Origin: Comamonas sp.
Lineage (GTDB): Bacteria; Pseudomonadota; Gammaproteobacteria; Burkholderiales; Burkholderiaceae_C
Direction: 5' to 3'
DNA: 64,000 nt
Assembly: GCA_028690035.1 (NCBI GenBank)
Contig: JAQVCA010000002.1
Location: 1 to 64,000, forward strand
Each line of letters begins with the position of its first letter. The first letter of the stretch is position 1. The notes under the pieces were generated by a model. It saw only the letters and a list, made by a program, of their open reading frames with translations, made no database searches and was not told the DNA's origin. The translations under genes were made by a program, and so were the position numbers. Positions 1-64,000 of the stretch are shown one piece after another.

Positions 1-94
1 ATACCTGCATTTGAGATTGCCCGCTTTGCACCAAACGTACAGCCTCCAACCTAAATTCCTGCGTGTATGCCGCACGTACTTGCTTTGCCACCAT
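1..94 (-). CDS. IS3-family transposase OrfA, partial (N-terminus)
   Basis: About 31 codons are visible, starting with an ATG at 92-94 read on the minus strand and running off the window. An AAGGAG ribosome binding site lies about seven bases upstream. The residues read MVAKQVRAAYTQEFRLEAV and then RLVQSG, which matches the opening of the helix-turn-helix domain of OrfA (Tnp_1) proteins of IS3 elements. OrfA normally binds the terminal repeats and is joined to OrfB by a programmed frameshift; neither the rest of OrfA nor OrfB can be seen here. The call rests on N-terminal resemblance only. Confidence 0.6.
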   Translation of the reverse strand, partial: MVAKQVRAAYTQEFRLEAVRLVQSGQSQMQV

Positions 95-157
95 TTCTTA
101 GCTCCTTGTCTACATTTTGAACAACGCCAAGAACTCCCATTTCTAGGGGCAACTTCA
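1..157 (-). mobile_element. IS3-family insertion sequence, one end only
   Basis: The left edge of the window holds the end of an insertion sequence: the first codons of an OrfA-type transposase read leftwards, preceded by about 60 bases of leader. Reading on the minus strand, the likely terminal repeat begins TGAAGTTGCCCC near position 157, and IS3-family ends begin with TG. The other end is outside the window, so the boundary and family are inferred from the transposase start and the TG end only. Confidence 0.5.
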
Positions 158-232
158 GTACGTGGGCCCAGCGACCTTGCGAGGCTTGTCGCACTGTAGA
201 CGCCGGGCATACGCTGCACACGCAGCAGACGC

Positions 233-265
233 AAAAAAGCCCTGTTTGCAGAACAAACAGGGCTT
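233..265 (-). terminator. Rho-independent terminator after tRNA-Gln
   Basis: A 12-bp perfect stem (237-248 with 254-265) with a 5-base loop is followed on the minus strand by a run of six T. It lies 14 bases beyond the 3' end of tRNA-Gln in its direction of transcription. Confidence 0.85.
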
Positions 266-278
266 GAAAACTTTTGCC

Positions 279-355
279 TGGCAGGGGAGGAAGGACTCGA
301 ACCCTCGCATGCCGGAATCAAAATCCGGTGCCTTAACCAACTTGGCGACTCCCCT
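279..355 (-). tRNA. tRNA-Gln(TTG)
   Basis: The minus strand folds as a tRNA of 77 nt including an encoded CCA. The acceptor arms are AGGGGAG and CTCCCCT. The anticodon stem is CCGGA/TCCGG around the loop TTTTGAT, giving anticodon TTG (glutamine). The T arm contains GGTTCGAGTCC. A -10-like CATAAT at 368-373 lies just upstream. The tRNA is about 640 bp from the mobile element's left end, so it is not that element's attachment site. Confidence 0.95.
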
Positions 356-502
356 AGGCAAGCCGGAATTATGCACCATTTTTTACCCATCTAGAAAAGT
401 TTCTAACCCTGAACGGTATGCAACACCGACACCCAAGCTCGGATAGCGAGAATTTATGATCGGCACCTCTACGTCCTGTCTGCCCATCCCCTCGATATTT
501 GC

Positions 503-880
503 ATGCCACCACCCCAGCGCCCTTCTGTATCTGCATCGTCCACGACCAAAGCCACAGAAAATCTGTGGTTGTGGCTCTTCATCATCGCCATCGTGGCCGT
601 GGTGGTCGCGCTGGGCACCGCCCGGTTTGTGACCCAGCGCGAGCAAGCCACCAACGAGCAGCTGCGCGAACAAGAGCGTGCCTTCGAGATCTACCGCGCC
701 AACACGCGCCCCAGCGCACCACCGCCACCACAAGCCAGCGCCCAGATGCAAGAGGCACGTCGTGTACGTGAAACTTTGCTGCAACACCCTGCCGTCACGC
801 CCGGGGTCGGCTTTGATACCCCCGGGGTGCAAGCCACGGGCATGGCCATCGTGGAGGCGCTGGACCGCTCGCGCCCCTAG
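503..880 (+). CDS. small single-pass membrane protein, unknown function
   Basis: The product is 125 residues with one clear transmembrane segment at about residues 21-44 (rich in I, V, A and L, with two Trp at its start). A charged, coiled-coil-like stretch full of Glu and Gln follows (about 48-66), then a proline run near residue 72 and a soluble tail. Codon use is GC-rich like the host genes, and a 252-codon antisense frame is better explained as a shadow. The gene ends 54 bp before the original msrA start, so the two may once have been co-transcribed. I recognise no family. No strong ribosome binding site is visible, so the start is uncertain. Confidence 0.55.
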   Translation: MPPPQRPSVSASSTTKATENLWLWLFIIAIVAVVVALGTARFVTQREQATNEQLREQERAFEIYRANTRPSAPPPPQASAQMQEARRVRETLLQHPAVTPGVGFDTPGVQATGMAIVEALDRSRP

Positions 881-934
881 GCACGCTGGCCACACGGTGG
901 CCCGGGTGTTGCAGCTTGCGGCATCATGTTGGGC

Positions 935-1015
935 ATGACTTCTACCGATACCCCCACCTCCTGCATGCACGCCGCCACCCTCTATTTGGGCGGTGGTTGT
1001 TTCTGGTGGTACTAG
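935..1015 (+). pseudogene. msrA: msrA 5' fragment stranded by the integrated element
   Basis: An ATG at 935 opens 26 codons that end in LYLGGGCFWWY and a TAG at 1013. The GGGCFW residues are the catalytic signature of peptide methionine sulfoxide reductase A. The same motif, followed by the rest of the enzyme, is found at 10325-10894 beyond the mobile element. The frame is in host-like GC-rich sequence up to about 1008 and then runs into the element, where it meets a stop after two codons. This is the original start of the host gene; a short peptide could still be made but cannot be a working enzyme. Confidence 0.88.
992..1008 (+). other. attL core, left junction of the element
   Basis: The 17 bases GGTGGTTGTTTCTGGTG recur with one mismatch (C to T) at 10349-10365. 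These are the codons for G-C-F-W of msrA. The exact crossover point inside the repeat cannot be fixed from one copy of the genome. Confidence 0.8.
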
Positions 1016-1326
1016 TCGGTAAGGTCTGGTTTCCGTTGCAAAAACAACAACTTGCATTTTTTCGCGTGTTTGAATGTTTGAAAGTGTTTGACTGTTGAAC
1101 CCCGCAACATGGGACTTGACCAGACTTGGAACCTGTGGCACGTGGTGGAAAAACCACTCAACAAGGGTAGTTGACTGGTTTCAGGTTCTGCGCTAGGAGT
1201 TCATAAGATCGCTTTAAACGGTCTACAAGCCGTTTTCTGTGCTCGGTGCTACCTGGGTATCAACCAACACGAAAAAATCGCTCTATGGGGCTTCTGTGAG
1301 GTTCTGAGAGTGCTTGGAATGTAGAT

Positions 1327-1353
1327 AAACCGCCTTCGGGCGGTTTTTTCTTT
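1327..1353 (+). terminator. terminator hairpin near the left end of the element
   Basis: The stem AAACCGCC/GGCGGTTT with a TTCG tetraloop (1327-1346) is followed on the plus strand by a T run. It would stop transcripts coming from the host side, including those from the old msrA promoter, before they enter the minus-strand genes. The same stem occurs at 2119-2136 facing the other way. Confidence 0.7.
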
Positions 1354-1370
1354 CTGTTTTCTTGTTCCAT

Positions 1371-1383
1371 AGTTCAAAGAACT
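1371..1383. promoter_or_regulatory. 13-bp operator-like palindrome, copy 1
   Basis: AGTTCAAAGAACT (AGTTC, 3-base spacer, GAACT) occurs exactly here, just past the stop codon of the 1388-2011 gene. Four further exact copies are at 2028, 2079, 8875 and 8925, all in this element. Confidence 0.6.
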
Positions 1384-1387
1384 CTAA

Positions 1388-2011
1388 TTAAATTTTAGGA
1401 ACTTTTCCCTTCTTTAATTCTTCTTTATACGGTTTGCTTTCAATTTCTAATTTTAATTCATTGTATCTTTTTTCAATCAAAAAAGGTTTTCTGTATTTGC
1501 TTTCTTCTTCTCTTCTGTATTCGTATTCCATAATTGACCAAAAAAATTTATATTCTTCAGTATTGGGTTCTTTGAACTCTGATCTATCTTCTTTAATCCC
1601 GTGTTCGGCTTTTATTATTTTCCAAACTGATCTTTCAAATTTTTTTCCGTCAAGTTTAAAAGATAAATTTTGAACCAATGTGAAGGTGATTTTATTTAAT
1701 TTATTCGCCTTGACTATTTCATTAATAAAATAAATTTTTGCTTGTCTTCTGTACCTTCTTAAAATTCCTCCTTTTTTCCCATTGTTCTTGGCATATAAAG
1801 ATTTCCATATTTCAAATGCTTTTGTGTCGTCTTTATCAATGTTTCCTCTTTCAAGAAAAAGTTTATTTTCTTCTGTAATTACCTCAATCCATTCTTCTTG
1901 TGGGGAAGGCATTTTTTTGCTTGGCTTGCTTACCCAGTAATTATTTATTTGTTTTTTATAATTTTCTATATCAATAAACTCTGTTATCTGGTCAGGTGTG
2001 TTGTAGTTCAT
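1388..2011 (-). CDS. unknown 207-residue charged protein of the element
   Basis: The product is very rich in Lys, Glu and Arg, with no signal peptide or membrane segment, and no family I recognise. A basic patch with GGILRRYRRQAK lies at about residues 80-92 and could touch nucleic acid. An AAAGGAT ribosome binding site precedes the ATG. The promoter has a consensus TTGACA -35 and a TATCTT -10, and is bracketed by two exact copies of the 13-bp palindrome described at 2028-2091; a third lies just past the stop codon and a 12-of-13 copy lies inside the gene at 1567-1578. That tight control suggests a regulatory or transfer-timing role, possibly self-regulation, but this is inference. Confidence 0.75.
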   Translation of the reverse strand: MNYNTPDQITEFIDIENYKKQINNYWVSKPSKKMPSPQEEWIEVITEENKLFLERGNIDKDDTKAFEIWKSLYAKNNGKKGGILRRYRRQAKIYFINEIVKANKLNKITFTLVQNLSFKLDGKKFERSVWKIIKAEHGIKEDRSEFKEPNTEEYKFFWSIMEYEYRREEESKYRKPFLIEKRYNELKLEIESKPYKEELKKGKVPKI

Positions 2012-2027
2012 TTTATTATCCTTTCAT

Positions 2028-2091
2028 AGTTCAAAGAACTCTAAATTAAGATAATAAAAAAATAAAAATTGTCAATAGAGTTCTTTGAACT
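2028..2091 (-). promoter_or_regulatory. promoter bracketed by two operator palindromes
   Basis: On the minus strand a TTGACA -35 (2070-2075) and a TATCTT -10 (2048-2053) are 16 bp apart. One AGTTC-N3-GAACT palindrome lies just upstream of the -35 (2079-2091) and another just downstream of the -10 (2028-2040). Their centres are 51 bp apart. This is the layout of a repressor-controlled promoter with two operators. Confidence 0.7.
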
Positions 2092-2105
2092 ATGAAAAAA
2101 TATTT

Positions 2106-2137
2106 TTGAAAACAAAAAAACCGCCTTCGGGCGGTTG
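2106..2137 (-). terminator. terminator of the mobilization operon
   Basis: On the minus strand the stem AACCGCC/GGCGGTT with a CGAA loop (2119-2136) is followed by a T run. It ends the operon that runs from mobC to the 106-residue gene, and it separates that operon from the palindrome-controlled promoter next to it. Confidence 0.75.
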
Positions 2138-2223
2138 AATTTATTCTTTAATATTAACTCTCTTTAAAGGGCTGGGCGCCCATTTCCCGCAAGCGGTTCA
2201 AATCAATAGAAATTAGTGAATGC

Positions 2224-2544
2224 TTACAATTTTGAACGCGGTTTGTCTTTTCCTTTGTTTGGTAATTCAATCTGCAATGTTTTGTTGAGTTGAAATTTTC
2301 TAAAATCATTCAAAGATTTTTCAATCTCATTGTCGAATTCTTCATATAATGGCTTGTGTCCATATTCGAAAAAATCAATACAAACTTTCATTTCGTAAAT
2401 TCCAGATATTACAAAATAGAATTTATTTTCAGGAAAATGCATTTTTCCTTTCATTCTTGATTTGTGGAAATTATTTTCTAGCCATTTAATAATATCTTTG
2501 CCATCTTGGCCTCTAAACTCTTTTGCTCTCCATTGTGAGTTCAT
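2224..2544 (-). CDS. unknown 106-residue protein, last gene of the mobilization operon
   Basis: The gene starts ten bases after the relaxase stop codon, with an AAAGGAAA ribosome binding site in that gap, so it is probably co-transcribed with the relaxase. The product mixes aromatic and charged residues; an FYFVISG-type hydrophobic strand lies near residue 45, and a basic tail with GKDKPRSK closes it. No domain is recognised. Its position suggests an accessory role in mobilization, but nothing in the sequence proves it. Confidence 0.65.
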   Translation of the reverse strand: MNSQWRAKEFRGQDGKDIIKWLENNFHKSRMKGKMHFPENKFYFVISGIYEMKVCIDFFEYGHKPLYEEFDNEIEKSLNDFRKFQLNKTLQIELPNKGKDKPRSKL

Positions 2545-2554
2545 ATAGTTTCCT

Positions 2555-3880
2555 TTATCTTGGTTTAAGTTTCATGCTCATAGAAACGCTGGCTTTGTTG
2601 TTTTGCTCATACATTTCAAAATACATTCTTCTTCTTTGTTCCATAAGCTCCATAAGCTTATAGAGTGCCCTGAATTTCTCTTCAAGTGTTTTGGCATTGG
2701 CTAAATCTGCAATTGCTGATTGAATGCTTGATTCAATACTTGCCAAACTTGAATTTGGACCAGTCTTTGAAGTTGAAAAACCTCTCTTTTCGTTCTCCTG
2801 ATTTTCAGTTCTAATATGAGAGGAAAGCTTGCTTGAAGTGGCTTTAATTCTTTTTGTAGTTGCTTCTGTTGGGGTTTTATTTTCTGCATGAATCTTGTCT
2901 AATGCTTTGACTAATGATCTGCATGAAATTCTCAAATTATTAAGTTTAACGTTATAGCTTTGATTTTTTGAATTTTTCCTTGGTTTGGCTTTGTAAGTTC
3001 TTTTTGGATTTGGGGTAAGGTATCTTTCTTTATTGAATTTCAGCTTCATTCCAACATTTCGCTGGAGTCGTGCAAAAGTTTTGTTCCTCTCGGTGTCTGT
3101 AAGTTTTTCGGAATTAAATTTTGTTTTTCTTAATAGCTCTGAATAGTTCGCGTCTAATGAAAATATTGGTCCGCTAAACTTAATAGACTTCTCTGTATCT
3201 GGGAATTTTAGAGATATGTAATTAACACCTTTGCGGGTGACTTCAATATCATTTTTCTCAAGTATTTTAATTAAATCTTCCCTGTCTTTCAAAACTCCTG
3301 TTTTAACAAGATCAACAAGCTTTTTTGAAAACCTTTCTTTTCTCTTACCGTTTTTTTCTCCTGCTGGAACCTTCTTGTCAAAAGCTGAAAATTCCACATG
3401 CAAGGGATTTTCATTCACTTGATCCCAACCATACTTATCATTCACCAGCGCCGTAAAATCTCTGACAAGTTCTCTTGAAAGCTTGCCTGGTGGGTGAATG
3501 TTAAATGCTTTGTTTGTCGTCAATTCCTTCTTCGGAATGACAATATGTAATTCAAAATTTCCTTCGTGCGTATGCTTTACAGCTAAAGAATTGACATTTT
3601 TGTCTGTTAAGCCTGGCGCCATTGTCTCCATAAAAGTTTTAAAAATATCTCTTAACTGCTTGTCTGTTGGCTTTTCATTATCCCTAAAGGCAATGACCAA
3701 TGAGGTATATTTAAATTTGCTTTTGTTGTTGTCAATAATATAGCTTGTTAAATCAATGTCACCTGAAAACAGTTCTGCTGGTGGATTTCGTTTCTTTCCG
3801 TTTGAATCGTTTTCTTGCAATAAGTAATTTATTGGACCTTTGGAGCTAGAAATTCCTGAGTCAAAGAATTTAACAATCAT
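2555..3880 (-). CDS. mobA: MobA-type relaxase
   Basis: The product is 441 residues. The first 30 residues (MIVKFFDSGISSSKGPINYL) and the phrase FKYTSLVIAF near residues 56-65 closely follow the ColE1-type mobilization relaxases, which nick oriT and carry the strand through the mating channel. The metal-binding region reads HTHEGNFELHIVIPKKEL (residues 103-120); ColE1 MobA has His...Glu-x-Asn here, while this protein has His103, Glu110 and His112. The C-terminal half is basic and helical, as in relaxases that bind DNA. The start overlaps the stop of the upstream 70-residue gene by 4 bp, so translation is probably coupled. Confidence 0.85.
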   Translation of the reverse strand: MIVKFFDSGISSSKGPINYLLQENDSNGKKRNPPAELFSGDIDLTSYIIDNNKSKFKYTSLVIAFRDNEKPTDKQLRDIFKTFMETMAPGLTDKNVNSLAVKHTHEGNFELHIVIPKKELTTNKAFNIHPPGKLSRELVRDFTALVNDKYGWDQVNENPLHVEFSAFDKKVPAGEKNGKRKERFSKKLVDLVKTGVLKDREDLIKILEKNDIEVTRKGVNYISLKFPDTEKSIKFSGPIFSLDANYSELLRKTKFNSEKLTDTERNKTFARLQRNVGMKLKFNKERYLTPNPKRTYKAKPRKNSKNQSYNVKLNNLRISCRSLVKALDKIHAENKTPTEATTKRIKATSSKLSSHIRTENQENEKRGFSTSKTGPNSSLASIESSIQSAIADLANAKTLEEKFRALYKLMELMEQRRRMYFEMYEQNNKASVSMSMKLKPR

Positions 3881-4089
3881 GAATTTCTCCCAATTAATTT
3901 CATGTATCTTTTAAACGCATTCTTATAGCTCTCAGTTCTTTTTACATAAACATGATGAGCTTCATCTTCGTTTAAAAATTTGAAAATAGTATGTGATTTA
4001 GTTTTCTTTGTAGTGTCGTAGTCGTATGTGGATAAATGAATTTTTATCCCGTAAAGTTTCTCCAAAAAATCCCAAGTGGCTTTTCTCAT
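3877..4089 (-). CDS. unknown 70-residue protein between mobC and mobA
   Basis: The small gene starts eight bases after the mobC stop and overlaps the relaxase start by 4 bp (ATGA), which is strong evidence for a real, co-translated gene. The product is basic with many Tyr and Lys, and has no membrane segment. It is of the size and position of accessory relaxosome proteins, but I recognise no family. Confidence 0.65.
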   Translation of the reverse strand: MRKATWDFLEKLYGIKIHLSTYDYDTTKKTKSHTIFKFLNEDEAHHVYVKRTESYKNAFKRYMKLIGRNS

Positions 4090-4096
4090 TTTCTTC

Positions 4097-4465
4097 TCAC
4101 TTGTAGTTTTTTTGAAGACGCTTTAACTCGTCAATATTGATTTTTAGTTCGTTGGTTAGTTCATTCCAAGAACTTTTTTCTGTGTTTAATCGTCTAGCAA
4201 TCTGGTTAATATTGGTCCCAATTTTTGACAAAGCATAAAGAATTTGGATCGTCTGACTGTTCGTTTGTTGGTCAGAAATTGACTTGCTGGAAAGCAAATT
4301 TTCTCTGCAAAATTTGGCTAAAGTCTTCTGTCCAGACCTCTTAAATTTGTCTTCAATCTTGCTTAATTCTTTTGAATTTAAGCGGATTGCAAGCGTAATA
4401 TTTCGAACTTCCTCGCCTATATCTCCACCTTGCCCGGCCTGTTTTTTTGGTCTTTTTATAGCCAT
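4097..4465 (-). CDS. mobC: MobC-like relaxosome accessory protein
   Basis: The product is 122 residues. The phrase YALSKIGTNINQIARRLN at about residues 78-95 is the hallmark of MobC-type mobilization proteins, which bind beside the nic site and help the relaxase open the strand. The N-terminus is basic (MAIKRPKKQAG) and is followed by a ribbon-helix-helix-like stretch with ITLAIRLNSKEL. AGGAG lies about ten bases before the ATG. It is the first gene of an operon with the 70-residue gene, the relaxase and the 106-residue gene. The upstream spacer holds two palindromes that may be oriT. Confidence 0.82.
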   Translation of the reverse strand: MAIKRPKKQAGQGGDIGEEVRNITLAIRLNSKELSKIEDKFKRSGQKTLAKFCRENLLSSKSISDQQTNSQTIQILYALSKIGTNINQIARRLNTEKSSWNELTNELKINIDELKRLQKNYK

Positions 4466-4511
4466 GTTTTTATTCTCCTAATTTATAAGCTGTGCCGTTA
4501 CTCTTAGGGGG

Positions 4512-4550
4512 TTTGGGTCTCCCAAAAATTTCAATCAGTTTACTGATTGA
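4512..4550. other. candidate origin of transfer (oriT)
   Basis: Two inverted repeats lie directly upstream of mobC: TTTGGG/CCCAAA around TCT (4512-4526), and a perfect 9-bp arm repeat TCAATCAGT/ACTGATTGA around TT (4531-4550). Palindromes next to a MobC/MobA operon are the usual form of an oriT. The nic site itself cannot be placed by eye. Confidence 0.45.
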
Positions 4551-4598
4551 GTGGTCTTGCTTTGATTTTGAATTTTTCCCTTTCTTAGATTAGCGCTT

Positions 4599-4627
4599 TT
4601 TTATTTTAAATCAATAGTGTTTGTCAA
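4599..4627 (-). promoter_or_regulatory. mobC: probable promoter of the mobilization operon
   Basis: On the minus strand a consensus TTGACA (4622-4627) is followed after 17 bp by a weak ATAAAA -10 (4599-4604). The transcript would run through the candidate oriT into mobC. Confidence 0.45.
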
Positions 4628-4633
4628 TTGCCA

Positions 4634-4662
4634 ATAAAAAAAGGACTTTAATAAAGCCCTTT
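4634..4662 (-). terminator. terminator after the four-repeat gene
   Basis: On the minus strand a stem GGGCTTT/AAAGTCC (4643-4659, one G-U pair) is followed by a run of seven T. It starts five bases after the stop codon. Confidence 0.7.
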
Positions 4663-4666
4663 TTTA

Positions 4667-5298
4667 TTAACTTCTCTTCCTCTTGATTGGAATCTTATAT
4701 GTGGATAAATAAGCTCTAAAACTTTTAAGTTTTCCATCATATTGAACAAGTTCTTTGAGTTCTTCCGCTGTGTATTGTTCTGGATCTTTTATGTTTTTTA
4801 TGGATTCAATTACATTACATTTATTGAAGACTTTTTTATAAGGTATGTTGTGAAAATTAAGTAATACTCGGAATGATTTTAGCGTTCCTTTATAGCCAAC
4901 TTTATCTTTTAGCTCCTTTGCTGTGAGTTGTTCAGTTTCTTTAATTTCATAAAGTTCTTTAATTTCTTTAGTTACTTTTTTCGTTGTTTCAGATTTCTTG
5001 ATTGGTATGTTGTATGTGCTTAAATATGCTCTGAAAGCGTTCATAGTGCCTTTGTAGCCCATAATCTCCTTCAATTCTTCTGCTGTATATAGTTCTGAAT
5101 CTTTGAAGTCAATTAGTTTTAATGTTGTCTCATTTCTTACATGAACTCTTTTGTAGAGGATGTTTAAGTCGGCTAAATATGTTCTAAGAGTTTTTTCTTT
5201 CCTTGAAAATTTATTATTTGAATAATTTCTTCAAAAGTTGTTTCTTCAATATTTTTAATTTCTTTTAATTTCTCTATTATTTCATTCCGTAAAGTCAT
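4667..5298 (-). pseudogene. four-repeat unknown protein with a -1 frameshift
   Basis: A strong AAAGGAG site precedes an ATG at 5296-5298. The frame reads about 35 good codons and then meets a stop soon after a run of six A (5191-5196 on the plus strand as T). Moving to the -1 frame gives a clean protein to the stop at 4667. The restored product of about 210 residues is four repeats of 45-50 residues. Each has a TAEELKE-like helix, then a GYKGTLKSFRAYL-like helix, and ends in IPIKK or IPYKK. The repeats look like small helical DNA-binding units, but I know no such family. A seventh A would repair the frame, so the shift may be a mutation, phase variation, a sequencing error or programmed slippage. 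No promoter is seen between it and the upstream pilin terminator. Confidence 0.7.
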
Positions 5299-5322
5299 AA
5301 TTAATTCTCCTTTGTTGTTTCA

Positions 5323-5350
5323 TAAAAAAACCACCTATGAGGTGGTTTTT
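5323..5350 (-). terminator. terminator after the pilin gene
   Basis: On the minus strand the stem AACCACCT/AGGTGGTT (5329-5347) with a 3-base loop is followed by a T run. It lies between the pilin stop and the four-repeat gene's ribosome binding site, so that gene would need read-through. Confidence 0.8.
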
Positions 5351-5366
5351 CTTTAATTGTGCTTGA

Positions 5367-5798
5367 TTATGGTGTTGTTGCTGCTGCTGTGCAATTCTTT
5401 GGAATATATTTAGCTGGAACATCTTCAGAAACTTCGCAAGCCCATGAACCATCTTCATCTCTTTCCCAAGAAATCTCCATATATGTTCCTGTAATCTTAA
5501 ATTCGCAAGTAATGCCTCCGTCATCCTGAGCATCAACTCGTATATCTGAACATGCACCAGGTTTTAAACCAATTTTTTCAGCGTCGTTCCACTCTGCAGC
5601 AGGTCTGTTTTCATTTAAAGCCAATTCAAAATTAGTTTTTCCTGAGGTAATTTCAGCTAAAGCAGCAGTAACGGTTGCTTTTGCCATGTAGTCCTGATAT
5701 GCTGGTAAAGCAACAGCAGACAAGATACCCACGATAGCCACGGTGATCATTAATTCAATTAAGGTAAAACCTTTTTGTAATTGTGTTTTTATTTTCAT
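5367..5798 (-). CDS. type IV pilin (major-pilin-like), cargo gene
   Basis: The chosen ATG (5796-5798) has AAGGA eight bases upstream and yields 143 residues. The start [20 protein letters not shown] is a textbook class III signal: a short basic leader, cleavage by prepilin peptidase between Gly10 and Phe11, Glu at mature position 5, and a hydrophobic helix to about residue 32. The soluble part contains four Cys, the last two near the C-terminus as in a pilin D-loop. No pilus assembly genes are nearby, so it would have to use the host's machinery. It has its own promoter and terminator. It could be a substitute major pilin or a minor pilin. Confidence 0.88.
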
Positions 5799-5878
5799 AA
5801 TATTTTCCTTTTTTGTTATTCTTGTTTTTGCAAGTAAATATTTTGTAATAAAAAAATTAGGATAAAGCAACAGGTTTT

Positions 5879-5906
5879 TAGATAAACGGTTTTTGCCCCT
5901 CGTCAA
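5879..5906 (-). promoter_or_regulatory. promoter of the pilin gene
   Basis: On the minus strand TTGACG (5901-5906) and TATCTA (5879-5884) are 16 bp apart, about 80 bases before the pilin ATG, leaving a long AT-rich leader. Confidence 0.5.
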
Positions 5907-6027
5907 TTTTTTTATTCATTACTCTTATTTAATCTATCTATTCTCTTTGTGAATTTATCTATTCTTATAAGATTTATGCAATAGAATAGTCTTTGATTGG
6001 TATTGATCGGTAATGGTACCTAATTGT

Positions 6028-6118
6028 CTTTTACACTATGGTCTATGCCCAAAGTGTAAAAGCCAATCCCTAGAAAGCGACTTTAAAAAAAATCAACTTT
6101 CTAGTTGCTTTTACACTT
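6028..6118. repeat. three CTTTTACACT repeats, two of which form a stem-loop
   Basis: Copies at 6028-6037 (plus), 6053-6062 (minus) and 6108-6117 (plus) share CTTTTACACT followed by a short WYGG-like extension. The second and third extend to a 12-bp inverted repeat (6052-6063 with 6107-6118), enclosing an inner 8-bp stem CTAGAAAG/CTTTCTAG (6070-6077 with 6097-6104). Confidence 0.65.
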
Positions 6119-6393
6119 CGGAGGTCCTTGCCCCTGTCGTGTCCTGACATTAATAAAGATTATTCAGGTCGTCGGTTCAGTGTCTTTATCACTTCCCAGC
6201 CCCGTCCGACTTTCGCCTTGGGTGTGTAGTTTGCTGTTCCATTGTCCTACACTTCATTTAATTTCTTAAACTACTTAGCTATTTTCTCTAAATTTATTGG
6301 TGGGACTTTGGTTGTCAGTTTTGTTTTTTCCCGCCTCAACATTCCAATAATGTTTAGTAGCTACCTGCTCCAATCGGGAAAATTAGTAAGATT

Positions 6394-6538
6394 CCGCAAC
6401 CCTACTAAAATCGACGCATAAAGCATTAAAAATTAAATTAGCAGGAAATTATTTTTTGTCAAGACAAAAGAAAAAGGCCTGAATTTCTTCAGGCCTTTTT
6501 TTCTACTTTATGCTTGAAGCGAATTAGTAGGGTTGCGG
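6394..6538. repeat. long-range inverted repeat downstream of the methyltransferase
   Basis: A perfect 15-bp arm CCGCAACCCTACTAA (6394-6408) has its inverse at 6524-6538. A second matched block GCATAAAG (6416-6423) has its inverse at 6506-6513. Between them lies only the terminator hairpin. It could be a MITE-like remnant or a protein or recombinase site. Confidence 0.55.
6474..6497 (-). terminator. bidirectional terminator after the restriction-modification operon
   Basis: A 10-bp perfect stem AAGGCCTGAA/TTCAGGCCTT with a 4-base loop has A/T runs on both sides. It lies about 65 bases past the methyltransferase stop. Confidence 0.85.
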
Positions 6539-6562
6539 TAAATCTATTATTGGAAATTATTT

Positions 6563-7678
6563 TTAATTTGTCAATACTTTTTTTAAATGTTTTCCAATAG
6601 CTTCTGCTAATTTCACTGGAACAGCATTTCCAATCTGTCTCATTGCTTCACCCCATGAACCTGTAATTACATAGTCTTTGGGGAAAGTTTGAATTAATTT
6701 ACCTTCGTAAACTGTGAAGTATCTTACTGTTCCGTCTTCATAGCGGATCATGTTCTCCCCACCTGGCACACCATGACCACCAGCCTTGATAGTCTTTGAA
6801 GGCTCGTCAATCTCGCTTCCTGTGTGTCCTGGGTAGGTTCTTGCACCATCTCTAAAGATATGATCCTTGATCTCGTGCTTCTCTGCTGGGTGTGGAACGT
6901 CCTTCAAACAATCTCTAACAGTCTGCCAAGCTTCTTCCTCTGGTGGAAAAATTCCATACTTGCTTTTTAGTGTGGCTCCTACTGTCTCGTTTCGTTGGTC
7001 TGGTAGGTTGTGCCTGCTCCAGTATTCTCCGGTTACGTGCTTATCCCACAAGAGCCGATCTTTTGAGTGTGTGGGTTTGGGGTAGGTCCAATCCTTCTCT
7101 AGATCGCTTCTAATGCCCACTATCACCACACGTTCCCGAGTCTGTGGAACACCATAGTCAGCAGCGTTTAGAAGCTTGTATTGGACGTTGTAGCGGGTTC
7201 CTATGTAGTTCCTCGGTGTGAGGTTCTTCAACCGTTCTAAGTGCTGTCCCCAATCTTCATCTTCTAAGATTTCACAATCTGGATATGAAAGCCTAAGAAT
7301 TATGTATGAAAAATATTCTGAAAATGTCTGTCTCAATAGTCCTTTGACATTTTCAAAAATAAAGGCTTTGGGCTGTAGTTTTTCAATTGCACGAATAGCA
7401 TAAGGAAACATATCCCTTTTGTCTTGGTGTGCTTTGTGTTTGCCACCCAATGAAAATGGTTGGCATGGTGGACCACCAGTAACAATGTCTATTTCAGAAA
7501 TTGAATTTAAATCAAATTCTGCAATATCACCTTCATAAACAATTTCTGGCTGAAAATTTAACCTGAGTGATTTGCAGGCGTCTTTGTTGAACTCAACAAA
7601 TGAAGAGTGTTCAAAACCTGACAGTTCTAATCCCTTGGCTAGACCGCCAGCGCCAGAAAAAATTTCAAGCGATTTCAT
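6563..7678 (-). CDS. DNA (cytosine-5) methyltransferase, Eco29kI type
   Basis: The product is 371 residues, with the full order of C5-methyltransferase motifs: SAM-binding FSGAGGLAKGLE (about 7-18), catalytic GGPPCQPFS with Cys72, ENV (109-111), QTRERVVIVG (about 175), and QIGNAVPVKLAEAIG at the C-terminus. It would protect host DNA from the adjacent endonuclease. The gene start overlaps the endonuclease stop by 4 bp, so the two are translationally coupled, endonuclease first. Because the partner resembles Eco29kI, the expected target is CCGCGG, but recognition cannot be read from the sequence. Confidence 0.93.
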   Translation of the reverse strand: MKSLEIFSGAGGLAKGLELSGFEHSSFVEFNKDACKSLRLNFQPEIVYEGDIAEFDLNSISEIDIVTGGPPCQPFSLGGKHKAHQDKRDMFPYAIRAIEKLQPKAFIFENVKGLLRQTFSEYFSYIILRLSYPDCEILEDEDWGQHLERLKNLTPRNYIGTRYNVQYKLLNAADYGVPQTRERVVIVGIRSDLEKDWTYPKPTHSKDRLLWDKHVTGEYWSRHNLPDQRNETVGATLKSKYGIFPPEEEAWQTVRDCLKDVPHPAEKHEIKDHIFRDGARTYPGHTGSEIDEPSKTIKAGGHGVPGGENMIRYEDGTVRYFTVYEGKLIQTFPKDYVITGSWGEAMRQIGNAVPVKLAEAIGKHLKKVLTN

Positions 7679-8319
7679 TTTTTCCCGAGTGTTTGCAGGT
7701 GGTTATTTATATTTGAAATTATAGATCGCTTTTCTTTTGGTGTCCCGTTCAATCTATCAGCCCAATTTCTGCCTGAATGTATTACGTCCCAATCTGATTT
7801 GGCTTGCTCGTATCTGCCAGAACCGGGATCATGGTTGCCGAATCCGTCTAAAGCTGAGTTCCAAAGTGGTTTGTTTATCTTGATTAATGAGGCTTCAATT
7901 GTTGAAATCATGTCTGAGCCTTCTTCCTCAAAAATTACAAACCTGCACATAAAGTGTTCAAGGTCTAAATCTGCGCCTGCTGTAATGCTTCTGCTGTGCT
8001 CTCTCAATCTGTTGTAAAGCTCATTAGATTGATTCCCTGAATTGTCAGAAGTCCGTGATTGTCTCCAACCTTTGGGAACTGCCTTTCCAACATAGATTGG
8101 ATAATCGTAAGACAATCTATTTAATTTGGCGTATGTCTCATAAAGCGGATTGTTTCCAGTGTAATAGATTGCATAAACACCAGTCCCTAAAAATCTTTCT
8201 GGTGGTGGCAGTGTATGAACTGGAGTTCCATTAAAAAACCTTACAGCGTCTTTCACAAGTTCTGTAAAAGCATCGTTTTTATAAACGTGTTTGCTTCTGT
8301 CAAATGGATTGAGTGGCAT
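7675..8319 (-). CDS. Eco29kI-like GIY-YIG restriction endonuclease
   Basis: The product is 214 residues from an ATG at 8317-8319 with GGAG seven bases upstream; an in-frame TTG four codons earlier is less likely. The sequence follows Eco29kI closely: FDRSKHVYKNDAF near the start, a GIY-like GVYAIYYTG, then YPIYVGKAVPKGWRQSR, a helix with LYNRLREHSRSI, and IEASLIKINKPLWN carrying the metal-binding Glu. GIY-YIG restriction enzymes of this group cut CCGCGG as dimers. It is the first gene of a two-gene operon with the methyltransferase. No separate controller (C) protein is visible. Confidence 0.9.
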   Translation of the reverse strand: MPLNPFDRSKHVYKNDAFTELVKDAVRFFNGTPVHTLPPPERFLGTGVYAIYYTGNNPLYETYAKLNRLSYDYPIYVGKAVPKGWRQSRTSDNSGNQSNELYNRLREHSRSITAGADLDLEHFMCRFVIFEEEGSDMISTIEASLIKINKPLWNSALDGFGNHDPGSGRYEQAKSDWDVIHSGRNWADRLNGTPKEKRSIISNINNHLQTLGKK

Positions 8320-8360
8320 TCTTTGCTCCAATGAATTTAATTCGAGGCTGTTTATTTAAG

Positions 8361-8376
8361 CAAATTCTTGAATTTG
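8361..8376. promoter_or_regulatory. palindrome upstream of the restriction-modification operon
   Basis: CAAATTC/GAATTTG around TT is a perfect 16-bp palindrome about 45 bases before the endonuclease ATG. With no C protein present, it is a candidate operator for operon control, but no promoter hexamers of good quality are seen around it. Confidence 0.4.
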
Positions 8377-8392
8377 ATTAAATAAATAGTCT

Positions 8393-8417
8393 AAACAGGT
8401 TGATAAACCTGTTTTTT
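8393..8417 (+). terminator. hairpin with a T run on the plus strand
   Basis: AAACAGGTT/AACCTGTTT (8393-8414) with a GATA loop is followed by T's. No plus-strand gene lies before it, so it may act on the minus strand or insulate the operon. Confidence 0.5.
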
Positions 8418-8427
8418 GAAGTTCGAA

Positions 8428-8453
8428 TGAAAAGAGCCAGAAACTGGCTCTTT
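8428..8453 (-). terminator. terminator after the H-NS-like gene
   Basis: A 10-bp stem AAAGAGCCAG/CTGGCTCTTT with a 3-base loop lies 17 bases past the stop codon, followed on the minus strand by a short T run. Confidence 0.7.
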
Positions 8454-8469
8454 AGTAGGACAGGGCGGT

Positions 8470-8811
8470 TTAAACCGTTTCTTTCTTGATTCGGTAATCC
8501 TCAATATTTCCACCTGCTTCAATAATTTCTTTAACCCATTTCGGTTTGGCTCCACGTCCTCCCGCCCATTCTTCACCATTGGGACCACGGAAAACAGGTT
8601 CTGCCTTCATCTTCTCAACCAAGCTTGTTTTTGCCTTGGTTGCCTTTTGTGGCTCTGAAAAATGGAATCCGCATTCTTCAGCAGTCAAGCCATAGGTTTT
8701 AATGTTTTTCACAACTTCAGCCAGAATTCCAGACTTCTTCTGCTGAATCAATTCTCTTGCTTGTTGTTGCAATGCTTCAATTTGCTTTTGAATTTCTTCA
8801 AGTGTGTTCAT
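8470..8811 (-). CDS. H-NS-family DNA-binding protein
   Basis: The product is 113 residues. The N-terminal helix (MNTLEEIQKQIEALQQQARE) is the oligomerization coiled coil typical of H-NS family proteins. YGLTAEECGF follows, and the C-terminus has PVFRGPNGEEWAGGRG, a form of the family's DNA-binding loop, which usually reads W-S-G-R-G-R-x-P. I chose the ATG at 8809-8811 with AAAAGG upstream, because the ATG at 8844 would sit almost on the transcription start. Such proteins on mobile elements silence AT-rich DNA and may hide this element from the host. Its promoter carries two of the element's 13-bp palindromes. Confidence 0.82.
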   Translation of the reverse strand: MNTLEEIQKQIEALQQQARELIQQKKSGILAEVVKNIKTYGLTAEECGFHFSEPQKATKAKTSLVEKMKAEPVFRGPNGEEWAGGRGAKPKWVKEIIEAGGNIEDYRIKKETV

Positions 8812-8848
8812 TTGGTTGCCTTTTCCGTTTTTGGGTTGAGCCATAAAA

Positions 8849-8937
8849 ATTATACCACAAAATTTGTTTTGTATAGTTCAAAGAACTGTATTGAAATTGG
8901 ATTGATTTTCTTTCTAAAAATTAGAGTTCTTTGAACT
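8849..8937 (-). promoter_or_regulatory. H-NS gene promoter with two operator palindromes
   Basis: On the minus strand a perfect TATAAT (8849-8854) lies 17 bp from a poor -35 (8872-8877). One AGTTC-N3-GAACT palindrome (8875-8887) overlaps the -35, and a second lies at 8925-8937, centres 50 bp apart. The outer one overlaps the recombinase stop codon. The spacing matches the pair at 2028-2091. Confidence 0.68.
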
Positions 8938-10192
8938 ATTGCTTGAAGGAAAAATAATGCTCTGCCGTGATCCGTGAGTTTGCATGTCCAATTTGTTTCA
9001 AAAGTTCTGCTTGTGTGAGGTTTGCCATTTGGGGTTCTGCAATCGTTCCTTTCAGTCTTTCAATGGCTCTTGGTGTGTTCAATCCCAAAAGCTGGCTCAA
9101 AAGAATACTGTTTGAAAGTCCAATTTTTTCAATCATTCTGGAAACATAGTCTTTTCTGAATGAATGCTGGTCAATTTCGTGTTTCCTAAATGGCTTCACA
9201 AATGAACCGTCAAACCCAAGAACTTTATATGTGAAAAGTCGTTCTTGGTCTGGCTTGATCAGTGATTTAACAAACCTCCACTGACGTTCATTTAGATAAA
9301 CAATCCGTTCAGTATTCTTTGATTGAATGTAAATGTTGGGTGTTGGTTTTTCGGAAATTTGGGATTTTTCCAAAAGAATAGCTTCTTGCCTTCTCAGTCC
9401 CAATTTGTACATGAGGTGAATGATTGCCCTAAATTCTGGGTTCCCATTGGCTTTGAAGACTTCAACAACCTTCCTGAGCTTTTCACTGGTGAACCTGAAA
9501 GCTTTCTTCTTAAACCTTTTTTCACCCATTGTAATCAAATCTTTGTCATACATTAAAAATGGGTTTGAGAGGTTTTTTAGTGTTCGGTCAAGGTGTCCAA
9601 TTTTTCGCCAAAAAACAGAAAGTTTGCTGATATAGTCAGAAATTGAAAGAGGTTTCAATCCTTTCTTTTTCATTGCAAGAATCAATTGATTCACATCGTC
9701 TGCTGTGATTTCCCTTGGTTTAAGGTCTGCCAGCTTCGTTTTTTCCCTTGGGCTGTAGATCATTGGGCTCAGTTTCCAATCTGTCTGAACTTCATGTTCA
9801 ATTGGAATTTGAATTGTATTTCTGAGCTTTGAAAGCAATGTGTCTCGTTGCCTCAATTTGTATTTGTCTTTTTCGCTTTCTGTGTTGTATTGCTCATATT
9901 TGGGCATTACATAGGTTTTAATGTATTCCTCCATATACTTAGAAAGCGGAGGTTCTGACATGTATTCTTCAATAATTCTTTTCGTTGCGTCTTCCGCCTC
10001 CAGCAGTGTTTTAACTGATTTCTGCCCAAGTTTGTTTTCACATGCGTTTAGGAATTCAATTGCTTGTTGGTAGTCCTTGAACGTCTTGTTCACCTTCAGC
10101 CCAAGCGTGGCTTTGTTGATCTGCACCTTGTAGTAGGTTCTTCCGTTCCGTTCCACTATGCTTAGGTTCTTCCTCTTGGGGTGGGCTGTCAT
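8936..10192 (-). CDS. int: tyrosine recombinase (integrase) of the element
   Basis: The product is 418 residues with the catalytic set of tyrosine recombinases: Arg in KLGLRRQE (267/268), His343-x-x-Arg346 in QHSFRKDYVSR, His403 in IGHANSRITAEHYF, and the nucleophile Tyr413. The N-terminal part resembles an arm-binding plus SAM-like core-binding domain. The gene begins about 155 bp inside the right attachment site, the usual place for an integrase, and reads away from it. It should catalyse site-specific insertion into msrA. No excisionase gene is evident nearby. GAGAAG precedes the ATG. Confidence 0.92.
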   Translation of the reverse strand: MTAHPKRKNLSIVERNGRTYYKVQINKATLGLKVNKTFKDYQQAIEFLNACENKLGQKSVKTLLEAEDATKRIIEEYMSEPPLSKYMEEYIKTYVMPKYEQYNTESEKDKYKLRQRDTLLSKLRNTIQIPIEHEVQTDWKLSPMIYSPREKTKLADLKPREITADDVNQLILAMKKKGLKPLSISDYISKLSVFWRKIGHLDRTLKNLSNPFLMYDKDLITMGEKRFKKKAFRFTSEKLRKVVEVFKANGNPEFRAIIHLMYKLGLRRQEAILLEKSQISEKPTPNIYIQSKNTERIVYLNERQWRFVKSLIKPDQERLFTYKVLGFDGSFVKPFRKHEIDQHSFRKDYVSRMIEKIGLSNSILLSQLLGLNTPRAIERLKGTIAEPQMANLTQAELLKQIGHANSRITAEHYFSFKQ

Positions 10193-10226
10193 GCTGGCTT
10201 CTCTGCTCTTGTCTGTGGTTAAAAAT

Positions 10227-10266
10227 GTTTGAAAAAACAGGCCACTTTTCCCCGTTTTTCAAACAC
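10227..10266. repeat. inverted TGTTTGAA words near the right end
   Basis: TGTTTGAA at 10227-10234 and its inverse TTCAAACA at 10259-10266 lie between the recombinase start and the new msrA start. They match the triple copies at 1067-1092 near the left end and could be arm-type sites. One more copy occurs inside the recombinase gene near 9109, so the word is not unique to the ends. Confidence 0.4.
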
Positions 10267-10324
10267 GAACAGAAGCATCCTATCCCATGAACCCCAGTGT
10301 TTTCAAGGCTTTGCGAGGTTTTTT

Positions 10325-10894
10325 ATGACTGAAACTATCGTGCTAGGTGGTGGTTGTTTTTGGTGCACGGAGGCCGTCTTTGGCCGCATTCGTGGCGTGT
10401 TGCAGGTGCGCAGCGGCTATGCCAATGGCAAGACCGCGCAGACCAGCTACTTGGAAGTGTGCCGGGGCAACACCGGCCACGCCGAGGTCGTTGAGGTGGT
10501 TTTTGACACACAAACCATTGACCTGCCTACGCTACTAGCTATATTTTTTGCCAGCCACGACCCCACAACCCTGAACCGCCAGGGCAACGACGTGGGCACG
10601 CAGTACCGCAGTGCGATCTACACCACCAGCGCCGAGCAGCTGGCCCAGGTGCAGGCTTTGGTGACGCAGCTGGAACGCAGTGGTCACTGGGGCGCGCCCA
10701 TCGTCACCGAGGTGGCGCCACTGACGGCCTTCTGCCCCGCCGAGCCTGAGCACGACCAGTACTTTGTCCGCAACCCGCACCAGGGCTATTGCGCGTGGGT
10801 GATTGCGCCCAAGGTGGAAAAAATCCAGCAGACTTTTTCCGCCTGGGTGCGCGCTGAGGCCGACCCAACTTCTCCCACACCGGATAGCTTGTGA
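10325..10894 (+). CDS. msrA: peptide methionine sulfoxide reductase A, rebuilt across attR
   Basis: MsrA reduces methionine-S-sulfoxide in oxidised proteins using thioredoxin. The product is 189 residues. The catalytic Cys11 is in GGGCFWCTEAVF; GNDVGTQYRSAIY and a C-terminal GYC (probable resolving Cys) follow. The ATG at 10325 has GAGG seven bases upstream. The first eight or nine codons (MTETIVLGG) come from the mobile element, and the rest is host DNA. The original host N-terminus at 935 is 11 residues longer. A weak promoter (TTCAAA, 17 bp, TATCCC) lies at about 10259-10287 inside the element. A fragment of the host repeat family (CTACTAGCTAT) lies in the middle of the gene. Confidence 0.93.
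   Translation: MTETIVLGGGCFWCTEAVFGRIRGVLQVRSGYANGKTAQTSYLEVCRGNTGHAEVVEVVFDTQTIDLPTLLAIFFASHDPTTLNRQGNDVGTQYRSAIYTTSAEQLAQVQALVTQLERSGHWGAPIVTEVAPLTAFCPAEPEHDQYFVRNPHQGYCAWVIAPKVEKIQQTFSAWVRAEADPTSPTPDSL
10349..10365 (+). other. attR core, right junction of the element
   Basis: GGTGGTTGTTTTTGGTG repeats the left junction (992-1008) with one mismatch, a silent TTC/TTT change in the Phe codon. Reading frame is preserved through the junction. Confidence 0.8.
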
Positions 10895-11388
10895 GCCAGC
10901 GCACCCTGCTCATCGTCTTTCACAGCCGCACGGGCGGTGCCGAGCACATGGCGCGCGCGGCCCAGGCCGGGGCGCTGCAAGAGGCAGGGGTCGATGTGCG
11001 ACTGCTGCCCGCAACGCAGGCGCAGGTGGGCGATGTGCTGGCCGCGCACGGCTACCTGTTTGCCTGCCCGGAAAATCTGGCCAGCATGAGTGGGCAAATG
11101 AAGGAATTTTTTGACCGCTGCTACTACCCGGTGCTGGGGCAGGTGGCGGCTCGCCCGTACGCCTGCATGGTGTGTGCGGGCAGTGATGGTACGGGCGCAG
11201 CGCGCCAGATTGCGCGCATTGCCACCGGCTGGCGCCTGCACGCGGTGGCAGAGCCGCTGATCGTCTGCACCCACGCGCAATCCCCTGAGGCGATTGCCGC
11301 TCCCAAACACCTGTCCTGCACTGAGCTGGCTGCCTGCCACAATCTGGGGCATGCCCTGGCCGCTGGGCTGGCGCTGGGTATTTTTTAG
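10891..11388 (+). CDS. flavodoxin-like NAD(P)H-dependent oxidoreductase
   Basis: The product is 165 residues. The GTG start overlaps the msrA stop (GTGA), showing co-translation. The opening VFHSRTGGAEHMARA looks like an FMN phosphate-binding loop after strand 1. FACPENLASMSGQMKEFFDR at about residues 57-76 matches the second flavin loop of flavodoxin-like reductases. A role beside a methionine sulfoxide reductase could be in oxidative stress, but the substrate is unknown. Confidence 0.75.
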   Translation: MSQRTLLIVFHSRTGGAEHMARAAQAGALQEAGVDVRLLPATQAQVGDVLAAHGYLFACPENLASMSGQMKEFFDRCYYPVLGQVAARPYACMVCAGSDGTGAARQIARIATGWRLHAVAEPLIVCTHAQSPEAIAAPKHLSCTELAACHNLGHALAAGLALGIF

Positions 11389-11394
11389 GTTCCC

Positions 11395-12303
11395 ATGCTT
11401 CCCTCTTTCTTCTTTGGCCCCCACGCCCGCCTGCTGGGTATGACCGTCCTGTGGGGCGCGTCGTGGCCTGCCGGGCGCATCGTGGCCCAGGCCATGCCGC
11501 CGCTGGCCGCTGCCAGCCTGCGCTTTGTGTTGGCACTGCTGGTACTGCTGCCGTGGATGTACCACAGTGGCGGCTTTGCACAACTTAAGAACTGGAGCAC
11601 GAAGCGCTGGATGGGTATGGCTTTAGGCGGTTTTGTTGGGGTATTTGGCTATGCCAGCCTGTTCCTCTCGGGGCTGCAGTACCTGCCGGCGGGCAAGGCG
11701 GCATTGCTGATCACCCTCAATCCGGTGGTCACGCTGCTGCTGGCGGTGTGGCTGTTCAAAGAACGGCTCAATGCCATCATCGGCCTGGGCATGGCCATGG
11801 CGTTTTGCGGCGCCATCATCGTGATTTCCCAAGGCAACCCCTTGCACATTTTGCAGGGGCAGCTGGGCTTGGGCGAGTGGCTGATTCTGGGTTGTGTGGC
11901 CTGTTGGGTGGGCTACACCTTGCTGGGACGCTGGGTGATGAATGGGGTGGATGCGCTCTCGGCCACGGCGGTGACGGCCAGTTTTGGCGCGCTGTTTTTG
12001 ATCGTGGCCAGCTTGCTGGTGGAAGGCACAGCCGGTGTGCAAGCTGCCCTGCACAGCGGCTGGAGCGCCTGGGGCGCGCTGCTGTTCTTGGCGTTTGGCG
12101 CCACCGCGTTGGCCTATGCCTGGTTTTTTGATGGCGTCAAAGTGCTGGGGGCTGGGGCGGCGGCTGGCTATATCACCCTGGTGCCGGTGGTGGGGGTGGC
12201 CATCTCTGCCCTGTTGCTGCACGAAACGCTGGATGCCAGCCTGCTCATCGGTGGTGGCATGGCGGTGCTGGGCACGGGCATCATGCAGCGCGGGCGGCGC
12301 TAA
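11395..12303 (+). CDS. EamA/DMT-family exporter
   Basis: The product is 302 residues with about ten hydrophobic helices in two EamA repeats. TVLWGASWPAGRIVAQAMPP at residues 15-34 and the GALFLAFGATALAYAWF-like second-half motif are typical of drug/metabolite transporters, which export amino acids or other small metabolites. It starts six bases after the flavodoxin-like gene and converges on the next gene with only 23 bases between the stops. The substrate cannot be told. Confidence 0.82.
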   Translation: MLPSFFFGPHARLLGMTVLWGASWPAGRIVAQAMPPLAAASLRFVLALLVLLPWMYHSGGFAQLKNWSTKRWMGMALGGFVGVFGYASLFLSGLQYLPAGKAALLITLNPVVTLLLAVWLFKERLNAIIGLGMAMAFCGAIIVISQGNPLHILQGQLGLGEWLILGCVACWVGYTLLGRWVMNGVDALSATAVTASFGALFLIVASLLVEGTAGVQAALHSGWSAWGALLFLAFGATALAYAWFFDGVKVLGAGAAAGYITLVPVVGVAISALLLHETLDASLLIGGGMAVLGTGIMQRGRR

Positions 12304-12326
12304 GAAGGCTCCAGCGCCACGAGCGG

Positions 12327-12692
12327 CTAGGCCTTTGCAGCCCTTGGGCATTTGCAGTGGATATAGCCCGCCACGGTGTAACCCAACACCGTGGTGCCCA
12401 CAGCCCCCAGGCCAAAGACCAGGGCAATCAAAAACCAGTCGGCTGGGCCGCCTGCATCGGTAAAGCCCGAGGACGACACCTTGGCCATCACCACCAGGGC
12501 CAGCGCACCGCCGAGCAATCCTATTGCTTGAGCACCTACCATGCGCCTAGCAACGATTGTGCGCTCTTTGAATAGTAAAAATAAGAAGGCCAAAGTGCCT
12601 CCAGCTATCAAAATAATGAGCAACCACAGCAGCGGTGTGCCCAGCATCTCTTGAAAGACGTACCAGAAAACCAGCGGATCGAGTTCTTTCAT
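12327..12692 (-). CDS. membrane protein, probably DUF5368, partner of SQR
   Basis: The product is 121 residues with about three transmembrane segments. The start MKELDPLVFWYVFQEMLGTP and an FLFLLFKER turn resemble a small uncharacterised family (DUF5368) that I recall near sulfide dehydrogenases. It is 36 bp downstream of the sulfide:quinone oxidoreductase on the same strand, so the two are probably one operon. It might anchor or deliver the enzyme to the membrane, which is inference. Confidence 0.6.
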   Translation of the reverse strand: MKELDPLVFWYVFQEMLGTPLLWLLIILIAGGTLAFLFLLFKERTIVARRMVGAQAIGLLGGALALVVMAKVSSSGFTDAGGPADWFLIALVFGLGAVGTTVLGYTVAGYIHCKCPRAAKA

Positions 12693-12728
12693 GACAGGTT
12701 TCCTTTTTGGGGTTCGGGGTTCTGGGAA

Positions 12729-14051
12729 TCAAGCCTGACCACGCAGCATGCTGATGTAGGTGGGCTTGAGGGCCATGGTCTTCATGACCCAGCTGATCCA
12801 CAGCTCCTCCAGCGGCGCAATGACCCCGGGGAAGGAGGGCGTGAGATTATTTTCGTAGTCAAACTCCACCAGCATGGCCTGACCTAGGCGGGTGATCAGG
12901 GGGCAGGAGGTGTAGCCGTTGTACCGCGCATCGGACTGCTTGCCCTGGATATCGGCCACCAAGTGATCGATGGCCACCGGCACCTGCCACTTCACGCTGG
13001 CCGCTGTCTTGCCCTTGGGCACGCCGGCAATGTCGCCCACACCAAAGACGTTGGGGTAGCGCACGTGGCGCAGCGTGCCCTTGTCCACCTCCATCCAGCC
13101 CTCGGCAGCCCAGTTGCCGCTTTGCCAGGGCAAAGGGCTGTTGCGCACGGCCTCTGGGGCCAGCATGGGCGGGATGATGTGAATGAAGTCCCAGTTCTGC
13201 TCTTCGGTACCCTCTTGGGTCTTGAAAGTAGCAATGCGTTTGCCGGGGTCAATGGCTGTCAGCACCCGGTGGTACTGGGTTTGGATGTTGCGCTCTTTGA
13301 ACAGCATGCGCACCTTCTCCGAGACGATGGGCACGCTGAACAAGGCCGCGTTGTTCGAGAAATAAACAAACTCTGCCTTGCTGCGTCCGCCCTGGCGCGT
13401 GGCGCGATCTTCACTGAGAAAAGTGTATTTGAGCGGCGCACCGGCGCACTTCATCTCGGTGCCGGGGCGGGTGAACACGCCGCGTCCGCCCTGGGTGGCA
13501 AACTGGCTCATCAAGCCCCAGGTGGCGGCTGCGGCATCCGGGCCGTTGTAGATGCTGCCAATGCCATGCTGGCCAATCAGGCCCGGCTCCATGCCTTCGA
13601 TGCGGCCATATTCCAGCTGCAGGCCGGTGGCGACTATTAAAAAGTCATACGGCAGCACCTGGCCCGATTGCGTAACCACCTTGTTGCCCTCGGGGTCGAT
13701 CTCGGCGACGCGCTCTTGCACCCACTGCACCCCAGAGGGCACGTAACTGCCCGTTTGTGACACCACATAGTCCGCCGGCTTGATGCCCGCACCCACCAAG
13801 GTAAAACCAGGCTGGTAATAGTGTTCTTTGCGCGCGTCCACCAGCGTAACTTGGGCACCCGACAACTGCTGCGCCAGACGCGAAGCCGCCGCCAACCCCG
13901 CCGCCCCGGCCCCCGCAATCACGATGCGGGCAGCCGTCTTGACAGGCTGCGCTGCCTGGGCCTGGGCACTGTGCGTGGCGCAAGCGGCTGCCGCACCCGC
14001 CGTCAGCAGCTTGAGCCAGTCCCGGCGGCTGAAGTTGTTTATGCGGTCCAT
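12729..14051 (-). CDS. sqr: Tat-exported sulfide:quinone oxidoreductase
   Basis: The product is 440 residues. FSRRDWLKLLTAGAAAACA at residues 7-25 is a twin-arginine signal, so the enzyme is periplasmic. An FAD-binding GAGAAGLAAA motif follows at about residue 47. Redox-active Cys candidates are in EMKCAGAPLKYTF and in SCPLITRLGQAMLVEFDY, both placed as in SQR. It would oxidise sulfide and pass electrons to quinone. GGAG lies upstream of the ATG. The promoter region has an AT-rich palindrome at 14097-14116. Flavocytochrome c sulfide dehydrogenase is a less likely alternative because no cytochrome partner is present. Confidence 0.82.
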   Translation of the reverse strand: MDRINNFSRRDWLKLLTAGAAAACATHSAQAQAAQPVKTAARIVIAGAGAAGLAAASRLAQQLSGAQVTLVDARKEHYYQPGFTLVGAGIKPADYVVSQTGSYVPSGVQWVQERVAEIDPEGNKVVTQSGQVLPYDFLIVATGLQLEYGRIEGMEPGLIGQHGIGSIYNGPDAAAATWGLMSQFATQGGRGVFTRPGTEMKCAGAPLKYTFLSEDRATRQGGRSKAEFVYFSNNAALFSVPIVSEKVRMLFKERNIQTQYHRVLTAIDPGKRIATFKTQEGTEEQNWDFIHIIPPMLAPEAVRNSPLPWQSGNWAAEGWMEVDKGTLRHVRYPNVFGVGDIAGVPKGKTAASVKWQVPVAIDHLVADIQGKQSDARYNGYTSCPLITRLGQAMLVEFDYENNLTPSFPGVIAPLEELWISWVMKTMALKPTYISMLRGQA

Positions 14052-14096
14052 GCTTGTCTCCTAGAGTAAGAAACGTCAATCAATTTACTTAAATAC

Positions 14097-14119
14097 AATT
14101 TATTTTTAAATAAATTATA
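14097..14119 (-). promoter_or_regulatory. sqr: SQR promoter with AT-rich operator palindrome
   Basis: A perfect palindrome AATTTATTT/AAATAAATT around TT (14097-14116) overlaps a TATAAT -10 on the minus strand (14114-14119). A repressor here would block transcription of sqr; sulfide genes are often controlled by ArsR-type sensors, but none is visible in the window. Confidence 0.45.
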
Positions 14120-14174
14120 GGGTGCTGACTGCCGTCCTTGCCAAGAAATACTCCAGGGTTTGCCCGCAGGGCTC

Positions 14175-15614
14175 TCACTGTCCCACGCCGTACGGCACAA
14201 AGCTGCTCTCATCGGTATTGACCCGCAGCGGTTTGCCCGTGAAGGGAAACGCCCGCTGCGGGCAGGCGCTGCGCTCGCACACCTTGCAGCCCATGCCGAT
14301 GGGGGTGGCAGCGTCGCGGTTGCGCAAATCAAGTCCCTTGGAATACACCAGCCGCTGCGCATGCTGCACATCGCAGCCCAGGCCAATGGCAAAGGTTTTG
14401 CCCGGCATCCCCCAACCGCGCCCTTCGTGGGTGATGCTGCGGGCAATCCACAGATAGACGCGCCCGTCGGGCATGCTGGCCAGCTGCGGCAGGATACGCC
14501 CAGGCTGGGCAAAGGCCTCGTACACATTCCACAGTGGGCACGAGCCACCGGTCTTGGAAAAGTGAAAGTGCGTGGCCGACTGGCGCTTACTGATGTTGCC
14601 AGCGCGATCGACGCGGATAAAGAAAAACGGCACCCCCGGCGCGTCCGAGCGCTGCAGGGTCGAGAGGCGGTGGCACACCATCTCGTAGCCCACGCTAAAG
14701 CGCTGACCCAGCAGCTCAATGTCGTAGCCCAAGGTTTCTGCGGCCTGCAAAAAACGTCCATAGGGCAGGATGAGCCCCCCGGCCACATAGTTGGCCAAAC
14801 CAATGCTGGCCAGGCGGCGCGTGGCCTCGTCTTGCCAGTGGTGGTTGGCCAGCAAGGTTTGCATTTGCGGCTGCAGCTCCAGCAACGCCAACTGCGTGGC
14901 CAATTGAAAGGCTTGCTGGCTGGGCTGTAAATCGGCCGACAGGTGCAAGGTGCGGCTGGCGGCATCAAAGCGGCGCAGGGGGGCATCACCGGCTTCGCTG
15001 CGCAGCACAAACACGCCGTGCTGGTGGCGCAAATGCTGGGTCAGCCATTCGGACAGCGCCCCGCCTTGGGCTTGGGCCTGCTGGGCCAGTGCCTCAGCGG
15101 CGCGATCCAGGCTGTCAAAGTAATTGCGGTGGGCAAAAAAGAAATCCCGCACCGCCTCAAACGGCATCTGGCTTGGTGGCAAGGCATCGTCCACCCAGCC
15201 CGGGGCTTCATCCATGCCAACGCGGCTGAGCCGATCGGCCAGGGTGTGCAGCCGCTGCGTGTCCTGCTGATGCCGCCGGTGCATGGCCAGCAGCACCTGG
15301 GACACCTGCGGCAGCTTGGCCGCCAGCTCGCGCAGCTCGGCCTGGGGCACGGCAGGCACATCGGTCACCGCCGAGACTGCGTCGTTGAGCTGCGCCACCA
15401 GCCGCGCCTGCTCGTCCTCGGAGAACTGCTGAATGTCCACCCCCAGCACGCGGTGGACTTTGAGCAGCACCGACACCGTGAACGGGCGCTGGTCCTGCTC
15501 CAGCTGATTGAGGTAGCTGGGCGAAATGCCCAGGGCTTGGGCCAGCGCCACCTGGGTCAGGCCGCGCTCTTGGCGCAGGGCGCGCAGGCGCACGCCCATA
15601 AATATCTTTGCCAT
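14175..15614 (-). CDS. XRE-family short-chain fatty acyl transcriptional regulator (ScfR/RamB type)
   Basis: From the ATG at 15612-15614 the product is about 479 residues. An XRE helix-turn-helix occupies residues 7-60 (LRQERGLTQVALAQALGISP and SYLNQLEQDQRP). A long middle region of the ImmA/IrrE (DUF955) type follows without a clear HExxH. The C-terminal domain has a Cys cluster, CKVCERSACPQRAFP. Such regulators sense acyl-CoA and control acetate, glyoxylate and propionate genes. It is divergent from the methylcitrate operon, and TTTGCAAA words lie between. An upstream ATG would add 19 residues but lacks family support. Confidence 0.82.
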   Translation of the reverse strand: MAKIFMGVRLRALRQERGLTQVALAQALGISPSYLNQLEQDQRPFTVSVLLKVHRVLGVDIQQFSEDEQARLVAQLNDAVSAVTDVPAVPQAELRELAAKLPQVSQVLLAMHRRHQQDTQRLHTLADRLSRVGMDEAPGWVDDALPPSQMPFEAVRDFFFAHRNYFDSLDRAAEALAQQAQAQGGALSEWLTQHLRHQHGVFVLRSEAGDAPLRRFDAASRTLHLSADLQPSQQAFQLATQLALLELQPQMQTLLANHHWQDEATRRLASIGLANYVAGGLILPYGRFLQAAETLGYDIELLGQRFSVGYEMVCHRLSTLQRSDAPGVPFFFIRVDRAGNISKRQSATHFHFSKTGGSCPLWNVYEAFAQPGRILPQLASMPDGRVYLWIARSITHEGRGWGMPGKTFAIGLGCDVQHAQRLVYSKGLDLRNRDAATPIGMGCKVCERSACPQRAFPFTGKPLRVNTDESSFVPYGVGQ

Positions 15615-15675
15615 CTTCTTTGCGTATTTTCTGGATACAGTGGGCAGGGTTGCTTGCCCCGCAGAGCACACAAAA

Positions 15676-15765
15676 TTTGCAAAATTTGCAAATTACCGAC
15701 TTGCAATTTACTCTGTTTTGCACGTTCAGTCTTCTATAAGAGCCTGCTTTTGCGTAAATTGCAAA
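15676..15765. promoter_or_regulatory. TTTGCAAA operator cluster between regulator and acnD
   Basis: Exact TTTGCAAA words lie at 15676-15683 and 15685-15692, with related TTGCAA at 15701-15706 and TTGCAAA at 15759-15765. The RamB-type regulators of actinobacteria bind a motif containing TTTGCAAA. The site lies in the divergent promoter region, so autoregulation and operon control are both possible. Confidence 0.6.
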
Positions 15766-15816
15766 TCCAGCGATCAACCCAGTGACTTTGCTGAGAAAGT
15801 GAAAGAAAGACCTGCC

Positions 15817-18444
15817 ATGAACAACCAAGCCTACCGCGCAACTTTGCCTGGCACCCAGGTGCAGTACTACGACACCCGCGCTGCCGTCGATGCCATCGAG
15901 CCGGGCGCTTACGCCGGTCTGCCCTACACCAGCCGCATCCTGGCCGAGCAGCTGGTGCGCCGCTGCGATCCGGCGCAGCTGACCGATGCGCTCAAGCAGC
16001 TCATCTACCGCAAGCGCGATCTGGACTTCCCCTGGTACCCCGCCCGCGTGGTGTGCCACGACATCTTGGGGCAAACGGCGCTGGTGGATCTGGCAGGTCT
16101 GCGCGATGCGATTGCCGACCAAGGCGGCGACCCCGCCAAAGTCAACCCGGTGGTGCCCACACAGCTGATCGTGGACCACTCGCTGGCGGTGGAATACGCC
16201 GGTTTTGACCCCGATGCGTTCGAGAAAAACCGCGAAGTCGAAGAGCGCCGCAATGCCGACCGCTTCCACTTCATCGACTGGTGCAAAACCGCGTTCAAGA
16301 ACGTGGACGTGATCCCTGCGGGCAACGGCATCATGCACCAGATCAATCTGGAAAAAATGAGCCCTGTCATCCAGTTGCGTGACGGCGTGGCCTTCCCCGA
16401 CACCTGCGTGGGCACCGACAGCCACACCCCGCACGTCGATGCGCTGGGCGTGATCGCCGTGGGCGTGGGCGGCCTGGAGGCCGAAACCGTCATGCTGGGC
16501 CGCGCCAGCATGATGCGCCTGCCCGACATCGTGGGCGTGGAACTCAAAGGCCAGCGCCAGCCTGGCATCACCGCCACCGACATCGTGCTGGCGCTGACCG
16601 AATTCCTGCGCAAAGAGCGCGTGGTGGGCGCGTATGTGGAGTTCTTTGGCGAAGGTGCCGACAGCCTCTCGATTGGCGACCGCGCCACCATCTCCAACAT
16701 GTGCCCCGAGTACGGCGCCACCGCGGCGATGTTCTACATCGACCAGCAAACCATCGACTACCTCAAGCTCACGGGCCGTGACCCCAAGCAAGTGGCGCTG
16801 GTCGAGCAGTACGCCAAAGAAACCGGCCTGTGGGGCGATGCCCTGAAAACCGCGCAGTACGAGCGCGTGCTCAGCTTCGATCTGTCCACCGTCGTGCGCA
16901 ACATGGCGGGCCCGAGCAACCCGCACCGCCGCCTGCCCACCAGCGACCTGGCCGAGCGCGGCATTGCCGATGCCGCCAAGCTCGCATCGGGCAAGGGCGA
17001 AGAAGCCCAAGGCCTGATGCCCGATGGCGCCGTCATCATTGCTGCCATCACCAGCTGCACCAACACCAGCAACCCGCGCAACGTGGTCGCTGCCGGTTTG
17101 CTGGCCAAGAAGGCCAACGCGCTGGGCTTGGTGCGCAAGCCCTGGGTGAAAACTTCGTTTGCCCCCGGCTCCAAAGTCGCCAAGCTGTATCTGGAAGAAA
17201 GCGGCCTGCTGCCGGAGCTGGAACAGCTGGGCTTTGGCATCGTCGCCTACGCCTGCACCACCTGCAACGGCATGAGCGGCGCACTCGACCCCAAGATTCA
17301 GCAGGAAATCATCGACCGCGACCTGTATGCCACCGCGGTGCTGTCGGGCAACCGCAACTTTGATGGCCGTATCCACCCCTACGCCAAGCAAGCCTTCCTG
17401 GCTTCGCCTCCGCTGGTCGTGGCCTACGCCCTGGCCGGTACGGTGCGCTTTGACATCGAAAACGACGTGCTGGGCCAAGACGCCCAAGGCAACCCCGTCA
17501 CGCTCAAAGACCTGTGGCCCAGCGACGAAGAGATCGACGCCATCGTCGCCCAGTCGGTCAAGCCCGAGCAGTTCCAGGCCGTGTACGAGCCGATGTTCAC
17601 CATCCACCGCAGCAAGGACGACAAGACCTCGCCCCAGTACGAATGGCGCCCGATGTCCACCTACATCCGCCGCCCCCCCTACTGGGATACGGAAGGCGTC
17701 GGCGCACTGGCGGCCAACCCACGCACGTTGAAGGGCATGCGCCCGCTGGCCATCCTGCCCGACAACATCACCACCGACCACCTGTCGCCGTCCAACGCCA
17801 TCCTGCCCGACTCGGCCGCGGGCGAGTACCTGGCCAAGATGGGCCTGCCCGAGGAGGACTTCAACTCCTACGCGACGCACCGTGGTGACCACCTCACCGC
17901 CATGCGCGCCACCTTTGCCAACCCGCAGCTGGTCAATGAAATGGCCGTGGTCAATGGTCAGGTGAAGAAGGGTTCGCTGGCCCGCGTGGAGCCTGAAGGT
18001 CAGGTGATGCGCATGTGGGAAGCGATGGAGACTTACCTCAACCGCCGCCAGCCGCTGATCATCATTGCCGGTGCCGACTACGGCCAAGGCTCCAGCCGCG
18101 ACTGGGCCGCCAAGGGCGTGCGTCTGGCCGGTGTCGAAACCGTGGTGGCCGAAGGCTTTGAGCGCATCCACCGCACCAACCTGATCGGCATGGGCGTGTT
18201 GCCGCTGGAGTTCAAGCCCGGCGTCAACCGCAACACCTTGCAGCTCGATGGCACCGAGACTTACGACGTCATCGGCGATCTGGCACCGCGCACCGACTTG
18301 ACGTTGGTCATCCAGCGCAAGAACGGCGAGCGTGTCGAAGTGCCCATGACCTGCCGTCTGGATACCGCTGAAGAAGTGTCCATCTACGAAGCCGGTGGCG
18401 TGCTGCAGCGCTTTGCTCAGGATTTCCTAGCTGGCAACGCTTAA
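15817..18444 (+). CDS. acnD: Fe-S 2-methylisocitrate/2-methylcitrate dehydratase AcnD
   Basis: The product is 875 residues, a full-length aconitase-type dehydratase. Iron-sulfur ligands are in ITSCTNTSNPRN and YACTTCNGMSG; the C-terminal domain has GADYGQGSSRDWAAKG. Being next to prpF identifies it as AcnD, which with PrpF replaces PrpD in the methylcitrate cycle for propionate breakdown. The ATG is chosen because homologues begin close to MNNQAYRATLPGT. The last codons (FLAGNA and the stop) are part of a host hairpin repeat (18426-18512). A 987-codon frame on the other strand is a shadow. Confidence 0.9.
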   Translation: MNNQAYRATLPGTQVQYYDTRAAVDAIEPGAYAGLPYTSRILAEQLVRRCDPAQLTDALKQLIYRKRDLDFPWYPARVVCHDILGQTALVDLAGLRDAIADQGGDPAKVNPVVPTQLIVDHSLAVEYAGFDPDAFEKNREVEERRNADRFHFIDWCKTAFKNVDVIPAGNGIMHQINLEKMSPVIQLRDGVAFPDTCVGTDSHTPHVDALGVIAVGVGGLEAETVMLGRASMMRLPDIVGVELKGQRQPGITATDIVLALTEFLRKERVVGAYVEFFGEGADSLSIGDRATISNMCPEYGATAAMFYIDQQTIDYLKLTGRDPKQVALVEQYAKETGLWGDALKTAQYERVLSFDLSTVVRNMAGPSNPHRRLPTSDLAERGIADAAKLASGKGEEAQGLMPDGAVIIAAITSCTNTSNPRNVVAAGLLAKKANALGLVRKPWVKTSFAPGSKVAKLYLEESGLLPELEQLGFGIVAYACTTCNGMSGALDPKIQQEIIDRDLYATAVLSGNRNFDGRIHPYAKQAFLASPPLVVAYALAGTVRFDIENDVLGQDAQGNPVTLKDLWPSDEEIDAIVAQSVKPEQFQAVYEPMFTIHRSKDDKTSPQYEWRPMSTYIRRPPYWDTEGVGALAANPRTLKGMRPLAILPDNITTDHLSPSNAILPDSAAGEYLAKMGLPEEDFNSYATHRGDHLTAMRATFANPQLVNEMAVVNGQVKKGSLARVEPEGQVMRMWEAMETYLNRRQPLIIIAGADYGQGSSRDWAAKGVRLAGVETVVAEGFERIHRTNLIGMGVLPLEFKPGVNRNTLQLDGTETYDVIGDLAPRTDLTLVIQRKNGERVEVPMTCRLDTAEEVSIYEAGGVLQRFAQDFLAGNA

Positions 18445-18512
18445 TGGATAAGGGTTTCAAGGCCAAAACTCCTTGAAACCCCCTATATCCCAGCGCTACC
18501 AGCTATCAAAAG
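18426..18512. repeat. interspersed hairpin repeat, copy at the acnD end
   Basis: The left arm CTAGCTGGCAACGCT includes the acnD stop codon. An inner inverted pair (GGTTTCAAGG/CCTTGAAACC) and the right arm AGCGCTACCAGCTATCAAAA follow, ending just before prpF's ribosome binding site. Confidence 0.7.
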
Positions 18513-18521
18513 AAGACAACC

Positions 18522-19715
18522 ATGACCCAACAAATTCGCATTCCCGCCACCTATATGCGCGGCGGCACCAGCAAGGGCGTGTTCTTTCGCCTGCAAGACC
18601 TGCCCGAAAGCTGCCAGGTGCCGGGCCGCGCCCGCGACCAGCTGTTTCAGCGCGTGATCGGCAGCCCCGATCCCTACAGCGCGCACATCGACGGCATGGG
18701 CGGCGCCACCTCCAGCACCAGCAAGTGCGTGATCCTCTCTAAAAGCACGCGCCCCGACCACGACGTGGACTACCTCTACGGGCAAGTCTCCATCAACACC
18801 GACTTTGTGGACTGGAGCGGCAACTGCGGCAACCTGTCCACCGCGGCGGGCGCGTTTGCCATCCACGCCGGTCTGGTCGATCCCAGCCGCATTCCTGAAA
18901 ATGGCACCTGCGTGGTGCGCATCTGGCAAGCCAACATTGGCAAAACCATCATCGCCCACGTACCGATCACCGATGGCCAGGTGCAAGAAACCGGCGATTT
19001 TGAGCTGGACGGCGTGACCTTCCCCGCTGCCGAAATCGTGCTCGAATTCATGGACCCCTCGGACGATGGCGACGACGGCGGCGCGATGTTCCCCACCGGC
19101 AATCTGGTCGATACGCTGGATGTGCCCGGCGTGGGCAGCTTCCCAGCCACCATGATCAGCGCCGGCATCCCCACCGTGTTTGTGAACGCGGCCGACATCG
19201 GCTACCAGGGCACCGAACTGCGCGAAGACATCAACAACGACCCCGCCCAGCTGGAGCGTTTTGAAAAAATCCGCGTCGCCGGGGCCCTGCGCATGGGCCT
19301 GATCCAAACGCCGGAAGAAGCCCTCAAGCGCCAGCACACGCCCAAGATTGCCTTTGTCAGCCCCCCCAAGAGCTACACCGCCTCCAGCGGCAAAGCCATT
19401 GAAGCGGGCGATGTGGACTTGCTGGTGCGCGCCTTGTCCATGGGCAAGCTGCACCACGCCATGATGGGCACCTGCGCGGTGGCGATTGGCACGGCAGCGG
19501 CCATTCCCGGCACGCTGGTCAATCTGGCCGCCGGTGGCGGTGAGCGCGAAGCCGTGCGCTTTGGCCACCCCTCGGGCACGCTGCGCGTGGGCGCAGAAGC
19601 CAAACTGGTCGATGGCCAGTGGCAAGTGACCAAAGCGGTCATGAGCCGCAGCGCCCGCATCCTGATGGAAGGCTGGGTGCGCGTGCCCGCCGAGACCTGC
19701 ACGCCCCGCGCCTGA
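18522..19715 (+). CDS. prpF: 2-methylaconitate cis-trans isomerase PrpF
   Basis: The product is 397 residues. The start [19 protein letters not shown] matches PrpF, a DAP-epimerase-like fold that isomerises 2-methylaconitate made by Acn[21 protein letters not shown] carries a conserved Cys near residue 106. It is 77 bp downstream of acnD, across the repeat, and upstream of prpC, so one operon is likely. The length equals that of the family. Confidence 0.93.
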
Positions 19716-19777
19716 GTTTTCCCCTTCGTTTTTCTCGTTCCCCCCCGTTTCCACGTTTCATTCCAAGGAGCAACCGC

Positions 19778-20932
19778 ATGACGACTGAACAAGCCCCCAC
19801 CTTCAAGCCCAAAAAATCTGTGGCTCTGTCCGGCGTGACCGCTGGCAACACCGCACTGTGCACCGTCGGCAAGACCGGCAACGACCTGCACTACCGTGGC
19901 TACGACATTCTGGAACTGGCCGACCAGTGCGAATTTGAAGAAGTCGCCCACCTGCTGGTCCACGGCAAGCTGCCCACCCGCGCAGAACTCAAGGGCTACA
20001 AAGAAAAGCTCAAGGCCCTGCGCGGCCTGCCTGCCAACGTCAAGGCGGCGCTGGAGCAGCTGCCCGCTTCCAGCCACCCCATGGACGTGATGCGCACCGG
20101 CGTGTCCGTGCTGGGCTGCACCCTGCCTGAAAAAGACGACCACAACATCGCTGGCGCGCGCGACATCGCCGACCGCCTGATGGCTTCGCTGGGCTCCATG
20201 CTGCTGTACTGGTACCACTTCAGCACCAATGGCCGCCGCATCGAAGTGGAAACCGACGACGACACCATCGGCGGCCACTTCCTGCACCTGCTGCACGGCA
20301 AGAAGCCTGCGGACAGCTGGGTCAAAGCGATGAACATTTCGCTGAACCTGTACGCGGAGCACGAGTTCAACGCCTCCACCTTCACCTCGCGCGTGATTGC
20401 TGGCACAGGCAGCGATATGTACTCGGCCATCACTGGCGCTATTGGCGCGCTGCGCGGCCCCAAGCACGGCGGTGCCAACGAAGTGGCGTTTGAAATCCAG
20501 AAGCGCTACGACAACCCCGATGAAGCCGAAGCCGACATCCGCGCCCGCGTTGAGCGCAAGGAAGTGGTCATTGGCTTTGGTCACCCCGTGTACACCATCA
20601 GCGACCCGCGCAACGTGGTCATCAAGGGCGTGGCCAAGCAGCTCTCGGACGAAGCTGGTTCCACCAAGATGTACGACATCGCCGAGCGCCTGGAATCGGT
20701 CATGTGGGAAGTCAAAAAGATGTTCCCCAACCTGGACTGGTTCAGCGCCGTGAGCTACCACATGATGCAGGTGCCCACCGCCATGTTCACGCCTTTGTTC
20801 GTGATCGCCCGCACCAGCGGCTGGGCGGCGCACATCATCGAGCAGCGCATCGACAACAAGATCATCCGCCCCAGCGCCAACTACACCGGCCCGGACGATC
20901 TGAAGTTTGTGCCCATCGACGAGCGCAAATAA
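19778..20932 (+). CDS. prpC: 2-methylcitrate synthase
   Basis: The product is 384 residues from the ATG at 19778, which has AAGGAG nine bases upstream; an earlier in-frame start overlapping prpF is rejected. Citrate-synthase motifs are [19 protein letters not shown] and [14 protein letters not shown], carrying the catalytic His residues. With AcnD and PrpF beside it, condensation of propionyl-CoA with oxaloacetate is the likely reaction; a plain citrate synthase would normally be longer. Confidence 0.9.
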
Positions 20933-20962
20933 GCGGTGCCGCTGCTTACAGCTACGTTATAC

Positions 20963-21047
20963 ATAGCTGGTAGCGCTCATCTATCAAGGATTTCAGTATA
21001 TAAATCACCTGAAATCCTTGTATAGCAAGCGCTACCAGCTATCAAAA
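20963..21047. repeat. interspersed hairpin repeat, complete copy
   Basis: ATAGCTGGTAGCGCT (20963-20977) is mirrored by AGCGCTACCAGCTAT (21028-21042). The core holds AAGGATTTCAG/CTGAAATCCTT around a short AT-rich loop. The whole fold is about 80 bases, between prpC and the lyase gene. Confidence 0.8.
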
Positions 21048-21116
21048 ACTTGAATTCTCCCGAGCTGGCGGCCACCCATTTTGTGCAGCCAGCTCTTTTG
21101 ACTTTGAAGGATTGCC

Positions 21117-21980
21117 ATGAGCTCCACCCAACAACAACTGCGCGCCCTGATTGCCGCACGCCGTGGCGTGATCGTGCCCGGCGCGTTCAACGCCATGTCC
21201 GCCCGCGTGGTGGCCGACATGGGCTTTGAAGCCCTGTACGTCACCGGCGCCGGCGTGACCAATATGTGGTTTGGCCTGCCCGACCAAGGCTTCATGGGCC
21301 TGACCGACATTGCCGACCACACCGCCCGCATCCGCGAAGCCGTGGACGTGCCGCTGATCGTGGACGCCGACACCGGCTTTGGCAACGCCCTGAACACCTA
21401 CCACGCCATCCGCACCCTGGAGCGCGCCGGCGCCGACTGCATCCAGCTCGAAGACCAAGTCAGCCCCAAGCGCTGCGGCCACTTCAACGGCAAAGAAGTG
21501 ATTGAAGCCAGCGAAATGATCGGCAAGATCAAGGCCGCGTGCGATGCGCGCCGCAACCACGACACCGTCATCATGGCGCGCACCGACGCCGCCGCCGTGC
21601 ACGGCTTTGATGCCGCCATCGAGCGCGCCCAGCAGTACGCCGAAGCCGGTGCCGACCTGCTGTTTGTCGAGGCCGTGACCACCCCGGAACACATCGCCGC
21701 CCTGCCCCAGCGCCTGGACACCCCCCAGCTGATGAACATGGTGATCGGCGGCAAAACCCCCATCACCAGCACCGACGAGCTGGCGCGCATGGGCTACAGC
21801 ATCGTGCTGTACGCCAACGCCGCCCTGCAAGGCGCGGTGGTGGGCATGCAGCGCGCCCTGGGCGTGCTCAAAGCCGAAGGCCACGTCAAGGAAGACCCCA
21901 ACCTGGTCGCCCCGTTTGCCGAGCGCCAGCGCCTGGTAAACAAGCCCATCTGGGATGCGATGGAGAAAAAGTACCAGTAA
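21117..21980 (+). CDS. PrpB-like lyase (isocitrate lyase/PEP mutase superfamily)
   Basis: The product is 287 residues. It has the superfamily pattern: [17 protein letters not shown], a metal-binding DADTGFGN, and the lyase active-site loop PKRCGH with catalytic Cys. The cluster needs a methylisocitrate lyase (PrpB) to yield succinate and pyruvate, and this is the only candidate. However, several details are closer to oxaloacetate decarboxylase or dimethylmalate lyase-type members, so the gene symbol is withheld. GAAGG lies before the ATG. Confidence 0.75.
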
Positions 21981-21991
21981 AGTTGCGCCCC

Positions 21992-22624
21992 ATGAGCACC
22001 GTCCACCTGATTGACCACCCCCTCGTCCAGCACAAGCTGACCCTGATGCGCCGCAAAGAGGCCAGCACCAACAGTTTCCGGCGCATGCTGGACGAGCTGT
22101 CCACGCTGATGGCCTACGAAATCACGCGCGATATGCCGCTGCAAGAGGTCACGATCGACACCCCGCTGGAGACGACCACCGGCAAGGTGATCGATGGCAA
22201 AAAGCTGGCGCTGGTGTCCATCCTGCGCGCGGGCAATGGTTTTCTGGACGGCATGCTCAATGTAGTGCCCGGTGCGCGCATCGGGCACATCGGGCTGTTT
22301 CGCGATCCGCAGACGCTGCAGCCCGTGGAGTACTACTACAAGATGCCCGAGAAAATGTGCGAGCGCGATGCCATCGTGGTCGATCCGATGCTGGCCACGG
22401 GCAACTCGGCCGCAGCAGCGGTGGCGCTGCTCAAGCAGCGCAGCCAGCCCAAGAGCATCAAGTTCATGTGCCTGCTGGCCGCCCCCGAAGGCGTGGCCAC
22501 CTTGCAGGCCGCCCACCCGGATGTGGACATCTATACCGCTGCCATCGACCGCCAGCTCAATGACCACGGCTACATCCTGCCCGGCCTGGGCGATGCGGGC
22601 GACCGCATCTTTGGTACCAAATAG
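21992..22624 (+). CDS. upp: uracil phosphoribosyltransferase
   Basis: The product is 210 residues, the usual length. The PRPP-binding loop reads [16 protein letters not shown]. The C-terminus has [17 protein letters not shown], which binds uracil. It converts uracil and PRPP to UMP in pyrimidine salvage. The start MSTVHL is chosen over an ATG three codons earlier because homologues begin here. It follows the lyase gene by 11 bp. Confidence 0.95.
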
Positions 22625-22971
22625 AACGCCGTCAGCGCCCCAGGCATCGCCAAGGGCTCAGGGCTCAGGGCTCAGGGCTCAGGGCTTAGCTTGACTCCAG
22701 CATCCAGCAGTGCGCGAATGCCCGCGTAGTCGTATCGGTGTCGGCACACACAGTTTGGCCCGGCGGGAGCAGCGCCCCCCAGTCCTGTGACTGGGCAGGA
22801 CTGCCCGCCACCCAGCGGTGGGCGGTATCGAACACAGCCATACGCACAAAAATACGATCACACCCATGCAAAAAATATAGCTTGCAGCGCTTGATTTATC
22901 AATATTTCAGATAGATTTATATCTAAAAACCAATACCAACAAGCGCTAGCAGCTCTGATTTTTGAATCATC
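22625..22971. other. intergenic region with heptamer repeat and hairpin repeat
   Basis: A tandem GGGCTCA array (22654-22688, four exact units and one altered) lies just past upp. A hairpin repeat of the host family (ATAGCTTGCAGCGCTT at 22877, AAGCGCTAGCAGCT at 22941-22954) lies before the next gene's end. A minus-strand frame of about 50-60 codons between them has no ribosome binding site and is not annotated. Confidence 0.6.
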
Positions 22972-24201
22972 CTAGCCAAAAAACCAGTAGCACACGGCAA
23001 TGGCCGCCAGCACACCGGCCAGCTCGGCCAGCAAGGCGCAGGGCACGGCGTGGCGCGCGCGCTGGATACCGACGGCGCCAAAGTACACCGCGAGCACGTA
23101 AAACGTGGTCTCAGTGCTGCCCTGGATGGTGGCGGCCAGCAGCGCGGCAAAGCTGTCCACGCCCTGGCTTTGCATGGTTTCAATCAACATGGCGCGCGCG
23201 GCGCTGCCCGAAAAGGGTTTGACCAACGCAGTGGGCAGCGCATCGACAAACCGCGCATCCACGCCCGCCACGCCCACCAGCCAGCGCATGGCGTCGAGCG
23301 CGTAGTCCAGCGCCCCGCTGGCACGCAGCACGCCGATGGCGCACAGCATGGCCACCAGGTAGGGCAGCAAATCGCGCGCGACGGCAAAGCCCTCTTTGGC
23401 ACCGCTGATGAAGCTGTCGTACACCGCCACTTTTTTCCAGGCGCCCACCAGCACAAACAACATGACGATGGCAAACAGGCTCAAATTACCCAGCAACCCC
23501 GACAAGGCAGCCAGGGCCGAGCTGCTCAAACTCACCAGCAGCGCCATGAACGCGGCCAGCGCCAGCGCCAGAGGCAGCAGGTAGGCCAGCACCACCGGAC
23601 TGAGCAGCGGCAAGCGCTGCACCAGCGCCACGCTGAGCAACCCCACCAGGGTCGAGGCCGAGGTGGCAAGCAAAATGGGCAAGAACACCAGCGTCGGATC
23701 GGGCGCACCCTGCTGCAGGCGGTACATGAAGATGGACACCGGCAGCAACGTCAGCGACGAGGCGTTGAGCACCAGAAACAGAATCTGCGCGTTGCTGGCG
23801 CTGGTGCTGCTGGGGTTGAGCTCCTGCAAGGCGCGCATGGCTTTGAGGCCCATGGGCGTGGCGGCGTTGTCCAGCCCCAGCCCGTTGGCAGCGAAGTTCA
23901 GCGTCATCAAGCCCAGGGCGGGGTGGCCGCGTGGCACTTCAGGCATCAGGCGCGCAAACAGGGGCGAAAGCCACTTGGCCAGGGTGGCGACGATGCCGGC
24001 TTCTTCAGCAATGCGCAAAAATCCCAGCCACAGCGTCAGGGTGCCAAAGAGCAGCACCATAACCTCGACCGACAGCTTGGCCATGGCAAACAAGGCCTGC
24101 ACCATGGCGGCAAACACCTGCGCGTTGCCACCCAGCAGCCATTGCGCCAGCGCGGACGCAGTGGCCACCAGAAAAAAACCCAGCCACAGGGCGTTGAGCA
24201 T
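22972..24201 (-). CDS. SpmA/SpmB-like nucleoside-recognition membrane protein
   Basis: The product is 409 residues with ten or more hydrophobic helices. Two halves resemble the Gate/nucleoside-recognition domain seen in spore maturation proteins A and B, here fused in one chain. LMTLNFAANGLGLDNAATPMG at about residues 98-118 and PFSGSAARAMLIE plus STETTFYVLAVYFG near the C-terminus are the characteristic phrases. It is widespread in non-sporulating Gram-negatives, and its transport role is unproven. It ends 3 bp before the rpiA stop region on the same strand, so it is probably in an operon with rpiA. Confidence 0.8.
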   Translation of the reverse strand: MLNALWLGFFLVATASALAQWLLGGNAQVFAAMVQALFAMAKLSVEVMVLLFGTLTLWLGFLRIAEEAGIVATLAKWLSPLFARLMPEVPRGHPALGLMTLNFAANGLGLDNAATPMGLKAMRALQELNPSSTSASNAQILFLVLNASSLTLLPVSIFMYRLQQGAPDPTLVFLPILLATSASTLVGLLSVALVQRLPLLSPVVLAYLLPLALALAAFMALLVSLSSSALAALSGLLGNLSLFAIVMLFVLVGAWKKVAVYDSFISGAKEGFAVARDLLPYLVAMLCAIGVLRASGALDYALDAMRWLVGVAGVDARFVDALPTALVKPFSGSAARAMLIETMQSQGVDSFAALLAATIQGSTETTFYVLAVYFGAVGIQRARHAVPCALLAELAGVLAAIAVCYWFFG

Positions 24202-24204
24202 GTT

Positions 24205-24897
24205 TTAGTACTGCAGCGTACGCACCCCGTCGGGGGTGCCCAGCAGACAAACCTGGGCCTTTTGGTGGGCAAATACACCCACCGTCACCACGCCAGGCCA
24301 CTGGTTGACTTGCGACTCAAAGGCCAGCGGATCGGTGATCTGCAGACCATGCACGTCCAGAATGTGCTGGCCGTTGTCGGTGACCAGGGGCTGGCCATCT
24401 TGCATGCGCAGCTGGGCATGGCCCCCCAGGTCGGCAAAACGGCGTGCGATCTGCGCTGCGGCCATCGGGATGACTTCGACGGGCAGCGGAAAAGCGCCCA
24501 GGGTCTGCACCAGCTTGGAGGCATCGGCAATGCAGACAAATTGCTGCGCCAACGCGGCGACGATTTTTTCGCGCGTCAGGGCTGCGCCACCGCCTTTGAC
24601 CATGTAGCCCTGGCCGTCGATCTCGTCGGCGCCATCGATGTACACGCCCAGGCTGGGCACGCTGTTGGCATCGAGCACGGTGATGCCCAGGGCGCGCAGG
24701 CGCTGGGTACTGGCCTCGGAGCTGGAAACAGCACCGGCAATCTGGTCTTTCATGCTGGCCAGGGCATCAATGAATTTGTTCACCGTGGAGCCGGTGCCTA
24801 CGCCCACCACCTCGCCGGGGCGCACGTACTGGAGGGCGGCTTGGCCAACCAGGGTTTTTAGTTCATCTTGGGACATGGGGGCAGAGGCTGTCGTCAT
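24205..24897 (-). CDS. rpiA: ribose-5-phosphate isomerase A
   Basis: The product is 230 residues. [16 protein letters not shown] at about residues 36-51, [25 protein letters not shown] and [15 protein letters not shown] are the signature stretches of RpiA, including the phosphate-binding and catalytic Asp, Glu and Lys positions. It interconverts ribose-5-phosphate and ribulose-5-phosphate in the pentose phosphate pathway. It is divergent from pyrD across 36 bp. Confidence 0.96.
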
Positions 24898-24933
24898 GGG
24901 AGAGAATCCGGGTAAAAACCAAGGATTATCCCT

Positions 24934-25986
24934 ATGTCACTCATTCCCTACGCGCTCATGCGCCCCATCTTGTTTGCCATGGACCCCGAGCAGGCCCACG
25001 ACCTGACCATGCAGCGCATGGCGCAGAGCCAGAACACGCTGCTGGAAGCAGCATGGCGCCAAGCCCAGATCAGCGATCCCATCACCCTGGCGGGGCTGCG
25101 CTTTCCCAACCGCGTTGGGCTGGCGGCAGGTCTGGACAAGAACGCGCGCTGCATCGATGGCCTGGCAGCCATGGGCTTTGGCTTTGTCGAAGTGGGTACT
25201 GTCACCCCAAAAGCCCAACCGGGCAACCCCAAGCCACGCATGTTCCGCTTGCCCGAAGCCCATGCGCTGATCAATCGTTTTGGCTTCAACAACGATGGGC
25301 TGGAGGCGTTTGTACACAACGTGCAGCAGTCGCAGGTGCGCCGCCGTGGCAAGCCACTGGTGCTGGGCCTGAACATTGGCAAAAACGCCAGCACCGCGAT
25401 AGAAAATGCCACGCAGGACTACCTCACTTGCTTGGAGGGGGTGTACCCACACGCCGACTATGTGACGGTGAACATCAGCTCGCCCAACACGCAGAACCTG
25501 CGTGCCCTGCAAAGTGACGAGGCACTGGATGGTCTGCTGGGCGCTATTGCCCAGCGCCGCGAAGCCTTGGCACAAAAGCAAGGCAAGCGTGTGCCCATCT
25601 TTGTGAAAATCGCGCCCGACTTGACCGACATCCAGGTGCAAGTGATTGCTGCCACACTGCAACGCCACGGCATGGATGGGGTGATTGCCACCAACACCAC
25701 CATCAGCCGCGATGCCGTGCAGGGACTAGAGCACGGCACCGAAACCGGCGGCCTGAGCGGCGCCCCCGTGCTGGAAATGAGCAACCGCATCATCCGCCAG
25801 TTGCGTCAAACGCTGGGCAAGGACTACCCGATCATCGGCGTCGGTGGCATTCTGAGCGCGGCCGATGCCCTCAGCAAAATTGAGGCGGGTGCCGATGTGG
25901 TGCAGTTGTACAGCGGTCTGGTGTACACCGGCCCGGAGCTGGTGACCCAAGTGGCACAGGCATTAAAAAAGGCTCCGCGCGCCTGA
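24934..25986 (+). CDS. pyrD: dihydroorotate dehydrogenase (quinone), class 2
   Basis: The product is 350 residues. The N-terminal amphipathic helix ([22 protein letters not shown]) and the length are those of the membrane-bound class 2 enzyme. [18 protein letters not shown] binds [14 protein letters not shown] has the catalytic Ser region; FVKIAPDL and [15 protein letters not shown] complete the barrel. It oxidises dihydroorotate and reduces ubiquinone in pyrimidine synthesis. upp and carAB for the same pathway are also in the window. Confidence 0.96.
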
Positions 25987-26061
25987 CATCCACTCTGGTC
26001 ACAGCAGATGCAACAAGAGCCTCCAACGAGACTCTTTTGTCTTTTTGCAATGGATCCTTGG

Positions 26062-26493
26062 TCACTTACTGCTGCGCATTTTGCTTAGCAGCGGCAGCAG
26101 GGCTGGCAACACACTGCGCCCTACGCGCGCCAAACGCCTCGGGCCAATCATCAGTGCCACACTGGTGGCCACTGCGGCGGTCACTGAGGGGTGCAGGCGC
26201 GCAAAGGTCGCCAATTTCTGGTGCAGTGGTGCCTGCGGATCCACCTCCTGCGCAGCAGCGCGTTGGAGTCGCTCTTGCTCACGCAACAGGCGCTCCAGCA
26301 TGCGTTTATCGCGCTGGGCAGCGATGCGGCGCAGCACGGCGCGTTGGGCCAAGGTAGCGTGCTGCCAGCCGGGCTCACGCTCCAACTGCACCAAGGCAGA
26401 GGTGGCGCCGGATAAAGGAGCAGGCCGCTTGGTGCTGGCCGAGGTCGCGGCGGGTGCGCCAGCAGAATAGGCAGCCGTGGTGGGAGGGATCAT
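26062..26493 (-). CDS. YqjK-like protein, third gene of a yqjDE-like trio
   Basis: The product is 143 residues. The N-terminal third is low complexity (Ala, Pro, Ser, Thr); a basic helix (LRRIAAQRDKRMLERLLREQ) follows, and a hydrophobic stretch with HPSVTAAVATSVALMIGPRR lies near the C-terminus. It overlaps the end of the YqjE-like gene by 4 bp. Position and size match the yqjD-yqjE-yqjK arrangement of other Proteobacteria; sequence similarity itself is weak. Confidence 0.6.
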   Translation of the reverse strand: MIPPTTAAYSAGAPAATSASTKRPAPLSGATSALVQLEREPGWQHATLAQRAVLRRIAAQRDKRMLERLLREQERLQRAAAQEVDPQAPLHQKLATFARLHPSVTAAVATSVALMIGPRRLARVGRSVLPALLPLLSKMRSSK

Positions 26494-26903
26494 GGGGTGC
26501 TCCTGCGATTTTTCCAGTCTTGCACTTCGTGCCAGTCGCGATGCAGCTCAGCTCGTGTCAGCGCTAAGAATGGCCGCTTTTGTCGCAAGGCCGCCAACAG
26601 TGCATACACGACCACCGCCCAGGCAAAAAACCAGACCCCGGCAATCACCCAAGTCACCACGGTGCGCTGTGGGGTATCCCAAAAATGTACCAGTACTGCC
26701 AAAGACAGCAGCAGCATGGCAATCGTACCCACAGCCAGCACTGCGGCTGCCAAGACCAATAACGTTTGCAGACGCTTTTTTTCCTGGATCAGCTCCAGTG
26801 TCGCCAGTTGGAAGCGGTCGCGTACCCCCTGGCCACCTTCGGTCATACACGCTGCAATGCGCTCTTTGTAGGCATCCAACCCGAACAAGGAAATCCAGTT
26901 CAC
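26490..26903 (-). CDS. YqjE-like phage-holin-family membrane protein
   Basis: The product is 137 residues from a GTG at 26901-26903 with GAGGAGG eight bases upstream; longer starts further up lack such a site. Two transmembrane helices at about residues 50-72 and 80-105 follow an amphipathic N-terminus, as in the holin-X/YqjE family. In enterobacteria YqjE is an inner-membrane partner of YqjD. It lies between the DUF883 gene and the YqjK-like gene. Confidence 0.75.
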   Translation of the reverse strand: MNWISLFGLDAYKERIAACMTEGGQGVRDRFQLATLELIQEKKRLQTLLVLAAAVLAVGTIAMLLLSLAVLVHFWDTPQRTVVTWVIAGVWFFAWAVVVYALLAALRQKRPFLALTRAELHRDWHEVQDWKNRRSTP

Positions 26904-26933
26904 AGTCCAGCCCTCCTCAAAAAAATCAGAAAA

Positions 26934-26960
26934 AAAGATGCCTGCACAAAGGCAGGCATC
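26934..26960 (-). terminator. terminator/attenuator between DUF883 gene and YqjE-like gene
   Basis: An 11-bp stem AAGATGCCTGC/GCAGGCATCTT with a 6-base loop is followed on the minus strand by a T run, then directly by the ribosome binding site of the next gene. Some read-through would be needed to express the rest of the trio. Confidence 0.75.
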
Positions 26961-26980
26961 TTGTACACCAACACGGAGGC

Positions 26981-27292
26981 TTAACGGCGCGCCAGCAAGA
27001 AGCCGACCAAAGCACCTACAGCCAGCGCCGCGCCAGCAACACGCCAAGGTTCATCGTGGGCATAGCGATCAGCCGAAGCGGCAGCCTCTTTGGCCTGACG
27101 TGCAGCCTCGCGTGCGGCCTCAACAGCAGAGTCACGCGCACGATGCAGGCCATCGTCAATACGCTCACGCAAGGCACGAATTTCGGGAATGCTGTCCAAG
27201 TCTTTGCTGGCCAGCAAGCCTCGCAGATCGGAAACCAAGCGCTCCAGATCGGCCTGGGCAGAGGAAACGGAATCAGAGACGGAGAACGACAT
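26981..27292 (-). CDS. DUF883 (YqjD/ElaB-family) ribosome-associated membrane protein
   Basis: The product is 103 residues: a long, charged amphipathic helix (DLERLVSDLRGLLASKDL and following) with many Ala, Arg and Glu, then AHDEPWRVAGAALAVGALVG, the C-terminal tail anchor typical of DUF883 proteins. E. coli YqjD and ElaB bind ribosomes at the inner membrane in stationary phase; the role here is by analogy. Confidence 0.85.
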   Translation of the reverse strand: MSFSVSDSVSSAQADLERLVSDLRGLLASKDLDSIPEIRALRERIDDGLHRARDSAVEAAREAARQAKEAAASADRYAHDEPWRVAGAALAVGALVGFLLARR

Positions 27293-27509
27293 AAATCAAC
27301 CTTTCTTGATAGGAACCGAACAAGCTACAAGAATCTGCAGCTACATTGGCACGCATCTTAATCGCTGCAGCCACTGCTGGGAATGCATGGCATTGCCACC
27401 CAGTCTTCTTTTTCCGGTTTGTTGTACAAACACCATCGCCTGTTGCCGCTAGGTTCCATAACTGAGGACAGCAATGCTCCCAAACCAAGCTTAGAAGCTA
27501 TCGCAGATT

Positions 27510-27797
27510 TTATGGCTTGAGCGGCGGCAAATCCTCATCAGGCGTAGCCGCATGGTTGCGCGCGGCTTGGGCAGGAGCCATATTCTTTTTCTCAGCCCTG
27601 AGTTTTTCATTGATCTCCAAACCGTTTTGATAATAGTTTTCATCAATAACAGGATCTGCGCCATTCATGGCAATATAGGCAGTAATAAAGCCTGCGATGA
27701 TCACCGCGACCGGGCCACTGATAATAAGCCAAACATGGCCATACTTCCACCAAGGTGCTGAGTCCACAGCATTATCCTTGGATAAAACTTTTTTCAT
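27510..27797 (-). CDS. fixH: FixH-like cytochrome oxidase accessory protein
   Basis: The product is 95 residues from the ATG at 27795-27797, which has GGAACG upstream. KYGHVWLIISGPVAVIIAG gives one transmembrane segment at about residues 18-42, followed by DPVIDENYYQNGLEINEKL, the hallmark of FixH. FixH helps supply copper or mature cbb3 oxidase. It follows ccoP after a terminator, so expression may be lower or separate. The usual partner ccoG is absent from this cluster. Confidence 0.82.
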   Translation of the reverse strand: MKKVLSKDNAVDSAPWWKYGHVWLIISGPVAVIIAGFITAYIAMNGADPVIDENYYQNGLEINEKLRAEKKNMAPAQAARNHAATPDEDLPPLKP

Positions 27798-27866
27798 AAA
27801 TCGTTCCTTCCACCCTACACCCAGAACAACAAAAAACCAAACCAACGCTATCGATTAGCCTATAAA

Positions 27867-27893
27867 AAAAGCGGCATCAATGCCGCTTTTTAT
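27867..27893 (-). terminator. terminator after ccoP
   Basis: A 10-bp stem AAAGCGGCAT/ATGCCGCTTT is followed by a T run on the minus strand, 16 bases past the ccoP stop. Confidence 0.8.
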
Positions 27894-27908
27894 TGCTGTG
27901 CAAGCCAA

Positions 27909-28835
27909 TTAATTGGATACAGCAGGTTTATTCGACAGACTCCAAACGTAAGCAACCAACACGTTCACTTGAGCAGGAGTCAGTTTACCGCCATGCTCTT
28001 TGGCCTGTGGTGGCATCACGTTCATCTTGCCATTATTGATCATATCCATGACAGCTGCTTCACCCCAGCCATGCAACCAGACATCGTCTGTGAGATTGGG
28101 AGCGCCCATCACCTGCATGCCCTTGCCATCAGCACCGTGGCAGGCGGAGCACACGATGAACTTGTCTTTGCCCAAAGCCGCTTTGGCAGCATCGTGTGGG
28201 CTACCAGACAGGCTCAGCACATAATTGGCCAAGTTGCGCACGTCCTCCTGGGTGCCGACCGACTCGGCTTGCGCAGGCATCACGCCCATACGACCATTGG
28301 TGATGGTCTCGTGGATCTTGGCAGGTTCGCCACCCCACAGCCAGTCGTTATCGGTCAGGTTGGGAAAGCTTTTGCCACCACGGGCATCGGAGCTGTGGCA
28401 CTGCGCGCAGTTGTTTTGGAATAAGTTGGCGCCAATTGCCATGGCAGCACCATCCTTAGCAATCTCCTCTGCACTCATACTGACAAAGCGTGCGTACATC
28501 GGCTCCAGAGCCTGTTCAGCAGACTTCACTTCAGCTTCATAGGCACTGACTTGAGACCACTTGAATTGCCCAGTAAAAGAACCTAGACCTGGATAGGCAA
28601 TCAAGTAAAAAACAGAGAAAACCACGGTCAACACAAACAACCACATCCACCAACGGGGCATGGGGTTATTGAGTTCTCGCAGGTCGCCATCCCAGACATG
28701 GCCTGTAGTGTTGTCTTCTGCAGACTCCACTTTCTTGCGTGCCGTCACAATCAGCAGCAACAAGCACCCCAAGATGCCCACCACCGAAATGACCGCGATA
28801 TATACCGACCAGAAACTATTCACGAAATCGCTCAT
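27909..28835 (-). CDS. ccoP: cbb3-type cytochrome c oxidase subunit III (diheme)
   Basis: The product is 308 residues. Two N-terminal hydrophobic segments are followed by a periplasmic part with two c-type heme sites, CAQCH and CSACH. It passes electrons from soluble cytochromes to CcoO/CcoN in the high-affinity oxidase used at low oxygen. It lies 26 bp downstream of ccoQ in the operon ccoN-ccoO-ccoQ-ccoP. Confidence 0.96.
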   Translation of the reverse strand: MSDFVNSFWSVYIAVISVVGILGCLLLLIVTARKKVESAEDNTTGHVWDGDLRELNNPMPRWWMWLFVLTVVFSVFYLIAYPGLGSFTGQFKWSQVSAYEAEVKSAEQALEPMYARFVSMSAEEIAKDGAAMAIGANLFQNNCAQCHSSDARGGKSFPNLTDNDWLWGGEPAKIHETITNGRMGVMPAQAESVGTQEDVRNLANYVLSLSGSPHDAAKAALGKDKFIVCSACHGADGKGMQVMGAPNLTDDVWLHGWGEAAVMDMINNGKMNVMPPQAKEHGGKLTPAQVNVLVAYVWSLSNKPAVSN

Positions 28836-28861
28836 ATGATGTTCTCATTCGAAAGGAGAAG

Positions 28862-28999
28862 TCAGTCTTGCTCAAAGGGCAGATTGGCTGCCTCATCGAA
28901 ACTGTCTTTGCTGCGGCGGATATAAGTCCACCACCAGATACCGATGAAACAAGCCATGGATGCCACAGTGGCCAAAATTCGCATGGTGGTGATATCCAT
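28862..28999 (-). CDS. ccoQ: cbb3-type oxidase small subunit CcoQ
   Basis: The product is 45 residues. One transmembrane helix (about 8-26, ending FIGIWWWTYIRR) and an acidic tail with KDSFDEAANLPFEQD are typical of CcoQ, which stabilises the complex. It sits between ccoO and ccoP, with 14 and 26 bp gaps. Confidence 0.9.
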   Translation of the reverse strand: MDITTMRILATVASMACFIGIWWWTYIRRSKDSFDEAANLPFEQD

Positions 29000-29013
29000 A
29001 GCTGCTCTCCCTA

Positions 29014-29643
29014 TTAACGCAACGCTGTGCCCAAACCTTGCAGGTAGGCAATAACTGCCTCCATCTCGGTCTTTCCTTTTACTGCAGCCTCAGCACCAGC
29101 AATCTGCTCATCGGTGTAAGGCACACCCACTTTGCGCAGTGCTTCCATGCGTTGCACCACCACCGTGTGATCTACCAGGTTCTTTTGCAGCCAGGGGTAC
29201 TCGGGCATGTTCGACTCAGGAACCACGTCGCGCGGATTGTTCAAGTGGATGCGGTGCCATTCATCGCTGTACTTGCCACCCACACGGTGCAGATCCGGGC
29301 CCGTGCGCTTGGAACCCCATTGGAATGGGTGGTCGTACACGAACTCACCGGCCACCGAGTAATGACCATAGCGCATGGTTTCTGCACGGAAAGGACGAAT
29401 CATCTGCGAGTGGCAGTTGTAGCAGCCCTCGCGCAGATAGACATCGCGGCCCATGAGGCTCAGGGGCTCGTAAGGTTTGACACCCTCCACGGCTTCAGTG
29501 GTCGATTTTTGAAAAAACAGAGGAACGATTTCCACCAGACCACCGACCGAGACGACCAGAAAAGTCAATACGATCAGTAGAAAGTTGCTGGTTTCCACCT
29601 TCTCGTGGGTAAAGCCGCTAGGGGCATTATTGTTTGCAGACAT
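29014..29643 (-). CDS. ccoO: cbb3-type cytochrome c oxidase subunit II (monoheme)
   Basis: The product is 209 residues. One N-terminal membrane anchor (about residues 20-42) leads to a periplasmic domain with heme site CYNCH, followed by the conserved IRPFRAET. It transfers electrons from CcoP to the catalytic CcoN. It starts 19 bp after the ccoN stop. Confidence 0.96.
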
Positions 29644-29662
29644 TCTTCAGGCTCCTAGAAGA

Positions 29663-31102
29663 TCAAGCATGGGCAGCGTTCAGAGCAGGCACCGGCACCT
29701 TCACAGCACGGCCTGCGCCAGCTGTTTTCAGCACGTTCCAAGCCATGACCACCATGCCCGACAGGTACAGCAAACCACCGACCACGCGAATCACGTAGAA
29801 GGGATAAGTGGCTTTCACACTTTCCACGAAGGTGTAGGTCAGTGTACCGTCTGCATTGACAGCACGCCACATCAGACCTTGCATCACACCAGCAATCCAC
29901 ATTGCAGCGATGTACAGCACGATACCAATCGTAGCTAACCAGAAGTGCAGTTCTACTGCCGACTTGGAGTACATCTCGGTACGACCAAACAGGCGTGGCA
30001 CCAAGTAGTACAACGATCCCATTGTCACCAAACCCACCCAACCCAGAGCACCCGAGTGCACGTGACCCACAGTCCAGTCGGTGTAGTGCGACAGTGCATT
30101 CACCGTCTTAATGGCCATCATGGGTCCTTCAAAGGTGGACATACCATAGAAAGACAGAGACACGATCAGGAAACGCAGAATGGGGTCATCACGCAGTTTG
30201 TGCCATGCACCAGACAGAGTCATGATGCCGTTGATCATGCCGCCCCACGAGGGCGCCAACAGAATCAGCGAGAAAACCATACCCAGGGATTGGGTCCAGT
30301 CGGGCAAGGCGGTGTAGTGCAGGTGGTGAGGACCAGCCCACATGTAAGTGAAGATCAGTGCCCAAAAATGCACGATTGACAGGCGGTAGGAGTACACCGG
30401 GCGACCTGCCTGCTTAGGAATGAAGTAGTACATCATGCCCAGGAAGCCTGCCGTCAGGAAGAAGCCCACAGCGTTGTGACCGTACCACCATTGAACCATA
30501 GCGTCTTGCACGCCAGCATACGCCGAGTAACTTTTCATCATGCCTGCGGGCATCGACACATTGTTCACCACGTGCAGCAAAGCCACAGCAATAATAAAAG
30601 CGCCGTAGAACCAGTTGGCAACGTAGATGTGCTTCACCTTGCGGATACCGATCGTGCCGAAAAACACGATGGCATAAGAGACCCAGACTGCGGTGATCAG
30701 CAAGTCAATAGGCCACTCTAGCTCGGCATATTCCTTACCTTGGGTGAAGCCCAAAGGCAAACTAATGGCAGCCGCCAAAATCACTAGCTGCCAGCCCCAG
30801 AAGGTAAAAGCGGCCAACTTCGGCAAGAAAAGCGCTGTTTGGCAAGTACGCTGCACCACGTAGTAGCTGGTAGCGAATAGGGCTGAGCCACCGAACGCAA
30901 AGATCACAGCGTTAGTATGCAAGGGACGCAGGCGCCCAAAGCTAAGCCATGGAACCCCAAAATTGAGCTCCGGCCAAGCCAGTTGGGCGGCAACAAATAC
31001 CCCCACCAGCATACCAACCACGCCCCAAACCACGGCCATGATTGAAAACTGCCGCACTACCGTATCGTTGTAGTGGACAGTATTGATTTTTACATCGTCC
31101 AT
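29663..31102 (-). CDS. ccoN: cbb3-type cytochrome c oxidase subunit I
   Basis: The product is 479 residues with about 12 hydrophobic helices. Conserved His for heme and CuB are in [24 protein letters not shown] and [14 protein letters not shown]. It reduces oxygen to water with proton pumping in the inner membrane. It is the first gene of the structural operon; an FNR/Anr-type box lies about 60 bp upstream. Confidence 0.97.
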
Positions 31103-31156
31103 CGTGCACCTCTTAAATTGCAGACAAAAGTTTCACTGTTCCAGTTTTAAAAATTG

Positions 31157-31170
31157 TTGACCAACGTCAA
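31157..31170. promoter_or_regulatory. FNR/Anr-type box upstream of ccoN
   Basis: TTGAC-CAAC-GTCAA is a perfect palindrome, two bases off the FNR consensus TTGAT-N4-ATCAA. Its centre is 61 bp before the ccoN start codon, which suits activation of the oxidase operon under oxygen limitation. It overlaps the ccoS stop codon. Promoter hexamers beside it are poor, as in many FNR-dependent promoters. Confidence 0.6.
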
Positions 31171-31304
31171 TCCTCACGAAGAATACGCTCGCCCTCCTGC
31201 TCTACGCTTTCAAACTGTCCACGATAGATGGCCCACCACAGAGCCACTGCTATAAACAGCACAAGCACCACAGATAAGGGAATCAAAAGATACAGGATGT
31301 CCAT
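31167..31304 (-). CDS. ccoS: cbb3 oxidase maturation protein CcoS
   Basis: The product is 45 residues. One transmembrane helix near the N-terminus (MDILYLLIPLSVVLVLFIAV) ends in ALWWAIYRGQFESVEQEGERI, the CcoS signature. It is needed for heme b and copper insertion into the oxidase. It starts 12 bp after the ccoI stop, with AAAGGG upstream. Confidence 0.9.
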   Translation of the reverse strand: MDILYLLIPLSVVLVLFIAVALWWAIYRGQFESVEQEGERILRED

Positions 31305-31316
31305 TGCATATCCCTT

Positions 31317-33854
31317 TCAACTTGGCACACTTGGCACACTTGGCACACTTGGCACACTTGGCACACTTGGCACGTTAACCGTTGACACTGCAGTGTCCGC
31401 TATTTCTGCACCAGCAGCACCCTCCCAATGTGTCAAGCGCGCCGCATTGAGCACCACCCACAAGGAACTGAGTGCCATACCGAGTCCAGCAAGCCATGCC
31501 GGCACCCAACCAGCTGCGGCGAAAGGCACGGACACTAGGTTATAAGCTGCTGCCCACCAAAGATTTTGTCGAACAATGCGTAAAGTCTTCCGCGCAAAGA
31601 GCACCGTGGCATGCACTTGCCGTAAATCGTCACCCAAGACCACAAAATCCGAACGTGCACGTGCTAGAGGCACAGACCGACCAAACGCAAACGACACATC
31701 AGCACCAGCCAGCACGGGGCCGTCGTTCAGACCATCCCCCACCATGCAAACCGTATAGCCTTGTGCCTGCAACCCTTGGATACGTGCCAGCTTGGAGGCA
31801 GGACTACAGGATGCCTCAAAATGCGAGACCCCTACTGTCTGAGCAACGCGCTCCACAGCAGCAGCGCCATCGCCAGACAACAGCTGCACCACCAAACGAT
31901 CAGACTGCAAATGCTGAATCACACTGGCAGCCTCAGCGCGAACACGCTCTTCCAGCATCCACGCCGCCACAGGCTGCACCTTGACAGCAACTGCTGCAGC
32001 GCCACTGACCTCGGCAACTGCTTGGTCGGATGCAGGTTCGAGAGCTAGGTATACCGCTTGGCGCGACGCCGTGGGCCATTCATCAGCCCCAGCAAATGCA
32101 CAGGAGCCCAAGCGCACCCAGCGCGGCACGCCATCCCAGTAGGGATCTGCTTGCACCAAGGCACGCAACCCTTGCCCGGCCAGCTCCTGCACTTGCAACA
32201 CTTGCCAAGTATCTAGAGAAAGGGGCACATTCGATACAAACGATCCCGGCTGTTGCGCCCAAGCTTGCACCGCTCGCGACACCGGATGCATGGAATGCTG
32301 AGCCACACTGGCTGCCAACTCCTGGATACAACGAGGCGGCTCTGCGCCATCGACTGTCTGACCCGATTGGATGGTCATACCCTCCAGGGTTAAGGTGCCA
32401 GTCTTATCAAATACCAACGCATCTGTAGTTGCCAAAGTTTCCAAGCCTTGCAGATTGCGTACCAATACACCTTGTCGCGCCAAGGTGCCCGCAGCCGTCA
32501 GCATGGCCACGGGCGTAGCCAAAGACAAGGCACATGGGCAAGTCACAATCAAAACCACAGCGGCGTACATTAGCCCGCGACCGGGATCCACACTCCACCA
32601 ATAGGCTGCAGTAGCTGCAGCCAGCAGCAACACCAGCACCAAAAATGGCACAGCCACTCTGTCTGCCAACTGTGCTAAGCGCGGTTTTTGGGTGCTGGCA
32701 CTTTCCATCAATCCTACGATCTGGGCAAATTTGGTATCGGCGCCCAAAGCGCTGACACGCACCTGCACCACCGCGCTCAGGTTGTAGCTACCAGCGATCA
32801 CTGTACTGCCTGTAGGTTTGGAAATCGGACGAGACTCTCCCGTCAACAACGCCTCGTCAGCTTGTGTATGGCCCTGCTCAATCAGCCCATCGGCGGGAAA
32901 AGCCTCTCCGGGCAAAATTTGCAGCAAGTCTCCCACCACCAGACGGCGCAGGGTTACGCGAACAAAGCTGCCATCGGCCTGCTGCTGTAGCACGCTATCT
33001 GGCAGCCGATTCAGCACCGCATCCAACGCGCCCGCTGTGCGATCGCGCAGACGCACCTCCAACCAGCGCCCCGCGAGCAAAAACGCCGCGAACATTGACA
33101 AAGAATCAAAAAATACCTCTTTGCCAAAAATACCTTGCGGCTGAAAAGTGCCCAAACTACTCACAACAAAAGTCAGGCCCATGCCCATGGCTACGGGCAA
33201 ATCCATGCTGATGCGGCCTTGGCGCAGATCGCGCCATGCCCCCATAAAAAATGGTCCACAGGAAAAAATCAGTAGTGGGATACAAATCACCCAAGAGGCC
33301 CAACGCAGCAGGGTTTCCATTTCTAGGGACAAATCGCCCGGTTTGGCCTCGTAGGCCGGCCATGCGTACATCATGACCTGCATCATGCAAAACGCCGCCA
33401 GCAACCAGCGCCACAATGCCTTGCGCTGCTGCGCTTGGCGCAGCTCCTTGGCTTTAGCGTCTTGGGCGGGCACAGCCTGATAGCCTGCTCGGCGAATAGC
33501 TTGCAACCATTGCGAAGGACGCACTTGGCGGGCATCCCACACTACGCGCGCGCGATGCGCCGCTGCCGACACCTCCACCTGTTGCACCCCGGCAACTGCG
33601 CGCAAGGCATCTTCAATAGTCAACGCACAAGTGGCGCAATACATCCCCTCCAGCACCACCTGTGAGTCCCAAACAGGAACCGTGGCCGGATCATAGGAAG
33701 ATGAAGAGGGTGCGCCACCCAGTGGCTTGCCAAAACTGGGCCACTCTTGTGGATCATCAAGAAGCGCAAGCGCATCTTGATACTGCGACCCCTGCTCTTC
33801 AGAAGCATGCTGCGATGCGCCTTGCAGCAAAGGACTCTGAGGATACATGGTCAT
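31317..33854 (-). CDS. ccoI: copper-translocating P-type ATPase CcoI/FixI
   Basis: The product is 845 residues. An N-terminal metal-binding domain has GMYCATCALTIEDAL. P-type features are TCPCALSLATP (metal site in the membrane), DKTGTL (phosphorylation) and GDGLND. It exports copper for cbb3 oxidase assembly. The C-terminus ends in six VPS repeats coded by a 9-bp tandem array (31322-31373), a tail unusual for this family. It heads the operon ccoI-ccoS-ccoN and is divergent from the universal stress protein. Confidence 0.94.
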   Translation of the reverse strand: MTMYPQSPLLQGASQHASEEQGSQYQDALALLDDPQEWPSFGKPLGGAPSSSSYDPATVPVWDSQVVLEGMYCATCALTIEDALRAVAGVQQVEVSAAAHRARVVWDARQVRPSQWLQAIRRAGYQAVPAQDAKAKELRQAQQRKALWRWLLAAFCMMQVMMYAWPAYEAKPGDLSLEMETLLRWASWVICIPLLIFSCGPFFMGAWRDLRQGRISMDLPVAMGMGLTFVVSSLGTFQPQGIFGKEVFFDSLSMFAAFLLAGRWLEVRLRDRTAGALDAVLNRLPDSVLQQQADGSFVRVTLRRLVVGDLLQILPGEAFPADGLIEQGHTQADEALLTGESRPISKPTGSTVIAGSYNLSAVVQVRVSALGADTKFAQIVGLMESASTQKPRLAQLADRVAVPFLVLVLLLAAATAAYWWSVDPGRGLMYAAVVLIVTCPCALSLATPVAMLTAAGTLARQGVLVRNLQGLETLATTDALVFDKTGTLTLEGMTIQSGQTVDGAEPPRCIQELAASVAQHSMHPVSRAVQAWAQQPGSFVSNVPLSLDTWQVLQVQELAGQGLRALVQADPYWDGVPRWVRLGSCAFAGADEWPTASRQAVYLALEPASDQAVAEVSGAAAVAVKVQPVAAWMLEERVRAEAASVIQHLQSDRLVVQLLSGDGAAAVERVAQTVGVSHFEASCSPASKLARIQGLQAQGYTVCMVGDGLNDGPVLAGADVSFAFGRSVPLARARSDFVVLGDDLRQVHATVLFARKTLRIVRQNLWWAAAYNLVSVPFAAAGWVPAWLAGLGMALSSLWVVLNAARLTHWEGAAGAEIADTAVSTVNVPSVPSVPSVPSVPSVPS
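31322..31373. repeat. 9-bp tandem repeat in the 3' end of ccoI
   Basis: Five perfect TTGGCACAC units and a sixth partial one. On the coding strand they give Val-Pro-Ser six times up to the stop, so unit gain or loss keeps the frame. Confidence 0.9.
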
Positions 33855-33987
33855 AAACGTTGCGGGGCCGCATCATAAACGTTTTGTAAGACAGGCCTTG
33901 ACCTGTGCAAAGGGTTTTTAAGCTGCTAAGGTTGCTGCAAGAGTCATAGCATCCGCTACTGTATTTTGTTAAAGAAGGAGAAACTAT

Positions 33988-34431
33988 ATGTATGAACGCA
34001 TCCTAGTGGCCACCGACGGCTCCCCTCTGTCCGAGAAAGCCGTGCAGCACGCCCTATCGTTGGCCAAAATCAGCGGTGCCACACTGATTGCCCTGCGCGT
34101 GGTACCGCGTTATCCGCGCAGCTACCTTGAAGGAGGTGCCACTGTGGACACCACCGAAATCAAACGCATCGAAGCGCAATGGAGCGAACAAGCCCAAGCG
34201 CAGCTGGGCAGTATCAAGGCAGAGGGCAAGTCCATGGGCGTGCCAGTGAAAACCTCGATCGCCAAATCCGACCTCGTGGCCGAGTCCATCATCACCGCCG
34301 CAGACAAGCAGGAGGTGGATCTGATCATCATGGCTTCACACGGTCGCAAGGGCATCAAGCGCCTGCTGCTGGGCAGCGAGACCCAGCATGTGCTGACCCA
34401 TTCCAGCAAACCCGTGCTCGTATTGCGCTAA
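33988..34431 (+). CDS. universal stress protein (UspA family)
   Basis: The product is 147 residues. Motifs are ATDGSPLSEKAVQHALSLAK at the start, and IMASHGRKGIKRLLLGSETQ, the ATP-binding loop, near the C-terminus. AAGGAG lies nine bases before the ATG. A partial FNR-like half-site (TTGAC-CTGT-GCAAA) at about 33900 would fit low-oxygen induction beside the cbb3 genes, but it is degenerate. Confidence 0.92.
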   Translation: MYERILVATDGSPLSEKAVQHALSLAKISGATLIALRVVPRYPRSYLEGGATVDTTEIKRIEAQWSEQAQAQLGSIKAEGKSMGVPVKTSIAKSDLVAESIITAADKQEVDLIIMASHGRKGIKRLLLGSETQHVLTHSSKPVLVLR

Positions 34432-34450
34432 AGCTAAATCTAGGGCGACT

Positions 34451-34511
34451 GCGCAGCCCTTGACATTCCCTGTGCCTTTTTGCAAGGCACAGGGAATGTC
34501 AAGGGCTGCGC
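34451..34511. repeat. perfect 28-bp inverted repeat between usp and purL
   Basis: Arms of 28 bp (34451-34478 and 34484-34511) with a 5-base loop form an exceptionally strong hairpin. No clear T run follows on the plus strand, so it is not a standard terminator, though it lies just past the stress-protein stop. Confidence 0.9.
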
Positions 34512-34624
34512 TTATTGGCAGGCACCCACAAGCCACTTGGTCGGCAGCTTAAAATGCCCGCTGCTTTTCGGCATTTTCTTGGCGTTTCGCTTTTCTCCCA
34601 TCCTACTTCCCCATAGGCCGCCTT

Positions 34625-37600
34625 GTGACCTTGCATTTGACACAGTTTGAGGGCTCCAACGCCCTGAGCTCGTTTCGCACCCAACAGCTTTTGACCGACT
34701 TGGTCGCCATCCATCCCAAGATCAGCGCCATCTCGGCGCGCTTTGTCCACCTGGTGGCCAGCCATAGCGCACCCGATGCCCAGTTACAAACGCGCCTGCA
34801 AGCGCTGCTCACTTATGGCGAGCCTGCCGTGGCAGCCGATGAGGGTGAAGTCTTTATCGTCACACCGCGCATGGGCACCATCTCGCCTTGGGCCTCGAAG
34901 GCCACCGACATTGCCCGCAACTGCGGCCTGGATGTGTTCCGCGTCGAGCGCATCACCGAGTACCGCATTGCCCTCAAAGGCGGCTTGCTGGGTGGCAAGA
35001 GCACGCTCTCATCCGAGCAACGCGCCCAAGTGGCTGCATTGCTGCACGACCGCATGACCGAATCGGTGTTTGCCACCCGTGCTGAGGCTGAGCAGCTGTT
35101 TACCACCTTGGCCGCACAACCTATGGAGTTTGTCGATGTGCTGGGCGGTGGCCGCGCAGCGCTGGAAGTAGCCAACAAGCAATGGGGGCTGGCCCTGGCC
35201 GACGATGAAATTGAGTACCTGGTCGATGCCTTCAATAGCTTGAAGCGCAACCCCACCGATGTGGAGTTGATGATGTTCGCGCAGGCCAACTCTGAGCATT
35301 GCCGCCACAAAATCTTTAACGCCCAGTTCATCATTGATGGCGTGCCACAAGACAAGTCCCTGTTTGGCATGATCCGCCACACCGAGCAAACCTCGCCGCA
35401 GCACACCATCGTGGCATACGCCGACAACGCCTCCATCATGGAAGGCCATGCGGTGGAGCGCTTTGTCGCCAAGTTTGATGCCAAATCGGGCTCTAAGGCA
35501 GACGCAGTAAGCGCGCCTAGCTATCAAAAACAAAAGGCCGTCAACCATGTATTGATGAAGGTGGAAACGCACAACCACCCCACGGCCATTTCGCCCTTCC
35601 CCGGTGCCTCCACGGGCGCAGGCGGTGAAATCCGTGATGAAGGCGCCACAGGTCGAGGTTCCAAGCCCAAGGCGGGTTTGACCGGTTTCACCGTCTCCAA
35701 GCTGTGGGGCAGCGAAGTGGGTAAGCCTGAGCACATTGCCAGCCCGCTGCAAATCATGATCGAAGGCCCCTTGGGTGGCGCGGCCTTTAACAACGAGTTT
35801 GGCCGCCCCAACCTCACGGGCTATTTCCGCGAGTACGAGCAGCAAGTCGGTGACATCACCCGTGGCTACCACAAGCCCATCATGATCGCCGGTGGCTTGG
35901 GCGTGATCGACGCAGATCAGACCAAGAAAATTGAATTCCCCGCAGGCACGCTGTTGATTCAGCTGGGCGGCCCCGGCATGCGCATCGGCATGGGCGGCGG
36001 TGCGGCCAGCTCTATGGCCACGGGCACCAACGCGGCAGAGCTGGACTTTGACTCGGTGCAGCGCGGCAACCCCGAAATCGAGCGCCGTGCGCAGGAAGTC
36101 ATCAACCACTGCTGGGCGCAGGGTGACAAGAACCCCATTTTGGCGATTCACGATGTGGGCGCCGGTGGTCTGTCCAACGCCTTCCCAGAGCTGACCAACG
36201 ACGCCGGTCGCGGCGCACGCTTTGACCTGCGCGCCGTCAAGCTCGAAGAATCGGGTCTGGCACCTAAGGAAATCTGGTCCAACGAATCGCAAGAGCGCTA
36301 CGTGCTGGCGATTGCCCCCGAGTCGCTGGACGAGTTCACGGCGTTTTGCGAGCGTGAGCGCTGCCCCTTTGCCGTGATTGGCGTGGCCACTGAAGAGCGC
36401 CAGCTGGTGCTGGAAGACACCGCCGTGGCATCGGGCGACCAGAAATTCCCCGTCGATATGCCCATGAACGTGCTTTTGGGCAAGCCGCCCAAGATGACCA
36501 AGGATGTGACCAGCGTGCAGCGCCAGCTGCCCGACATCGACCTGACCGGCGTGGCGCTGGAAAAGGCCGTGATCGACGTGTTGGCCCACCCGACGGTAGC
36601 GTCCAAGCGCTTCTTGATCACCATTGGCGACCGCGCCGTCGGTGGCTTGACCCACCGCGACCAGATGGTGGGCCCTTGGCAAGTGCCGGTGGCCGATGTG
36701 GCGGTGACCTTGGCCGATTACCAGGGGTTTAAGGGCGAAGCCATGGCCATGGGCGAGCGCACCCCGCTGGCGGCGATCAACGCGCCAGCCTCGGGCCGCA
36801 TGGCGGTGGCCGAAGCCATCACCAACATGCTGGCCGCGCCCATTGAGCTGTCCAAGGTCAAGCTGTCGGCCAATTGGATGGCCGCTTGCGGCGAGCCTGG
36901 GGAAGATGCCGACCTGTACGCCACCGTCAAGGCCGTGGGCATGGAGCTGTGCCCGCAGCTGGGCATCTCCATTCCCGTGGGCAAGGACTCGCTGTCCATG
37001 CGCACGCAGTGGAGCGAAAACGGCCAGCTCAAGAAAGTCACCTCGCCGGTGAGCTTGATCATCACGGGCTTTGCCTCCATCGACGATGTGCGCGGCACGC
37101 TCACGCCCCAGCTCGATGCCCAAGAGGCCGATAGCTCTTTGGTGCTGATCGACCTGGGGCGCGGCAAGAACCGCATGGGTGGTTCCATCTTGGGTCAGGT
37201 ACTGGGCCAAAGCGGCAACACCACGCCCGATCTGGACGATGCCCAAGACCTCAAGGCCATGGTCGATGCAGTCAACACGCTGCGCCAGCAAGGCCTGATC
37301 TTGGCCTACCACGACAAGGGCGACGGCGGCTTGCTGGCCACCGTGGCGGAAATGGCCTTTGCCGGTCACGTCGGTGTAGCGCTGAATGTGGATATGCTGG
37401 TCACTGAAGGTGACGGCATCCAAGATGGTCGCATGGACTCGGGCGAAGGCAAGAACTGGGGTCAGCAAGTGGCCGCACGCCGCGAAGACCTCACCTTGCG
37501 CGCACTGTTCAACGAAGAGCTGGGCGCCGTGCTGCAAATTCGCACCGCCGACCGCTCTGCCGTCATGCAGGTGCTGCGCGAACATGGCCTGATCCAGTGC

Positions 37601-38647
37601 AGTCACATCATTGGCAAGACACGCCCAGCCTCCAGCCCCGTGGATATGGGTAAGGGTGAGCTGCAAGTGTGGCGCGACGCCAATAAGGTGTTTGGCGCCA
37701 CGTTGAGCGACTTACATCAAGTGTGGGATGCCGTGAGCTGGAAGATCTGCCAGCAGCGCGACAACCCCGCCTGCGCCGACAGCGAACACGCTGCCGCCGG
37801 TGAGCCCACCGATCCCGGCATGCATGTGCATCTGACGTTTGACCCCCAAGACAACGTGGCGGCACCCTTCCTGAATGTGGGCGCCAAGCCCCGTGTGGCC
37901 GTGCTGCGCGAGCAGGGTGTGAACTCGCACGTGGAAATGGCCTATGCCTTCACCGAGGCTGGTTTTGAAGCCGTGGACGTGCACATGACCGACTTGCAGT
38001 CGGGCCGCGCACAGCTCAAGAACTTTGCCGGTGTGGTCGCCTGCGGTGGTTTCAGCTATGGCGACACCTTGGGCGCGGGCATTGGCTGGGCACGTTCGAT
38101 CACTTTCAACGATCGCCTGTCCGAGCAATTCCAGGCCTTCTTTGGCCGCCAGGACACCTTCGGCCTGGGCGTGTGCAACGGTTGCCAGATGTTTGCCGAG
38201 CTGGCCGACATCATCCCCGGTGCGCAAGACTGGCCCCGCTTTACGCAAAACCAGAGCAACCGCTTTGAAGCGCGTCTGTCGATGGTAGAAGTACTGGAGT
38301 CGCCCTCAATATTCCTGCAAGGCATGGCTGGTTCACGCCTGCCCATTGCGGTGGCGCACGGCGAAGGCTATGCCAACTTCAAGTTCCGTGGCAACGAAGC
38401 GCAGGTGCTCAAAGCCATGCGTTACGTGGACAATTTCGGCCAAGCCACCGAGCAATATCCGTTCAACCCCAACGGCTCGGCCGGTGGCTTGACGGCAGTG
38501 ACCACCGCCGATGGGCGCTTCACCGCCATGATGCCCCACCCCGAGCGTGTCTTCCGCAATATCCAGATGAGCTGGACCCATGGCAACAAGAGCGCTTTAA
38601 GCCCTTGGATGCGCGTATGGCGCAATGCGCGCAAATGGCTGGGGTAA
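34625..38647 (+). CDS. purL: phosphoribosylformylglycinamidine synthase (large type)
   Basis: The product is 1340 residues from a GTG at 34625. The full chain has the N-terminal domain, two PurM-like halves ([18 protein letters not shown]), and a C-terminal glutamine amidotransferase with [11 protein letters not shown] (nucleophile Cys) and HPERVFR (His). It catalyses the fourth step of purine synthesis. Near residue 300 a short stretch APSYQKQKA is coded by a fragment of the host repeat family (CTAGCTATCAAAAA at about 35518). Its terminator is a member of that family (38689-38729). Confidence 0.97.
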
Positions 38648-38688
38648 GACATTGACTTTCAGCCCTTGCTGGCTGATGTAAAAACGAT

Positions 38689-38729
38689 AGCTTCCAACGC
38701 TTGCTGCACAAGCGCTGGAGGCTTTTTTC
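38689..38729 (+). terminator. purL terminator made of a host hairpin repeat
   Basis: AGCTTCCAACGCTTG (38689-38703) pairs with CAAGCGCTGGAGGCT (38709-38723), followed by six T. The arms match the interspersed repeat family, here acting as a Rho-independent terminator. Confidence 0.8.
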
Positions 38730-38892
38730 TATATATTTCAGAAACAGGGGCACATACCAAAAGTGTCGTAAAAAAGCCAAAACACCTCCGTAAAACCCCT
38801 GATTTTTGACGCAAAGCAAATTTGACCGTTACGCTAATAGGCTTAATACGCAATACGGGGGCCGTCCCCGGTCAACACTGAAACCTCCCACC

Positions 38893-39495
38893 ATGATGAA
38901 GAAAACCCTGCTGGCAGCTGCTGCCCTGTGTGCCCTGACCTCCGGCGCTGCCATGGCGCAGTCGCAGTATCAACAAGACGGTAAATGGATGGTGCGGGCG
39001 CGTGCCGTGCATCTGGACAGCTCCAACGGCGGCGCTGCTGGTGCTGCTGGCGTCAGCGTCAACGACAAGTGGATTCCTGAGCTGGACATTTCCTACTTCT
39101 TCACGCCCAACTTGGCCGCTGAGCTGATTCTGACTTATCCGCAAAAGCACGACGTGCGCCTCAACGGCGCCAAGATCGGCACCCTCAAACACCTGCCCCC
39201 CACACTGACGGCGCAGTACCACTTCACCAACTTGGGTGCCTTCAAGCCTTATGTGGGTGCCGGTATCAACTACACCCGTTTCTCCAGCGTGGACATTCTG
39301 AACGGCGCCCTGACCGTGAAGAAAAACAGCTGGGGCCCTGCCCTGCAAGTGGGCTTTGACTACGCGCTGGACAAAAACTGGTCGATCAACTTGGATGTGA
39401 AAAAGGTCTATATCGACACCGAAGTCAGCGGCGGCTTCGGCAAGTTCAAGGTTGACCCCGTGCTGGTTGGTGTGGGCTTGGGCTACCGCTTCTAA
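38893..39495 (+). CDS. ompW: OmpW-family outer membrane protein
   Basis: The product is 200 residues. A signal peptide (MMKKTLLAAAALCALTSGAAMAQ) precedes an eight-stranded barrel. WMVRARAVHLDSS, ELDISYFFTPNLAAELILTYP and LPPTLTAQYHF are OmpW phrases, and the chain ends in YRF, the signal for barrel assembly. OmpW forms small hydrophobic channels. The ATG pair at 38893 and 38896 has only a weak ribosome binding site. Confidence 0.9.
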   Translation: MMKKTLLAAAALCALTSGAAMAQSQYQQDGKWMVRARAVHLDSSNGGAAGAAGVSVNDKWIPELDISYFFTPNLAAELILTYPQKHDVRLNGAKIGTLKHLPPTLTAQYHFTNLGAFKPYVGAGINYTRFSSVDILNGALTVKKNSWGPALQVGFDYALDKNWSINLDVKKVYIDTEVSGGFGKFKVDPVLVGVGLGYRF

Positions 39496-39520
39496 CGCAT
39501 CCGTAGCAATTCACTTCGAT

Positions 39521-39553
39521 AAAACGCCACCCGATTTGTGGGTGGCGTTTTTT
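39521..39553 (+). terminator. terminator after ompW
   Basis: AACGCCACCC/GGGTGGCGTT with a 7-base loop is followed by a T run, 27 bases past the stop. Confidence 0.85.
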
Positions 39554-39588
39554 ATGGTTCATAGCCCAGCAGAAGAACTGCTCGCTCA

Positions 39589-41859
39589 TCAGCTGTTACT
39601 ACTGCGCCCCCAAGGCCAATCGGGGTGTTTACGTATGGCATCGGCAAACATCATGTCTTGCTTGCGCAGCCACAGGCCATAGGGGCCTTGCTTGAGATCA
39701 TGGACCTCAGCACGCTGCCACAGCCGTGGATCAACCGTCTGAATCGGCGGGCGTTGCACGGGCACCTGCGGTTGTCCGTCCTCGACAGGCACAGGCTCGC
39801 GCATATCTTCACGCCAATAGATGCCTTGGTTGTCCCAGCCATCAATCAGCGGCATGGCCGCTGGCAGCATCAGGGTACGAATCTGGCGCTTTTGGGGTTG
39901 CAGCCAATGCAGGCTCCAGGTGCTAACGGAGCCGTACGCCGGGCGCTCGGGGCACTGTAGAACCAGCCAACCATCGCCATCGGGATGGGGGTAGGCAGAA
40001 GGCCCGGTACCGCAGAGCACCAAGCCACTGCGCGTCACACTGATTCCCTCGCAACGCGGGATGCTGTCGTCGTCCTGGGGTTGCTCAGGGGTGTACTGGC
40101 GTATGCCACCCCACCACCACAACTCGTCTTTCACGTCCTTGCTCCACAGGTAATCCCCGTCAGCACAGGGGTGCTGCACGCTGGCAATACTGCGCCAACT
40201 GGGGAGCAGGCGCCACACCCCCTGGTTATCAGGCAAGATGTCGCGCACGGCGTACAAAGGCGAATGCCCGGTTTTTTCCAGACGTTCCGGGGTACAGGCC
40301 TCCTGATACCAGCGCCAGGCGGGTTTTTGCAAGTCCACATCGTCGTCCTTCACCACGGCAGTGATAGCCAGCAGACGCGCACGTGCCGCCTGCCCCGATG
40401 CGGCGCTGGGCACTGGCAGCAAACGCTCTACAGGCCAAGGCAACTCCAGCGGGGTCAGTTCATTGCCATCCCAGACGCACAACTGGGTGTTGTGCTCTTT
40501 TTCACCGTCTTCCTTAATGCAGTCCTGCGGGTGGCGCATGAGCACGGCCCAATGGCGGCGCACGATCAGGTGCTCCAGCTCCCATAGTCCTGGAATGCTG
40601 CTCTCGCCCCAGCGCAGACGATAACCGGGTCGCCCCGATGGCGTGTCCATGCCCGTCAGCTCCAGCGACCAGCTCAGCGGTTTGCCTGCCACCGGCTCGC
40701 TGCGCGCAAGCCATTGTTCGGGTTGGAGCAAGGAACGCTCCCAGATCAGACTGGTCACCGGAACTTCTCGCAGCACCAGACGGCCATCTTTTTGGTGCAT
40801 GGCCGGCACCAGCAAGGGCTCGGTACGGTACTCAATGCGCGACCCCTGGTGCATGCGCTGCAGCATGGGTGTATCCACGCGCACGCGCTGCAGCAATTTA
40901 TCCTTCATCCAACGAAACGCCGGTCGGCCCGAGGCTTCGGCCAAGGGAAACAGATTCCAGGGCTTGCGGTCGGTAGGTTGCTGTTCGGCCCACTTTTGCC
41001 AGCCACGCTCACGCTCCCAGACTGCCAGGGCCAGCCGCTGCTGACGCCCGCTCTGCCCCAGCGGGTAGGCGTACATGGCCAAGGCAGCACCATCTTCACG
41101 CCAGACAAAAGGCATCTGCACAGCCACCACCCAGGGCTGGGGCTCACCATTGAACATCAACTGCCATTGTGGCTGGGTAAACAACAACAGGGGCTGGCGC
41201 TCGGTGCGCAAAGACTCGGGCCAATAGCGCTGCACCCCTATCAAGGTGCCGCCGGCTGGGGGCAAGGGCAACTCGGGTGGCGGCTCATCCTTTTGCACCG
41301 GCACCGCATCCCATGGCACCCACAGATCGCGCAGCTCCACCATGGGCATGGCCTGATTGGCCACGTTAGATGCCAACCACGCGCTGAAATGCACATCCGA
41401 CAATGGGCCCTGGGCATCGTCGTGCATGCTGCTGGAGCCACCCTCCTCACCACTCCAGCGCGGCAGGCGCCAGTGCATGCCCTCCAGCACCGATACCTCT
41501 TCAGTGCTCAGCGTCCAGGTGCAGCGTTTCTTACGATCGACCAGGTACGGACTGGCATGGCCGTAGCTGGAAATGCGCAGCCAGCGCCCATCCATGGAGG
41601 TGGCAAAACCCGATTCCCACAGCAGCGGCAGGTACACGCCATCTGCACACATGATGTCGCCAAATGCCGCATTGCCGAGGCCGCTCTCACCCTGCTTGCG
41701 AAACACAATCTCTTTGAGTTTTTGATTTTGTTCGTGCTTGAGCGCCAACTCCTTGGCGCGCGCGGCCTGCAGAGCACGCTGGGCTGCATCCTCGCGATAC
41801 CACAAGGCCAGCGGCACCAGCACCGCAGCAGCTCCCAGCAATACGATCCACCACATCAT
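39589..41859 (-). CDS. unknown 756-residue membrane-anchored protein rich in Trp
   Basis: A single N-terminal transmembrane helix (about residues 3-21, MWWIVLLGAAAVLVPLALWY) and a short coiled-coil stretch (about 25-50) lead into a long soluble part very rich in Trp, Pro, Gln and Leu, with repeated W-containing beta-like segments (such as LWVPWDA, RYWPESLR, QPQWQLM, WELEHLIV). The general look is of a beta-propeller or repeat-sandwich domain exposed on one side of the inner membrane, but no family is recognised. It converges on ompW. Base composition is host-like. Confidence 0.7.
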   Translation of the reverse strand: MMWWIVLLGAAAVLVPLALWYREDAAQRALQAARAKELALKHEQNQKLKEIVFRKQGESGLGNAAFGDIMCADGVYLPLLWESGFATSMDGRWLRISSYGHASPYLVDRKKRCTWTLSTEEVSVLEGMHWRLPRWSGEEGGSSSMHDDAQGPLSDVHFSAWLASNVANQAMPMVELRDLWVPWDAVPVQKDEPPPELPLPPAGGTLIGVQRYWPESLRTERQPLLLFTQPQWQLMFNGEPQPWVVAVQMPFVWREDGAALAMYAYPLGQSGRQQRLALAVWERERGWQKWAEQQPTDRKPWNLFPLAEASGRPAFRWMKDKLLQRVRVDTPMLQRMHQGSRIEYRTEPLLVPAMHQKDGRLVLREVPVTSLIWERSLLQPEQWLARSEPVAGKPLSWSLELTGMDTPSGRPGYRLRWGESSIPGLWELEHLIVRRHWAVLMRHPQDCIKEDGEKEHNTQLCVWDGNELTPLELPWPVERLLPVPSAASGQAARARLLAITAVVKDDDVDLQKPAWRWYQEACTPERLEKTGHSPLYAVRDILPDNQGVWRLLPSWRSIASVQHPCADGDYLWSKDVKDELWWWGGIRQYTPEQPQDDDSIPRCEGISVTRSGLVLCGTGPSAYPHPDGDGWLVLQCPERPAYGSVSTWSLHWLQPQKRQIRTLMLPAAMPLIDGWDNQGIYWREDMREPVPVEDGQPQVPVQRPPIQTVDPRLWQRAEVHDLKQGPYGLWLRKQDMMFADAIRKHPDWPWGRSSNS

Positions 41860-41906
41860 GTCCAGGCCTTTACTCGCTCTTTAATCGGCTTTAAGCTATT
41901 TTAAAA

Positions 41907-41955
41907 ATAGCTTGCAGCGCTTACCCATAAAGGATTTGCGCTGCTTTTCTTATAA
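41907..41955. repeat. interspersed hairpin repeat, partial copy
   Basis: ATAGCTTGCAGCGCTT (41907-41922) is followed by AAGGATTTGCGCTGCTT, a shortened version of the family. It lies between the 756-residue gene's start and the ddh stop. Confidence 0.55.
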
Positions 41956-41967
41956 ATTTACGTCAAC

Positions 41968-42966
41968 TTAGAGGGCTTCTTGGCGCAGTTGGGCTGGCGT
42001 CTTGGGTGAGATCCAGCCCGGCGCCACATCGAACACTGTCTTGGCGCCGTGCATCCCCCATTGCGCCATGCGGTGTACCGCGCGGGCATAGGCTACCAGC
42101 ACGCTGGCGGTAAATTCCGGATTGCTGTCCAGTTGCAGGCGATACTCCACCACCTGATTGATGCCCGCACTGGTAGCGCCACTGCGAATCACAAAACCAC
42201 CGTGGGGCATGGTGCCATGGTCGCGGGCCAACTCCTCGGCGCTGATGAAGTTCACCGTGGTGTCGTACTCGTCGAAGTAGTGCGGCATGCCGACAATGGT
42301 CTGGCGCACGGCCTGCGCATCGGCTCCGTCCTGCAGCACCACATAGCATTCACGCAGGTGTTTTTGGCGGGTGCTCAGTTGCGGACGGCTGCCGCTGCGC
42401 ACAGCTTCAATCGCCTCTGGCACGGGAATGGTGTACTGCACACCACCCGCCACGCCCGGCACACGGCGAATGGCATCCGAGTGGCCCTGGCTCAAGCCCT
42501 TGCCCCAAAAGGTGTACGTGGCGCCATCGGGCAGCAGCGCTTCGCCCAGTACGCGGTTGATGGAGAACATGCCTGGGTCCCAACCCGCCGAAATCAGCGC
42601 AGTGGTTTTGCCAGCCTGGGCGGCAGCGTCCACCGCGGCAAAGTGCTCGGGAATGCGCGCGTGGGTATCAAAGCTATCGACGATGTTGAACTGCGCGGCC
42701 AGTGCGGGCGACTGCTCGGGCAGATCGTCCTTAGAGCCACCGCACAGCACCAGTACATCGATCTGGCCGCGATGCCCGAGCAGATCGTCCATGTGAAACA
42801 CGGGCGTACCAGCCTGCAACGGCTTGAGCTGGCCCGGAGCGCGGCGTGTGTAGATGCCGGCCAATACCAAGTCGGGGTTGAGTGCCACGGCAGCCTCTAC
42901 GCCACGGCCGAGATTGCCGTAACCGACGATGCCAATACGGATCGGGTTGTTTGCTTGGTTTTGCAC
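41968..42966 (-). CDS. ddh: meso-diaminopimelate D-dehydrogenase
   Basis: The product is 332 residues from a GTG at 42964-42966 with AAAGGA seven bases upstream; the longer frame has no such site. IRIGIVGYGNLGRGVEAAV binds NADPH; SAGWDPGMFSINRVLGEALL and TYTFWGKGLSQGHSDAIRRV are signature stretches of the enzyme. It makes meso-diaminopimelate in one step for lysine and peptidoglycan. The next gene (RarD-like) is just upstream on the same strand, ending 32 bp before this start. Confidence 0.92.
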   Translation of the reverse strand: MQNQANNPIRIGIVGYGNLGRGVEAAVALNPDLVLAGIYTRRAPGQLKPLQAGTPVFHMDDLLGHRGQIDVLVLCGGSKDDLPEQSPALAAQFNIVDSFDTHARIPEHFAAVDAAAQAGKTTALISAGWDPGMFSINRVLGEALLPDGATYTFWGKGLSQGHSDAIRRVPGVAGGVQYTIPVPEAIEAVRSGSRPQLSTRQKHLRECYVVLQDGADAQAVRQTIVGMPHYFDEYDTTVNFISAEELARDHGTMPHGGFVIRSGATSAGINQVVEYRLQLDSNPEFTASVLVAYARAVHRMAQWGMHGAKTVFDVAPGWISPKTPAQLRQEAL

Positions 42967-42998
42967 AATAGTTCCTTTGTGTGCGGGGTGGAAAAAAC

Positions 42999-43913
42999 TC
43001 AGTCGGTGATCGATGGAGATGTGCGCCGGGCATGGCGGCGCGATTGCCACCAACCCTCGGCTGCCATCACAGCCACGGCACAGCCAATCAGGACGTACAT
43101 CGGCTCCTGCCCTGGGGCCATGCGTTCGCCCAGCAGCATGGCAGCCAGCACCAGCAGCACGGGTTCAACATAGGACAGCATGCCAAACAGGCCCAGAGGC
43201 AACAACTTGTGTGCCGTCATGTACAAGGCCAGGGCCACGCCACTGGTGATGCCCAGCAGGGGAATCAGCCAATGCAGCTTGGGCGTATGCAGCAGCATCT
43301 GCCAGCCGCTGCCGTCACCGCTACGGTCTGCCAGCACCAGCCACAGACAAACGGGCAGCAGCATCAGCACATCCAGCCAGTGCCCGGCCAGGGTATCGGT
43401 GCGCAGCCAGCGGCGCAGGGCAAAGTAAGCGGTGTAACCCACGACCACCACCCAGGTGGGCCAGGCCAATGCCCCCACACGCAGCACTTCCCACAACACA
43501 CCCACGGCCGCGAGCAAGGCTGCCAGCCACTGCAAAGCGCTCAGACGCTCGCCAAACACCACGCGCCCCGTCACCACCATGGCCAGCGGCAGCAAAAAAT
43601 ATCCCAGGGAAGTGGGCAAAGCCATGCCATGCAAAGGCGCCCACAAAAACAGCCACAGCTGCACCCCAAACAGCACGGCACTGAGCAGCAGCAGCCCGGC
43701 CAGTGGCCAGTGGCGGCGCACCCGCTGGGCAATGGCCAGCACACCGGGCGCCTGCCCGCTGTAGAGCAGCAGCAGCGTGGTCAAGGGCAGCGTCGCCAGC
43801 ATGCGCCAACCAAAAATCTGCTCCCCCGTCAGCGGTGCCAAGAAAGGGGCCAGGTAGTACAAACCGCCAAACAAAAACGACGCCACCACCGAAGCCACCA
43901 CACCGCGCACCAT
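42999..43913 (-). CDS. RarD/EamA-family permease
   Basis: The product is 304 residues with about ten hydrophobic helices. VVASVVASFLFGGLYYLAPF, LTGEQIFGWRML and WLFLWAPLHGMALPTSLGYF resemble RarD, a DMT-family permease of unclear substrate. It lies upstream of ddh on the same strand. Lysine or diaminopimelate export is a possible link, but that is inference. Confidence 0.82.
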   Translation of the reverse strand: MVRGVVASVVASFLFGGLYYLAPFLAPLTGEQIFGWRMLATLPLTTLLLLYSGQAPGVLAIAQRVRRHWPLAGLLLLSAVLFGVQLWLFLWAPLHGMALPTSLGYFLLPLAMVVTGRVVFGERLSALQWLAALLAAVGVLWEVLRVGALAWPTWVVVVGYTAYFALRRWLRTDTLAGHWLDVLMLLPVCLWLVLADRSGDGSGWQMLLHTPKLHWLIPLLGITSGVALALYMTAHKLLPLGLFGMLSYVEPVLLVLAAMLLGERMAPGQEPMYVLIGCAVAVMAAEGWWQSRRHARRTSPSITD

Positions 43914-44036
43914 GAACTGCCCTGCTCCTCATTGAATCCGGCGCGCAGCGCCACTGCCGCGCGCAGCCGTGCATTGTCTGAGATTTTGCGGCGCCCACTA
44001 CACTCGCAGGCTTTGCCACGCTCTGGTTTTTTCACT

Positions 44037-44837
44037 TTGCACGACTTCACCCAGCCCCTTCCCATCCTGTACCGCGACGACGATCTGATCGCCGTTTACA
44101 AGCCTGCGGGCTGGCTGGTACATCGCAGCGCCATTGCGCGCCATGAAAAGCGTTTTGTCTTGCAACGCCTGCGCGACCAGATCGGCCAGCATCTTTGGCC
44201 CGTGCACCGCCTGGACCAAGGCACCTGCGGCGTGCTGGTGTTCGCTTTGAACAAAGACTGCTGCCAGCGATTGGCACAGGCCTTTGCCGAGCAGCAAGTG
44301 GACAAACACTACCTGGCCCTGGTGCGTGGCTGGCTACCGCCTGCCGTGGACGTGGACTACGCCCTGCGCCCCGAAGACACCGCGCCCGATGCCCCGGCGC
44401 AACCGGCGCAGACCAGCCTGCGCTGCCTGGCCACGCTGGACTGGCCCGAAAGCTACGACCCGCGCCATGCCAGCACACGCGCCAGTCTGGTGCTGGCGCA
44501 GCCCCACACTGGGCGGCGCCACCAAATCCGCCGCCATTTGAAGCATGTCTCCCACCCCATTCTGGGTGATGCCACGCACGGCAAAGGCGCACTCAACCGC
44601 TGGTGGGCACAGCGCCTGGGCGGTCAGCGCCTGTGGCTGCACGCCCATGCGCTCGATTGCCTGCACCCGCGCACGGGTGAACCCCTGCACCTGTGTGCCG
44701 ATTGGCGCCAACTGCCGCAGGTGCCCGAGGTACAGCACTGGCAGCAGCTGCTGCAGCTGCCCGGCTGGCAGGGGCTGGAGGCCGTTCCCGCCAGCTGTGG
44801 CCTCAGCACCGCAGCCACAGCCCCCCGCATCGACTAA
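44037..44837 (+). CDS. truC: RluA-family tRNA pseudouridine synthase, TruC-like
   Basis: The product is about 266 residues. The catalytic motif is HRLDQGTCGVLVF with its Asp, and KPAGWLVHRS and TGRRHQIRRHLKHVSHPILGD are further family motifs; the last is characteristic of TruC, which modifies U65 in tRNA. No ATG is available; a TTG at 44037 is the best of poor starts, so the first residues are uncertain. It is divergent from the RarD-like gene. Confidence 0.82.
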   Translation: MHDFTQPLPILYRDDDLIAVYKPAGWLVHRSAIARHEKRFVLQRLRDQIGQHLWPVHRLDQGTCGVLVFALNKDCCQRLAQAFAEQQVDKHYLALVRGWLPPAVDVDYALRPEDTAPDAPAQPAQTSLRCLATLDWPESYDPRHASTRASLVLAQPHTGRRHQIRRHLKHVSHPILGDATHGKGALNRWWAQRLGGQRLWLHAHALDCLHPRTGEPLHLCADWRQLPQVPEVQHWQQLLQLPGWQGLEAVPASCGLSTAATAPRID

Positions 44838-44841
44838 AAAG

Positions 44842-44919
44842 ATAGCTGCCAGCGCTTTTTACATCAAGTTTTCAAGCACAAAAGCCTGCAAAAACCTTGA
44901 TGAGCCAGCGCTGGCAGCT
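44842..44919. repeat. interspersed hairpin repeat, complete copy
   Basis: ATAGCTGCCAGCGCT (44842-44856) pairs with AGCGCTGGCAGCT (44907-44919), with inner ATCAAG/CTTGAT. It lies between the convergent truC-like and phosphoesterase genes and may terminate both. Confidence 0.75.
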
Positions 44920-44949
44920 CTTGTTTTTGAAAAGCTGGGTACCGATGGC

Positions 44950-45951
44950 TTATTTCAGATGCGCTACGCGCACCAGCTTGCCCTGCTCATCGCGCTGCAA
45001 AGCCGGCGAGAGCACCTCGGGGTAGTCGGCCTGGGGGTCGGCGCGGAAGTGGCCACTGAGCAGCTCCACCAGCCGTTCGTGCCCCAGCTTGCAACCGCAG
45101 GCCTGCGCGTGGCCACCACCGCCCAGGCTCTCGGCCAGCGGGATGCAATCAAAGCCGCTGCGCGAGCGCAGGCCCAGCTTGGCGCCGTGCTCATTGGCGC
45201 TCCACATCAAGGCAAACGTGCCGGTCTCGCGCGCCAGAATGTCGCCCACCTGGCTGTGGAACAGCCCGGGGCAGTTGACCATCAGCCCTTGCACGCCGTT
45301 GAAAACCAGCGGATGGGCCGACTTGGCAATATCGGCACACAGCTTCTGGAATTTTTCATCCATCGCCCCGCCCCGGGCCATGAAGGCGGCCTCCTGCTCG
45401 GGGGTGAACGCGGCAATTTCGGCCCAGCGCTGCAGATCGTGCGGCTCCATCTCCAGCGCCGACAGAAAGGCCGCACTTTCGGCGAACTCCCACTTCCAGA
45501 TATCGCGGTCTTCGATGTAGCGAATCAGCCCCGGTACGGGCTTGTCCGGATGGAAAAACTCCCAGGCCAGACGCGCGCCCGAGTGGTGCATGTCAAAGTG
45601 AACTTGGCCACAGCGGCACTGAAAGCCCTGCAGCTTTTCTGCCGCGCTTTTGTGGTGGTCCAGCACCACCAGCTTGGCCACCCGCTCGTCCAGCGCGGCG
45701 GTCAACTCGGGGCCAAAGGCAAAGTCCAGCATATAGACGGTGCGCCCGCGCACATCGCCCAGATCGTCGATGGTCTGGATCTCGCCGTGGTCCAGGCCAC
45801 GCATCTCCACATCCGGGCCGTAGAACAGCCAAGCCGCCAGCGCCGCACCAAAGCCGTCGGAACAATTGCGCCCGTGGTACAGGATCAGGGGACGCACATC
45901 ATGCACATCGGGGCGCACGAACAAAGAAGGAGGAAAAATGCTGGATTTCAT
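44950..45951 (-). CDS. DHH-family phosphoesterase
   Basis: The product is 333 residues. ILYHGRNCSDGFGAALA at about residues 23-39 and LDHHKSAAEKL with the name-giving DHH near residue 97 form the metal site. A GGGGHAQACG motif marks the DHHA1 domain at the C-terminus. Such enzymes cleave short RNA, pyrophosphates or cyclic dinucleotides; the substrate here cannot be told. Confidence 0.85.
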   Translation of the reverse strand: MKSSIFPPSLFVRPDVHDVRPLILYHGRNCSDGFGAALAAWLFYGPDVEMRGLDHGEIQTIDDLGDVRGRTVYMLDFAFGPELTAALDERVAKLVVLDHHKSAAEKLQGFQCRCGQVHFDMHHSGARLAWEFFHPDKPVPGLIRYIEDRDIWKWEFAESAAFLSALEMEPHDLQRWAEIAAFTPEQEAAFMARGGAMDEKFQKLCADIAKSAHPLVFNGVQGLMVNCPGLFHSQVGDILARETGTFALMWSANEHGAKLGLRSRSGFDCIPLAESLGGGGHAQACGCKLGHERLVELLSGHFRADPQADYPEVLSPALQRDEQGKLVRVAHLK

Positions 45952-46054
45952 AGTGCCACCATTGTCGCTGCAAAGGTTGGCAAGCCGCCCATAATGGATA
46001 CCTCAATCGTGCCCGCATCGGGTGCGCAAACGCCTTTGCTGCTGTTGTTTTGCC

Positions 46055-47248
46055 ATGTCTGCCCCTACGCTTACCCCCCACCTGCCCCAGTTGCTGCGCC
46101 TGCGCCACGATCTGCACGCCCACCCCGAACTGAGCTACCAAGAGCAGCGCACCGCAGGCCAGGTCGCGGCCTACCTGCAGGCTCTGGGTCTGCAGGTACA
46201 CACCGGTATCGGCCAGACCGGCGTGGTGGCCAGCATCCACGGTACAGGTTGTGATGCCACCCACCCCGGCCCCAGCCTGGGCCTGCGCGCCGATATGGAC
46301 GCGCTGCCCCTGACCGAGGCTACCGGCCTGCCCCACGCCAGCCGCCACAAAGGCAAGATGCACGCCTGCGGGCACGATGGCCACACCACCATGCTGCTGG
46401 GCGCTGCCCAGTTGCTGAGCCAGCAGCGCGACTTTGCCGGCACGGTGCATCTGATCTTCCAGCCCGCCGAAGAGGGCGGTGCCGGCGCCAAAGCCATGAT
46501 GGACGATGGCCTGTTCCAGCGCTTTCCCTGCCAGGCGGTGTTTGCCCTGCACAACTGGCCCGATCTGCCCCAGGGCCAGATGGCGGTGCGCGTGGGCCCC
46601 ATCATGGCTGCCAACATCCGCTTTGAAGTGCGCGTGCGGGGCAAGGGAGGGCATGCCGCGCTGCCCCACACCACGCGCGATCCGGTGCCCGTGGCCTGCG
46701 CCATCGTCACGCAGCTGCAAACGCTGGTGTCGCGCACGCTCGATCCGGTCGATAGCGCCGTGCTCACCATCGGCAAAATCGAGGCCGGTACGGTGGAAAA
46801 CATCATCCCCAACGAGGCCGTGATCTACGGCACCTTGCGCACCCTACGCGACGACACCCAAGCCACCCTGGTGGCGGGTATCGAGCGCATTGCCACCCAC
46901 ATCGCTGCCGCGCACGAGTGCCAGGCGCTGTACATCCACAAGCCAGGCTACCCCAACACCACCAACAGCGCGCCCGAGGCACAGTTCATGGCCCAGGTCA
47001 TGCAGGAAGTGGTCGGTGCGGACAACACCCACCCCCAGATTGATCCGGCCATGACCAGCGAGGATTTCGGCTTCATGCTGCAGCAGCTGCCCGGCGCTTA
47101 TGGCTGGATTGGCAATGGCAAGAATGGCCAAAAGGGCACCAGCCTGCACCACCCGGGCTACGACTTCAACGACGACAACATCGCCCTGGGGGCACGTTTT
47201 TGGGACACGCTGGCACGGCGCTGGCTGGCACAGCGGGTGCTATCATAA
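46055..47248 (+). CDS. M20-family amidohydrolase (hippurate hydrolase type)
   Basis: The product is 397 residues. Metal-binding residues are in RADMDALPL, HACGHDGHTTMLLGAAQLL, QPAEEGGAGAKAM and SLHHPGYDFND. It hydrolyses N-acyl amino acids. The ATG at 46055 is taken because homologues begin at the LLRLRHDLHAHPELS helix. Its last codons (LS and TAA) lie in the start of a host hairpin repeat. Confidence 0.92.
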   Translation: MSAPTLTPHLPQLLRLRHDLHAHPELSYQEQRTAGQVAAYLQALGLQVHTGIGQTGVVASIHGTGCDATHPGPSLGLRADMDALPLTEATGLPHASRHKGKMHACGHDGHTTMLLGAAQLLSQQRDFAGTVHLIFQPAEEGGAGAKAMMDDGLFQRFPCQAVFALHNWPDLPQGQMAVRVGPIMAANIRFEVRVRGKGGHAALPHTTRDPVPVACAIVTQLQTLVSRTLDPVDSAVLTIGKIEAGTVENIIPNEAVIYGTLRTLRDDTQATLVAGIERIATHIAAAHECQALYIHKPGYPNTTNSAPEAQFMAQVMQEVVGADNTHPQIDPAMTSEDFGFMLQQLPGAYGWIGNGKNGQKGTSLHHPGYDFNDDNIALGARFWDTLARRWLAQRVLS

Positions 47249-47327
47249 AAAAAGCACCTTGCGCTGGATAGATAAGGGTTTCAGGCTGATTTAACCCTGA
47301 AGTCCCCATCTAGCCAGCGCTAGGCGC
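47238..47327. repeat. interspersed hairpin repeat containing the amidohydrolase stop
   Basis: The repeat begins GTGCTATCATAA, where CTA TCA TAA gives the gene's last two residues and stop. An inner pair AAGGGTTTCAGG/CCTGAAGTCC-like and the arm CCAGCGCTAGGCGCT follow. Confidence 0.6.
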
Positions 47328-47379
47328 TCTGTTTTTGAGCTACTACAGCCACAAGGGCGGGCTGCAGTCTGCGCAGAAT

Positions 47380-47856
47380 TTAGAGGTATTTGACGGCCAC
47401 GATCTCGTAGCTGCGCTCACCACCGGGGGCCATGACCACAGCCACATCGCCCTCTTCCTTGCCGATCAGCGCGCGCGCAATCGGGCTGGAGACGTTGATC
47501 AGGCCCAGCTTGAGGTCGGCCTCGTCCTCACCCACGATCTGGTACGTCACCGCCGTGCCGCTGTCTTCGTCTTCCAGTTCCACCGTGGCACCAAAGACCA
47601 CGCGACCATCCGCATCCAGCTCTGCAGGGTCGATGATCTGTGCAGCAGAGAGCTTGCCCTCCACCTCCATGATGCGCCCTTCAATGAAGCCTTGGCGGTC
47701 TTTGGCTGCTTCGTATTCGGCGTTTTCGCTCAGGTCGCCCTGGGCGCGTGCTTCGGCAATGGCGGCAATCACTGCAGGACGATCCACAGTTTTCAGGCGG
47801 TGCAACTCGGCTTTGAGTTTTTCCGCGCCACGCTTGGTCAGAGGGATGGTTGCCAT
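47380..47856 (-). CDS. greA: transcription elongation factor GreA
   Basis: The product is 158 residues from the ATG at 47854-47856 with GGAG upstream. [21 protein letters not shown] opens the coiled coil that enters the RNA polymerase channel; [19 protein letters not shown] carries the conserved acidic tip. It rescues backtracked polymerase. It follows carB on the same strand behind a terminator. Confidence 0.95.
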
Positions 47857-47974
47857 GTTCAATTTCTCCACATACGGCTGAGTGGCCAGCACCCGCTCCA
47901 CAGCGGGCCCGCACCACAACAAAGGCATGTCCAGAAAGCCACAGCAGCGTGGCAGTTCAAGGGTTATGCCCAAA

Positions 47975-48007
47975 AAGCAAACCGCCGCGCGAAAATGCGC
48001 GGCGGTG
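47975..48007 (-). terminator. terminator between carB and greA
   Basis: A GC-rich 9-bp stem CCGCCGCGC/GCGCGGCGG (47983-48006) is followed on the minus strand by a T-rich run. A second inverted repeat (GCCCCCACAG/CTGTGGGGC) lies just after the carB stop at about 48053-48091. Confidence 0.75.
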
Positions 48008-48097
48008 TTCCTAGGTCAGGGGCGGATTATGCCGCGTTTACAGCGGCCCGTCAGCCCCCACAGTGCGCCCCACAAGGGGGGCTGTGGGGCAAAAGCC

Positions 48098-51345
<3,248 letters not shown>

Positions 51346-51346
<1 letters not shown>

Positions 51347-52521
51347 TATTTTTTCTCCTGTGCAGCAGCCATGGACGCAGTGAAACGGTCAAACAGGTGA
51401 CCGATATCGTTGGGACCGGGAGCCGCTTCAGGGTGTCCTTGGAAGCTGAAAGCGGGCTGCTCGATGCACTCCAAGCCTTGCAGCGTGCCATCGAACAGGC
51501 TGATATGGGTAGGACGCACATGGGCAGGCAGCGTTGCCATATCCACAGCAAAACCGTGGTTCTGGCTGGTGATGCACACATGGTCGTTGGCCAGCGTCTT
51601 CACCGGGTGGTTACCACCGTGATGGCCGTGGGCCATCTTGAAAGTCTTGGCCCCCAGGGCCAGCGCCAGAATTTGGTGCCCCAGGCAGATGCCAAAAATA
51701 GGGATGCGCTTGGCCAGCAGCTTTTGCACGGCGGCAATCGCGTAATCGCAAGGCTGTGGATCGCCAGGCCCATTGGACAGAAAAACGCCATCGGGGTTGA
51801 GTGCCAGCACGTCTTCTGCGCTGGTTTGTGCCGGTACGACCGTCAGCTTGCAACCACGGCTGGTGAGCATGCGCAGGATGTTGCGCTTGACGCCAAAGTC
51901 GTAGGCCACGACATGAAAACGTGGATTTTCCAGCACGCCAAAGCCTTGTCCCAAAGACCATTCGGTCTGCTCCCAAGCGTAGGGCTGGGCCGTACTGACC
52001 ACCTTGGCCAAGTCCAGACCAGCCATACTGGGTGCTGCTTGGGCTGCGGCGACGGCGGCAGCGATACGCTCAGGCGTGGCTTCTTGGCCCACTTCTAGAC
52101 CCACGATGGCGCCGTTTTGCGCACCTTTTTCACGCAGCAGCCGCGTCAGGCGACGGGTGTCAATGTTGGCAATTGCCACCGTACCTTGGGCTTGGAGAAA
52201 GTCCGAAAGGTTTTGCTCAGCGCGGAAATTGCTGACCACGGCTGGCAGATCGCGGATCACCAGACCCGCGGCATGCACCTTGGCGGACTCCATGTCCTCG
52301 GCGTTGATGCCGTAGCTGCCAATGTGAGGGTAGGTCAGGGTAACAATTTGCTGGCAATAGCTGGGGTCTGTAAGAATTTCTTGGTAACCGGTCATAGCGG
52401 TGTTGAACACAACCTCACCGACGGTAGTGCCAGCGCTACCAATAGATTGACCAATAAAGACCGTGCCGTCTGCAAGCGCCAAAATAGCAGGCGCGAAATG
52501 TGTCTTGAGCGACAAAAACAC
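51346..52521 (-). CDS. carA: carbamoyl-phosphate synthase small subunit
   Basis: The product is 391 residues from a GTG at 52519-52521 with GGAG six bases upstream. The glutaminase domain has [19 protein letters not shown] (catalytic Cys) and [12 protein letters not shown] (His and following Glu). It delivers ammonia to CarB. An upstream promoter with TATAAT on the minus strand (52655-52660) would leave a leader of about 130 bases. Confidence 0.96.
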
Positions 52522-52654
52522 TGGGTTCTCCGATGAATGACGGTTACGCCCAGCGCACACCTGACCAACCTACAACCTAGGGCTGGCGGCAGCTTACAGT
52601 AGAAGTAGCCAAAAAACGACGCTAGGCGTAGAACGAGATAACTGAAAGCCGCTC

Positions 52655-52660
52655 ATTATA
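52655..52660 (-). promoter_or_regulatory. carA: probable carAB promoter -10
   Basis: A perfect TATAAT on the minus strand, about 135 bases before the carA GTG. The -35 region is weak. The long leader leaves room for pyrimidine or arginine control, but no known element is recognised. Confidence 0.45.
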
Positions 52661-52698
52661 TCCAGCCTCCTCGTGCGTTTTGCCCAACCAACTAGGGA

Positions 52699-53481
52699 TT
52701 ACCCGAGTTGCGGTGTGGCCTGTACCGCGCTTGCATGCAAACAGATCGCAGCAGCGGCAGCCACGTTCAAGGACTCTTCACCCCCTGGCTGTGCAATACG
52801 CACCCAGTGGCTGGCCAGTGCCTGTACTTCAGCACCCACACCCTGTCCTTCATGCCCCATGGCCCATGCACAGGGCCAAGGCAAATTGCCTTGGTGTAAA
52901 AACTGCCCCTGGTGCGAGCTGGTAGCCAGCACCGGCAACTGCAGCTGGGCAATGTCCTGCGGCTGGGCCGACTCCACCAGATGCAAACCAAAATGCGCTC
53001 CCATGCCGGCACGCAAAACTTTCTGGCTCCACAACGCTGCCGTGCCTGCCAGTGCCAGCACCTGCTGAAAGCCAAAAGCGCTGGCACTGCGCAGCATGGA
53101 GCCCACATTGCCCGCATCCTGCACACGATCGAGCACCAGCGTAGGCACGCCGGGGCGCAACACGCTGTCCTGCCCCGACCAAGGCAGTAGATAGCCCATT
53201 TTGGCGGGAGATTCCAGGCCGCTGATTTCGGCAAACAATGCGTCGGGCAAAACTACTATTTTGCTAGCTGCCTGCGCCCACTGGATGGGCGTCTGAGGCC
53301 AAAAAGACTCAGAAAAAACGGCGGTTGCCGGACGCAGACCACGGGCCAATGCGGCGCGGCACAGATGATCGCCCTCCAGCCAGACGTGACCCAGGCGTCG
53401 ATAAGCGTTGGTCTCACGCGCCAAGCGGCGCAACTCTTTCACAAAGCCGTTGTCGCGTGAGGTGATGGCAATGACGTGCAT
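52699..53481 (-). CDS. TrmH/SpoU-family RNA methyltransferase
   Basis: The product is 260 residues from the ATG at 53479-53481 with AAAGG upstream. The N-terminus (SRDNGFVKELRRLARETNAY) is the RNA-binding part of rRNA 2'-O-methyltransferases. PTLVLDRVQDAGNVGSMLRSA near residue 120 and the later ATSSHQGQFLHQG and IAQPGGEESLNVAAAAAI form the SAM-binding knot. rRNA is the likely substrate. A fragment of the host repeat family (TTTTGCTAGCTGCC) lies within the gene near 53260. Confidence 0.9.
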   Translation of the reverse strand: MHVIAITSRDNGFVKELRRLARETNAYRRLGHVWLEGDHLCRAALARGLRPATAVFSESFWPQTPIQWAQAASKIVVLPDALFAEISGLESPAKMGYLLPWSGQDSVLRPGVPTLVLDRVQDAGNVGSMLRSASAFGFQQVLALAGTAALWSQKVLRAGMGAHFGLHLVESAQPQDIAQLQLPVLATSSHQGQFLHQGNLPWPCAWAMGHEGQGVGAEVQALASHWVRIAQPGGEESLNVAAAAAICLHASAVQATPQLG

Positions 53482-53539
53482 GCATGAACCTTTCTGGTGC
53501 TCATGAGGTAAGGCAAATAGGTAGATGTGTGGATGTGCT

Positions 53540-54157
53540 TTACAGAGCTTGTGCCTGGGCCGCCAAAACGCGCGCCACCGGAGCAAAGCTGCGCCGGTGT
53601 TGTTCGGTAGCACCATAGCGCGACAGGGCCTCCAGGTGGGCCGCCGTGCCATAGCCTTTGTGGGCAGCAAAGCCATAGTTGGGGTAACTGAGTGCAAATG
53701 CTTCGCACCAACGATCGCGCGTCACCTTGGCCAGAATGGACGCTGCCGAAATCGCTGGCACCAGCGCATCACCCTGCACGATGGCCTCAGCTGGTACATC
53801 CAAATGCGGCAGGCGGTTGCCGTCGATCTGCACCAGATGCGGTCGCAGGCGCAGCCCCTGCACGGCGCGCTGCATGGCCAGCATGGTGGCCTGCAGAATA
53901 TTCAGGCGGTCGATTTCCTCCACTGAGGCTTGGGCCACGCAAAAACACAGGGCCTTGGCACGAATTTCATCGAACAAAGCCTCACGTCGGCGGGCACTGA
54001 GCTTTTTAGAATCGTTCAAACCCACAATCGGCTGCAGATCATCAAGGATGACGGCCGCTGCCACCACTGGCCCAGCCAGGGGGCCTCGGCCTGCCTCATC
54101 CACGCCGGCCAGCAGTCCACCGCTGGGGTACCAGGGCAATGCGGTTTGCTCAGGCAT
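53540..54157 (-). CDS. rnhB: ribonuclease HII
   Basis: The product is 205 residues. [20 protein letters not shown] near residue 18 holds the first catalytic Asp and Glu; [14 protein letters not shown] and DGNRLP follow. It cuts RNA in DNA-RNA hybrids and removes misinserted ribonucleotides. It overlaps the end of lpxB by 8 bp, so it is the last gene of the envelope cluster. Confidence 0.95.
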
Positions 54158-55319
54158 GCACCAACTCCGCAATCGCCTGGGCGGCCAAAGTACCGGTATC
54201 GCGTAGCAACAAAGCGTGTAATTGCGTAAAACGCGCTTGCAGCTGGGCCACACGCAACGCAGCCTCAGGATGCAGCCACTGGACCACTGCCTGTGCCAGT
54301 GCCTGGGGGGTGCCTTGCTCCTGCAGCAACTCGGGCACGACAAAATCGCCGCACAAAATATTGGGCAGCCCAACCCAGGGCTGCAATTGTTTGCGCCGCA
54401 TCAAGCGCCAGCTGATGGGGTGCATGCGGTAGCCGATCACCATAGGGCGCTTGTACAAGGCCGCTTCTAACGTCGCGGTGCCGCTGGCAATCAGCGTGCA
54501 GTCGCAGGCGGCCAGGGCGGTATGTGACTGGCCCTGCAACAGGTGTATCCGTCCTTGCGTGGCCAGGCCCAGCTCTGCCAGTAAGGCCTGCAAACGTTCG
54601 TACAGGGCTGGCACGGCTGGCAACACCACCTGCAGCTGAGGCATGTCCTGCAACAACAATGCCGCCGCTTGCAAGAAGGGACGCGCGATATATTGCACCT
54701 CTGCGCGACGGCTCCCAGGCAGCAGCGCCAGAACCTGGACATCCAGGGGCAAACCCAAAGCGGCACGCGCCGCCGCACGATTGGGCTCCATGGGGATACG
54801 CTGCGCCAGCGGGTGCCCTACGTAGGTGGACGCTATGCCATGCTGGGCCAACAGCTTCGGTTCAAACGGGAACAGACACAGCACATGATCGGCCGCAGAC
54901 CGAATTTTATGTACCCGTTCTGGACGCCATGCCCAAATCGAAGGACAAACAAAATGCACCGTCTTGATCCCGACGGTGCGCAGATCGCGCTCCAGGCCCA
55001 GGTTGAAGTCAGGCGCATCCACGCCAATGAACACACTGGGGCGTTCTTGCAACAGGCGCTGCCTGAGCTGTTTGCGAATCGCCAAAATGTCGCGCAGGCG
55101 CAGCAGCACCTCCAGGCTATAGCCATGTACGGCCAAGCGCTCACTGTCGTACCACGCTTGAAAACCGCGCTCCTGCATAGCATGCCCACCAATGCCTACC
55201 GCTTGCAACTGAGGCCAGCGCTGCTGCAAACCATCGAGCAAGAGTCCAGAGAGCAAATCGCCAGAGGCCTCACCCGCTACCATGGCCACGCGCAACGACT
55301 GCGCTGTCACATCCGCCAT
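54150..55319 (-). CDS. lpxB: lipid-A-disaccharide synthase
   Basis: The product is 389 residues from the ATG at 55317-55319. [21 protein letters not shown] at the start, [19 protein letters not shown], and [12 protein letters not shown] are LpxB signatures. It joins UDP-diacylglucosamine with lipid X in lipid A synthesis at the inner membrane. It starts 8 bp after the lpxA stop. Confidence 0.96.
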
Positions 55320-55327
55320 AACGTGCT

Positions 55328-56119
55328 CTAGCGCGCAATGCCACGGGTGCTGGCACGCAGGAAATCCTGCATCAATGCCACATCCTGGCTGGCTTCCGGG
55401 TACTCCTGAGCAATCGCTGGAAGTGCTTCCAACGCCACCTGCAAAGTCCAACCTTGGCGATACAAGGCGCGGTGCATGGCTTTGACTGCCTGGATACGTT
55501 GCGCACTAAAACCACGGCGGCGCAGTCCTTCAACATTAAAGCCACGCACAGCCAGCGGATTGCCATCCACCATCATGAAAGGAGGGACATCCTGCGAGAT
55601 GTGACTGGCAAATCCAGCCATAGCATGGGCACCGATGTGGGTGAACTGATGCACGCCGGTCAAACCACCCAGAATCACCCAGTCACCCACACACACATGG
55701 CCTGCCAAGGTGGCGTTGTTGGCCAGGATCGTATGGTTACCCACTTGGCAATCGTGTGCGATATGCACATACGCCATGATCCAGTTATTGTTACCAACGC
55801 GGGTCACACCGCCATCCTGCACCGTACCGGTATTGAAGGTGCAAAACTCGCGAATGGTATTGCCATCACCTATTTCCAAGCGCGTCGGCTCGCCCGCGTA
55901 TTTCTTATCTTGGGGTTGCGCTCCCAGTGAGGCAAACTGAAAAATTTGGTTGTTGCAACCAATGCGAGTATGGCCCTCCAGCACGCAATGCGAACCAATG
56001 CGCGTCCCCTCAGCCACCTGCACATGTGGGCCAACCACACTGTATGCCCCGACGGAGACCGACGGGTGCAACTGCGCACCTTCGGCAATGACTGCCGTAG
56101 GATGAATCAAGGCACTCAT
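55328..56119 (-). CDS. lpxA: UDP-N-acetylglucosamine acyltransferase
   Basis: The product is 263 residues. Hexapeptide repeats of the left-handed beta-helix start at residue 5 ([20 protein letters not shown]); the conserved [11 protein letters not shown] and [18 protein letters not shown] surround the catalytic His. It catalyses the first step of lipid A synthesis. It starts 7 bp after the fabZ stop. Confidence 0.97.
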
Positions 56120-56126
56120 GGGACAC

Positions 56127-56582
56127 TCAGGCTTGCTTCTCCGGCCCCACGTAGCGCATGGTGCACATCAGTTCGGCTTCGCATGCAACTTCATCGCCCA
56201 CACGGGCTACGCCCTTGAATTTCCAGATACCAGCACGCACGCGGTCAATAGAGGCCTCCAGCAGCAGCTGATCACCCGGCTCTACCGGACGCTTGAAGCG
56301 TGCCGAGTCGATACCGACGAAGTAGTAAATATTGTTTTCGTCGGGCACCTGCCCCATGGCGTCAAAAGCCAGTAGCCCAGCGGCCTGTGCCAGTGCCTCA
56401 AGCATGAGTACGCCCGGCATCACCGGACGACCAGGGAAATGGCCCATGAAAAATGGCTCGTTGTACGTGACGTTTTTTACAGCCAAGATACGTGTGTTGC
56501 GCTCCAGCTCGACCACCTTGTCCACCAAAAGAAAAGGGTAACGGTGGGGCAGTTGCTTCAAGATTGCGTGGATATCCATCAT
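56127..56582 (-). CDS. fabZ: 3-hydroxyacyl-ACP dehydratase FabZ
   Basis: The product is 151 residues. The hot-dog fold active site is [20 protein letters not shown] with catalytic His and Glu; [13 protein letters not shown] opens the chain. It supplies unsaturated intermediates to fatty acid synthesis. Its start overlaps the lpxD stop by 4 bp. Confidence 0.97.
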
Positions 56583-57580
56583 ATTTTTTCTTTACTTTGT
56601 GTCGAAGCGCTCAGCGCTTTTTCAAGTTTCTTAATCCGCTCACGTAGCTGATGGAGCTGTTTAAGCGAAGCGGCATTTTTTTCCCATTCGGCATTGGTCT
56701 GCAGAGGAAAAATACCGGTGTATAAATCGGGCTTGTGAATAGAGCGCGTCACCATGGAGGTCGGTGAAATGCTGGTGCCATCGGCAATTTGCAAATGACC
56801 CAAAATGTTCGATGCACCGCCAATCGAACAATATGCGCCAATTTTGGCACTGCCCGCAATCCCCGTATTGCCAGCGATCACCGTATGGGCACCCACTTGT
56901 ACGTTATGGGCAATTTGCACCAAGTTGTCGATCTTCACACCGTCACCAATCACGGTGTCTTCCAGCGCCCCACGATCAATGCAGGTATTGGCGCCAATTT
57001 CCACATCGTCACCAATACGCACGGCACCAAGCTGGGCAATTTTGAGCCACTGCCCCTGCTGCTGCGCAAATCCAAAGCCATCTGCACCAATAACAACCCC
57101 TGAGTGCAGGAGACAGCGCGCCCCTATCCGACAATCGTATCCGACTGAAACGCGCGAACTCAGCACTGTGCCGGCACCAACCACAGCACCGCGCTCCACC
57201 ACGCATAAGGGGCCAATGCTGGCCTCAGGATGCACGTGTGCCTCAGGATGCACCACCGCTGTAGGGTGTACACCTGTTGGCCACGGCTGGGGTCGCTGCG
57301 CCTGCCACATCTGTGTCAAGCGCGCAAAGTAAGCATAAGGATTTTCGGTGACGATACAGGCTCCGCGTGCCAACGCTGCGGTGCGCATGGCGGGCGCCAC
57401 AATGACACAGCCCGCCTGCGAAGTGGCCAGTTGTCCGGCATAGCGCAGATTGCTTAAAAAACTGATGCAATCGGGCGTTGCGTTTTCCAGTGGGGCAATG
57501 CGCTCTATACGCATAGAGCGTTCGCCGCCATCCAGGCTGCCACCCAAGGCATCCACAATCTGACCGAGCTCTATTGCCAC
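56579..57580 (-). CDS. lpxD: UDP-3-O-(3-hydroxyacyl)glucosamine N-acyltransferase
   Basis: The product is 333 residues. The uridine-binding N-terminal domain has [18 protein letters not shown]; a hexapeptide beta-helix follows with [19 protein letters not shown], the catalytic His region being in [11 protein letters not shown]. The C-terminal helix carries a coiled coil. It performs the third step of lipid A synthesis. It follows ompH by 47 bp. Confidence 0.96.
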
Positions 57581-57627
57581 GTCATACCTGTTTCTAACGA
57601 TGACATCAAGGCGCGTACCACCAGAAA

Positions 57628-58134
57628 CTATTTGGTGGCAGCGTTCAAGGCCTTAATCACCTTTTCAGTAATATCGTGCTTGGGGTTAACATACACCGCT
57701 TCCTGCAGAATCACATCGTATTGCTCGGACTCAGCCACTTGCTGCACCACTTTATTGGCTTGCTCCAGCACACGCGTCAATTCTTCATTTTTACGATTAC
57801 CCAAGTCTTCTTGGAACTCGCGGCTCTTACGCTGAAATTCACGATCTTGGTCTACCAGATCACGTTGTTTTGCAATGCGTTGGCTTTCGGCCATCGTGGG
57901 GGCATCACGCTCAAACGCCTCCGAAGAACGTTTGAGGTTATCGCGCAAAGAAATCAATTCTTTCTCACGTTTGGAAAACTCTTGCTCCAGCTTGGTCTGT
58001 GCAGACTTGGCTGCATTGGCCTCGCGGAAAATACGATCGGTATTCACAAAGCCTGCTTTAAATTCAGCAAAGGCGGAAAAGCTCAAGCCAGCCAGTAAAG
58101 AGGCTGCCACTACACTACGAGTAAATTTTTTCAT
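57628..58134 (-). CDS. skp: OmpH/Skp periplasmic chaperone
   Basis: The product is 168 residues. A signal peptide ([20 protein letters not shown]) precedes a body of long coiled coil helices rich in Lys, Glu and Gln. It binds unfolded outer membrane proteins in the periplasm. Its start overlaps the bamA stop by one base, fitting translational coupling. Confidence 0.93.
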
Positions 58135-60485
58135 TAGAAAGAAGTCCCAATCTGAAATTGAATTTTCTGGAGTTTATCTTCAGGCTTTTTACGCAAGGGC
58201 GTCGCCCAAGCCAAGCGCAAAGGCCCCAAAGGCGAAATCCAGCTCAAGCCGATACCAGCTGAGGCACGCATATCACCAAAGCGGATCGGATCATTTTCAG
58301 CAAAAACATTGCCGATGTCCACAAAAGTAAACCAGCGCAAAGTCTTGTCATTGCCATTGCCTGGGAATGGGGCAATCAATTCAAAGTTCATCACGGCCAA
58401 CTTAGCGCCGCCCAAGTGGGAATAGGAACTGCAGTTGTTAGGAGCCCCTACTTCACCTTGGTAGCAGTAGGAGCGTGGCCCCAAGCTGCCTTGGTCAAAG
58501 CCACGGACAGAGCCCAAGCCCCCAGCATAGAAATTTTTGAAAACGGGGAACTCTTTACCGCCCAGCCCCTTACCCCAACCCAATTCCGTATTCCATGCAA
58601 ACGTCACTGCCTTGGTAATGGGGATGTACTGCTGGAACTGGTAATTGGCTTTGATGTACTTCAGGTCACCAGCTACCGACCAATCGGCACTCAGGCGCTG
58701 ATAACGCCCGGAATTTGGTGCCAAGGCGCTATCGCGCGAATCACGCCCCCAGCCCACGGTCAAGGGAACTGCGGTGTTGCTCTTACCCGCGTAAGAACTC
58801 AGGTACATAGGCATGAACTGGCCCGACTTGACACTGGTCTGCTCCAAACCTGCGCCAAAGTACACCGTATCCTGCTCGCTGAAGGGTACACCAAAACGCA
58901 CCGATGCCCCCTTGGAGACAATCTTGTACATCTCGCTGGTACTGACCTCCGTATCGTCCACCACGTACGAATAGGGGCGTGAAGTGCGGTAGTACAGATC
59001 AAGAGTGCGCGAGATCCCATCCTGTGTGAAATAAGGATCGGTGGTATTCACCACCAGGGTGCGGTTGTACTTGCTCGTATTGACATCAAGCCCCAGGTAG
59101 TTGCCTGAGCCAAACGCATTTTCTTGCTTGATTCCAAAGCTCAGCGTAACTTTCTCAGCCGTCGAGAAACCCGCACCCAACGTGACCGAGCCAGTGGGCT
59201 TTTCCTTGACGCTCATGGTCAAGTCCACCTGATCGGGCGCCCCAGGAACTTCTTGGGTATCCATTTCCACCGCAGTAAAAAAGCCCAGTCGATCTACCCG
59301 ATCACGCGAAATTTTGATTTTTTCACCGTCGTACCATGAGGACTCGTATTGACGAAACTCACGGCGAATGACTTCATCGCGTGTGCGTTCATTGCCGGCC
59401 ACATTGATACGTCGCACATAGGCGCGCCGTGCAGGATCTGCCTGCAGCACAAAAGAGACCAAGTTCTTTTCACGGTCAATTTCAGGTACCGCTTCAATGC
59501 GAGCAAAGGCAAAGCCGAAATTACTGAAGTGGTCTGCAAACGCCTTGGTCGTATCGGTGACTAGCTCGGCGTTGTAGGGCTGACCAGGCTTGATTTTCAC
59601 CAAGGATTTGAACTCATCATCACGATCCAGGTAATTGCCTTCTAGGCGCACACCGGACACCATGAAGCGCTCCCCCTCATGGATATTGATCACCAAGGAG
59701 ATTTTCTGCTTGTCGGGCGAGATAGCAACCTGTGTGGAGTCGATGCGAAAGTCGATATAGCCACGCTGCAAGTAGTACGAGCGCAGAGTTTCCAAATCGG
59801 CATTGAGCTTGCTGCGCGCATAGCGGTTGGACTTGGTGTACCAGCTCATCCAGCCACCCGTGTCCTGATCCATTTGCTTTTTCAGTGTCGATTCACTGAA
59901 CGCCTGTGCGCCAACGATGCGAATGTCGTTGATCTTTGCGGCCTGACCTTCCACCACCGAGAAAGTCAGATTAACGCGGTTACGCTCCAGCGGTGTCACC
60001 GTGGTGACCACTTCGGCACCATACAAGCTGCGGCTGATGTATTGGCGCTTCAGCTCTTGCTCGGCACGGTCTGCCAGCGCCTGATCGAAGGGTCGGCCAT
60101 CGGCCAGTCCTACATCACGCATGGATTGCTGCAAGGCTTTTTTATCGAATTCCTTGGTGCCAACAAACTCGACATTGGCAATGGTCGGGCGCTCTTGCAC
60201 CACGACCACCAGCACGTTGCCGTTGGCTTCCAGGCGCACATCTTTGAACAGGCCCAGGGCAAACAGCGCACGGATGGCAGCGGCGCCCTTTTCGTCGTTG
60301 TACTCATCGCCTACGCGCATGGGCATGGAGGCAAAGATGGTGCCAGCCTCGACGCGCTGCAAGCCTTCGACACGGATGTCCTGCACCTGAAAAGGCTCCA
60401 AGGCCCAGGCCATGTGGGCCATAGAAAGCAGGACCGCAGCAGCCACAGCTGAGCGTACGCCAAAGCGTTGAGCGGGTAGTTTCAT
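58134..60485 (-). CDS. bamA: outer membrane protein assembly factor BamA
   Basis: The product is 783 residues from the ATG at 60483-60485. After the signal peptide come five POTRA repeats (from about FQVQDIRVEGLQRVEAGTIF), then a 16-stranded barrel with GSVRGFDQGSLGPR, the conserved loop that lies within the barrel. It ends in FQIGTSF, an assembly signal. It inserts barrel proteins into the outer membrane. The start is chosen at the signal peptide because the longer frame has no signal. Confidence 0.97.
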   Translation of the reverse strand: MKLPAQRFGVRSAVAAAVLLSMAHMAWALEPFQVQDIRVEGLQRVEAGTIFASMPMRVGDEYNDEKGAAAIRALFALGLFKDVRLEANGNVLVVVVQERPTIANVEFVGTKEFDKKALQQSMRDVGLADGRPFDQALADRAEQELKRQYISRSLYGAEVVTTVTPLERNRVNLTFSVVEGQAAKINDIRIVGAQAFSESTLKKQMDQDTGGWMSWYTKSNRYARSKLNADLETLRSYYLQRGYIDFRIDSTQVAISPDKQKISLVINIHEGERFMVSGVRLEGNYLDRDDEFKSLVKIKPGQPYNAELVTDTTKAFADHFSNFGFAFARIEAVPEIDREKNLVSFVLQADPARRAYVRRINVAGNERTRDEVIRREFRQYESSWYDGEKIKISRDRVDRLGFFTAVEMDTQEVPGAPDQVDLTMSVKEKPTGSVTLGAGFSTAEKVTLSFGIKQENAFGSGNYLGLDVNTSKYNRTLVVNTTDPYFTQDGISRTLDLYYRTSRPYSYVVDDTEVSTSEMYKIVSKGASVRFGVPFSEQDTVYFGAGLEQTSVKSGQFMPMYLSSYAGKSNTAVPLTVGWGRDSRDSALAPNSGRYQRLSADWSVAGDLKYIKANYQFQQYIPITKAVTFAWNTELGWGKGLGGKEFPVFKNFYAGGLGSVRGFDQGSLGPRSYCYQGEVGAPNNCSSYSHLGGAKLAVMNFELIAPFPGNGNDKTLRWFTFVDIGNVFAENDPIRFGDMRASAGIGLSWISPLGPLRLAWATPLRKKPEDKLQKIQFQIGTSF

Positions 60486-60552
60486 GAGAATCACGGGCAG
60501 CCTGCACCAAAAATACCGCAGGCAAAAAGTTGATCGGATGGGGAGTTCATGG

Positions 60553-61932
60553 TCAGGTAAGCAAACGCTGCACGTCGTTGAACAAGGCAACGCTCATCAT
60601 GAGCAGTAGCACCCCGACACCCACGCGCTGCAGCCCTTGCATCCATGCGTCGCTGACCGCACGGCCAGTGACTGCCTCCCACAGATAATACATCAGGTGC
60701 CCACCGTCCAAAACGGGCAGTGGCAGCAGATTCAGCACCCCCAGGCTCACGCTGATCAGCGCCAAAAACAGCACGTATTGCACCAGCCCCATACTGGCCG
60801 ATTTGCCCGCGTAGTCGGCGATCGTCAAAGGACCGCTCAGATTTTTCACTGAGGCCTCACCGACCAGCATCTGACCCAGCATTTTCAGACTCAGCATGCC
60901 GATGTCCCAGGTTTTCTGAGCTCCCGCCGCCAAGCCCTCCCACCAGTCATAGCGCACCTGCACCATCTGCGGGGCAGCGCCCAGCATCGCGCCGATGCGG
61001 CCCATGTTCTGGCCGGGCAGCTCCGGATGGGGCACCAGCTCTGGGGTCACCAGCACTTCCAGGGTCTGCCCTGCGCGCTCAATCTGCCAGCGCTGCGCTT
61101 GGGCCTGGGTCGCTTGGCGCACCAAGGTGCGCAGCTGGGTGGCATCGGCCATCGGCACGCCATCCACTGCCAGTACCCGGTCGCCCTGCTGCAAACCTGC
61201 ACGCACGGCAGGCTGATCGGGCAACAGCTCACCCACCACCGGCGGTGTCCATGGCGCGACGATGCCAATGCGCTGCAACAGCGCCGCATCCACATCCGCC
61301 GTTTGTATAGAGGACAGAGGCAAAAACACCGTGCGCGCACGCTGGCCCTGCACGTCGGTGACTTGCAGCTGCACGTCCTGCCCATGCACTACTGCCTCGG
61401 TCAACACCCAGCGGATATCGTCGAAAGAGCGCAGCGGCTGTGCCTCCTCGCGGTCTTGGCCGATCCGCTGCACCGCCTGCACCCAGTCCTGGGCACGCAG
61501 ACCTGCCTGGGCGGCCAGACTGCCCGGCAGCGGGCTGGCGACGATGGCTTGGGGCGCCTGCATGCCCACCCAGTTGACCAGGCTGTACAGCAGCACCGCC
61601 AGCAGCAGATTGGCCGCAGGGCCGGCTGCCACAATCGCAGCGCGCGCACGCAAAGGCTGGGTATTGAACGCCAAATGGCGCTCGTGCGCGGGCACTGCAC
61701 CCTCGCGCTCATCGAGCATGCGCACATAGCCGCCAATGGGCAACGCCGCAATCACAAACTCCGTACCAGAACGCGCACTGCGCCAGCGCAGCAAGGGGGT
61801 GCCCATGCCAATCGAAAAGCGCAGCACCTTGACACCACAGGCCACCGCCATGCGGTAGTGGCCATATTCATGGATGGCAATCAGCAGCCCCAAGGCCACG
61901 ACAAACGCCACAGCAGTCAATAACATGGCCAT
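60553..61932 (-). CDS. rseP: RIP metalloprotease RseP (site-2 protease)
   Basis: The product is 459 residues. IAIHEYGHYRMAV holds the zinc HExxH near residue 24, and LLPLPVLDGGHL near residue 402 supplies the third ligand. Two PDZ domains lie between. It cleaves anti-sigma factors in the membrane during envelope stress. It lies between dxr and bamA as in other betaproteobacteria. Confidence 0.96.
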   Translation of the reverse strand: MAMLLTAVAFVVALGLLIAIHEYGHYRMAVACGVKVLRFSIGMGTPLLRWRSARSGTEFVIAALPIGGYVRMLDEREGAVPAHERHLAFNTQPLRARAAIVAAGPAANLLLAVLLYSLVNWVGMQAPQAIVASPLPGSLAAQAGLRAQDWVQAVQRIGQDREEAQPLRSFDDIRWVLTEAVVHGQDVQLQVTDVQGQRARTVFLPLSSIQTADVDAALLQRIGIVAPWTPPVVGELLPDQPAVRAGLQQGDRVLAVDGVPMADATQLRTLVRQATQAQAQRWQIERAGQTLEVLVTPELVPHPELPGQNMGRIGAMLGAAPQMVQVRYDWWEGLAAGAQKTWDIGMLSLKMLGQMLVGEASVKNLSGPLTIADYAGKSASMGLVQYVLFLALISVSLGVLNLLPLPVLDGGHLMYYLWEAVTGRAVSDAWMQGLQRVGVGVLLLMMSVALFNDVQRLLT

Positions 61933-61963
61933 TCTCCTTGTGTTCGATGCACTGGTGCGCTAT

Positions 61964-63151
61964 TCAACCAGTAGCGCCAAAGCTTTGCACCATGCGTGCT
62001 GCCACGGCACGCGCCTGGGCATCCAGCTCCAGCAAGGCGCCCACGCTGTCTGGGCGCTGCCGGGGCACCAAAGCCTCTAAAGTGGCTTGATTGACCGCAT
62101 GGATGCGGTCAAAGCGCAGACGTTCCTGCAAAAACGCCTCAACGGCCACCTCATTGGCCGCGTTGAGTACCGTGGTCGTGCCTTCGGGCGCGCGCAGTGC
62201 CTGCCACGACAGGTGCAAGCCCGGAAAACGCTGCGCATCGGCTGCTTCAAACGTCAGCGCCGCCAGGCGGGTGAAGTCCAGCGGCTCCACACCGCTGGCC
62301 ATGCGTTCGGGCCAGGCCAAGCCACAGGCAATTGGCACGCGCATATCGGGCGTGCCCAGCTGGGCCAGGATGGAGCTGTCCTGCAGCTGCACCATGGAAT
62401 GCACGATTTGCTCCGGGTGCAGCACCACGCGGATTTGCTCGGGGGCCAGATCAAAGAGCCAGCGCGCTTCAATCACCTCCAGTGCCTTGTTCATCATGGT
62501 GGCCGAATCGACCGAAATTTTGCGTCCCATGCTGAAGTTGGGATGCTTGCACGCCTGCGCGGGCGTCACCGCGTGCAGTGTGGCCGGATCGCGCTGGCGA
62601 AACGGCCCGCCCGAAGCGGTGAGGATGATGCTGTGCACACGCCGCGCCCAGGTGCTGCGCTCCTCGGGCAGGCACTGAAAGATGGCCGAATGCTCGCTGT
62701 CGATGGGCAACAGCGTGCAACCGTGCTGGCGCACCGTGTCCATGAACAAGGCGCCGCCCACGACCAGCGCCTCTTTGTTGGCCAGCAGCAAGCGCTTGCC
62801 CGCGCGCGCTGCCGCCAGGCACGGCGCCAGGCCAGCCGCGCCCACGATGGCGCCCATGACGACATCCACCTCATCGTGCGAAGCTATCAAATCCAGAGCA
62901 TCTTGCGCTTGCAGTACAACGGTTTTTGCACTATTTTGCTGTAATTTTTCTGCCAGCACGCGCGCATGCGCCGCACTGGCCATGACGGCGTAGCGTGGCC
63001 GAAACTCCAAGCACTGCGCCAGCAGCGCCTCCACCTGGGTGGCGGCACTCAAGGCAAACACCTCAAACTGCTGGGGGTGGCGGCGCACCACGTCCAGGGT
63101 GTTGGTGCCAATCGAGCCGGTCGAACCCAGCACTGTCAAACGTTGCGTCAT
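61964..63151 (-). CDS. dxr: 1-deoxy-D-xylulose-5-phosphate reductoisomerase
   Basis: The product is 395 residues from the ATG at 63149-63151. LTVLGSTGSIGTNTLDVVRR binds NADPH; ILTASGGPFRQRDPATLHAVT and MGRKISVDSATMMNKALEVIEA hold the metal and substrate sites. It makes MEP for isoprenoid synthesis. A fragment of the host repeat family (GCTATCAAATCC) at about 62883 codes a stretch inside the gene. Confidence 0.96.
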   Translation of the reverse strand: MTQRLTVLGSTGSIGTNTLDVVRRHPQQFEVFALSAATQVEALLAQCLEFRPRYAVMASAAHARVLAEKLQQNSAKTVVLQAQDALDLIASHDEVDVVMGAIVGAAGLAPCLAAARAGKRLLLANKEALVVGGALFMDTVRQHGCTLLPIDSEHSAIFQCLPEERSTWARRVHSIILTASGGPFRQRDPATLHAVTPAQACKHPNFSMGRKISVDSATMMNKALEVIEARWLFDLAPEQIRVVLHPEQIVHSMVQLQDSSILAQLGTPDMRVPIACGLAWPERMASGVEPLDFTRLAALTFEAADAQRFPGLHLSWQALRAPEGTTTVLNAANEVAVEAFLQERLRFDRIHAVNQATLEALVPRQRPDSVGALLELDAQARAVAARMVQSFGATG

Positions 63152-63187
63152 ATGCACACTTTGCATCCATCGGGCCACTCAGGCCCG

Positions 63188-64000
63188 TCAAGCGATATTC
63201 ACGGTATTTGTATAGCTGGCCAACAGCATGGCCAGAGGCAGGGTGGGCAGCAAGGCGTCGATGCGGTCCAGCACCCCGCCATGGCCGGGCAGCAGCTGGC
63301 TGCTGTCCTTCACCCCGGCGCTGCGCTTGATGAGCGACTCCACCAGATCACCCAGCACACTCATCGCTGCCAAAAACAGCGCCGCCAGCACCACCAAACC
63401 CATGCCGCCAGCGGCCAGGCGGCTGTACAGACTCAGGGAGAGTGGCGCCTGAGCCGCATCGCATTGCACCCAGAGCAGCGCCATCACCACCACGCCCAGA
63501 GCCCCACCCAGGGCACCCTCCCAGCTTTTACCGGGGCTGATGCTGGGCGCCAGCTTGACCGCGAAAAAACGCTGGCCCAGGGCGCGTCCAAAAAAATAGG
63601 CCAGCACGTCGGCCACCCAGACCAGCACCAGCACCGAGAGCAAAAAGTTCACCCCCAGAGCACGCGCCTGCACGGTGGCCAAACCGGCCAGCGCCAGCGC
63701 CAGCAGGCCCACGGGCCAGCGCAATGCCAGGGGCAAGCGCCCCCAGGCCGGTACACCGGCACGCACCAGCCACACTGCGCCCAGCACCCAGGCGCTGCCC
63801 GCCGCCAGCCACAGCAGCGGATAGTGCCCCTGCAACCAGCCCTGCTGCCAGGCCAGCGCGCCCAGCACCGCCAGCACGGCAGCACTGGCCCACGAGGCCA
63901 CCTGACCCAAGCCATTGAGGCGCCCCCACTCCCAGCCACCGGCGGCCACCATAAGCAGCACCAGCGCCTGAAAAGCCGAGGCATTGGGATGCAGCAGCGC
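63188..64000 (-). CDS. cdsA: phosphatidate cytidylyltransferase, start beyond the window
   Basis: About 270 residues of the C-terminal part are visible; the frame runs through the right edge, so the start is missing. The product is very hydrophobic with several membrane helices. LAPSISPGKSWEGALGGALG and SVLGDLVESLIKRSAGVKDSSQLLPGHGG are the CdsA signature regions, the latter with its conserved Asp residues. It makes CDP-diacylglycerol for phospholipids. It lies upstream of dxr as in related genomes. Confidence 0.95.
   Translation of the reverse strand, partial: ALLHPNASAFQALVLLMVAAGGWEWGRLNGLGQVASWASAAVLAVLGALAWQQGWLQGHYPLLWLAAGSAWVLGAVWLVRAGVPAWGRLPLALRWPVGLLALALAGLATVQARALGVNFLLSVLVLVWVADVLAYFFGRALGQRFFAVKLAPSISPGKSWEGALGGALGVVVMALLWVQCDAAQAPLSLSLYSRLAAGGMGLVVLAALFLAAMSVLGDLVESLIKRSAGVKDSSQLLPGHGGVLDRIDALLPTLPLAMLLASYTNTVNIA

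Follow-up and report, generated by a model that had tools for sequence, protein, structure and literature searches.

The window analysed here, a stretch of 64,000 nucleotides from Comamonas sp., contains an AT-rich element of about 9.34 kb inside msrA, in the most conserved stretch of the gene. Judging from the sequence, we believe that this is very probably an integrative and mobilizable element, that its integrase targets the msrA codons for GCFW-C, and that its lambda-like attP carries a substitute msrA front.

At the left junction, the host ATG at 935 encodes MTSTDTPTSCMHAATLYLGGGCFW, after which the frame reads W, Y and TAG; the junction and the match to the relative G039 identify 935–1006 (plus strand) as the stranded native 5' end of msrA, from the ATG to GGGCFW. 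At the right junction, an element-borne segment (10315–10351, plus strand) provides GAGG at 10315–10318, an ATG at 10325 and the codons MTETIVLGG; translation from this ATG begins with MTETIVLGGGCFWCTEAVF. The rebuilt msrA (10325–10894, plus strand, 189 aa, defined by the ORF, Pfam and the junctions) contains a complete PMSR domain (Pfam E 2e-60), in agreement with the earlier note, which considered the gene intact from 10325. The same note reported identical GGGCFW codons at both ends with one silent difference; this is correct for the common stretch, GGTGGTTGTTT[C/T]TGGTG, and a second silent difference (GGC/GGT) is found in the codon immediately before it. The GC content switches at the junctions: 57.9% in window positions 1–1008, 35.9% in 1009–10348 and 62.8% in 10349–20000.

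The msrA locus is uninterrupted in G039, whose MsrA is the best match in the genus apart from the window's own. Window positions 566–1008 align with G039 across the upstream flank and into msrA at 66% identity (454 columns), and the match continues from 10343 onward with 78% and then 82% identity. Uninterrupted sites corresponding to the elements of G048 and G041 are present in G044, G007 and G050. The N-terminus of the G039 protein, MSNTSATSPASATSTIYLGGGCFW, resembles the stranded left fragment more closely than the element-borne front (the cap). A start of the MTETIV type does occur in the genus relative G028 (locus L019), where no clade integrase lies within 1.5 kb and MsrA begins with MTETIVLGGGCFW, whereas G039 and the stranded piece of the window differ from it; the cap thus resembles a start natively occurring in the genus, not this host's own.

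Related integrases divergent to msrA were found in nine genomes: five are among the 53 genomes of this genus that were searched, and the other four lie outside the genus. Besides the window, the carriers are G048, G691, G564, G522, G027, G1201, G041 and G049. Both ends were read in seven of the nine msrA elements (the window included), and msrA is rebuilt in frame in all seven; the same split and rebuilding at both ends of six elements beyond the window is more than a chance recurrence. For the G049 element at msrA, a search of 17.6 kb, the contig being taken as circular, revealed no left end. The G522 element is cut short by the end of its contig, and its integrase, whose frame is interrupted, was excluded from the trees. 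The integrase tree contains a clade of 12 rows (support 94/98), 8 of them at msrA, and the aligned integrases are as little as 27% identical to that of the window. The junctions, G039 and the recurrence together uphold the central claim of the earlier note, a site-specific insertion in a conserved coding motif of msrA with an element-borne replacement of the 5' end.

Of the 13 related integrases, four lie away from msrA: those of G1199, the second G049 copy and two from Janthinobacterium. Homologous integrases thus do occur elsewhere, but the remaining nine are at msrA, which is therefore the main target and not the sole one. One of the non-msrA elements rebuilds a gene of the ArsC family at the codons for its catalytic Cys. 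The Limnohabitans element is inserted in a NodI-like ABC gene, where its msrA cap is left orphaned, and the genome's own msrA is uninterrupted; accordingly, the cap belongs to the element.

The family appears so far in Burkholderiales. The integrase-profile search yielded 99 pattern matches in genome contigs and 437 in viral contigs, none of which was confirmed. The hand-made pattern RLFxYxVxGFxGS found 20 loci in genome contigs, 6 with clade integrases and 14 without an integrase match; its near-identical variant gave 0 in viral contigs. The window integrase had no match in plasmids, and the G564 integrase had three weak matches in phages. At the family level the window integrase found its own genome alone (1/399), in a sample with only 5 genomes of this genus and without the other four genus carriers. 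At the class level it found 6/369, its own genome and five weak matches whose fetched flanks contain no msrA. The weak order-level matches G480, G502 and G692 and the middling G501 lacked msrA in the flanks fetched and were rejected, as were six weak genus matches (74–93 bits) on contigs other than that of msrA or, in G020, 1.6 Mb off. The G501 integrase adjoins tRNA-Val.

The element genes listed in this paragraph are all on the minus strand. The tyrosine recombinase (8936–10192), divergent to the rebuilt msrA, was assigned by Pfam, PHROGs and alignment: it scores 23.5 in Pfam, below the gathering threshold of 27.1, PHROGs assigns it as an integrase (3.7e-20), and R268, H343, R346, H403 and Y413 (window integrase numbering) are invariant across nine aligned integrases. 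The MobA/VirD2-like relaxase (2555–3880; PF03432, 3.2e-8, 34.4 bits vs the cut-off of 24.6) is accompanied by a NikA/MobC-like mobilisation protein (4097–4465, Pfam). The sequence thereby displays two features of integrative and mobilizable elements, a site-specific integrase and a relaxase. The cargo includes a type IV pilin (5367–5798; PF00114 and PF07963, Pfam on ORF 5367–5906) and, by domain search, a C5-cytosine DNA methyltransferase (6563–7678) and an Eco29kI-type restriction endonuclease (7675–8331). An H-NS-like protein (8470–8844, Pfam) and a 207 aa protein from the ORF list without a Pfam match (1388–2011) are also encoded. No mating-pair formation genes were found in the nine Pfam-scanned ORFs of the element, a scan outside which smaller ORFs (e.g., 2224–2544 and 3877–4089) fall, and no phage structural genes among the window ORFs scanned with Pfam.

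The ends of the element look lambda-like: the core is flanked on either side by arm-type repeats and IHF-like sites. The left core, GGTTGTTTCTGGTG, is at 995–1008 and the right core, GGTTGTTTTTGGTG, covering the codons GCFW and running 2 bases into the codon that follows, at 10352–10365 (both plus strand). The block TGGTG, which follows the codons for the catalytic Cys-Phe and reads TGGGG in one case, is the only one identical between the ends in all 7 elements, and it is also common to the Limnohabitans secondary site. Some end pairs have an additional identical block upstream of it, so the crossover is placed only by the block common to all, probably in TGGTG at 1004–1008; in this case the element would supply the coding sequence up to and including the catalytic Cys of GCFW. 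The repeat search found arm-type repeats at 1067–1092 (plus strand; TGTTTGAA twice and the variant TGTTTGAC) and at 10226–10265, with TGTTTGAA at 10226–10233 and its reverse complement at 10258–10265. For repeats common to both ends, the observed count was reached in 0–2 of 300 shuffles in 5/7 elements; in the other two the shuffle test revealed no significant end repeats.

The consensus scan found IHF-like sites matching 12 of 13 positions on the left side (AAACAACAACTTG, 1042–1054, plus strand) and 11 bases before the new ATG (TTTCAAGGCTTTG, 10301–10313, plus strand). Of the 12 cap ends, 10 have such a site no more than 60 bases from the core, and two lack one. Letter shuffles of the cap ends averaged 0.6 (0 of 1000 reached 10) and dinucleotide shuffles 0.74 (0 of 500 as high); 45 of 909 internal 60-base tiles contain a site, and native msrA fronts contain none (0/25), even at 12 of 13. 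Four sites at cap ends are perfect, against a shuffle average of 0.03–0.05 and no shuffle as high. Left ends have a site within 60 bases on either strand in 7/8 cases (shuffle mean 1.3, 0 of 500); the ends are related by descent, so these and the repeat counts are not independent tests. Relative to the leader, the site is in frame 0 in two elements, and in frame 2 or before the ATG in the others; it is therefore a DNA motif that recurs, not a peptide. The host genome encodes an IHF-alpha-like protein (116.3 bits, slightly below the cut-off of 120.25).

Given the observed split, rebuilding, uninterrupted sites, recurrence, repeats and motifs, we propose that the tyrosine integrase would recombine the attP core with the msrA codons for GCFW-C, with the crossover in TGGTG. 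Integration at a 5' site would sever msrA from its native front, hence attP would also carry a substitute: an RBS, a start codon and a leader that is compatible with MsrA and continues in frame into the core. IHF would bind the IHF-like sites. Of these, the cap-side one lies within leader codons in some elements; in others, that of the window among them, it is a short distance 5' of the ATG. Excision would restore native msrA, and the element may be mobilized conjugatively in trans. MsrA would be expressed from an element-borne promoter, as the earlier note supposed; the only sigma-70-like site in the consensus scan of 10150–10380 is on the minus strand, and none before the new ATG is directed to msrA. 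It is tempting to suggest further, although we hold this as a tentative idea falling short of probable, that in many members an IHF bend site beside the core has, through translation, become the new N-terminus of the split host enzyme, so that the layout of the recombination site shapes host protein sequence. Int/IHF occupancy would then gate expression of the redox enzyme so captured, either MsrA or, after retargeting to another stretch of catalytic-Cys codons, a protein of the ArsC family; leaders may persist as scars, as in G008.

A simpler origin of the cap is the captured msrA 5' end of a former host, the IHF likeness coming from A-rich translation starts. A-rich leaders favour translation, MTETIV is native to G028, and the window's own site matches only 12 of 13 positions and lies outside the leader codons. 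We nevertheless consider this origin rather unlikely: perfect sites far exceed the shuffle mean, native fronts lack even a 12 of 13 match, the motif recurs in differing frames or before the ATG, and left ends, which encode no leader, have it as well.

That the island is decayed and immobile, with msrA merely retaining a foreign start, appears unlikely, and slightly more so. Its possible end state is G008, where an element-like msrA leader with IS-like genes upstream is on an 11.7 kb contig containing no clade integrase; in the window, however, the integrase, relaxase and NikA/MobC-like frames are open and both att ends are present. Homologous recombination, or transposase insertion beside a duplicated msrA fragment, would account for the short direct repeat and the second msrA piece at the far end; yet it is highly improbable considering the same core and divergent integrase at nine msrA loci with integrases down to 27% identity, the uninterrupted sites in relatives, and the end repeats with IHF-like sites. 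An integrative and mobilizable element with a substitute msrA front remains our preferred reading.

If so, msrA, cut at its catalytic-motif codons, and the ArsC-family gene join the protein genes serving as 5'-end attachment sites, and the 13 related integrases, at msrA and three other sites, constitute a comparative set for target switching by tyrosine integrases. If the leader is indeed an IHF site, a recombination signal is obliged to encode protein as well, and element control over a host oxidative-repair enzyme becomes testable.

The 5'-end-replacing strategy itself is already known from SXT at prfC and from the dusA islands. SXT/R391 elements integrate at the 5' end of prfC and replace the gene front; SXT is a self-transmissible ICE of about 100 kb. 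The likeness to this strategy, proposed in the earlier note, is supported: the msrA element also integrates at a 5' end and replaces the front, but it is 9.3 kb long, targets msrA instead of prfC, and has no conjugation apparatus among the scanned ORFs. The dusA islands and prophages are similar: as described in PMC4482086, they insert in the 5' part of a conserved enzyme gene and bring their own 5' coding end for it (beta-1), together with putative promoters, and excision rejoins the native end. Both systems replace the 5' coding end of the target; against that description, the msrA element differs in target gene and motif, in that the catalytic Cys codon would be element-borne, and in the IHF-like site overlapping the cap. 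Integrative and mobilizable elements, as outlined in PMC11389934, combine an integrase with a relaxase and lack mating-pair genes; the msrA element resembles them in the first two respects and has no such genes among the nine ORFs scanned. The statement that no described family targets msrA holds in part: our literature search found no description of this element family, but the att site of the 42.5 kb Lactobacillus crispatus prophage PhiM247 (138–139 bp, tyrosine integrase) takes in 96 nt of the msrA 5' end (PMC10763512), and S. pyogenes prophages sit between yesN and msrA (PMC8115907). According to these accounts, both use the msrA 5' end or its neighbourhood, as does our element; they are, however, Firmicutes prophages and not Burkholderiales elements, and the account of PhiM247, compared by description (PMC10763512), mentions neither a relaxase nor an IHF-like leader.

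The earlier note had claimed that an inserted element splits and rebuilds msrA, and the window bears this out. The host start is stranded on the left (its ATG at 935 begins MTSTDTPTSCMHAATLYLGGGCFW, followed by W, Y and a stop codon), and on the right GAGG and an ATG at 10325 open MTETIVLGGGCFWCTEAVF, which runs on into a complete MsrA of 189 aa. The inserted DNA is about 9.34 kb long, with 35.9% GC versus 58-63% in the host. Among 53 genomes of the genus, the highest-ranking MsrA match other than the window's own comes from a relative (G039) with an unbroken msrA locus, to which both window flanks align, meeting at one and the same point, the left flank at just 66% identity.

Judged on its gene content, the element would be an integrative and mobilizable element: Pfam matches include a MobA/VirD2 relaxase, a NikA/MobC protein, a type IV pilin, an H-NS-like protein, and a C5 methyltransferase paired with an Eco29kI-type endonuclease. 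For the integrase, the Pfam matches are sub-threshold and PHROGs gives an integrase match; this protein shares with eight aligned relatives the R, H, R, H, Y positions, the catalytic motif of tyrosine recombinases. It is present as a single copy in its own genome, the sole match at E <= 1e-10 when the taxonomic family was searched (399 genomes sampled).

Some cargo recurs in related elements. H-NS-like genes are found in two (window 8470-8844; locus L102 9902-10273, the latter barely under the Pfam cut-off), and a type IV prepilin motif marks genes of three (window 5367-5798, L043 11486-12991, L102 7905-9017). Defence cargo differs: the Eco29kI-type restriction-modification system occupies window 6563-8331, and at L032 4966-8113, L043 8352-10410 and L064 1529-2377 the matches are to Gabija GajA/GajB, a different type II methyltransferase plus restriction enzyme, and PDC-S32. 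Paired palindromic operator-like repeats ATAGTTCAAAGAACTCTA, spaced 31-32 nt (window 2017-2102 and 8873-8939, also 1369-1389), occur upstream of ORF 1388-2011 as well as between the genes for the H-NS-like protein and the integrase; the two regions possibly share a single regulator.

The genome searches gave 13 related integrases altogether (12 in the tree and one, in G522, by profile match). The earlier note would have counted homologous recombinases that integrate elsewhere against its reading; nine of the 13 adjoin msrA and four lie at other places. A msrA search in the genus showed, in the carrier G048, a short second msrA match 9.36 kb before msrA; the integrase of this element is 31% identical to that of the window, and its relaxase 39% over the aligned part. 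A nine-row profile gave 12 matches in 10 of the 53 genus genomes; six, from five genomes, are strong (the window genome, Acidovorax sp. CCYZU-2555, G041, G048 and two in G049), and five of these adjoin msrA. The remaining six are weak, at 74-93 bits. At the order level, a two-row profile matched 8 of 399 genomes; in the best three besides the window (Gallionella G691, G564 and G522) the integrase is divergent to msrA, and in the next-best, G501, it is not beside msrA. This sister integrase (L039) lies ~130 bp from a tRNA-Val gene; tRNA genes are classical integration sites. A pattern scan of genome contigs (84,980 species) gave 20 loci with clade integrases at six: at msrA in Gallionella sp. 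STB_51 (G691), Acidovorax sp. CCYZU-2555 and a Burkholderiaceae MAG (G1201), and away from it in Limnohabitans sp. WS1 and two Janthinobacterium. In its msrA coordinates the Acidovorax record agrees with G027 of the genus set, so Acidovorax is the probable GTDB genus of the window.

Both ends were read for seven of the nine msrA elements, which span about 5.7 to 11.8 kb. The stranded left pieces of G048 and G041 are 75-89% identical to native msrA fronts of uninterrupted relatives (about 420-440 columns). The G564 element (L045, about 1240-13073) is an inovirus/mobilizable-element mosaic: besides MobC and a MobA relaxase, it encodes proteins of filamentous-phage type (GPA-type replication protein, Zot/pI, pIV secretin, DUF2523). 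The relaxase has only two partial matches, ~29% identical, among phage records.

Every cap end at msrA, i.e., every element-borne replacement 5' end, has an in-frame start and no stop. The leaders are MTETIV (window, G041, G522), MNEINGL/MNEINNL (G048, Acidovorax), MENQQVKKLETI (G564), MENNNLQDKKNLETI (G049), MPNNQHSIAYL (Gallionella) and MTEKTESIVL (G1201); the Limnohabitans leader, which is not at msrA, has a GTG start and reads (V)NEINNL. The genome G008 (L089, reverse-strand core at 2596) has msrA with a leader of element type, MNKNNSLSQEAICLGG, plus GTGAAAT repeats; its contig carries insertion-sequence-like genes upstream of msrA and lacks a clade integrase. This leader is probably the scar of a departed element.

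Left and right att copies were compared by eye, and the sole block identical in every element consists of the W codon plus the two bases that follow it. It reads TGGTG, with TGGGG in Gallionella and GGTG at the secondary site in Limnohabitans. An exchange at this place would mean that the element provides each codon up to and including the catalytic Cys-Phe. Since the integrase is transcribed away from msrA, an msrA promoter would sit in 10193-10324 or inside the integrase coding region; when 10150-10380 was scanned by consensus, no msrA-ward promoter was found, and the sole site is on the minus strand. MsrA probably depends on the element for its expression.

The Limnohabitans element is inserted in a NodI-like ABC gene, and the msrA of this genome is uninterrupted elsewhere; its leader still runs into GGGCFWC and then leaves any msrA reading, so the cap is separable from its host gene. 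In G049, the second element interrupts an ArsC-family gene (PF03960): on the left stands MSKITTVYGIPN with a stop, a piece that matches three intact relatives over 314 bases at 98-99% identity, and on the right MNENNNLTTVYGISNCDTVKK, where the gene is rebuilt; unlike the msrA cases, the integrase lies at the opposite end with respect to the rebuilt gene. A ~3 kb element of J. psychrotolerans, bounded by the repeat TCAGGAAACAACCAT, lies where a small gene apparently has its start codon; the other Janthinobacterium element, of which one end was read, adjoins a similar lipoprotein-like gene. These integrases (ArsC, Limnohabitans, Janthinobacterium) are nested among msrA-bearing rows in a midpoint-rooted tree, where the 12-row clade has support of 94/98, slightly below the 95 mark. 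Target labels change four times on it, which is compatible with msrA targeting gained once and lost three times.

In five of seven elements, an 8-mer common to both ends recurs more often than in nearly all shuffles (as high in 0-2 of 300) and than in most internal pairs (0-14 of 300); G564 and G1201 did not pass. All five element copies of TGTGAAAT in Acidovorax and four of six copies of TGTTTGAA in the window element are within 300 bases of the ends. We scanned with the IHF consensus WATCAANNNNTTR. Of the 12 cap ends, among them that of the ArsC element and the scar in G008, 10 have a plus-strand site matching 12 or 13 of 13 within 60 bases of the core; G1201 and G522 have none. The ends scanned share ancestry, so the counts overstate independence. 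Letter shuffles gave a mean of 0.6 (10 reached in 0/1000) and dinucleotide shuffles 0.74 (0/500 as high); four sites are perfect, against shuffle means of 0.03 and 0.05. Such sites occur in 45 of 909 internal 60-base tiles and in none of 25 native fronts (msrA loci of the genus search that have no clade integrase nearer than 1.5 kb; the scar in G008 is excluded). At left ends, on either strand, they were found within 60 bases in 7 of 8 (shuffle mean 1.3; 0/500 as high). The site falls in frame 2 of the cap ORF in G048, Acidovorax, G049, Limnohabitans, the G008 scar and the ArsC element, in frame 0 in Gallionella and G564, and before the ATG in the window and G041. The motif is kept at the DNA level while the peptide frame varies, which argues for a DNA-level function. 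The host genome encodes an IHF-alpha-like protein, slightly below the family cut-off.

Beyond the finding of the earlier note, two points are of most interest: the overlap of an IHF-like site with the substitute gene front, and the switch to a different catalytic-Cys gene as target. The splitting and rebuilding of msrA in the window is real; the strategy of 5'-end replacement is already known from other elements. SXT integrates at prfC, and the family described here works like it. The statement that no described family targets msrA must be narrowed: msrA serves as an att site in Lactobacillus (PMC10763512), and there is precedent near msrA in S. pyogenes (PMC8115907); for Burkholderiales, titles and abstract openings among the matches listed name no msrA-targeting family, subscription literature being mostly outside this coverage. 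In its mode, replacement of the 5' end of the target gene, the family resembles the dusA islands, which replace the dusA 5' end, beta-1 included (PMC4482086).
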